DNA of 27,712 nucleotides from a virus. The position numbers and the translations under genes are program-made. Location of the stretch: IMG/VR virus record IMGVR_UViG_3300031673_000376, positions 1-27,712 of that record, one strand, 5' to 3'. Positions 1-27,712 of the stretch are shown piece by piece; the stretch's first letter is position 1; each line of letters opens with the position of its first letter. Under the pieces are notes generated by a model. The model searched no databases and was not told where the DNA came from. It saw only the letters and a list, made by a program, of their open reading frames with translations.

Positions 1-117
1 GCGAGATACCACGATTTGAGCAAACTGAAGCCTCTGCCGAGGGTCTCCGAAGCGGTCGCCGCCGCTATCTACGCCCGGAGCAGGGGCTTCTTTTTGCCTG
101 AAAGGAGGCGAGATTGA
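1..117 (+). CDS. C-terminal end of an unknown protein (partial)
   Basis: Frame 1 is open from the window edge for 38 codons and ends in TGA at 115-117. The visible residues are basic and end in PERRRD. The stop overlaps the TTG start of the methyltransferase gene in a TTGA junction, the same type of junction seen between real genes throughout the window, and the ribosome binding site of the next gene (AAAGGAGG, 101-108) lies inside it. This supports a real upstream gene in the same operon. No domain can be recognised from so short a tail, and the start lies outside the window. Confidence 0.5.
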   Translation, partial: ARYHDLSKLKPLPRVSEAVAAAIYARSRGFFLPERRRD

Positions 118-1133
118 AGTATCCGCTGGCTAAATCCGCTCTGGATTTGTCCTTGCCCGCCGGAACTAAAATTACCCGGATGGCCCTTATACTGCCGCCC
201 GGTCTTTCTTTCGAGCAATGGGAGGCGATAGCGGCCCCTCTTTCGGCCATCGAGAGCGGCTACATGTGGTGGATCGGCGACTGGTGGCACTATGGCGAGC
301 ACGCTTACGGCAAGCGGGCAGCCCAGGCTGTTGATTCGGAACGCTTTGCTTTCCAAACTTTCGCCGATGCCGGATGGGTTGCTGGCAAAATAGAAACTTC
401 TCGCCGGCGAGAAGTTCTTAGTTGGTCTCATCACAAAGAAGTCGCGGGCCGTGAGACGAAAGCCGAACAAGACGAATTGCTTGATCTGGCCGAGCAAAAC
501 GGCTGGACGCGGGCCGAGCTTCGCCAGGAAGTGCGCCGCCGGAAGCGGGCGGCCGAAGCTATTGCGGGCGAGATCAAAGGGAAGTTCCGCGTCGTCTACG
601 CTGACCCGCCCTGGCAATACGCCGATGCCGGAGTCATAACCGGCCAATACGGACGCGCCGAGAAACATTATTCGACTATGAGCATTGATGAACTTTGTGC
701 TCTCGACATCAAGAACAGTCTCGCCGACAACGCCGTGCTCTTTCTTTGGGTTACATCGCCTATGCTTCAGGACTCATTCAAGGTTATCGAGGCGTGGGGC
801 TTTCAATATAAGACCAGCTTCATATGGGACAAGGTGGGGCACAACCCCGGCCATTACAATTCGGTCAGACACGAACTGCTTCTTGTGGCGACAAGGGGTA
901 GCTGCATCCCGGACGCGGCGGAACTACATGACAGCGTAATTTCAATAGAGAGGAGCGCCGTTCATTCCGAGAAACCGGAGTATTTCCGGGAACTCATAGA
1001 CAAGCTCTACATTCACGGGAAGCGCATAGAGTTGTTCGCCCGCAAGGAGGTGCCCGGATGGGAGACGTGGGGCAAGCAGGCCGGAGCCGCGAGCAGTTCG
1101 GCAGCTATGAAGAATATAGAGAATACCAGCTAA
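114..1133 (+). CDS. MT-A70 family DNA N6-adenine methyltransferase with N-terminal phage accessory domain
   Basis: This 339-residue protein should transfer a methyl group from S-adenosylmethionine to adenine N6 in DNA. The key motif is DPPW at residues 164-167 (YADPPWQYA), followed by MSIDEL, LFLWVTSP and SEKPEYFRELI, all typical of the MT-A70 family. Residues 25-145 form a separate module (FEQWEAIA, WWIGDWWHYGEHAYG, LSWSHHKEV, LDLAEQNGWT) that I recognise from other phage and prophage MT-A70 proteins, where it probably helps bind DNA. The TTG start at 114 is chosen because AAAGGAGG stands 5 bases upstream and the TTGA junction couples it to the preceding gene. Its last 76 bases overlap the next gene. 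The role may be protection of phage DNA from host restriction; the target sequence cannot be read from the protein. Confidence 0.88.
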   Translation: MKYPLAKSALDLSLPAGTKITRMALILPPGLSFEQWEAIAAPLSAIESGYMWWIGDWWHYGEHAYGKRAAQAVDSERFAFQTFADAGWVAGKIETSRRREVLSWSHHKEVAGRETKAEQDELLDLAEQNGWTRAELRQEVRRRKRAAEAIAGEIKGKFRVVYADPPWQYADAGVITGQYGRAEKHYSTMSIDELCALDIKNSLADNAVLFLWVTSPMLQDSFKVIEAWGFQYKTSFIWDKVGHNPGHYNSVRHELLLVATRGSCIPDAAELHDSVISIERSAVHSEKPEYFRELIDKLYIHGKRIELFARKEVPGWETWGKQAGAASSSAAMKNIENTS

Positions 1134-1576
1134 AAGACGCAAAGCCTTATCAGGACTTCATTTGCGAAGAACTACACCGGCGCGGCATTGTGTTACAAAA
1201 CATGACCTCCAAGCAATATCAGTTCAAGCGGGAAAACCTTTTGGGACTTGAGATCAAGCTGGACAAGCGGATGGTTGAAACGGGCCGCGTCTATATAGAA
1301 ACCGCCGAAAAAGCACATGAGGACAACGCCGCTTATGTGCTGAGTGGCATATACCGCAATGACAATAGTTGGCTCTATGGTATCGGTGACTATACCATCT
1401 TTTATATATTTAGCAAGAACACGCTGAAACGGCTCGACCAACATAACCCTAAATGGCTTTACCGGCCAGCACCCACCGGGACAAGTAAGGGTTTTTGCAT
1501 CCCCATTGACCGCGCTGAGAAGCTTGCCGACAGGATCATCCGTTTTGGAGGCGACACTGCCAATGGCACGCGGTAG
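1058..1576 (+). CDS. Phage protein with ExK motif, possible PD-(D/E)XK nuclease-fold protein
   Basis: The protein has 172 residues. A central block reads LGLEIKLDKR, then VETGRVYIETAEK, then a SGI and GDYTIFYIF stretch (residues about 62-118). An E-x-K strand, a TGxxYIE strand and a later SGI...DY..F pattern is the arrangement seen in some phage proteins of the PD-(D/E)XK nuclease superfamily, with E65 and K67 as candidate metal-site residues. That is inference, since overall family membership was not tested. The ATG at 1058 has AAGGAGG at 1044-1050, 7 bases away, inside the methyltransferase gene, so the two proteins are probably made together. The pairing could be a modification/cleavage pair, or a nuclease that acts on unmodified host DNA. 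The base composition is AT-richer than the structural genes downstream. Confidence 0.65.
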   Translation: MGDVGQAGRSREQFGSYEEYREYQLKDAKPYQDFICEELHRRGIVLQNMTSKQYQFKRENLLGLEIKLDKRMVETGRVYIETAEKAHEDNAAYVLSGIYRNDNSWLYGIGDYTIFYIFSKNTLKRLDQHNPKWLYRPAPTGTSKGFCIPIDRAEKLADRIIRFGGDTANGTR

Positions 1577-1640
1577 GCTCATACTCAAGACGCTTTCGAC
1601 CTCGCGCAAGTGGAACGAGGGAATCCGGCCGACTTCTTAA
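1563..1640 (+). pseudogene. Short remnant resembling the N terminus of a phage replisome organiser
   Basis: An ATG at 1563, overlapping the end of the preceding gene, opens 25 codons that begin MARGRLILKTLSTSRKW and then stop at 1638-1640. That opening is very like the first residues of DnaD-like phage replisome organiser proteins, which normally continue with a winged-helix domain of about 100 residues. Here the frame ends almost at once and an intact replication gene starts 200 bases later. The simplest reading is a truncated copy left by recombination. A genuine 25-residue peptide cannot be excluded. Confidence 0.4.
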
Positions 1641-1647
1641 AAAATGA

Positions 1648-1677
1648 TTGACGCGGCGTGGATAGGTATATTATACT
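1648..1677 (+). promoter_or_regulatory. Candidate sigma70-type promoter before the replication genes
   Basis: TTGACG (1648-1653) and TATACT (1672-1677) each match the consensus at five of six positions, with an 18-base spacer. A GTATA-T-TATAC palindrome (1666-1676) overlaps the -10 element and could be an operator. The stretch is clearly AT-richer than its surroundings. The predicted transcript would begin near 1684 and carry a leader of about 160 bases before the replication gene. Confidence 0.55.
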
Positions 1678-1703
1678 GGGTGCAGGCTGAGAAAGGGAGC
1701 AGG

Positions 1704-1778
1704 ATGTATGCTCAGGCTCAAAGGTGGAATCATTGGAGAGACCACAAAATCAACGGCAAGCACAGAAGCCCCCGGTGA
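1704..1778 (+). CDS. Candidate 24-residue leader peptide
   Basis: An ATG at 1704, preceded by GGGAG at 1695-1699, opens a 24-codon frame that stops with TGA at 1776-1778. The peptide is basic and contains two Trp and three His codons (MYAQAQRWNHWRDHK at its start). The final codons and the stop lie on the left arm of the large hairpin at 1767-1824. A ribosome finishing this peptide would therefore cover that arm. This is the geometry of a translation-controlled attenuator, but a chance ORF of this length is common. Confidence 0.33.
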   Translation: MYAQAQRWNHWRDHKINGKHRSPR

Positions 1779-1824
1779 CGGTTCCAAAGGGTTCCAATGC
1801 CCTCCACCGCCCGATCCGGGGGCT
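1767..1824 (+). promoter_or_regulatory. Attenuator-like hairpin in the leader of the replication genes
   Basis: AGCCCCCGG (1767-1775) pairs perfectly with CCGGGGGCT (1816-1824), and CACA/TGTG (1761-1764 and 1829-1832) can extend the stem after a small internal bulge. The 40-base loop holds a direct repeat GGTTCCAA (1780-1787 and 1790-1797). A short pyrimidine run follows the right arm, so it could act as a leaky terminator or attenuator before the replication gene. The weak T tract makes full termination doubtful. Confidence 0.45.
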
Positions 1825-1847
1825 TTCTTGTGCTTGAGGGTAATTAA

Positions 1848-2681
1848 TTGGATAGGGGTTGGATAAGACTGTGGCGAAAGAGCCGGGATTCGGGCTTGAT
1901 GCAGAGACCGAAGATATGGACATTCTGGACCTGGTGCCTGATTCGGGCAAGCCATCGGAGGCATAAAACGATGGTCGGAAACCAGCTCATCGACCTACTG
2001 CCGGGCCAGTTTATTTTCGGACGCCAAGCCGCCGCCGCCGAATTAAGGCAGACGGAGAGGAATATTCGGACCTGCTTATCCATTTTGGAAAAGTCAGGAA
2101 ATCTGACCATCAAAACGACCAACAAATACTCAGTCGTAACTATAACAAATTGGGGCATTTATCAGTCCGAGAGCGTAGAAATCGACCAGCAGAACGACCA
2201 AACAGCGACCAACAACCGACCAACAACCGGCCAACAACCGGCCACAAACAAGAATGGTAAGAATGGTAAGAATGGTAAGAATGAAAAAAACGTCTCTACA
2301 AAAGACCGCCGTCGGCGGAATCCCGACTATCTCATCCTCGCTCAAAAGCTCCGGGACCTCTGCCTGACCCACAAGCCGTTCGCCAACGGCCTCGACCCGG
2401 TGCTCGACGGCTACGCCGCCTGGGCCAACGAGATCGGGATGCTGGTCGAGGTGGACGGCCACCCGCCGCCTGAGATAGAGGCGCTTATGGCCTGGGCCGT
2501 GACTGACGCCTTTTGGGCCGAGAACTGCCGCAGCCCGGCGGCGATGCGGGGACGGACGCGTCGGGGGGACCGGACTCGGTGGGAGGTCATCGAGGCCGCA
2601 ATGAAGCAAGGAGACCGTAGTGAAAAAGATCAACGTGGACCTGTCGGCCACAAGTTTGACGGTTTTGGCATCACCGCCTGA
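1848..2681 (+). CDS. Phage replication initiation protein, DnaD/replisome-organiser type
   Basis: This 277-residue protein is the likely origin-binding initiator that recruits the helicase loader encoded just downstream. Residues 1-105 (GWIRLWRKS, WTFWTWCLIRASH, LLPGQFIFGR, RNIRTCLSILEKSGNLTIKTTNKYSVVTI) match the winged-helix N-terminal domain found in many phage replisome organisers. Residues 106-146 are a low-complexity linker rich in Asn, Gln, Thr and Lys, encoded by tandem DNA repeats. Residues about 155-240 form a helical C-terminal domain (LAQKLRDLC, DGYAAWANEIG, AMAWAVTDAFWAENCRSPAAMR-like) probably used to contact the loader. The TTG start has GAGGG 7 bases upstream. Its 3' end overlaps the loader gene by 62 bases. 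Confidence 0.78.
   Translation: MDRGWIRLWRKSRDSGLMQRPKIWTFWTWCLIRASHRRHKTMVGNQLIDLLPGQFIFGRQAAAAELRQTERNIRTCLSILEKSGNLTIKTTNKYSVVTITNWGIYQSESVEIDQQNDQTATNNRPTTGQQPATNKNGKNGKNGKNEKNVSTKDRRRRNPDYLILAQKLRDLCLTHKPFANGLDPVLDGYAAWANEIGMLVEVDGHPPPEIEALMAWAVTDAFWAENCRSPAAMRGRTRRGDRTRWEVIEAAMKQGDRSEKDQRGPVGHKFDGFGITA
2208..2287 (+). repeat. Two adjacent tandem repeat arrays inside the replication gene, candidate origin
   Basis: Three 11-base units of (A/G)CCAACAACCG run from 2208 to 2240, with a degenerate fourth at 2241-2251. Immediately after come three exact 9-base units GAATGGTAA (2252-2278) and a fourth variant GAATGAAAA ending in an A run. The repeats stay in frame and encode the Asn/Lys/Gly linker. 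Iterons inside the initiator gene next to an AT-rich tract are the design of the lambda-O-type origin, so this is a plausible replication origin. That function is inferred. Confidence 0.6.
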
Positions 2682-3249
2682 GCCGCGAATGACTCCAGCG
2701 GACCGAGAGCGCATCCGGGCCGCCATCCTGGAGCAGTTCAGCCTGATGGTCCCCCCGCACTTTCGCGGCCTGGTCGACGCGTTCGGGGATGAGGTGCTGG
2801 CTCGCAAGCTGGTCGGCGGCAACCTGTTCATCCACGGCGCGCCCGGCTCCGGCAAGACGGTGCTCGGCCTGATGGCCCTCCGGCTGATGGCCCTCCGCCG
2901 GGGGACCGGGATGGTCCGGTTCCTGTCCTGCCCCGACTTCATCTTCGGCCTCCAGGGGGACTACGAAGCGGCCAACTACGAGGTCCGGGAGGTCATGCGC
3001 TTCCCCGGCTGGCTGATGCTTGACGACTTCGGGGCCGAGAAGCTGACGGACTTCACCAGGCAGACCTACTATCTCATCATCAACCACCGGGAGCAGTGGG
3101 ACCTCCCGACGATCATCACGTCGAACCTCAACCTCAACGAGGTCGACGCCTGGATCGATCGGCGGCTGTCGAGCCGGATCGCCGGGATGTGCGGCAAGGA
3201 CCGGATCATCGAGCGGGCCGGCGACCGCCGCCTGGCCGGAAAGAAGTAA
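2620..3249 (+). CDS. DnaC-like AAA+ replicative helicase loader
   Basis: This 209-residue ATPase should load the host (or a phage) DnaB-type helicase at the origin. It shows Walker A GAPGSGKT (residues 73-80), Walker B LMLDDFG (132-138), sensor I TSN (167-169) and an arginine-finger region RRLSSR (181-186), all in the order of the DnaC/IstB group. The length is close to that of other phage DnaC homologues, with a short N-terminal region in place of a large DnaB-binding domain. The GTG start at 2620 has AAGGAG 6 bases upstream and lies within the initiator gene, so the two are translationally linked. Initiator plus loader make up a full phage-encoded replication start module. No helicase or primase gene is seen in the window. 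Confidence 0.85.
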   Translation: MKKINVDLSATSLTVLASPPEPRMTPADRERIRAAILEQFSLMVPPHFRGLVDAFGDEVLARKLVGGNLFIHGAPGSGKTVLGLMALRLMALRRGTGMVRFLSCPDFIFGLQGDYEAANYEVREVMRFPGWLMLDDFGAEKLTDFTRQTYYLIINHREQWDLPTIITSNLNLNEVDAWIDRRLSSRIAGMCGKDRIIERAGDRRLAGKK

Positions 3250-3255
3250 ATAGTG

Positions 3256-3423
3256 ATGCGATCTTTTACCATCGGCGGTTACTGGATCACCCTTGTTTTG
3301 GGCGGCAGGTGGCTGCTGAGCCTGAAATATCTCAACCAGCGGGCCTACAAGATACCCGGCGAGCGATGCACGGTCTGGCTGTCGGCAAGTTTGGGGCTGC
3401 TGGCCATCTGGATGCTGAAATAA
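3256..3423 (+). CDS. Small membrane protein, function unknown
   Basis: A 55-residue frame starts with MRSFTIGGYWITLVLGG and ends in LGLLAIWMLK. The two ends are hydrophobic, and residues about 25-40 between them are polar and basic, suggesting one or two membrane-associated segments. It begins 6 bases after the helicase loader stop. A GTG directly before the ATG is an alternative start. The ribosome binding site is weak (AAGAAG), so translation may depend on the upstream gene. No family is recognised. Confidence 0.5.
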   Translation: MRSFTIGGYWITLVLGGRWLLSLKYLNQRAYKIPGERCTVWLSASLGLLAIWMLK

Positions 3424-3445
3424 CACCTACCGAAAGGAGCGGAAC

Positions 3446-3757
3446 ATGGGAGTGGAGACTGACCGACACAGGATCGGGCGCTGCGTCTGCTGCGGCGCCG
3501 AGGGCCGTATCTACGCCCGCGGGCTGATCGCGCGGTGCTACGCGCGGGCCAGGGCCAAGGGCAACCTCGGGGCCTTCCCGCCGGTGGCCCGCCGGGGGTC
3601 CCGGCCCGCGCCGGAGGCCGTCCCGGACGCCCGGACGGGCGCGGTGGCCATCAACCAGTTCGCGCTCGTCCGCGAGGGCCCGGGGCCGCGCCTGGAGAGG
3701 ATGTTCCGCCGGGCGTTCAGCGAGCCGGGTTGCTACGTCCCGGGGGTGCTACCGTGA
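3446..3757 (+). CDS. Small phage zinc-finger-like protein
   Basis: The 103-residue protein opens with CVCCG (Cys13, 15, 16) followed by RIYARGLIARCY (Cys31). This resembles small phage zinc-finger proteins of the pattern CxxCG...ARGLCxxCY, but the third expected Cys is replaced by Ile28, so a normal four-Cys site is incomplete. The remainder is Arg, Pro and Gly rich with no recognisable domain. AAAGGAG precedes the ATG at good spacing. It overlaps the next gene by a GTGA junction. Its job is unknown; a DNA- or protein-binding role is only a guess from the motif. Confidence 0.55.
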   Translation: MGVETDRHRIGRCVCCGAEGRIYARGLIARCYARARAKGNLGAFPPVARRGSRPAPEAVPDARTGAVAINQFALVREGPGPRLERMFRRAFSEPGCYVPGVLP

Positions 3758-3975
3758 CCACTGACGTGATCCGAGACAGTCTGCCGATGGAGGATCTCCA
3801 GCGGGAACTGCGGAAGCATCAAATCAGGCTGAGTGACCTGTCGTATGCCTGGCTCGACGTGGCACTGCATAGCCAGCGAGCGCGGACGCGGATGATGGCC
3901 GCGGAAGAGATTGCCGAATGGATCGCGGCCTGGTTCGGCGACCGAAAGAGGACCGATGCCAAAACGGACGATTAA
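3754..3975 (+). CDS. Small helical hypothetical protein
   Basis: The GTG at 3754 forms a GTGA overlap with the preceding stop, and 73 codons follow. The frame is open further upstream, but that part is an Arg/Pro/Gly-rich shadow of the preceding gene, so the junction start is preferred. The protein is predicted to be mostly helical (LQRELRKHQIRLSDLSYAW, then EEIAEWIAAWFGDR) and is mildly reminiscent of small phage regulators, but no family can be named. It overlaps the RusA gene by 20 bases, which points to co-expression with recombination functions. Confidence 0.55.
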   Translation: MTTDVIRDSLPMEDLQRELRKHQIRLSDLSYAWLDVALHSQRARTRMMAAEEIAEWIAAWFGDRKRTDAKTDD

Positions 3976-4378
3976 CCAGTGTCGGAGCTTCCGACTGATA
4001 GTCCCCGGCGAGGCCGTCCCGAAGGGCCGCCCGCGAGCCGTCCGCCGGGGTGCCTTCATCGCTATGCACACGCCGCAGAAGACCGAGCGATATGAGCACC
4101 TGGTGAAGCTTGCGGCGCAGGCCGAGAACGCTCCCATGCTGGAAGGGCCGATACAGGCGCAAATGGCATTCCACTTCTGCCGTCCGAAGTCGGCACCAAA
4201 ATGGAAAGCCTGGAAGGACACGCGTCCGGATGTGGAGAATCTTGCCAAGGCGGTGATGGATGGCCTGAACGGGATCGCCTATCGGGACGACGGGCAGATC
4301 GTCCGGCTGTTCTGCGAGAAGGCTTACGCTGGGCGGAGTGAAGTGGCAATCGAACTTACCGAATTACCGGAAGGATAA
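3956..4378 (+). CDS. rusA: RusA-family Holliday junction resolvase
   Basis: The 140-residue protein matches RusA, an endonuclease that cuts four-way DNA junctions; phages use it to resolve recombination and replication intermediates before packaging. The N-terminal strand reads PGEAVPKGRPRAV, and the catalytic region reads RPDVENLAKAVMDGLNG then YRDDGQIV, giving acidic residues D92, D102, D111 and D112 in the usual places. The length is typical (E. coli RusA is about 120 residues). The ATG at 3956 with AAAGAGGA upstream is preferred over an ATG at 3911, because the family similarity starts at MPKR and the extension is a shadow of the upstream gene. Confidence 0.88.
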   Translation: MPKRTINQCRSFRLIVPGEAVPKGRPRAVRRGAFIAMHTPQKTERYEHLVKLAAQAENAPMLEGPIQAQMAFHFCRPKSAPKWKAWKDTRPDVENLAKAVMDGLNGIAYRDDGQIVRLFCEKAYAGRSEVAIELTELPEG

Positions 4379-4399
4379 CCATAAACCGGGAGGAGTCCC

Positions 4400-5347
4400 A
4401 TGTGGAAGCGCAAGGCTGAGGAGACCGTAGAGACCGCGACCCCGCAGCAACGGGAGCCGGAGCAGGGAACGCCGCCGACCAACGAGACCGAGCCGATGGC
4501 CGCAACCACCGGCGACGAGGAACCGGAGGTGGCCACCGCGACCGCATCCGCAGAGCCGCAGTCCGTCCCGGAGTCATTCGTCAAGCTGCCGGACTCGGAG
4601 GAGCACAACGTCCGCGTCCCGCTGTCCATCATGGCGAAGGTCGAGACGGCCGATGAGCTGGCGGCCGTACTCGGACGGATCGACGAGCTCGAGGCGGAAC
4701 TGGCAGTGATCAAGAAAGACTTCAAGGGCCGGATAGACGAGCGGATGGACCGCGCCTCCGCCCTGGCCTCCCGCATCCGCGAGGGCGACCTGGCCACCGT
4801 CGCCTGCGAGGTCTGGATCGACCACGCGGCCCGGGTCAAGCGGCTGGTGTCGCTGGAGACCGGGGAGATACTCGCCACTTGCCCGCTGGCCCCGGCGGAA
4901 CTGCAGCGCGAGATATTCGAGCAACCGGCCAGCGATGGGGACCCGGGTCTGGCCGCCGACCTGTGGAGCGTGCCGGACTTCACGGACTGGAAGGCCGATG
5001 ATGTCGAGGCCTGGTATCTGAACCGGCTCGTGGACTGCGGCTCGATGGAGGAATTGGTCGAGTTACTAAAGCGGCACGAGCCGATCATTGATGGCTTCAG
5101 CGAAGACCTCAAGGCGGCAATCAGGGATTTGGCGGGAGCCAGAATCGGGGAGCTTGAGGCTGGATTGGCTTACCTTGCCGGAGACGGCAGCCGCGCCGTC
5201 GCGCCTGATGCCGACGGAATCCTCTCGGCTGAGGACAGCGGCCCGGCGCCGCCCGACTATGATAACCGCGACCAGGCCGAGGCGGCCCGCGACCGGATGC
5301 TCGGCGCGACGGCGAAGGAGGCCGCTGATGCAACCGACGCCGAATAG
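4400..5347 (+). CDS. Acidic coiled-coil phage protein of unknown function
   Basis: The protein has 315 residues. Residues 1-65 are a low-complexity Glu/Thr/Pro/Ala tail without recognisable fold. Residues about 80-135 form a clear coiled coil (LAAVLGRIDELEAELAVIKK and following). Next is a compact segment with CEVWIDHAARVKRLVSLETGE and CPLAPAELQ, a pattern I recall from conserved but uncharacterised proteins in many phage replication regions. The C-terminal third is again acidic and helical. GGGAGGAG precedes the ATG. Its position between RusA and a ParB-like gene suggests a DNA-metabolism role, but this is only context. Confidence 0.7.
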   Translation: MWKRKAEETVETATPQQREPEQGTPPTNETEPMAATTGDEEPEVATATASAEPQSVPESFVKLPDSEEHNVRVPLSIMAKVETADELAAVLGRIDELEAELAVIKKDFKGRIDERMDRASALASRIREGDLATVACEVWIDHAARVKRLVSLETGEILATCPLAPAELQREIFEQPASDGDPGLAADLWSVPDFTDWKADDVEAWYLNRLVDCGSMEELVELLKRHEPIIDGFSEDLKAAIRDLAGARIGELEAGLAYLAGDGSRAVAPDADGILSAEDSGPAPPDYDNRDQAEAARDRMLGATAKEAADATDAE

Positions 5348-5684
5348 CCGGATAATGCGTCTCGGGAAGAAATTGAATCTAAAGTTAAAGGCTCTTTATC
5401 CTGGGAATAATAGCGCTCGATTGATTGAAGACAGAAGAGATTGTAGATACGGAGAAACCGTAGCTTTTTGGGAAGAGGTCAAACGCGAATGGCGCGAATC
5501 CGACGCCGCCAGGGTTGCCGAGATCGAGCGGGCGCGGCTGGGGGGCTATGAGGCGGCAAAAACTGAAATTGCTATCAGCCGATTAAAGGACGCTCAACAT
5601 GCGTTTGGTTTGCATGTGCCTCCCGGATATACATTAGAACAGGTGACAGCTTTAACCGCCCAGCAGACCGGGGGCATCACATGA
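5328..5684 (+). CDS. Hypothetical protein of distinct base composition
   Basis: The ATG at 5328 has AAGGAGG 6 bases upstream and 118 codons follow. The frame continues open further upstream, but only as a shadow of the preceding gene. The N-terminal part is basic (RLGKKLNLKLKALYPG), the middle is helical (FWEEVKREWRESDAARVAEIERA) and the C terminus reads VPPGYTLEQVTALTAQQ. The DNA from about 5340 to 5640 is visibly AT-richer than the genes on both sides, which suggests separate acquisition. It ends in an ATGA overlap with the ParB-like gene. No family is recognised. Confidence 0.6.
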   Translation: MQPTPNSRIMRLGKKLNLKLKALYPGNNSARLIEDRRDCRYGETVAFWEEVKREWRESDAARVAEIERARLGGYEAAKTEIAISRLKDAQHAFGLHVPPGYTLEQVTALTAQQTGGIT

Positions 5685-6223
5685 GCGCGGCCAAGAAGCA
5701 GCCCGATCAGCCGTCCCGGCCCGGCCTGTCGATCGTCTACGTCCCCCTGGCGGACCTGCGGCCCTTCGCCGGCAACCCGCGCCGGGCGACCCCGGATGGC
5801 CTCGACCGGCTCCGCAAGAGTATCAAGGCGTTCGGCTTTACCGCGCCGATCCTCGCCTGGCGGTCCCCGGCCGGCCTTGAGATCGTGGCCGGCCACCAGC
5901 GCGTCGAGGCCGCAAGGGCCGCCGGACTTGAGGTCGTCCCGGTGGTGGTCCTGCCGTTCGCGGACGCGGAGACGGCCCACGCCTACAACGTGGCGGACAA
6001 CCGGCTGGCTGAGGTCGTGGCCGACTGGGACTACGCGCCGCTGGCCGACCTGCTGACCGAGTTGGACACTGGGGCGTTCCCGACGGACGTTCTCGGCTGG
6101 ACGCCGGAGGAGATGGAGAAGCTGATGACGTGGACGCCGAACACGATAGACCCGAAGCTGGCCGGCGAGGCGCAATATGACGAGACGACCTGCCCGAAGT
6201 GCGGCTACAAGTTCAAGACGTAG
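5681..6223 (+). CDS. ParB/sulfiredoxin-fold protein with C-terminal zinc-ribbon-like motif
   Basis: The 180-residue protein contains the ParB N-terminal domain: YVPLADLRPFAGNPR, LRKSIKAFGFTAPILAW, IVAGHQRVEAARAAGLEVVPVVVLPF and NVADNRLAE. In phages this domain usually occurs in modification or regulatory proteins, often joined to a DNA methyltransferase (lengths above 400), and some members are nucleases or CTP-binding. Here the methyltransferase half is missing: only about 60 residues follow, ending in a CPKCG knuckle just before the stop. The next frame encodes a methyltransferase-like protein, so the usual fusion may be split in this phage. The start is an ATGA overlap with the previous gene. 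A chromosome-partition role is unlikely without ParA. Confidence 0.8.
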   Translation: MSAAKKQPDQPSRPGLSIVYVPLADLRPFAGNPRRATPDGLDRLRKSIKAFGFTAPILAWRSPAGLEIVAGHQRVEAARAAGLEVVPVVVLPFADAETAHAYNVADNRLAEVVADWDYAPLADLLTELDTGAFPTDVLGWTPEEMEKLMTWTPNTIDPKLAGEAQYDETTCPKCGYKFKT

Positions 6224-6758
6224 CCGGCAATTCATCCATCGGGACAACACAGACATCCTGTCGAAAGTTAAAATCAGGAAGGCCGTGGCTGACCTACTCG
6301 ACAATCCGGCGGTCTTCGATGTCTTCCCCGGCTCCGGCATGATGCACCGGCACATTTGGCATCAGTATCCCTATCAGGCGAACCCGCTACCACTGGAAGA
6401 CATTAAGAGCATCGAAGCCAACCTGGTGGATGTGGACACCTACTCAAACCCTTGGCCGGTGATTGAAAGGCTGTTGCCGCTCTGTGCCGCCGATCCGCTG
6501 GGGATCGTGGCGACGGACGCGGCCCTTGCCAGCCTAAAATTCGGCGGCAGAGTCCCGATCTGGGCGATTGAACTGTGCGGCTGCCAGCAAACCAAAAGGT
6601 CCAAATTGTGGCTAATCCATCATTACGAGGCCGCCTGTCTAAAGCATATGGAGCATATAGCGGCAACGGTCGGGCGGAAGGTGGCATCGGCGCAGATAGT
6701 TCGCGGCGGCCATGCCAGGCAGATGGGATATTGGGGATTTTTGATCGGGAGAGTCTGA
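6177..6758 (+). CDS. Methyltransferase-like protein, start uncertain
   Basis: From residue 20 on (FIHRDNTDILSKVKIRKAV) the frame looks like a real protein. AVFDVFPGSGMMHRHIW (residues 45-61) resembles SAM-binding motif I, and LVDVDTYSNPW (83-93) resembles the catalytic-strand region of Rossmann-fold methyltransferases. The distance between these is short, so a strand-helix unit that normally holds the SAM ribose-binding acidic residue may be missing. The only ATG before this region, at 6177, lies inside the ParB-like gene, and its first 19 residues are Arg/Ser-rich shadow sequence. The true start may be a rare codon near 6221, or the gene may have lost its front. It could be the separated partner of the ParB-like protein. 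The final part (HIAATVGRKVASAQIVRGGHA) is of unknown role. Confidence 0.5.
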   Translation: MTRRPARSAATSSRRSRQFIHRDNTDILSKVKIRKAVADLLDNPAVFDVFPGSGMMHRHIWHQYPYQANPLPLEDIKSIEANLVDVDTYSNPWPVIERLLPLCAADPLGIVATDAALASLKFGGRVPIWAIELCGCQQTKRSKLWLIHHYEAACLKHMEHIAATVGRKVASAQIVRGGHARQMGYWGFLIGRV

Positions 6759-6847
6759 AAGTCGGTGAGCTAACCTGTTGTATATAAACGATTTACAGCG
6801 CAAGAGCAAGCGGGGCAAAACGGGTAGTGGCAGAAAATGGAGTCGAG

Positions 6848-6902
6848 GCCGTAAACTGTTGCGTAGAAATGTTTTACAGGCGCGATTTACGGCGTCTTTT
6901 TT
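6848..6902 (+). terminator. Candidate Rho-independent terminator
   Basis: GCCGTAAA (6848-6855) pairs with TTTACGGC (6886-6893), and a smaller CTGT/ACAG stem can form inside the 30-base loop. A run TCTTTTTT follows directly. It lies after the last gene of the replication/recombination block and before the next promoter, a sensible place for termination. The long loop lowers confidence. Confidence 0.45.
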
Positions 6903-7003
6903 GGAAACGGGTATAATTACATAGGCCGGAATAAAAAGATCGATTATGGGACACGTGCGGAGGACGATATTTTGGGGCGAAAGACGAAAAGCAAGAAAAA
7001 GGC

Positions 7004-7032
7004 TTGACATGACGTATATAATAGACTATATT
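7004..7032 (+). promoter_or_regulatory. Sigma70-type promoter
   Basis: TTGACA (7004-7009) is a perfect -35 element, and TATATT (7027-7032) matches the -10 consensus at five of six positions, with the ideal 17-base spacer. Transcription would start near 7039 and read into the gene at 7093, whose ribosome binding site GGAAGGAG lies in the leader. This is the best promoter match found in the window. Confidence 0.7.
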
Positions 7033-7092
7033 ATTAGCAGAGATGGTTGAGCAACCTCAACGCCGCCCGATGGGGCGGAAGGAGCGGAGACG

Positions 7093-7389
7093 ATGGGCGC
7101 GAAATGGGAAATGGTCGAGGAGACCGCAGGAGAGCAGTTCCTGCTCTTGCGACGGACCACCGACGGCAAAATGACCGTCGTGGAGTATTCCCGCGAGCAC
7201 GGTCAGGTTTATTCGGCCATGCCGGGCGATATGCCCGAGGGGAGCGGTCGCTGGTATGCCAGATTCAGCGATGCCGGAATCGATTACGTAGCATCGGGCT
7301 ATTCACCGAGCTACGCCCGGAGAATTTTCCGGGAACTCAAGGCAGACATTGAGTATGATCATCGGTTGCTGGCGGAGGCCGTGGCTTAG
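7093..7389 (+). CDS. Hypothetical protein, first gene after the promoter
   Basis: The 98-residue protein has a beta-rich start (MGAKWEMVEETAGEQFLLLRR) and an SPSYARRIFRELKADIEYD helix near the end. It could be a small single-domain protein. GGAAGGAG stands before the ATG at normal spacing, and the gene is the first in the transcript from the 7004 promoter, so it may be strongly or early expressed. First-position small genes of this kind in phages are often host-takeover or anti-defence proteins, but nothing in the sequence proves that here. No family recognised. Confidence 0.65.
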   Translation: MGAKWEMVEETAGEQFLLLRRTTDGKMTVVEYSREHGQVYSAMPGDMPEGSGRWYARFSDAGIDYVASGYSPSYARRIFRELKADIEYDHRLLAEAVA

Positions 7390-7413
7390 ACGGATTCGGT
7401 CCAAGGAGTCGTG

Positions 7414-7593
7414 ATGCAACCAGTGGAGATAGGAGACTGGATCAAGGACAGGTCCGGCCTGCCCTTCCGGGGCAAAGTTGAAAGTCGCGTCTTGATCGGC
7501 GGCAAAATACCGGGATTTAAGGTCTGGACTGGCGATGATAGATATGAGCTCGCCGTGGAATCCGAGGTTGAATTATGGTTCAAAGCGGAATAA
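7414..7593 (+). CDS. Small hypothetical protein
   Basis: A 59-residue frame begins MQPVEIGDWIKDRSGLPF and is rich in beta-strand-like segments (GKVESRVLIGG, GFKVWTGDDRYEL), suggesting a compact SH3- or OB-like barrel, which is only a visual guess. AAGGAG at 7403-7408 is 5 bases before the ATG at 7414 and only 2 before the GTG at 7411, so the ATG is chosen. It overlaps the XRE gene by 19 bases. Confidence 0.6.
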   Translation: MQPVEIGDWIKDRSGLPFRGKVESRVLIGGKIPGFKVWTGDDRYELAVESEVELWFKAE

Positions 7594-7784
7594 GCGCCCA
7601 GGACAATGGGCTGAAATCGTGGCGAGCCGCAAACGGCTACACCCAGGCCCGGCTCGCCGCCGCCCTCGGCGTGACCGTCACCACGGTCTCGCGGTGGGAG
7701 TCCGGCCTACATCCGTTGCCGCCCTATCTCGGCCTGGCGCTGGAACGGCTGGCCGAAAAAACCGAAACCCCGGAGGGCACATGA
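7575..7784 (+). CDS. XRE-family helix-turn-helix DNA-binding protein
   Basis: The 69-residue protein is essentially one lambda-repressor-like HTH domain. LKSWRAANGYTQARLAAALGV forms helices 1 and 2, and TVTTVSRWESG is the recognition-helix region. It is too short to carry the usual C-terminal dimerisation or cleavage domain, so it resembles Cro-like or small autorepressor proteins. A natural target is the promoter region at 7004-7032 upstream. The gene sits inside an overlapping cluster, sharing 19 bases with the gene before and an ATGA junction with the radical SAM gene after. Confidence 0.8.
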   Translation: MVQSGISAQDNGLKSWRAANGYTQARLAAALGVTVTTVSRWESGLHPLPPYLGLALERLAEKTETPEGT

Positions 7785-8494
7785 AGGCTGTCTACGAACC
7801 GAAAGGCCGCGCCGCCGAGTATTGCGACCTGGCGGCCAATCTTTACGCCGGCTGCGGCCACCGCTGCGGATATTGCTATATGCCAGCGATCCGGCATCAG
7901 ACGGTTGATACCTTCGGCTGCGCCGCGCCGAGGCTGGGCATTATCCAGGCCCTTGAGGCCGAGCTGCCCGGATACTGGGGCCGCGAAGTGCTCCTGTGTT
8001 TCTCCTGCGACCCCTACCAGCCAATCGAGGCCGAGCACGGCCTGACCCGGCGAACGCTCGAATTGATGCGCGACGCCGATGTGATCCCGCGCATCCTCAC
8101 CAAGGCGAGCCTCGCCCGGCGCGATTTCGATCTAATCCGGCAGGCGCACGGAATTTTCGGCATGACCCTGACGTTCATCACGCCGGAGAAGTCGCGCCAT
8201 TGGGAGCCGGGAGCCGCGCCGCCGGAGGATCGGTTCGAGACGCTGCGGCTGGCGAAGGCCGCCGGGATAGCGACCTGGGCCAGCCTTGAGCCTGTGATCG
8301 ATCCAGCCGAGACGCTGGCGATCATCGAGCGGACTCACGGCTACGTTGACCACTACAAGGTCGGCACCCTGAATCACCGCGCCGAGGCCCGCGAAATCGA
8401 TTGGCCCGTATTTGCCCGAGCGGTCAAGGCCAAACTGGAATCCTTGGGCGCGGCATATTACCTCAAGGCCGACCTGCGCCGGTGGCTGGCCTGA
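7781..8494 (+). CDS. Radical SAM protein, spore-photoproduct-lyase-related (SplB-like)
   Basis: The 237-residue protein contains the iron-sulfur cluster motif CxxxCxxC at Cys25, Cys29 and Cys32 (GCGHRCGYCYMP), placing it in the radical SAM superfamily, which uses a [4Fe-4S] cluster to split SAM into a 5'-deoxyadenosyl radical. LCFSCDPYQPIE, ILTKASLARRDFDLI, ITPEKSRHWEPGAAPPEDR and WASLEPVIDP are typical of the SplB-like group often found in phages. The substrate in phages is unknown: DNA lesion repair, nucleotide or tRNA modification are all possible. The ATG at 7781 overlaps the XRE stop; a longer frame starting at 7535 is out-of-frame shadow. A promoter lies just after the gene. Confidence 0.85.
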   Translation: MKAVYEPKGRAAEYCDLAANLYAGCGHRCGYCYMPAIRHQTVDTFGCAAPRLGIIQALEAELPGYWGREVLLCFSCDPYQPIEAEHGLTRRTLELMRDADVIPRILTKASLARRDFDLIRQAHGIFGMTLTFITPEKSRHWEPGAAPPEDRFETLRLAKAAGIATWASLEPVIDPAETLAIIERTHGYVDHYKVGTLNHRAEAREIDWPVFARAVKAKLESLGAAYYLKADLRRWLA

Positions 8495-8528
8495 CTGACC
8501 CCGCGTCGGGGGGACCGCCGGGGACCCC

Positions 8529-8557
8529 TTGACCGGAAGGCCGCCGGGGGGTATATT
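8529..8557 (+). promoter_or_regulatory. Candidate late-module promoter
   Basis: TTGACC (8529-8534) and TATATT (8552-8557) each match the consensus at five of six positions and are exactly 17 bases apart, within an otherwise very GC-rich stretch. A CCCCG-CGT-CGGGG hairpin (8499-8511) sits just upstream and may insulate it from the radical SAM operon. The predicted start near 8564 is only about 3 bases before the first ATG, so that gene would be read from a nearly leaderless transcript. Confidence 0.6.
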
Positions 8558-8566
8558 GGAGACGAC

Positions 8567-8764
8567 ATGAGTGAGCTTGAGTATCATCCCGTCGGATTGA
8601 CGCCGGAGGACCGCCGGTTCCTTGAGGCTCACTGGAAGGGGCGTCCGAGCCCCTACGTGCCGATTCTCCCCCTGGACGCCGCAGACGGTACAGGCCGGGC
8701 ATTGCCTACCTTGGGCGATTCCGGGATGGCCGGGGCCGAGCAGGCGGATAAACCCGAGCCATGA
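8567..8764 (+). CDS. Small hypothetical protein at the start of the late module
   Basis: The 65-residue frame starts MSELEYHPVGLTPEDRRFLEAHWKG, with one amphipathic helix, then a Pro/Gly-rich tail. GGAGA lies 4 bases before the ATG, but it would be lost from transcripts that begin at the 8529 promoter. The stop overlaps the next gene in an ATGA junction. It resembles small proteins often seen near phage small terminases, but no function can be assigned. Confidence 0.55.
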   Translation: MSELEYHPVGLTPEDRRFLEAHWKGRPSPYVPILPLDAADGTGRALPTLGDSGMAGAEQADKPEP

Positions 8765-8913
8765 GGACGGCTCTGACCGTCGGTTCGCTGGCCCTGCTCG
8801 GCCTCAGCCTGTTCCGCGTGGCGACCGAGAATTGGGGACCGGACGCCTGGTATCTGCTGGCCGGCGGATCGCTGGTCCTGGCGCTGCTGGCGGTAGCGTG
8901 GAGGAAACCGTGA
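8761..8913 (+). CDS. Small two-helix membrane protein
   Basis: Fifty codons encode MRTALTVGSLALLGLSLFR, a polar turn (VATENWGPDAWY) and LLAGGSLVLALLAVAWRKP. Two hydrophobic segments with a short polar hinge and a basic end predict a hairpin membrane protein. It is coupled on both sides by ATGA and GTGA overlaps with its neighbours. Its size and topology fit a holin-like or superinfection-exclusion peptide, but the position before the terminase is unusual for lysis genes, so the role is open. Confidence 0.6.
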   Translation: MRTALTVGSLALLGLSLFRVATENWGPDAWYLLAGGSLVLALLAVAWRKP

Positions 8914-9389
8914 CCGAGACCCTCCAGCACCGGGAGGCGTTCGACTACTACTACGGTCTCGGCGAGGGCCGGACCCTCGAAGCGGTCGCCGCCCAGTTTG
9001 GTGTCGTCAAGCGGACGGCGGAGCAGTGGAGCCGGTCCCTTGAGTGGCAGCGGCGCGTGGCCGAGCGGGACCGCGTGAACGGCGAGGCGCTGGAGCGCCG
9101 GACCGACCAGGCCGTCGTCCGGTCGACCGCGCAGCACCTCCAGGAGATCAACCAGAGCCTCAACCTGATCCGGCTGTCCCTGGCGACGGCCCTGGTGAAG
9201 AACGGCGAGGGCAAGCTGAAGCTCAACCCGACGCTGAGCGTGAAGGACATCGAGGACATGAAAAGGCTCGTGGACTGCCACGTGAACCTCATCAAGGCCG
9301 ACCGCCTGGTGCGCGGCGAGACCACCGACAGCCACGAGATCAAGATTCGCGTCAAGCCGGCGCCGGGGATCGGGCCGGAGGACGCCTGA
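8910..9389 (+). CDS. Small terminase subunit-like DNA-binding protein
   Basis: The 159-residue protein begins with an HTH domain of the type seen in phage small terminases: REAFDYYYGLGEGRTLEAVAAQFGVVKRTAEQWSRSLEWQRRV. The middle is strongly helical (LQEINQSLNLIRLSLATALV, DIEDMKRLVDCHVNLIKADRLV), as expected for the oligomerising core, and the C-terminal segment is short and flexible. TerS binds the packaging site and regulates TerL, encoded 1.7 kb downstream. The GTG at 8910 is preferred because GGAGG stands 5 bases before it and it forms a GTGA overlap; the longer upstream frame is shadow. Other HTH-type regulators share this pattern, so the call is probable, not certain. Confidence 0.68.
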   Translation: MTETLQHREAFDYYYGLGEGRTLEAVAAQFGVVKRTAEQWSRSLEWQRRVAERDRVNGEALERRTDQAVVRSTAQHLQEINQSLNLIRLSLATALVKNGEGKLKLNPTLSVKDIEDMKRLVDCHVNLIKADRLVRGETTDSHEIKIRVKPAPGIGPEDA

Positions 9390-9410
9390 CCCAAACCGAG
9401 AGGAGGGAAC

Positions 9411-9620
9411 ATGCCAGCAGACATGACCGCGGACGGCCTTGCCCGCATCGAGGCCGCCCTGAAGAAGGAACTCGAAGCCACGGCGGAGGAGCTGCGCCGG
9501 CTCCAGCAGCAGCGCAACGACCTGGAGCGCGACCTCGGCGAAGTCATGGCGGCCCGGCGGTTCATGGAGCGGATCGCCGCCCGCGAGGCGCGGGAGAAGA
9601 AAGCCGGGGCGAAGCCGTGA
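9411..9620 (+). CDS. Short coiled-coil protein
   Basis: Sixty-nine residues are almost entirely one charged coiled coil (IEAALKKELEATAEELRRLQ and following), ending in a basic tail EKKAGAKP. AGGAGGG precedes the ATG. It ends in a GTGA overlap with the next gene. It probably acts as an oligomeric accessory protein, but no family or partner can be named. Confidence 0.6.
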   Translation: MPADMTADGLARIEAALKKELEATAEELRRLQQQRNDLERDLGEVMAARRFMERIAAREAREKKAGAKP

Positions 9621-10135
9621 TCCCCGCCGATGTCACGCCCGGCCTGGTCGCCAAGTACCAGGCGGCGACGGAGCTCCAGGATGCCATCGGGCGGCGGCCC
9701 TTCCCGGAGATGGTGGCCGCGCTCCCGATGCTGGTCTGGGACCGCCGGATCGGCCGCGTCTGCGTGGCCCTGTGGGCCTCCCGGCGGACAATGGCCCGGC
9801 TCGGCGAGCCGATGCCGGAGCGCGGCGGTCTGCCGTTCATGCTGATCGACGCCGACCGCGCCCGGGAGCGGGAGCCGGCGGGGGAGCCGAGGGCCGTCCC
9901 GGACGGCGAGTGCCCGGTGGTCTTCCTGCCGGACCAGGGATATCTCCAGCGGATGATCGGGCAGGCGCGGGGAGAGGACATCGTTCTGGTATTCTGGACG
10001 TTCATCGATGACTATCTGGACGCCGACAAGGACTACGAGGGCAAGACCGCCGACGAAATCTGGCTGGACTTTTACATGAGCTGGAAACATGGCAAAACCT
10101 GGAGGGAGGGAGCATGGCAGACAAGCGAGATTTGA
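9617..10135 (+). CDS. Hypothetical protein with a conserved-looking C-terminal acidic segment
   Basis: The GTG at 9617 overlaps the preceding stop and 172 codons follow; a longer upstream frame is shadow of other genes. Segments PFPEMVAALPMLVWDRR and CVALWASRRTMARLGEPM look like a folded domain. The C-terminal part has FWTFIDDYLDADKDYEGK then DEIWLDFYMSWKHGKTW, rich in aromatic and acidic residues. I do not recognise the family. The position between TerS and TerL suggests a packaging or head accessory role. Its last 22 bases overlap the next gene. Confidence 0.6.
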   Translation: MIPADVTPGLVAKYQAATELQDAIGRRPFPEMVAALPMLVWDRRIGRVCVALWASRRTMARLGEPMPERGGLPFMLIDADRAREREPAGEPRAVPDGECPVVFLPDQGYLQRMIGQARGEDIVLVFWTFIDDYLDADKDYEGKTADEIWLDFYMSWKHGKTWREGAWQTSEI

Positions 10136-10392
10136 CGCCCGAGGAGGAGGCCGCCCTGGCGCGCGCCGCCGCCGAGAAGGCCCGGGCCGAGCGCGAGGCG
10201 CGGGTCAAGCGCGACCTGGAGGTTAACGGCCTGCGAGGGGTGAACCGGCAGACGATCCTCGCGACGGCCGGCCGGCGGCACGTCCTGACGGTCCACTGCG
10301 AGATCGAGTTCGCCGACCGGGAGGACGCGCGGGAGGCCCAGCGGCAGATCGGGGCGCTGCGGCCGCTGAGGCTTCAAGGGCTACGGAAGTAG
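10114..10392 (+). CDS. Hypothetical protein with helical N terminus
   Basis: The 92-residue protein has a long Ala/Glu/Arg helix (EEEAALARAAAEKARAEREA), followed by a strand-rich part (TILATAGRRHVLTVHCEIEF) and a final helix (DREDAREAQRQIGALRPL). The ATG has GGAGGGAG upstream within the previous gene. It is the last gene before the GGCNN repeat array. No recognised family. Confidence 0.55.
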   Translation: MADKRDLTPEEEAALARAAAEKARAEREARVKRDLEVNGLRGVNRQTILATAGRRHVLTVHCEIEFADREDAREAQRQIGALRPLRLQGLRK

Positions 10393-10399
10393 GCGGCGA

Positions 10400-10454
10400 G
10401 GCACGGCTTGGCGTGGCTTGGCACGGCATGGCGGGGCGTGGCAAGGCGTGGCAC
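10400..10454 (+). repeat. Array of eleven GGCNN pentamers
   Basis: From 10400 the sequence is strictly 5-base periodic: GGCAC, GGCTT, GGCGT, GGCTT, GGCAC, GGCAT, GGCGG, GGCGT, GGCAA, GGCGT, GGCAC. The first three bases never vary, while the last two do. It lies in a non-coding gap of about 150 bases between two genes. From memory, similar GGC-pentamer runs occur in intergenic gaps of unrelated phages with no assigned function. It is neither a CRISPR array nor an ordinary codon repeat. Confidence 0.85.
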
Positions 10455-10462
10455 GGGTTGAC

Positions 10463-10499
10463 GGTTGTCGCCCTGTCCGATCTGGGCGGGGCGACAGCC
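10463..10499 (+). other. Strong hairpin next to the GGCNN array
   Basis: GGTTGTCGCCC (10463-10473) pairs with GGGCGACAGCC (10489-10499) over 11 bases with a single G-U pair and a 15-base loop. It is followed by seven A residues rather than U, so it is not a terminator on this strand. It ends 48 bases before the next ATG and could protect or process the mRNA or control that gene. Confidence 0.65.
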
Positions 10500-10546
10500 A
10501 AAAAAAGAAGACAAAGCGTGGTTTCTTTTAACCGGAGGGTGAAGTG

Positions 10547-11074
10547 ATGGGCATGGTTTATCAGTGGAAATCGGGAGCACGGTTCGGGGTCGATCCCCAA
10601 GTCGCGCATGAGTGTTTTGAAACCATACGGGAGAAGAATGACGGCAAGCTTCAGCCGCCGGCAATCGTGAAGGCCGCTAAAGGCAAAAAATCTCCCCTTC
10701 ATTCCGTGTTCGAATGGGATGATACCATAGCCGGCCAGGAACATAGGCTCTGGCAGGCTCGCCAGCTTGTCGCTTGTCTGGTGGTCATTTACGAAACGGA
10801 GGAGAAGGAAAGTGAGCCGATAAGGGCCTATGTCAGCCTGCCGGATGATGACGGCGAACGCAGTTATTGTTCGGTGCCGGACGCCCTGTCCGACGAAGAG
10901 CAGCGCAAGAGCGTTTTTCAAGATGCGCTCAGCGGACTCCTGATCTGGCGTAATAAGTTCCGGGGGCTGAACGAATTCACCAAGGTCTTCATGGCGATAG
11001 ACGACCTGCAACTCGGACTTGACCTGGAAAATGAAGTCCAGGAGGCCGGTCTCGCCGAGAAGGTGATACAATAA
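10547..11074 (+). CDS. Conserved phage protein of unknown function
   Basis: The 175-residue protein begins MGMVYQWKSGARFGVDPQVAHE and contains LQPPAIVKAAKGKKSPLH, FEWDDTIAGQEHRLWQARQL and PIRAYVSL. I recognise this pattern from uncharacterised proteins in many phages, often near terminase or replication genes. GGAGGG at 10534-10539 is 7 bases before the ATG at 10547 and 4 before an in-frame GTG at 10544, so the ATG is preferred. Codon choice and base composition are AT-richer than TerL right after it, which hints at a separate origin for the pentamer-array/gene segment. Confidence 0.7.
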   Translation: MGMVYQWKSGARFGVDPQVAHECFETIREKNDGKLQPPAIVKAAKGKKSPLHSVFEWDDTIAGQEHRLWQARQLVACLVVIYETEEKESEPIRAYVSLPDDDGERSYCSVPDALSDEEQRKSVFQDALSGLLIWRNKFRGLNEFTKVFMAIDDLQLGLDLENEVQEAGLAEKVIQ

Positions 11075-11078
11075 CGGC

Positions 11079-12341
11079 ATGGACCTGGACATCGACCTGA
11101 CCGGCCTCCGCGAGACCGTCAACGACGCCTTCTGGCCGCTGATGACCTGCCGCAAGCGCTTCCTGGTCCTCCGGGGCGGTGCCGGCGCGGGCAAGTCGCA
11201 GTTCTGCGCCCAGAAGCTTCTCACGCGGCGCATCCTCGGCCTCCAGCGCGGCATCCGGCACAGCTTCCTCCTACTGCGCAAGACCGGTCCGGCGGCGCGG
11301 CGGTCCGTGTTCAGGGACATGAAGGACTGGATCGCCGAGTGGGAGCTGCGCCCGCTGGTCGAGACGCACGAGACGGACATGACGTTCCACTGGATCGACG
11401 GGACGGTCGACTACTGCCAGGGCGTGGACGATCCGGAGAAGCTCAAGAGCTTGAGCGGGATCACGACGGCCTGGATGGAGGAGGCGACGGAGTTCACCCC
11501 AGATGACTTCACGCAGGTCAACCTCCGGCTCCGGGGCCGCCGGGGGCCGCATGACCGCCCGCTGACCTACTTCCAGATCATGCTCAGCTTCAACCCGATC
11601 AGCCGCCGCAACTGGGTCTACCAGCACTTCTTCGACCCGAAAACCCCGGCGCACCGGCTCCAGCAGACGGAGCTCCACCACTCGACCTACAAGGACAACC
11701 GCTTCCTGGACGACGACTACCGGGGCCAGCTTGAGGCCTATGAGCGGGAGAACGAGAACTACCACCGGGTCTACACGCTCGGCGAGTGGGGCGAGCTGAG
11801 GGGCCTGATCTATGATAACTGGCGCGTCGAGGACGACTGGCCCGGCAGCTTCGACATCGTGATCTACGGCCTCGACTTCGGCTTCACGGTCGAGACCGCC
11901 CTGGTGGAGATCGGCATCCGGGACGGCGAGCCGTGGCTGCGCGAGCTGGTCTACGAGCGGGGGATGACGAACCGGGAGCTGATCGCCCGGATGGGCGAGC
12001 TCGGCGTCAACCGGGGCTGGGAGATAATCGCCGACGAGGAGAAGCCGGAGGCCATCAAGGAGATCGGGGACGCGGGCTACTCCGTCCGGGCCTGCGAGAA
12101 GGGGCCCGGGTCAGTCATGGCCGGGATCGACGTGTGCAAGCGGCGGACAATGCACGTGCATCGCGGCTCCGTCGGGCTGATCAAGGAGCTGGAGGGCTAC
12201 CGCTGGCGAGAGAAGAACGGGATGCCGCTCGACGAGCCGATCAAGCTGAACGACCACGGACTCGACGCGGTCCGGTATAGTCTGCACTACCTGCACGACC
12301 TGGAAACCGGGGGCCGTCCCCGCATCCGGCGGATCACGTAG
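11079..12341 (+). CDS. terL: Terminase large subunit (TerL, PBSX/XtmB type)
   Basis: This 420-residue protein is the DNA-packaging motor. The ATPase half has Walker A GGAGAGKS (residues 33-40) and a Walker B/catalytic Glu region ITTAWMEEATEF (128-139), followed by a coupling-type segment LSFNPISRRNWV. The C-terminal RNase H-like nuclease half shows YGLDFGFT (Asp266), IIADEEKPEAI (Asp319) and NDHGLDAVRYSLHYL (Asp392/Asp396), the expected metal-binding acids. The length is normal for the PBSX-type family. The ATG lies 4 bases after the preceding stop with only a weak ribosome binding site, so coupling to the upstream gene is likely. The portal gene is 2.6 kb downstream, with an unusually long set of accessory genes between. 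Confidence 0.93.
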   Translation: MDLDIDLTGLRETVNDAFWPLMTCRKRFLVLRGGAGAGKSQFCAQKLLTRRILGLQRGIRHSFLLLRKTGPAARRSVFRDMKDWIAEWELRPLVETHETDMTFHWIDGTVDYCQGVDDPEKLKSLSGITTAWMEEATEFTPDDFTQVNLRLRGRRGPHDRPLTYFQIMLSFNPISRRNWVYQHFFDPKTPAHRLQQTELHHSTYKDNRFLDDDYRGQLEAYERENENYHRVYTLGEWGELRGLIYDNWRVEDDWPGSFDIVIYGLDFGFTVETALVEIGIRDGEPWLRELVYERGMTNRELIARMGELGVNRGWEIIADEEKPEAIKEIGDAGYSVRACEKGPGSVMAGIDVCKRRTMHVHRGSVGLIKELEGYRWREKNGMPLDEPIKLNDHGLDAVRYSLHYLHDLETGGRPRIRRIT

Positions 12342-12367
12342 GCCGTTAAACCAAGGAGGCTGAGGAC

Positions 12368-12967
12368 ATGAAGAAAAAGCAGGAAAAAACGGCGGCGGTC
12401 GACATCACCATCCGCGGCGACCTGAGCCGGCTGACGCTCCGGGATGGAGAGGTCCTGGTCCTGGAGGTGCCGAAGCCGCTGACCGGCGCTCAATATGAGA
12501 TACTTCGCATGGACATGTTGCAGGCCCTCGACATCGCCGGGGCATCGGTCGCAGCCAAGCGCATACTGATCCTGGACGGCGGCGCCCGCCTCCGCGTGGT
12601 CGCCCGGGACGCCGCCGGCGCAGCCCCGGAGACCAAGACCTGCCCGGACTGCGGCCGGCTGATGATCCGCATCTCCGACGGGCGCTGTCTGACATCCTAT
12701 CCGACGCAGTACCCGATGATCTGGTGGTGCAACTGCGGCCACCACGAGAACGCCGGGACCGACCATGACAAGACCGCCGAGCGAATCCAGCTGGAGCGGT
12801 GGGCGGCTGTCAACGCCTTCCGGTTCCGGCGGTTTCGCTGCCCGGTGCATGGCGAGACCGAAAGGCCGGACACCGGAGAGCCGCAGAAGTGCCAGGCGCC
12901 GCTTTTCGGGGGCGACAACACGCAGTACGGCGTTTGTGGCCGCGAGATGGAGCGGGTGGAGCCGTGA
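12368..12967 (+). CDS. Protein with multiple zinc-knuckle cysteines
   Basis: The 199-residue protein has an N-terminal domain (TIRGDLSRLTLRDGEVLVLEV, then ILILDGGARLRVV) of a kind I have seen in phage proteins of unknown role. The C-terminal half is rich in Cys: CPDCG (Cys92/95), CNCGHH (Cys121/123), CPVHGE (Cys158), Cys175 and Cys190. Two zinc sites are possible. AAGGAGG precedes the ATG. It stops in a TGATG overlap with the next gene. The role is unknown; a structural zinc protein in the morphogenesis region is the best guess. Confidence 0.65.
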   Translation: MKKKQEKTAAVDITIRGDLSRLTLRDGEVLVLEVPKPLTGAQYEILRMDMLQALDIAGASVAAKRILILDGGARLRVVARDAAGAAPETKTCPDCGRLMIRISDGRCLTSYPTQYPMIWWCNCGHHENAGTDHDKTAERIQLERWAAVNAFRFRRFRCPVHGETERPDTGEPQKCQAPLFGGDNTQYGVCGREMERVEP

Positions 12968-13287
12968 TGCCGACCCCGCCGGTGGCGCTGCTCATCATAT
13001 GGCTGGTCCTCTGCCTCGTGGTCTGTGTCCTGAGCGTCAACGAAGACATCATGGTGGACCTGGTGACCCCTTGGGTGCGCGAGGTCCGCGAGCGGCGGCG
13101 GCGCGACGCCCAGGAGCGCAAGTGGACCGAGCGGATGAACCGGCTGATGACGCCGCACGTCAACTGCCGCTGCGTCTTCCCGGACCCGGGGCCTCCACCT
13201 GGCGAGGTCGTCGACGCCTTCCTGCGGTCCCTCGGCCCCGGCGCCGGAGGGCCGCCAGGCGAGCGTGGCCAGGGGAGGGAGCCGTAA
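12967..13287 (+). CDS. Single-pass membrane protein with charged cytoplasmic tail
   Basis: The ATG at 12967 overlaps the preceding TGA; a GTG one codon earlier is an alternative. Of the 106 residues, about 4-24 (PPVALLIIWLVLCLVVCVLSV) are hydrophobic enough for one membrane helix. A strongly basic amphipathic stretch (REVRERRRRDAQERKW) and a Cys pair (VNCRCVFP) follow, then a Gly/Pro-rich tail. Topology resembles Rz-like or holin-associated proteins, but there is no endolysin nearby, so no function is assigned. Confidence 0.55.
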   Translation: MPTPPVALLIIWLVLCLVVCVLSVNEDIMVDLVTPWVREVRERRRRDAQERKWTERMNRLMTPHVNCRCVFPDPGPPPGEVVDAFLRSLGPGAGGPPGERGQGREP

Positions 13288-13360
13288 CCGCGCCGGGGGA
13301 TGCCCGGAACTACCCGGCGGGGGACATCGCCAGTCCTGAGCGATTTTTGAGGTTTGCGAC

Positions 13361-14038
13361 GTGAGCCATTCTCAACCGGTGTTTGCCGACGATCCCGCCG
13401 AACTGCTGCGCCGCGCCAAGGCCGAGGGCGACGAAGCCGCCGCCCGCAAGCTCGGTCTGCTGCGCCCCGGCGACCCCGACTTCGACGAGGCCGCGCGGGA
13501 GATCATCCGGCGGGACTGCCGGGACTCGCAGGCGGGGATGCCGTTCAGTGAGACTGCGCGGCGGCTACCCGGGAGGGCGCGGACGCTGCGGCCAGACGGC
13601 CAGGCGAAACGAAAGGAGAAAAAAGAAAATGGCGAAGGCGAAATTGACGGCGACCATGACGGCAAAGATCGGTCCCGTGTTCACGCTGGACCGCCTGCCG
13701 GAGCCGGGGGAGGTGATCCCGGTCGGGAAGAACGCCCAAGCGCTGCTGATAGGCGGCGGGAAATATCGTATCATGGAGCTGCTGCCCGGCGGCCTCGACG
13801 GTCGCCTGATCCGGAAGGGGCCGTGGCCGGAAGAGGAACCCGCTCCCGAACCGCAGCCGCCGGAAAGCGGGAGGCCGCACTGACCGCCGAGCTGGCCCGC
13901 CGGACTGACGATGCTGGCGATGCCCTCCGGGAGATCGACGCCGCGACCGCGGACGTGATCCGGGAGTTGCGCCTGGCGACTGCGCGGCTGGAGCGGGCGC
14001 GGGCCAGGGCGCGACGGGTGCTCGGGGAGTTACCGTGA
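13361..14038 (+). CDS. Long frame with coding-like ends and a nested gene in its middle
   Basis: A GTG at 13361 opens 225 codons. The first 65 residues (DDPAELLRRAKAEGDEAAAR, RPGDPDFDEAAREIIRRDC) look like a real acidic helical protein. The last 52 (LTAELARRTDDAGDALREID and following) look like a real coiled coil. Between them, at 13629-13880, the Arg/Gly/Pro-rich translation looks like shadow, while another frame has better codon structure and a strong ribosome binding site. Either this is one protein overlapping an internal gene, or two separate genes that happen to share a frame. The ribosome binding site before the GTG is weak (GAGG). Confidence 0.45.
   Translation: MSHSQPVFADDPAELLRRAKAEGDEAAARKLGLLRPGDPDFDEAAREIIRRDCRDSQAGMPFSETARRLPGRARTLRPDGQAKRKEKKENGEGEIDGDHDGKDRSRVHAGPPAGAGGGDPGREERPSAADRRREISYHGAAARRPRRSPDPEGAVAGRGTRSRTAAAGKREAALTAELARRTDDAGDALREIDAATADVIRELRLATARLERARARARRVLGELP
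13629..13883 (+). CDS. Small beta-rich hypothetical protein
   Basis: The ATG at 13629 follows AAAGGAG at good spacing, and 84 codons give MAKAKLTATMTAKIGPVFTL then LPEPGEVIPVGKNAQALLIGG and a Pro/Glu-rich tail. The third codon positions are strongly GC, as in neighbouring real genes, unlike the other two frames here. It is nested inside the longer frame at 13361-14038. No family recognised. Confidence 0.6.
   Translation: MAKAKLTATMTAKIGPVFTLDRLPEPGEVIPVGKNAQALLIGGGKYRIMELLPGGLDGRLIRKGPWPEEEPAPEPQPPESGRPH
13880..14038 (+). CDS. Possible separate small coiled-coil gene (alternative to the long frame)
   Basis: If the long frame is not one gene, its last 52 codons could be a gene of their own. 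A CTG at 13880 overlaps the TGA of the nested gene (CTGA) and has GGGAGG 5 bases upstream. A GTG at 13823 with GGAAGGGG upstream is another possible start. The product is a charged helix (ADVIRELRLATARLERARAR). It ends in a GTGA overlap with the next gene. CTG starts are rare, so confidence is low. Confidence 0.35.
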   Translation: MTAELARRTDDAGDALREIDAATADVIRELRLATARLERARARARRVLGELP

Positions 14039-14391
14039 ACCTTCCCCCTGGCGCTATGCAGTTGGTCGACCCCGAGGTCTTCCGGCTTCTGATCGGCAGC
14101 CTGATCGCGCTGGTCAAGCAGTCCGGCGGCGAGGCCTCGGTGCCGGACAACGCGGCGGGACTGCCGGGCATCCCCGAGGGCGTCATCATCGAGCGCGACG
14201 GCGCCAGCCTGACACTCCGGCACTTCGTCGGGACGCCGGAGGAGGCCCGGCAGCAAATCCCGAAAGGTCTCTACTTCTACCTCAAGCCGGGGCCGAGCGC
14301 GGACGGCGGCGACGCCGGGCGGTCGCACGAGGGGGTCCCCCCGCCGGCGGAGGTCGTCAGGCGGTTCATCCGGGAGCTCGGCATTGGCTGA
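14035..14391 (+). CDS. Hypothetical protein
   Basis: The GTG at 14035 overlaps the previous stop in GTGA. The 118 residues show an N-terminal helix (DPEVFRLLIGSLIALVKQ), a possible strand pair (GVIIERDGASLTLRHFVG) and an EEARQQIPKGLYFYLKPG segment, then a polar linker and a short C-terminal helix. It could be a small structural or regulatory protein. It is the last gene of ordinary composition before the terminator region. No family recognised. Confidence 0.55.
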   Translation: MNLPPGAMQLVDPEVFRLLIGSLIALVKQSGGEASVPDNAAGLPGIPEGVIIERDGASLTLRHFVGTPEEARQQIPKGLYFYLKPGPSADGGDAGRSHEGVPPPAEVVRRFIRELGIG

Positions 14392-14563
14392 GATGGCTCC
14401 GGGCAAGTGGACCCCTGAAAAAGTTCTTGACTTTCTGCGCGGACTCAAATATGCTCACTACAACGGTAGCATTGAAATACACCTATCCCAGGGAGGAATA
14501 ACTGCGGTGAAGCAACACGCAGACGTCGAGCCGCAGGAAATCAGCCGAAAAAACGGGTCCTGA
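14384..14563 (+). CDS. YezD-like (DUF2292) small protein
   Basis: A short frame encodes TPEKVLDFLRGLKYAHYNGS then IEIHLSQGGITAVKQ, closely following the DUF2292/YezD pattern of a helix with LxxLxYG, a strand with IEI and a strand with GxIxxV. These 50-60 residue proteins are widespread and of unknown role. The TTG at 14384 has GGGAG 7 bases upstream and overlaps the previous gene by 8 bases; the ATG at 14393 is the alternative start (56 residues). The gene is AT-richer than its neighbours and lies directly before a terminator. Confidence 0.55.
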   Translation: MAEMAPGKWTPEKVLDFLRGLKYAHYNGSIEIHLSQGGITAVKQHADVEPQEISRKNGS

Positions 14564-14580
14564 GATAGCCTGAGAATCGC

Positions 14581-14599
14581 GGGGAGGGGTCCCCTCCCC
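14581..14599. repeat. Perfect GC palindrome
   Basis: GGGGAGGGG and CCCCTCCCC flank one central T, a perfect 9-base inverted repeat. As RNA it forms a very stable hairpin after the YezD-like stop. No T run follows, but a second hairpin with a T run is 17 bases further on, so the pair may act together in termination or in protecting the 3' end. Confidence 0.6.
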
Positions 14600-14615
14600 C
14601 GAAAGGTCCTGTCCA

Positions 14616-14667
14616 GCCCGCTCCTACCACCCAAGGCAAGGGTGGCGGGGGTGGGCTTTTTCTTTTT
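14616..14667 (+). terminator. Rho-independent terminator
   Basis: CCACCC (14627-14632) pairs with GGGTGG (14640-14645) around a 7-base loop. GCCC (14616-14619) pairs with GGGC (14653-14656) to extend the stem through wobble pairs, and TTTTTCTTTTT follows at once. This is the clearest terminator in the window and divides the terminase block from the portal/capsid block. No obvious promoter was found between it and the portal, so readthrough or antitermination may supply the capsid genes. Confidence 0.75.
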
Positions 14668-14675
14668 CACGGAGG

Positions 14676-14936
14676 ATGACCGCCTTGCTTCTGACCAACC
14701 CGGTGATGACCGCCGCCGTCGGCCTCTGCTTCTTGTTCTACCTGGCCTGGTCGGCCTACACGATCTACTTCGTGGTCATGCTCGAAAAGCTGCGGGAGAC
14801 CCGGCTGATCGGCCGCCTGCTCTACTACCACGGCCTGGCCTGGATCGTCGGCCTGATCGCCGTGGCCATTCTGACGCTCACGCTGGTGTTCGCGACCGTG
14901 GTCACCAACTGGCTGAGGCTCCAGGGGGTGACTTGA
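14676..14936 (+). CDS. Two-helix membrane protein
   Basis: The 86-residue protein has two hydrophobic segments, residues about 12-36 (AAVGLCFLFYLAWSAYTIYF) and 55-77 (WIVGLIAVAILTLTLVFATV), joined by a basic loop with KLRETRLIGR. GGAGG directly touches the ATG at 14676 with no spacer, so the TTG at 14685 (9-base spacer) may be the real start. It resembles small phage membrane proteins of unknown role; a holin is possible but it lies far from any lysis gene. The stop overlaps the portal start (TTGA). Confidence 0.6.
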   Translation: MTALLLTNPVMTAAVGLCFLFYLAWSAYTIYFVVMLEKLRETRLIGRLLYYHGLAWIVGLIAVAILTLTLVFATVVTNWLRLQGVT

Positions 14937-16342
14937 CCGTGGGCCTCCGCGAAATGACCCTGGCCATCGCCCGCGCCCAGCGCATGGACGCCGCCGCCGA
15001 GTCCACGCCGATGCGGCCCAACGCGCTCGCCGGCGCTCTGCTGCCGGCCTGGGACTACGGCCGGCCGCTGACGACCAGGGGTGACTTCGAGGCGCTGGTC
15101 CGGCTCTGCAAGAGCTGGACCTACATCTGCGCCAGCCGGAACGCCACCGCCGTCGCGCACGGCAACCTCCGCCTGTTCGTCAGCAAGCCCTCCAGGGACG
15201 TCAAGGTTCTGTTCCCGTCCCGCGCCGTCGACCGGCGGCTCCACCGGGAGCTCGAACTGAACCCCGTCGTGGCCGGCCTGGCCGCCTTCCAGAAGGCCGC
15301 CGAGATCGAGGAACTGACCGACCACCAGTTCCTCCGGCTGTTCCGCCGCGTCAACAAATTCATGAATCGATTCTACCTGATGGAGACCACCGAGCTTTTC
15401 CTGGAGCTTTTGGGCAACGCCTACTGGTACGTCCTGCGCAACCGTCTGGGCCAACCCGCCGAACTGTGGCCGGTCCCGGCCCAGGGGATGCGGATAGTTC
15501 CCGACCGGAAGCAGTTCATCGCCGGCTACGTCTACGAGACGGGCATGGAGCGCGTCCCGTTCGACGAATCGGAGATCATCCACTTCAAGTTCCCGTCCCC
15601 TCACTCGGAATACTACGGCATGGGGCCGCTGGCCGCCGTGATCGACGCCGTCCTGATCGGCGAGCAGATGTCCCGCTACGAGCGGGCGACGTTCAAGAAC
15701 ATGGCCCGGCCCGACGGCGTGCTGGAGGTGGACGAAACTCTCAAAAAAGACGAGTTCGACCGGATGAAAGAGGAGTGGGTCAACACTTACGGCGATACGA
15801 GCGCCGCCGGCAAGGTCGCCCTTCTGGAGAAGGGCGTCCATTACAAACAGATCAGCCTCTCGCCCCGCGAGCTCAACTTCCTGGCCGGCCGCCGGCTGAC
15901 CAAGGAAGAGATCATGAACGCCTTCGGCCAGAACCTCGGGATGTACTCTGAGGAGTCCAACCGGGCGAATAGCGAGCAGGCAGAGTACACCTACAGCAAG
16001 TACGCCGTCGCGCCCCGGCTGCACCGCATGGAGGAGAAGCTGAACGAGAAGCTCCTGCCGATGTTCTCCCCGGACCTGTTCTGCGCCTTCGACAACCCGG
16101 TCCCGGCGGACGAGCAGCTGCGGCTGGAGCAGATCAGGGCGCACCTGGATACCGGCTACGCGGACATCAACGAGGAGCGCCAGCAGGATGGCCTCGGGCC
16201 GCGCGCCTGGGGCGATGGCCCCTGGCTGTCGAGCATGCTGATCCAGGCCGGGGACGCCTCCGGGGATCAGCTCCAAGCTTTCGCCGGGCTGGTGGCCGAG
16301 AAGGTCCGCCGCCGCCTCGCCGCCGATGGGGTGCGGGCATGA
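14933..16342 (+). CDS. Portal protein, HK97 family
   Basis: This protein of about 469 residues forms the dodecameric portal ring at the head vertex, through which TerL pumps DNA. Diagnostic parts are YICASRNATAVAH near the N terminus, NAYWYVLRN, ELWPVPAQGMRIVPD, YGMGPLAAVIDA, the LSPRELNFLAGRRLTKEEI/FGQNLGMYSEES block, and DEQLRLEQIRAHLDTGYADINEER close to the end, all as in HK97-type portals. The frame is open far upstream as shadow. The TTG at 14933 is preferred because it forms a TTGA overlap with the previous gene behind GGGGG; a GTG at 14939 and ATG at 14954 are alternatives. The next gene overlaps by ATGA. Confidence 0.92.
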   Translation: MTVGLREMTLAIARAQRMDAAAESTPMRPNALAGALLPAWDYGRPLTTRGDFEALVRLCKSWTYICASRNATAVAHGNLRLFVSKPSRDVKVLFPSRAVDRRLHRELELNPVVAGLAAFQKAAEIEELTDHQFLRLFRRVNKFMNRFYLMETTELFLELLGNAYWYVLRNRLGQPAELWPVPAQGMRIVPDRKQFIAGYVYETGMERVPFDESEIIHFKFPSPHSEYYGMGPLAAVIDAVLIGEQMSRYERATFKNMARPDGVLEVDETLKKDEFDRMKEEWVNTYGDTSAAGKVALLEKGVHYKQISLSPRELNFLAGRRLTKEEIMNAFGQNLGMYSEESNRANSEQAEYTYSKYAVAPRLHRMEEKLNEKLLPMFSPDLFCAFDNPVPADEQLRLEQIRAHLDTGYADINEERQQDGLGPRAWGDGPWLSSMLIQAGDASGDQLQAFAGLVAEKVRRRLAADGVRA

Positions 16343-17235
16343 GCGGCCTGCCGTCCTGCCTGCTGTCGGACCGCTCGGCCGCGATGGTCGCCGACCGGCT
16401 GGTCCGCGAGATCGAGCGAGAATCGGCCCGGGATGCCGAACTGTCCGCCCGCTGGCAGGCGTTCATCAAGCTCCAGGCGCCCTGGGAGAAGAATTTCGAG
16501 GCGAGCCTGGTCAAGAGCTTCGGCGAGATGGAGGCCGAGGTGCTGCGGAACATGCGCCGGTCCCCGAAGGCCGCCGCCCGCCGCAAGGACGCGATCAACA
16601 CCTGGCTGTTCTCATACGAGAAGTGGCGAGACCTCCAGATCGAGCGCGGGACGCCGTTCATCGTCGGGATCGCCAAGCAGAACGGCGACCGGGCGATGGA
16701 GGAGGTCCTGGGCGCGGGCGTCGCCTTCAACGTGGACGACCCGGGCGTGGCCCGCAAGCTGCGCAACCGGACCCGGAAGTTCGCCGCCGAGGTGACCGAG
16801 ACGACCCGCCGGTCCATCCGCCGGACGCTGGCCGCCGGGATCGACGCCGGGGAGACCATGCCGGAGCTGTCGGCGCGGGTGAGCCAGGTGTTCGAGGCCG
16901 CGACGGCCAGCCGGGCGCGGATGATCGCGCGGACGGAGACCATCTGGGCGAGCCACGAGGGGGCACAGTCGGCCTGGGAGCAGTCCGGCGTGGTGGAGTC
17001 GAAAGCGTGGCTGATCGCCGACGACGAGCGGCTTTGCGACTTCTGCGCCGAGATGGACCAGAGATACGGCCCGGACGCGGGCGGCATACCCCTGGCGGAC
17101 AACTTCGCCAACAAGGGCGACGAGATTTCCGGCGGGGCCGCCGGCAACCTGACGGTCGAATATGAGGCGATCCAATATCCACCGCTGCATCCGAACTGCC
17201 GCTGCGACATAATTCCCATAATCAAGGAGGCGTGA
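16339..17235 (+). CDS. Head morphogenesis protein, SPP1 gp7/Mu F type
   Basis: The 298-residue minor head protein probably associates with the portal and is ejected or required for assembly. The front 150 residues are helical and charged. The C-terminal domain carries the family signature: ARMIARTETIWASHEGAQSAWEQSG, then AWLIADDERLCDFCAEMD and the terminal HPNCRC (residues 284-289), with His and Cys residues that can form a metal site. The ATGA overlap with the portal gene is the standard arrangement for this pair. The length is in the usual range. Confidence 0.88.
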   Translation: MSGLPSCLLSDRSAAMVADRLVREIERESARDAELSARWQAFIKLQAPWEKNFEASLVKSFGEMEAEVLRNMRRSPKAAARRKDAINTWLFSYEKWRDLQIERGTPFIVGIAKQNGDRAMEEVLGAGVAFNVDDPGVARKLRNRTRKFAAEVTETTRRSIRRTLAAGIDAGETMPELSARVSQVFEAATASRARMIARTETIWASHEGAQSAWEQSGVVESKAWLIADDERLCDFCAEMDQRYGPDAGGIPLADNFANKGDEISGGAAGNLTVEYEAIQYPPLHPNCRCDIIPIIKEA

Positions 17236-17239
17236 CCCG

Positions 17240-18856
17240 ATGGAGCTCATCACCACCCGGAAGACCCTGGCTGAGGTCATGCCCGGCGTCGGCGTCCCGG
17301 AGGCCCTTCGGGGCCGGTTCGGGAAAGCCGACGAGGTCCCGTTCATCCGTAAGGGCCTGGTCCCCGCCGACGTGGAGTTCCCCGAGGGCGAGCGGGGCGC
17401 GGTGTCCTACATCACTACCCTGGCCGTCGACCGCGACGAGGAAGTGGTCTTGCCGTCCGGAGGCGACCTGACCGACTACCGGCGCAACCCGGTGGTCCTC
17501 TGGGCGCATAAATACGACACGTTGCCGCTCGGTATGAACGTCTGGATCAAACCGGACGGCCCCGGCCTGGTGGCGAAGACCATCTACGACGAGCACGAGG
17601 AGGCGCAGAAGGTCTACGGCTACCGCAAGCGCGGCAACCCCCTGGCCGAGTCCATCGGGTTCATCCCGCTTGAGGCGGTCACGCCGCGCGACCAGGACGC
17701 CGCCGGCTGGGAGAAGGCCCTGACAGCCTGGCGCGGCGAGTTCAAGGCGGCCTATGGCAAGGCGCCGACGGCGGTCCCGAAGCGGATATACACCAAATGG
17801 GCGCTGCTGGAGTACTCCGACGTGCCCGTCCCGGCCAACCAGGAGGCCGTCTCCATCGCGGTCGCCAAGGGCGTCCTGCCCGGCCTGGACCACCTGCCGG
17901 ACGACGAGGCCGCCCGCTACGTGGTCCGGCTTGTTCACCGGACGGTCCAGCCGTGGGAGGAGCCGGCGCTGCGCTACCACGACGCCGCCGGGGAACTCCT
18001 GCTCGACGTGCGCAAGGACGGCGACGGCGGCTTCGGCGGCCCCGAGGTCCGGGCGGAAATCGAGCGAGCCGTCCGGGAGATCGTCGAGAAGCCCGGCTGG
18101 GACGAGACCGAGAGCAGTTTCCGACGCCGGGTGCGCGATCCCGCCGACTTCCAGGACGGGACCATGCGGACCGTGACCCTCCAGGAGAAGAAGCCGCAGG
18201 TGAGTTCCGTCCAGGGCAAGCTCAAGGGCCAGGATACCATGACGATTCAGAGCATCATCTTCCCGAAGTCCGAGGGTTGGACGCTGGCCGCCGCAAAGAC
18301 GTGGGTGGCTGACCATCCGGATGCGCTGAAGGTTGTCGAACCGGAGGCGGAGCCTGAGCCTGACGCCAAGGCCGAGTACGAATGCGAATGCCTGGACTGC
18401 GGGCACACACTGACCAGCGCCGAGCACTGCGACCAGATCAAGTGCCCGGAGTGCGGCGGCAAAATGCGCCGAGTCGAGAGGCCGGGACCTGGGAAGGCCG
18501 CCGTCAAGGAGGGCCGCGTCCTGTCCGGCAAGAACCGGGCGACCGTCGAGAAGGCCGTCGCCGCGATGGCCGAGGCCGCTGCGGCCCTGAAGGAGCTGTT
18601 GGCCGCCTCGGAGCCGAAGCCCGCCGGGGACGCTGCACCGGAGAAGGCAGAGCCGCCCATGATCCGCATCACGCGGGAGGCGCCGCTGCCCCTGACGCCG
18701 GGCACAGAGCCGTCGGGGCCGTTAATCCGCGTGAACGCCGCCGAGCTGTCGGAGACCATCGCGCGGGCCGTGGTCGCGGCCTCGCGGGCGTCCGAGGAGC
18801 GGCTGATGACTCAGATGATCGAGAACTTCAAACGACTTTCGGGGACGCCGTTCTGA
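17240..18856 (+). CDS. Prohead protease with fused zinc-ribbon and scaffold-like extension
   Basis: Residues 55-210 form an HK97-type (S78-like) prohead protease: DRDEEVVLPSGG, NPVVLWAHKYDTLPLG with candidate catalytic His90, GNPLAESIGFIPLEAV with candidate Ser138, and WALLEYSDVPVPANQEA. The protease cuts capsid and scaffold segments during maturation. Such proteases usually have about 200 residues; this one has 538. Extra parts are a segment at 287-362 (ESSFRRRVRDPADFQ, KLKGQDTMTIQS, AAKTWVADHP) known to me from other phage head-maturation proteins, a zinc ribbon at Cys384/387 and Cys402/405, an Ala-rich coiled coil at 430-455 (KNRATVEKAVAAMAEAAA), and a final Met/Arg helix. The coiled coil may be a scaffold. 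AAGGAGG precedes the ATG, and the capsid gene follows. Confidence 0.85.
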   Translation: MELITTRKTLAEVMPGVGVPEALRGRFGKADEVPFIRKGLVPADVEFPEGERGAVSYITTLAVDRDEEVVLPSGGDLTDYRRNPVVLWAHKYDTLPLGMNVWIKPDGPGLVAKTIYDEHEEAQKVYGYRKRGNPLAESIGFIPLEAVTPRDQDAAGWEKALTAWRGEFKAAYGKAPTAVPKRIYTKWALLEYSDVPVPANQEAVSIAVAKGVLPGLDHLPDDEAARYVVRLVHRTVQPWEEPALRYHDAAGELLLDVRKDGDGGFGGPEVRAEIERAVREIVEKPGWDETESSFRRRVRDPADFQDGTMRTVTLQEKKPQVSSVQGKLKGQDTMTIQSIIFPKSEGWTLAAAKTWVADHPDALKVVEPEAEPEPDAKAEYECECLDCGHTLTSAEHCDQIKCPECGGKMRRVERPGPGKAAVKEGRVLSGKNRATVEKAVAAMAEAAAALKELLAASEPKPAGDAAPEKAEPPMIRITREAPLPLTPGTEPSGPLIRVNAAELSETIARAVVAASRASEERLMTQMIENFKRLSGTPF

Positions 18857-19063
18857 TCCCCGCCTGAGCAGACAAGCAAAACGATCGATTTCGACGCGCG
18901 ATTCCCGCGAGTCCCGGGCGAGGCCCGGAGCGGTCAGGCCCCACAGCAGCGCCGGAGGTGGCCGGAGAGCAGGCGCCAGGCGCGGGCGCGGGGGCTGGAG
19001 ACCGACGGTGGCCGGACCGGGAGACGGCGCGGGGGGCGCGGAGCAACCTGAACAGGAGAGACC
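18857..19063. other. Non-coding leader of the major capsid gene
   Basis: About 207 very GC-rich bases separate the protease and capsid genes, unusual in a window where most genes overlap. A compact hairpin CCGGGC-GAG-GCCCGG sits at 18914-18928 and further GC stems are possible. No promoter with matching -35 and -10 hexamers was found. An mRNA-stability or translation-control element for the highly expressed capsid protein is plausible but unproven. Confidence 0.5.
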
Positions 19064-20371
19064 ATGATGAGAGACGAAAAGACGGGGACCCTCGAGCTGT
19101 CGATGGAGCAGGTCCTCAAAATGACCGAGCAGGCCGTCCAAAAGGCCTACGAGGTCTCCGAGAAGCAGCGGGACGAGAAATGGCAGGAGCATGTCGCCGC
19201 GTTTGAGAAGCAGATCGGCGAGCTGTCCAGCATCGTCAGCGAGAACAAGCTGGCCGCCGGGCGGAAGCCCGACGAGCGCGAGGACCCCAAGGCCGGCTTC
19301 AAGAACTTCGCCGACTTCGCGCAGTCGGTCTATCGCGCCGAGGTGATCGGCCACAAGGGCGGCGGCGAGATCGACAAGCGCCTCGTCGACTATGAGACGC
19401 TGCGCCGTGCGAAAGCCGCCGGGGACGGCCTGCGCGAGGACGAGGGCGTTTCGGGCGGCTATCTGATCCCGACCGAGTTCTCGAACCAGGTCCTGGAGAT
19501 CGGCCTGGAGCAGAGCAACTTCGCCGCGCGCTGTACCCAGATGCCAATGTCGGTCGGCTCCATCGAGATTCCGGCGATCGGCGGCTACGACCACAGCTCC
19601 GGCTACGTCCAGGGCGCGATCATGCTCTACTGGGCCGGCCAGGAGGAGCTGCTCACGGAGAGCAAGCCGAAGTTCGAGCTCATCAGGCTCAACCTCCACG
19701 ACCTGACCGGGCTGGTATTCGCCACCAACTCAATGCTGGAGGACAGCCCGATCTCGCTGGAGCCGATTTTGACCAAGGCCTTCGGCGACGCCTTTGCCTG
19801 GACCATGGATGAGATCATCATCAACGGCACCGGGGCCGGCCAGCCGCTCGGCGTGATCAACGCCAGTTGCGCCGTCTCAGTCTCCGGCGAGACCAGCCAG
19901 ACGACCGACACGATAGTCTGGGCCAACGTGGTCAAGATGCTGGCCCGCCTGCCGTCGCAGTCATACAAGAACGCGGTCTGGCTGCACGGCCCGGACTCAT
20001 TGCCCGACATGCTCAGGCTCAACCAGGCGGTCGGGACCGGCGGATCGACCGTGATCATCGCCTCCGGCCAGGGCGTCCAGACGCCGCCCGTGCCGCTCCT
20101 GGGCCTGCCGCGGATCGTGACGGAGCACGCGCAGAAGCTCGGCGACGCCGGCGACCTGATGCTCGTGGACTTCAGCCAGTACGTCCTCGGCCAGAAGCGG
20201 GGGCGCGGCCTGGTGGCCGACTCATCGATCCACCTGAAGTTCGATTACAGGCAGACCGCCTTCCGGTTCTCTTTCCGCATGGACGGCCAGCCCTGGTGGA
20301 GAACGTACATGACCCCGCGCTACGCGACGACCCACTATATGTCCCCGGTCGTCCTGTTGGCGGCCATCTGA
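19064..20371 (+). CDS. Major capsid protein, HK97 fold
   Basis: The 435-residue protein matches phage HK97 gp5. Residues 1-70 are a charged helical delta-domain (MEQVLKMTEQAVQKAYEVSE and following) that serves as built-in scaffold and is normally removed by the protease. The mature part starts near residue 100, with GVSGGYLIPTEFSNQVLE, then SIEIPAIGG, EELLTESKPKFELIRL, DLTGLVFATNSMLEDS, AFAWTMDEIIINGTGAGQPLG and the C-terminal MDGQPWWRTYMTPR, all in the standard order. AGGAGAG precedes the ATG pair at 19064/19067. About 400 copies are needed per particle. The preceding leader may reflect that demand. Confidence 0.95.
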   Translation: MMRDEKTGTLELSMEQVLKMTEQAVQKAYEVSEKQRDEKWQEHVAAFEKQIGELSSIVSENKLAAGRKPDEREDPKAGFKNFADFAQSVYRAEVIGHKGGGEIDKRLVDYETLRRAKAAGDGLREDEGVSGGYLIPTEFSNQVLEIGLEQSNFAARCTQMPMSVGSIEIPAIGGYDHSSGYVQGAIMLYWAGQEELLTESKPKFELIRLNLHDLTGLVFATNSMLEDSPISLEPILTKAFGDAFAWTMDEIIINGTGAGQPLGVINASCAVSVSGETSQTTDTIVWANVVKMLARLPSQSYKNAVWLHGPDSLPDMLRLNQAVGTGGSTVIIASGQGVQTPPVPLLGLPRIVTEHAQKLGDAGDLMLVDFSQYVLGQKRGRGLVADSSIHLKFDYRQTAFRFSFRMDGQPWWRTYMTPRYATTHYMSPVVLLAAI

Positions 20372-20403
20372 GCGCCGACGCGCGAGAAGGGAGGTAGAAT
20401 ACT

Positions 20404-20892
20404 TTGAACATTCGACTGATGGACCAGCTGCACTTCGTCAACGCCTTCAGCTCCGGCTTCGCGGCCGACTACGAGGACTTCTTCACCGGCGACCCCGCCT
20501 CGGACGTGGTGAGCCTGAAGAATTACCAGAACTGCCTGTTCCTGGTGCACAAGGGGGCGGGCGCGGCCGGCATCGTGACCTTCACGGTCGAGGCCTGCGA
20601 CGACGTCACGCCGAACAACACCACGGCGCAGGCGTTCGACTACAAGACCTGCACCTCGGGCGACACGTTCTCGGCCCCGGCGGCAGCGACTGCCGCCGCG
20701 GGCTTCATCTCGACGGCCGGCGCGGACCAGATGTACGCAATCGAGGTGGACGCCGACGCGCTGCCGGCCGGCTACCCGATGGTCCGGCTCCAGTGCACCG
20801 AGGTGGACTCGACGGCAGTGGACGGCGGGGGCATCGCCATCCTGGGCTATCCGCGCTACGCCGCCGACATCATGCCGACGGCCATCGCCTGA
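20404..20892 (+). CDS. Probable capsid decoration/structural protein
   Basis: The 162-residue protein begins at a TTG with GGGAGG upstream. It contains DVVSLKNYQNCLFLVHKGAG, IVTFTVEACDDVTPNNTT, SGDTF and AIEVDADALP, then VRLQCTEV and LGYPRYAA, a pattern I recognise from phage structural proteins encoded right after the major capsid protein. Such proteins bind the capsid surface and may stabilise it. The fold is predicted to be all beta. The exact role (cement or other) is inferred from position. Confidence 0.7.
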   Translation: MNIRLMDQLHFVNAFSSGFAADYEDFFTGDPASDVVSLKNYQNCLFLVHKGAGAAGIVTFTVEACDDVTPNNTTAQAFDYKTCTSGDTFSAPAAATAAAGFISTAGADQMYAIEVDADALPAGYPMVRLQCTEVDSTAVDGGGIAILGYPRYAADIMPTAIA

Positions 20893-20903
20893 GAGGGCCG
20901 ATC

Positions 20904-21038
20904 GTGACTGAAAAGGCTGGGACTGATCCGGGGAAGGGGCGGGAGAAGGACAAGGCCCGCCCCGAGCCGGACGAATCGAAGGAACTGGCCGCGCCGCCCG
21001 CCGACAAGATGATGAGGCGGCCGGGCAAGTCCAAATAG
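20904..21038 (+). CDS. Very small charged protein
   Basis: A GTG at 20904 with GAGAGGG 6 bases upstream opens 44 codons, mostly Lys, Glu, Asp, Pro and Arg, ending in DKMMRRPGKSK. Low complexity and extreme charge suggest a disordered peptide. Similar tiny Lys/Pro proteins are common between phage capsid genes. No function is recognised, and a chance frame in GC-rich DNA is possible. Confidence 0.45.
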   Translation: MTEKAGTDPGKGREKDKARPEPDESKELAAPPADKMMRRPGKSK

Positions 21039-21055
21039 GAGCCAGAAGCCCCCGA

Positions 21056-21250
21056 ATGACCGAACTCCCCGCCGCCGGGACCGACGCGGGCGGGGACGGA
21101 GGGACGGGGCCAGGGAGGCGACCGGGGATCGGGGCAGACCATCCCACAGACCCCGCCCCTGACGGCGGAACCGCCGCCGACAGCAACGGCCATCCCGGCG
21201 GCCCGAGCACGGATGAAAGGAGAATCACGTGGGAGGGGACAATCTCATAA
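21056..21250 (+). CDS. Doubtful Gly/Pro/Asp-rich small ORF
   Basis: The frame encodes 64 residues dominated by Gly, Pro, Ala and Asp (TDAGGDGGTGPGRRPG) with no secondary structure signals. The nearest AGGAG is 14 bases upstream, further than normal. It overlaps the next gene by 22 bases. It fills a 190-base gap that otherwise holds nothing recognisable, so it may be a disordered structural peptide or simply a chance frame. Confidence 0.3.
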   Translation: MTELPAAGTDAGGDGGTGPGRRPGIGADHPTDPAPDGGTAADSNGHPGGPSTDERRITWEGTIS

Positions 21251-21894
21251 CCACCGACTGGTACCAGGGCAACTTCCAGTTCCTGGAGAGCCCTGCCGGA
21301 TCAGGCGGTCAGGTCCACTTCGGCAAGGACACCTACGGGGTCGACGTCAAGCTCTTCGGCGCGACCACCGGGGCGTTCGCCATCTGGGACGAGTCCGCCG
21401 ACAAGCTGATCTTCGACAAGTCGGACCTGCAATTCGGCGATTCCGACGAGCTGCGTTTCGGTGACCTTGCGGCCGGCGATATCGTCATGAATTTCGACGG
21501 CACCAACTTCGAGATCGAGGGCGCGGCCGCCGCGACCACATTCTTGATCGGGGCCGACTCAAAACTCCTGAACGCGACGCTGAAGGGCGCACTGACTGTC
21601 GGCAAGAACGACACCGGGCACGACGTGAAGTTCTTCGGAGCCACCAGCGGGAAGTATGCCCTCTGGGATGAGTCGGAGAACACGCTGGTCATCTCCGGGG
21701 CCACGACTCTTGGCGGGACGGTCACCATTGGCGGCGATCAGACTCTCCAGGGGGCCGGAACGGGCGCCGACGGATTTCTCATCAAGAATCCGAAGAACGC
21801 CGCCGCCGGGACGCTGACGGGGACGGCGCTCAATGTCGAGGTCAGCATTGGCGGGACAGCCTACTATTTCCCGATCTACCCGAACAAGACGTGA
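21229..21894 (+). CDS. Repeat-containing beta-rich structural protein
   Basis: The GTG at 21229 has AAAGGAGA 5 bases upstream. The 221 residues contain two copies of one module: VDVKLFGATTGAFAIWDESADKL at residues 38-60 and HDVKFFGATSGKYALWDESENTL at 131-153. The surrounding sequence is rich in Gly, Asp and Phe turns typical of beta-helix or fibre proteins. I know this DVKFFGAT...WDES module from phage head-fibre or tail-region structural proteins. The final segment (VEVSIGGTAYYFPIYPN) is beta-rich. Location in the head cluster favours a decoration or head-fibre protein. Confidence 0.68.
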   Translation: MGGDNLITTDWYQGNFQFLESPAGSGGQVHFGKDTYGVDVKLFGATTGAFAIWDESADKLIFDKSDLQFGDSDELRFGDLAAGDIVMNFDGTNFEIEGAAAATTFLIGADSKLLNATLKGALTVGKNDTGHDVKFFGATSGKYALWDESENTLVISGATTLGGTVTIGGDQTLQGAGTGADGFLIKNPKNAAAGTLTGTALNVEVSIGGTAYYFPIYPNKT

Positions 21895-21898
21895 TGAC

Positions 21899-22570
21899 GT
21901 GATCGGGAGGGTTGTCATTCTCAGTCCGGGCGAGCCGCCTCCTCCGGGAGCGGTTCGCCTGGGCGAGCCCCGGACCCGGTTGGAGGCCGAGCTGATGGGG
22001 CTGGAGTATTCACTTAACGACGGCGGGCTGCTCGACCGGGTGCTCAGGGAGGCATCCATCAGGGCGGCCCGAGAGGCTGAGGAGGGAGTCATGCTGTTCG
22101 GAGTCTATGAGAGAATGCTTCTGATCCGCTTCCTGCCGGGCCAGGGCGGCGCCCTGTTCCTGCAACTCAGGCGGCGGGTGGCCGAGGCGGCCTCATTCAA
22201 CGAGGCGGAGCTGGAGGCCCTGAAGCTACGGGAGCAGCGCGTCTGCCGGAAGTGCAGCGCCGAGAGCGAGCACCCGCATTACGGCACGGACAAGCTCTGC
22301 CCCGAGTGCGGCGGCCCAACCAAATTCGCCGGAGACGTGCGCTGGGACCGGGCGGCCGACCTCCAGATCGGCGAGAAGGAAATCCACGTGCCCGAGCCAG
22401 TAGCCGCCGTGGTCCGCGATCGGCTCCGCGAGCTGGACAAGGATGGCAAGATCGGCGAAGCGCAGCTCGAGTTCTACCTGAAGTTCAATCCAGACCAGCG
22501 GCTCGGGGCGGACGCCGAGAGCGGCGAGCCGGGCGGAGACGAGGGAGAGAATGCCGGAGGCCCTGCCTGA
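21899..22570 (+). CDS. Zinc-knuckle protein of unknown function
   Basis: The GTG at 21899 follows the previous stop by 4 bases; the longer frame upstream is shadow. The 223-residue protein has a Pro-rich start, a helical core (RTRLEAELMGLEYSLNDGG, EALKLREQRV) and a zinc ribbon at Cys116/Cys119 and Cys134/Cys137 (CRKC, CPECG). The tail has RDRLRELDKDGKIGEAQLEFY and an acidic end. The ribosome binding site is weak, suggesting coupling. No family is recognised. Confidence 0.6.
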   Translation: MIGRVVILSPGEPPPPGAVRLGEPRTRLEAELMGLEYSLNDGGLLDRVLREASIRAAREAEEGVMLFGVYERMLLIRFLPGQGGALFLQLRRRVAEAASFNEAELEALKLREQRVCRKCSAESEHPHYGTDKLCPECGGPTKFAGDVRWDRAADLQIGEKEIHVPEPVAAVVRDRLRELDKDGKIGEAQLEFYLKFNPDQRLGADAESGEPGGDEGENAGGPA

Positions 22571-22811
22571 GTGTTTCGGCGAATACGGCTATGGGGCCGG
22601 GGAGCGCGGCGACTTCCACTGCGCCGCCTGCCGACACCTGGACTACTGCGTGAGGGAGACCGAGCTTCTGACCGGCACAACCGCCGGCTGCGCCGGATTC
22701 CTTAATGTTTATCTGGACAATATCAGCCGGGGATTGGAAACGAGGGCTGGCTCGGAAAGGCCCAGCAACATCATCCCGTTCCCGGCGGACAGGCTGAGGA
22801 GGCTGAAATGA
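22551..22811 (+). CDS. Cysteine-rich small protein
   Basis: The 86-residue protein has Cys8, then CAACRHLDYC (Cys24, 27, 33) and Cys47, enough for one metal site or an iron-sulfur-type cluster. The rest (RPSNIIPFPADRLRRL) looks disordered. GAGAGA precedes the ATG, which lies within the previous gene. The stop overlaps the next gene in an ATGA junction. No known family can be named. Confidence 0.55.
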   Translation: MPEALPECFGEYGYGAGERGDFHCAACRHLDYCVRETELLTGTTAGCAGFLNVYLDNISRGLETRAGSERPSNIIPFPADRLRRLK

Positions 22812-23353
22812 AGTTCACGCTCCAGGAACGGTTCAACCTGATGGGCATCTTGCCGCGCGAGGGCAACATCCTGACGGCCCGCGTGCTCCACGACCTCCGG
22901 CAGAAGCTCGCGCCGAGCGACCGGGAGGCCGAGGAGTTCGCCATCCGGGCGGACGGCCAGACGGTCCGCTGGGAGACCGAGCAGGCCGAGGGCCGCTGCG
23001 AGGCGTGCGGCGTCACGGCCTACGACCCGAAGAACGCAGCGAGACCGAACTGCCCGAAATGCGGCAAGCCGATGCTCCCGACGGGCGAGCACCGGCCGCT
23101 CAAGAAGGACAAGGACATTGCCATCGGCGCCGACTCCCTGACGCGCAAGGTGGTGGTCGACGCGCTCAAGGACCTCTCGCGGCGGAACAAGCTCGACGTG
23201 GCCAACCACTGGCCGCTCGTGGAGAAGTTCTTCAGCAAGGCCGACTTTGAGGAGCTTGAGGCCGAGCTGGACGAGCCCGAGCCCGAGCCGGCCAAGGATG
23301 AGGTCGGAGACAAACGCAAGGCGGCCGCCAAGGCCGGGAAACCCAAACCATAG
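22808..23353 (+). CDS. Phage protein with an internal zinc ribbon
   Basis: The N-terminal part (MKFTLQERFNLMGILPREGN, then HDLRQKLAPSDREAEEF and VRW) follows a pattern I know from small uncharacterised phage proteins with no zinc site. Here a zinc ribbon (CEACG at 64-68 and CPKCG at 82-86) follows, then a second helical domain (SLTRKVVVDALKDLSRRNKL) and an acidic/basic low-complexity tail of about 40 residues (EPEPEPAKDE). So this 181-residue protein looks like a composite. The function is unknown. Confidence 0.62.
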   Translation: MKFTLQERFNLMGILPREGNILTARVLHDLRQKLAPSDREAEEFAIRADGQTVRWETEQAEGRCEACGVTAYDPKNAARPNCPKCGKPMLPTGEHRPLKKDKDIAIGADSLTRKVVVDALKDLSRRNKLDVANHWPLVEKFFSKADFEELEAELDEPEPEPAKDEVGDKRKAAAKAGKPKP

Positions 23354-23365
23354 GAGGAGACGGCC

Positions 23366-23560
23366 ATGGGAAAGATGCTTTACCTGCTGGCGAAAAAGGG
23401 TGCCGTGCGCGGCGTATACGACAACCTGCCAGCCGCCAGGGAGCAACGCAAACCCGGCGACCAGATCTGTCGAGCCACGCTCAACGCCGAAGCGGCTTCC
23501 GCCGAATATCTGGATGCAAAGACGGGCGAGTGGATCGGCCCGAAGGTAAAGGGGGGCTGA
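23366..23560 (+). CDS. Small hypothetical protein
   Basis: A 64-residue frame with AGGAGGAG upstream reads MGKMLYLLAKKGAVRGVYDN, then a short helix and YLDAKTGEWIGPKVKGG. It is probably a small beta-rich domain. The next gene begins 5 bases downstream. No recognised family. Confidence 0.55.
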   Translation: MGKMLYLLAKKGAVRGVYDNLPAAREQRKPGDQICRATLNAEAASAEYLDAKTGEWIGPKVKGG

Positions 23561-23564
23561 GCGC

Positions 23565-24008
23565 ATGAGGCAACGATTGCGGGCTCTCACCCTGATCCTC
23601 TGCCTGGCCGCCATCATGGCGATCTGCGCCTGGGGGTCCGGGACGAGCACCATAACCGAGATCGACTGGGCCTCGGTCCAGAAGGTCACGCTCGACTGGC
23701 GGGCCGACAGCGCCGGGACCGTGGACACCGTAACGACCAAGCGTTACACGGGCATCATCTGGCGCGTGTCGGTTCAACCGGACACGGGGCGGCTGCCGCT
23801 CGACAACTACGATCTGGTAGTCTACGACGAGGACACCGTGGACGTGCTCGACGGCGACGGGGCCAATCTCGACAGCCTGACGACCTATAACCTGACTCCC
23901 GTGTCGACCAAAACTATTGAGACGGCCATCATGGGGTCAACGCTGCGATTCGTGGTCGCCAACGCCGGCTCGGCCGGCTGCGGCAAAGTCCACGTCTACG
24001 TGAGATGA
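23565..24008 (+). CDS. Phage beta-sandwich protein with N-terminal signal peptide
   Basis: The 147 residues start with a basic then hydrophobic stretch (MRQRLRALTLILCLAAIMA), a likely export signal or membrane anchor; no clear lipobox was seen. The mature part (ITEIDWASVQKVTLDWRADS, LDNYDLVVYDEDTVDVL, LRFVVANAGSAGCGKVHVYV) follows a phage structural-protein pattern that I know without a signal peptide. A signal on a protein in the head-tail cluster is unusual. It may be a surface or superinfection-exclusion protein, or the stretch could be a short membrane helix. Confidence 0.6.
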   Translation: MRQRLRALTLILCLAAIMAICAWGSGTSTITEIDWASVQKVTLDWRADSAGTVDTVTTKRYTGIIWRVSVQPDTGRLPLDNYDLVVYDEDTVDVLDGDGANLDSLTTYNLTPVSTKTIETAIMGSTLRFVVANAGSAGCGKVHVYVR

Positions 24009-24012
24009 CACA

Positions 24013-24270
24013 ATGACGGAGTCTAAAGCGCGTCAGGTGCACCAGTGGACGATCTCGGCGACCATGGTGCTGATAACACTACTCCTGGCCTACATCGCCG
24101 CGCCGCTAAGCCGCGACATCCGGGACGCGACGGCGGCCATTAACCAGAACACAATCAGGATCGCCGCCAACGAAGTCCGCTACCAGCAGATAGATGCCCG
24201 GCTTACTCGGATCGAGACGAAACTGGACAGGTTGACGGACATCGGATTAAAGCGGGCGCCAGAGGAATAA
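24013..24270 (+). CDS. Membrane-anchored coiled-coil protein
   Basis: The 85-residue protein has one hydrophobic helix (residues about 14-31, ISATMVLITLLLAYIAAP) followed by a coiled coil (IRIAANEVRYQQIDARLTRI). This topology is seen in phage hemolysin XhlA-like and holin-associated proteins, but also in unrelated proteins. It directly follows a protein with a signal peptide, so the two may work together at the membrane. The ribosome binding site is weak. No lysis gene is nearby. Confidence 0.6.
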   Translation: MTESKARQVHQWTISATMVLITLLLAYIAAPLSRDIRDATAAINQNTIRIAANEVRYQQIDARLTRIETKLDRLTDIGLKRAPEE

Positions 24271-24275
24271 AAGCC

Positions 24276-25403
24276 ATGTCGATAATTTCTGACGACGAAA
24301 TCCTGCTGTTCTGCGACGCCTCCCAGGGCTGGTTCCAGATCACGTCGGCGAACGACGCGCTGGTCCTGAAATACGACGGCGGCGCGGCGACCAGCGTGGA
24401 CGTGGCGGACGGCACCTACGGCGGGGACGACCTGGCGGCGGCGCTTGAGACGGCCATCGACGCCGCGTTCAGCATCACCTCGACGGTTTCCTACTCGGCC
24501 TCGACGCGGAAATTCACCATCGCCGTGGCCGCCGGGCACACCATCGCCCTGACTAAAAGCGGCTCCGATGCGGCCCTGACCTTCGGCTTCACGACCGACC
24601 ACGCGGCGGCGGTGTCGATCACGTCCGACGATCCGGCGGGCGACCCGACGCAGATCATTACCGAGCTGCGCGACCGGGTGGAGGCGTGGGCGCAGAGCTA
24701 CTGCGGCCGCAACTTCGAGTCCCAGGACTACCGGGAGCGGGTCGGCGCCCAGGGCCGGGACCGGGTGTTCCTCAAGCACACGCCGGTAACCGTGGTCAAG
24801 CGAATCGCTATCGGGGAGGCGGCGGCCGTCCGGGTCTGCAACACCAACCAGTACTCGACGGCGACGGCCGCCGTTACCTCGACGGGCGTCCAGCTCCACT
24901 ACAACGGGACCGCCGAGTCCGAGCTGACCTTCGCCGCCTATGCCACGTTGACGCTGATGGTGGCCGCCATCGCCGCCCTCGGCAACGGCTGGTCGGCGGC
25001 CCTGGCCGCCTCGGGCTTCGGCTCGATCCTGTCGTCCGAGCTGGTGGAGTGCTTCGGCCGGTCCTGCATCAACACCCGCTGGCTGGACCTGAACATGCCG
25101 GACGATGGCCTCGACGACTGCGAGGTCGCGCCGGAGCGGGGGACCATCTACCGGCCCGGCGGCTTCCCGGCCGGCTTCCGCAACGTCCACGTGGACTACA
25201 CGGCGGGCTACTCCGCCGCGGCGATGCCCGACGACCTGAAGCTGGCGATAGAGACCGGCGTGGACGCGCTCTACCGCAAGCGGGACGCGGAGGCGTTCGG
25301 CCTCACGTCCTGGTCCGCCGCCGGGATCGGCCAGGCCCTGCGGAGCGAGATGCCGCCCGAGGCGCTGGCGATTCTGGACAGCTACCGCCGGAGGAACATC
25401 TAA
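24276..25403 (+). CDS. Head-tail connector (gp6-like) with inserted domains
   Basis: The recognisable connector parts are ITELRDRVEAWAQSYCGRNFES (about residue 130-150), a KHTPVTVVKRIAIG block, and the C-terminal DYTAGYSAAAMPDDLKLAIE with a final helix. These match the small neck protein that joins portal and tail. Family members usually have about 100-200 residues, but this one has 375. The N-terminal ~125 residues (YDGGAATSVDVADGTYGGDD, FTIAVAAGHTIALTKSG) and a section between 190 and 280 (TAESELTFAAYATLTLMVAA) look like inserted beta-rich modules seen in other phage structural proteins. GAGGAA precedes the ATG. Confidence 0.75.
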   Translation: MSIISDDEILLFCDASQGWFQITSANDALVLKYDGGAATSVDVADGTYGGDDLAAALETAIDAAFSITSTVSYSASTRKFTIAVAAGHTIALTKSGSDAALTFGFTTDHAAAVSITSDDPAGDPTQIITELRDRVEAWAQSYCGRNFESQDYRERVGAQGRDRVFLKHTPVTVVKRIAIGEAAAVRVCNTNQYSTATAAVTSTGVQLHYNGTAESELTFAAYATLTLMVAAIAALGNGWSAALAASGFGSILSSELVECFGRSCINTRWLDLNMPDDGLDDCEVAPERGTIYRPGGFPAGFRNVHVDYTAGYSAAAMPDDLKLAIETGVDALYRKRDAEAFGLTSWSAAGIGQALRSEMPPEALAILDSYRRRNI

Positions 25404-25585
25404 TGGCTGGCGACGGCAAGCCGGAAAAAGCGACGGATCCCCGGCCCCTGTCCGAGGCCGAGCGGGAGAAAATGCTCAAGGAGCGGTTCATCGAGGAGAA
25501 GCCGGGCGAGGAGACTTTCGGCCGGCCAGCCCCACGCTGGTCCGACCGGGACATCCTGCGCGACCCGACGGCCTGGAGGCGCTGA
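25403..25585 (+). CDS. Small charged hypothetical protein
   Basis: The ATG at 25403 overlaps the preceding TAA (TAATG) behind GGAGG. The 60 residues (LSEAEREKMLKERFIEEKPG, then RWSDRDILRDPTAWRR) are highly charged, with one helix. The longer frame upstream is shadow. It sits between connector and joining protein genes, so a small neck accessory role is possible. Confidence 0.55.
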   Translation: MAGDGKPEKATDPRPLSEAEREKMLKERFIEEKPGEETFGRPAPRWSDRDILRDPTAWRR

Positions 25586-25588
25586 CGG

Positions 25589-25918
25589 ATGCCCGGCATG
25601 AGGACCACCCTGGAGCTGCGGCGGGCGACCGAGGCGCGCGACCGCTACGGCTCGGTGTCGCGGACCTGGATAGGCCAGCGCAACCTCCGGGGACTGCTGG
25701 CGCAACTATCCGGCTCGGAGCAGAAGGCCCAGGATAAGGCGACGGTCTACGCCACGCACAGGTTCATCCTGGCCGTCCCGCCCGGCCTGGCGGTCACCGA
25801 GAAAGATGAAATGTGGATGGGGGCGCGCCGATTTAAAGTGGTGCTGGTACGCAATCCGGACAGCCGGGGCCGGACGCTGTTGGTGGACCTGCTCGAGCAG
25901 GGAGGGGAGACGAAGTGA
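25589..25918 (+). CDS. Head-tail joining (closure) protein, SPP1 gp16-like
   Basis: The 109-residue protein has TTLELRRATEARDRYGSVSRTW, then LRGLLAQLSGSEQ and RFILAVPPGLAVTEKDEMWMGARRFKV, closely following the phage head-tail adaptor family. It probably closes the neck after packaging and receives the tail. The length is normal. GGAGG precedes the ATG at 9 bases, and the stop overlaps the next gene in GTGA. Confidence 0.83.
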   Translation: MPGMRTTLELRRATEARDRYGSVSRTWIGQRNLRGLLAQLSGSEQKAQDKATVYATHRFILAVPPGLAVTEKDEMWMGARRFKVVLVRNPDSRGRTLLVDLLEQGGETK

Positions 25919-26436
25919 GCGCCGCCGGGCCGAGGAGGGGCTACACGCTGGACTGGCACGGGGACAAGCTGCTGGCCCAGGTCGAGGCCGGGGCGCGCCG
26001 GAACGTCGAGACCGCCTGCGTCTACCTGGTGGGGCAGATCAAGCAGGAGCTTTCCAAGCCGGGGACCGGCAGGCTCTACAAACGGACCAAGGGCAAGAAG
26101 GGGACCAAGGCGGCGAAGTACCACCGGGCCAGCACGGCCGGCCACCGACCGGCCCCCGATTTCGACCGGCTCCGGGCCTCAATCACTTATGCCGTCTCGG
26201 GCGGCCGCCAAATGAAACCCGTCGCAAACAAGAAAGGCGAATCCTCGGATGGGGTTGAGCGGCCGGCGGCCACAAGGGACCAAGTGACCGGCGTGGTCGG
26301 CTCGAACGTTCCCTACGCGATCTATCTTGAGCTGGGGACCAAGCTGATGCGCTGGCGGCCATTCCTGCGGACGGGGCTTCTGAAACACAAAGCCGAGATC
26401 GCCAGACTACTGGGCCGGGCGGTGCCGCTGAAATGA
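25915..26436 (+). CDS. HK97 gp10-like tail completion/neck protein
   Basis: The 173-residue protein includes the family elements VETACVYLVGQIKQELSKPG near the start, RPAPDFDRLRASITYAVSG, TGVVGSNVPYAIYLELGTK (the ExGT segment) and PFLRTGLLKHKAEI. It belongs to the HK97 gp10 family, whose members help complete the tail-head joint. The GTGA junction ties it to the closure gene. The Lys-rich loop (KRTKGKKGTKAAKYHRAS) is a little longer than usual. Confidence 0.85.
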   Translation: MSAAGPRRGYTLDWHGDKLLAQVEAGARRNVETACVYLVGQIKQELSKPGTGRLYKRTKGKKGTKAAKYHRASTAGHRPAPDFDRLRASITYAVSGGRQMKPVANKKGESSDGVERPAATRDQVTGVVGSNVPYAIYLELGTKLMRWRPFLRTGLLKHKAEIARLLGRAVPLK

Positions 26437-26834
26437 TCGATCTGCTGGACGCCATCATCGACAAGTTCGACGCCGACTCCGGCCAGGGCGGCCTCTACGA
26501 CGCGCTCGGCGGCAGGCTGTATTTCGACGAGGCCCCGCAGGACCCGACGTTTCCCTACGGGGCGTTCAAGCTGGTGTCGGACACTCACGAGGCGACGTTC
26601 ACGACCGGCTTCGAGAACGTCCTGGTCCAGTTCGACATCTTCTCGGAGGCGTCCGGCGTCTCGGAGGCCGGCGAAGCCGAGGAGGACCTATGGAACCTGT
26701 TCGACGAGTGCGCCTTGACAATCGACAACTACACGCACGTCTACATGCACCGCGATTTCTCGACCGGGCCGTTCCGGGCCGACGACGTTTGGCAGGTGTC
26801 GACCCAGTACCGGGTACTCGCGGAGAAATCTTAG
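26433..26834 (+). CDS. Tail terminator/completion protein (DUF3168-like)
   Basis: The 133-residue protein begins LLDAIIDKFDADSG and shows the LYDALGGRLYFDEAPQDPTFPYGAF stretch, then FENVLVQFDIFSE and WQVSTQYRVLAEKS, as in tail terminator proteins that cap the tail tube. It comes directly after the gp10-like gene (ATGA overlap), which is the usual order. In most phages the major tail protein follows; here a glycosyltransferase does. Confidence 0.8.
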   Translation: MIDLLDAIIDKFDADSGQGGLYDALGGRLYFDEAPQDPTFPYGAFKLVSDTHEATFTTGFENVLVQFDIFSEASGVSEAGEAEEDLWNLFDECALTIDNYTHVYMHRDFSTGPFRADDVWQVSTQYRVLAEKS

Positions 26835-26848
26835 GCTGAGGAGGCTGA

Positions 26849-27712
26849 ATGATGCTGCAAACGACAATCGTGGTCCCGGTGCTGAACGCCCTGGACTATA
26901 CCCGGCTGTTCTGGCAGAGCTTGGTTCGCAACACCGACCCGGCGGAGGCCAGCGTGGTCTTCGTGGACAACGGCTCGACCGACGGGACGCGGGAATGGCT
27001 GGATCAGATTATCAGGGAGGGAACGATTTACGGACCGGATGGCCCATTTCAGTTGGGGAATAGCCAGCCCAAAATTCAGGCGATTCTCAACAAGACCAAC
27101 CGGGGTTTCCCCGGCGGCTGCAACGACGGGATCGGGGTTGCCTTGGAGAGCGGCGCCGACCTGGTTTGCCTGATGAACAACGACGTGCTGCTCACGCCGG
27201 GCTGGCTCCCCGGGCTGCGCGCCCACGTCGAGGCAGGACGTCCGGACGTCATAGGTCCGGTGACCAACTACGCCGCGGGCCTCCAGCAACACTCCATCAA
27301 CCTGTACAAGAGTGTCGAGGACCTCGACCGCGAGGCGGCCAAATACGCGGAGCAGCGCCGGGGCGAGTTTCTGCCGGTCTCCTGGCTGGTTTTCTTCTGC
27401 GTGCTGGTCCGCGCCGAGGTTTTCCGGGCGCTCCGGGAGTCAGAGGCGCCGGCCGGCAAGGAACCGAACCCCGGCGAACTCGACGAGGACTTCGGGATCG
27501 GCAACGGCGAGGACATCGACTTCTCGATCCGCGCCGGCCGCGCAGGCTTCCGGCTCGGTATCGCCCGGAACGTCTACCTGCACCACTTCGGCGACCAGAC
27601 GTTCAAGGCCAACGGCATGGACCTGCGGCTGCTCGTCAGGGCCGCCAACGCGAGGCTCAAGCACAAATGGGGAGGTGAGTTCATTGAGCGACTCAAACAA
27701 GAAATCGAGGAC
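26849..27712 (+). CDS. GT2-family glycosyltransferase (partial, open at the window end)
   Basis: At least 288 codons are open without a stop. The N-terminal GT-A fold reads TIVVPVLNALDYTRLFWQSL, then VVFVDNGSTDGTREW (nucleotide-binding Asp), NKTNRGFPGGCNDGI, VCLMNNDVLLTPGWL (the DxD-like metal site, here NND), and later GNGEDIDFSIRAGRAGF and YLHHFG. The protein should transfer a sugar from a nucleotide sugar to a phage or host target. It could decorate a structural protein or alter host surface glycans. The spacing from GAGGAGG favours the second ATG at 26852. A TTG at 27684 behind GGGGAGG may open the next gene in another frame. Confidence 0.82.
   Translation, partial: MMLQTTIVVPVLNALDYTRLFWQSLVRNTDPAEASVVFVDNGSTDGTREWLDQIIREGTIYGPDGPFQLGNSQPKIQAILNKTNRGFPGGCNDGIGVALESGADLVCLMNNDVLLTPGWLPGLRAHVEAGRPDVIGPVTNYAAGLQQHSINLYKSVEDLDREAAKYAEQRRGEFLPVSWLVFFCVLVRAEVFRALRESEAPAGKEPNPGELDEDFGIGNGEDIDFSIRAGRAGFRLGIARNVYLHHFGDQTFKANGMDLRLLVRAANARLKHKWGGEFIERLKQEIED

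What the first reader, a model, noticed from the sequence alone, without database searches (positions are those of the whole stretch)
10400..10499. GGCNN pentamer array followed by a strong hairpin
Eleven strictly phased GGCNN units with fixed first three bases and free last two bases are not explained by coding or by simple slippage, which would give identical units. An 11-base-pair hairpin follows after 8 bases. The free dinucleotide positions use A, T, C and G, suggesting selection on the GGC phase itself, maybe for protein or ribosome/RNA contacts or for recombination between phages.
Basis: partly seen in the sequence, partly recalled or inferred. Interest (0 to 1): 0.6.

Follow-up and report, generated by a model that had tools for sequence, protein, structure and literature searches.

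The report
Gapped-code phage guide RNA (vrRNA)
The repeated GGC-plus-two-letters stretch is almost certainly the guide RNA of a recently described, CRISPR-related phage weapon (VIPR) whose free letter pairs spell out a DNA target, but this phage seems to carry the guide and a helper gene without the usual guide-binding protein.

Summary
The array is real: 12 consecutive GGC triplets, each followed by two free bases (10395-10454), two degraded units (GGGTT, GACGG), then a 16-pair hairpin (10463-10499). Simulations of the window never exceeded 5 units.

Such arrays are widespread, intergenic, and lie on the sense strand beside one phage gene family, phrog_4652. In 80 viral loci fetched by that protein, not by the array, 68 carry GGCNN arrays; none of the other 63 triplets forms any on the sense strand. 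Sixteen unrelated phage loci have none. The family's predicted fold is Cas7/Csm3 (VIA-align Z 11.8).

This matches VIPR, a preprint of April 2026 (PMC13142463): a Cas7-like Vipr protein with vrRNAs of GGY/NN repeats and a structured 3' tail. The NN pairs recognise DNA with one skipped base between pairs, repressing rival phages. The window's array is therefore a vrRNA of about 12 repeats.

New here: the gene after it (10544-11074, phrog_15946) accompanied a Vipr gene in 96 of 96 other loci, yet no Vipr was found in about 41 kb of this phage. It looks like an orphan vrRNA plus Vap, acting in trans, as a decoy, or as a remnant. A gap of unsequenced tail genes remains. No target was found.

The parts
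10395..10454 (+). vrRNA variable tract: 12 x GGCNN (NN = GA AC TT GT TT AC AT GG GT AA GT AC)
   Evidence: read directly; 5 units at most in 300 simulations
10455..10464 (+). two degenerate terminal units GGGTT GACGG (array-to-tail junction; overlaps the first 2 nt of the hairpin)
   Evidence: read directly; arrays in LESphi2 (GGGCTG) and wV8 (GGGTAG) end in the same style before a hairpin
10463..10499 (+). 3' tail hairpin, 16 pairs, 5-nt loop, not followed by a T run (so not an intrinsic terminator)
   Evidence: RNA fold, z -3.39 for the region, tail alone z -3.0
10500..10543 (+). A-rich spacer, weak second hairpin (about 10503-10529) and ribosome-binding site GGAGGG (10534-10539)
   Evidence: fold and sequence
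10544..11074 (+). phrog_15946 gene, probable VIPR accessory protein (Vap); ATG at 10547 is the likelier start
   Evidence: phrog_15946 E 3e-21; found with a Vipr gene on the same strand in 96 of 96 other loci
10114..10392 (+). upstream 92-aa ORF whose stop codon lies 3 nt before the array; no family hit
11079..12341 (+). large terminase gene, next in the same operon (context, not part of the system)
   Evidence: phrog_3717 E 2.6e-55

Best explanation
The array plus hairpin is one vrRNA, the guide RNA of a VIPR system. The GGC triplets are the positions held by a Cas7-like Vipr protein that coats the RNA one subunit per 5 nt. The 12 free dinucleotides read a double-stranded DNA target by base pairing with one skipped base between pairs, here GAxACxTTxGTxTTxACxATxGGxGTxAAxGTxAC. 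Binding represses transcription of a rival phage or satellite. The hairpin is the fixed 3' tail. The RNA lies in the leader of a phrog_15946 gene, a probable Vap (helper). The phage itself appears to lack a vipr gene, so the vrRNA most likely uses a Vipr supplied by a co-resident element, or is left from a lost system. Shown here: array, tail, phase conservation, sense-strand placement, association with the Cas7-like gene in relatives, and absence of vipr in the held DNA. Taken from the preprint: the skip code, RNP formation and repression. Inferred: that this particular RNA is expressed, processed and active, and where its Vipr comes from.
For: Arrays with truly free NN recur in viral contigs, in loci of GC 0.39-0.76, always on one strand per contig apart from one simple repeat, typically a few nt after a stop codon and co-directional with genes (56 ++ against 5 --). 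Unsupervised clustering of neighbours found one dominant family, phrog_4652. Reverse test: of 80 loci fetched by that protein, 68 have GGC arrays, 288 in all, and no other sense-strand triplet has any. Its AF2 model (pLDDT 96.6) matches Cas7/Csm3 throughout: Foldseek probability 1.00, VIA-align Z 11.8 over 159 of 195 residues with all 50 listed entries Cas7-like. Five named phages with the gene all carry the arrays, wV8 with GGT, which fits GGY. PMC13142463 describes GGY/NN vrRNAs of 9-16 repeats with a structured 3' tail, bound by a phage-encoded RAMP. The window fits: 12 repeats, tail hairpin, phage, and a gene family that accompanied Vipr in 96 of 96 loci; tblastn in annotated phages gave 33 records of the same make-up (27 Mycobacterium, 5 Gordonia, 1 Cyanophage) for each protein.
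Against: No vipr gene in the window or in its 34.3-kb sister contig by profile search, maximum-sensitivity HMM or hhalign. No convincing target: 22-base decoded patterns gave 0 hits in viral contigs and in genomes; the best partial match is 21 of 24, at chance level. The window's tail sequence is not shared with other loci, and strong folding after arrays is not general in the set (mean z -0.55). With 4 Mb of local DNA I could not reproduce the 1-nt skip rule.
Confidence: 0.88

Rival explanations
1. The phage has a complete VIPR: the vipr gene lies in the unassembled gap between the window's right end and the far end of the sister contig, or is too diverged to detect.
For: The genome is not closed; about 41 kb is held and the two contigs do not meet at the tail-gene side. 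In all 96 other loci phrog_15946 has a Vipr.
Against: In relatives Vipr lies beside phrog_15946; here its place is taken by the vrRNA. The gap is flanked on both sides by tail genes, an unlikely site. hhalign of all ORFs of 70 aa or more gave at most probability 2.9 against 99 for the most diverged Viprs.
Confidence: 0.25
2. A decayed remnant: the vipr gene was lost and the vrRNA-Vap leader is non-functional.
For: No vipr found; the last two units are degenerate; no target found.
Against: Twelve GGC triplets are intact, the tail hairpin is perfect (16 pairs) and the Vap frame is open, so any loss must be recent; degenerate last units also occur in active-looking arrays.
Confidence: 0.25
3. A binding array for a ring protein of TRAP type (triplet plus 2-nt spacer, about 11 sites) that regulates translation of the downstream gene.
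For: Spacing and copy number are the same as in TRAP sites (own knowledge), and the array lies in a leader.
Against: Array lengths vary from 7 to 29 units, which does not suit a fixed ring; the partner family has a Cas7 fold; the NN positions turn over completely between near-identical phages, unexpected for mere spacers.
Confidence: 0.04
4. A microsatellite or a two-tier G-quadruplex array without guide function.
For: GG tracts at 5-nt spacing could form two-tier quadruplexes; pentamer slippage is common (own knowledge; sequence).
Against: Slippage gives identical units, whereas the NN here are diverse; G-quadruplexes do not need the C, which is as constant as the GG (no GGA or GGG arrays); strand and gene association are near absolute.
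Confidence: 0.02

Closest known systems
VIPR vrRNA (Viral Interference Programmable Repeat; PMC13142463, bioRxiv April 2026, doi 10.64898/2026.04.26.720920)
   Same: Tandem GGY/NN pentamers, 9-16 repeats, hypervariable NN, structured 3' tail, intergenic in a phage, beside a two-gene locus of RAMP protein plus accessory protein in relatives
   Different: No vipr gene in the held DNA of this phage; a single vrRNA; the tail sequence is not shared with the relatives examined
Cas7/Csm3 backbone subunits of type III-A and type VII CRISPR complexes
   Same: The partner family phrog_4652 has the same fold over its whole length
   Different: No CRISPR array, no other cas genes; guide period 5 nt instead of 6; phage-encoded
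TRAP (MtrB) RNA sites, 11 x (G/U)AG with 2-nt spacers (own knowledge)
   Same: Constant triplet plus two free bases, about 11 copies in a leader
   Different: Partner is not a TRAP-like ring; array length varies; free bases turn over
TIGR-Tas (PMC12045711, abstract only)
   Same: Phage-encoded tandem guide RNA arrays
   Different: Its effector is a Tas protein, whereas the partner here has a RAMP (Cas7) fold; no GGC pentamer scaffold is described in the abstract
RNA anti-CRISPRs, Racr (PMC10651486, abstract only)
   Same: Solitary phage-borne copy of a guide-RNA scaffold without the effector; a model for the decoy reading
   Different: Mimics CRISPR repeats, not GGY/NN tracts

Membership tests
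vrRNA (guide RNA of VIPR) | 9-16 tandem GGY/NN repeats with constant GGY and free NN | tested here: met
   12 x GGCNN with seven different dinucleotides among the 12 units
vrRNA (guide RNA of VIPR) | structured 3' tail after the repeats | tested here: met
   16-pair hairpin 8 nt after the last GGCNN unit; tail z -3.0; tail sequence itself not shared with others
vrRNA (guide RNA of VIPR) | expressed small RNA that co-purifies with Vipr | not testable with these tools
   needs small-RNA sequencing and pull-down
vrRNA (guide RNA of VIPR) | NN pairs match a target under the 1-nt skip rule | tested here: inconclusive
   no match of 22 decoded bases in viral or genome contigs; best partial 21 of 24, chance level; target phage may not be sequenced
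VIPR system (complete locus) | vipr gene (RAMP homologue) in the locus | tested here: not met
   none in the window or in the 34.3-kb sister contig; about 41 kb covered, tail-gene gap remains, so absence from the phage is likely but not proven
VIPR system (complete locus) | vipr accessory gene (vap) | tested here: inconclusive
CRISPR-Cas class 1 | repeat-spacer array and cas genes | tested here: not met
   no CRISPR-like direct-repeat array among the tandem repeats of the window and no PADLOC match for two Viprs and the window gene
TRAP-regulated leader | TRAP (MtrB) protein and (G/U)AG triplets | tested here: not met
   triplet is GGC; partner family is Cas7-like

The most novel reading that the evidence does not exclude
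Solitary vrRNAs without a vipr gene are a class of their own: phages carry only a guide (and a Vap) and either borrow the Vipr protein of a co-infecting or resident VIPR element, or jam it with a decoy RNA, an anti-VIPR analogous to RNA anti-CRISPRs. This window would be one such element; seven further array-bearing contigs without any Vipr in the record (one of 105 kb) could be others.
Probability: 0.25. Interest if true: 0.75.

Novelty: new variant of a known kind. Interest (0 to 1): 0.55.

Why it matters
It places an unexplained phage repeat in a newly found, possibly pre-CRISPR class of RNA-guided DNA recognition. It offers two searchable handles (phrog_4652 = Vipr-like, phrog_15946 = probable Vap) and names tractable phages that carry such loci (M. 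smegmatis phage Saal, E. coli phage wV8, P. aeruginosa LESphi2, Gordonia phage Trine, cyanophage Cy-LDV1). The Vipr-less arrangement raises a testable question: can a guide RNA act as a parasite or inhibitor of another element's VIPR?

Tried and rejected
Literature search for 'GGCNN' and for pentamer repeats in phages gave nothing; the VIPR preprint turned up only once 'Cas7' and 'pentanucleotide' were combined, after the Cas7 link had been found independently here. TRAP-like ring and G-quadruplex readings were considered and dropped (see rivals). Rfam: no match. Intrinsic terminator: rejected for the sense strand, since an A run, not a T run, follows the hairpin. No sigma-70-type promoter found near the array. 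Test of 485 decoded vrRNAs against 4 Mb of local DNA: no skip length stood out over shuffles; the database is too small. Target searches with 16-, 18- and 22-base decoded patterns: no convincing hit; shared peptides among the hits are forced by the pattern and are not evidence. Host identification by terminase: no close relative in genomes. Fold of phrog_15946: no significant match in PDB, only weak winged-helix-like rows.

Full report
What is there. On the + strand, 3 nt after the stop of a 92-aa ORF (10114-10392), GGC occurs twelve times at exact 5-nt steps from 10395 to 10452, each followed by two free bases: GA AC TT GT TT AC AT GG GT AA GT AC. Two degraded units, GGGTT and GACGG, lead into a hairpin of 16 pairs at 10463-10499. 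Then come an A-rich spacer, a ribosome-binding site and the phrog_15946 gene (10544-11074), followed by the large terminase gene (11079-12341). In 300 first-order Markov simulations of the window the longest period-5 run of any triplet was 3 to 5 units.

How I reached the identity. Apart from a few simple repeats the NN are free: the second base is uniform (0.26/0.25/0.26/0.23), the first prefers purines, and only one contig, a simple repeat, has arrays on both strands. The arrays sit between genes, often 3 to 20 nt after a stop codon, and follow gene direction (56 ++ against 5 --), also in AT-rich contigs (GC 0.39). Clustering all proteins near arrays without prior labels gave one dominant family in 55 loci, 22 times directly upstream and 10 times directly downstream of an array, and a second family in 17 loci. 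All six members tested of the first are phrog_4652, function unknown. The second is phrog_15946, to which the window's own gene at 10544-11074 belongs.

Reverse test and control. Eighty viral loci were fetched with a phrog_4652 subfamily, without regard to arrays. Of these, 68 carry GGC arrays (288 arrays of six or more units), all on the sense strand of the gene. Among all 64 triplets on both strands nothing else forms an array except GCC on the antisense strand, which is the same thing. Sixteen loci fetched with the window's terminase (197 kb, same phage excluded) contain no GGC array. Five named phages with the gene (Cy-LDV1, Saal, LESphi2, wV8, Trine) all carry such arrays, with GGT in place of GGC in wV8. 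In Saal the modules repeat at exactly 59 nt. In a group of phages with 94-100% identical protein the flanks of the array are nearly constant while the dinucleotides differ completely in many of them, so the free positions turn over fast and the GGC frame does not.

The partner protein. The AlphaFold2 model of phrog_4652 is of high confidence (pLDDT 96.6). The listed Foldseek matches are Cas7/Csm3-type RAMP subunits of type III and type VII CRISPR complexes, with probability 1.00. VIA-align gives Z 11.8 over 159 of 195 residues, and all fifty listed entries are Cas7-like. A protein that coats RNA with fixed periodicity next to an RNA of fixed periodicity suggested a guide-like ribonucleoprotein before any paper was found.

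Known system. A preprint (PMC13142463) describes exactly this as VIPR: a phage-encoded ancestral RAMP, Vipr; vrRNAs of 9-16 GGY/NN repeats with a structured 3' tail; a small accessory gene, vap. It reports that the NN pairs recognise double-stranded DNA with one skipped base between pairs, that natural targets are rival phages and satellites, and that binding represses transcription. The window's array is a vrRNA by every sequence feature that can be tested here, except that no target was found. Expression, protein binding and activity of this particular RNA were not testable.

What is unusual here. A frame-independent scan found Vipr in 86 of 114 array loci, on the array's strand in 84. In the combined set phrog_15946 occurred in 96 loci, always with Vipr and always on the same strand; many of these loci are close relatives of each other, so they are not 96 independent cases. 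The two families were found by tblastn in 33 annotated phage records each, with the same make-up by organism. Yet the window has no Vipr by PHROG profile, maximum-sensitivity HMM, or hhalign of every ORF of 70 aa or more (probability at most 2.9, against 99 for diverged true Viprs). A sister contig of 34.3 kb, identical to window 544-20481 and reaching about 14 kb further left, has none either. That contig adds the early region (sigma factor, ERF-like annealing protein by my reading) and distal tail genes, so the unsequenced remainder most likely holds tail genes. In the closest relatives with Vipr (L096, L211) Vipr ends at or near the phrog_15946 start; here the vrRNA and its hairpin occupy that place. 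Seven further array-bearing contigs show no Vipr in the whole record, one of 105 kb, though all may be fragments.

Target. [quoted passage not shown] Codons with the skip at the wobble position are open on both strands, e.g. [DE]T[FL]V[FL]T[IM]GV[NK]VT, so a coding target is possible. It does not occur in the window, even with 3 mismatches. Patterns with 22 fixed bases found nothing in viral contigs or in genomes. Shorter patterns found only partial matches of up to 21 of 24, the best in AT-rich contigs, about as expected by chance. The target is unknown.

Verdict. The kind is already published; the apparent Vipr-less arrangement is a variant that the preprint's main text does not describe, and could mean trans use, decoy or recent decay. 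I cannot separate these three with the data at hand.

Noticed in passing
window 5316-5354 and L215 2030-2068 (- strand): A 39-nt stretch (AGGAGGCCGCTGATGCAACCGACGC[C/T]GAATAGCCGGATA), i.e. ribosome-binding site, ATG and first nine codons, is shared with one mismatch by two genes of the same phage, one of them apparently the phage sigma factor.
   Followed up: partly
L070, L127-L152 (about 600 nt downstream of the Vipr gene): Near-identical phages carry different vrRNA modules between constant flanks; modules end in GGCAx-GGCA, differ in number, and some are duplicated or shared with one or two mismatches. How the dinucleotides are replaced while the GGC frame is kept is not explained.
   Followed up: partly
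L009, L032, L043, L054, L075, L091, L105: vrRNA-like arrays in contigs (18-105 kb) with no detectable Vipr gene anywhere in the record.
   Followed up: partly
L208 3437-4000 and 5022-5420 (E. coli phage wV8): Repeats annotated only as DR_4 on both sides of gp95-gp94 overlap tails of GGTNN vrRNAs; gp95 is the Vipr homologue.
   Followed up: partly
window 2179-2283: Two adjacent tandem repeats (11-mer CCAACAACCGG and 9-mer AAGAATGGT) inside ORF 1848-2681.
   Followed up: no
window 114-1133: MT-A70 methyltransferase domain fused to an N-terminal part matching the LmbU family regulator model, below its cut-off.
   Followed up: no
window 7535-8494: Radical SAM protein (Pfam Radical_SAM) in the early region of the phage.
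   Followed up: no
L001-L120, all non-simple arrays: The first free base avoids C (0.13) and prefers purines (0.67), the second is uniform, and TA is under-represented (0.032 against 0.051 expected).
   Followed up: no
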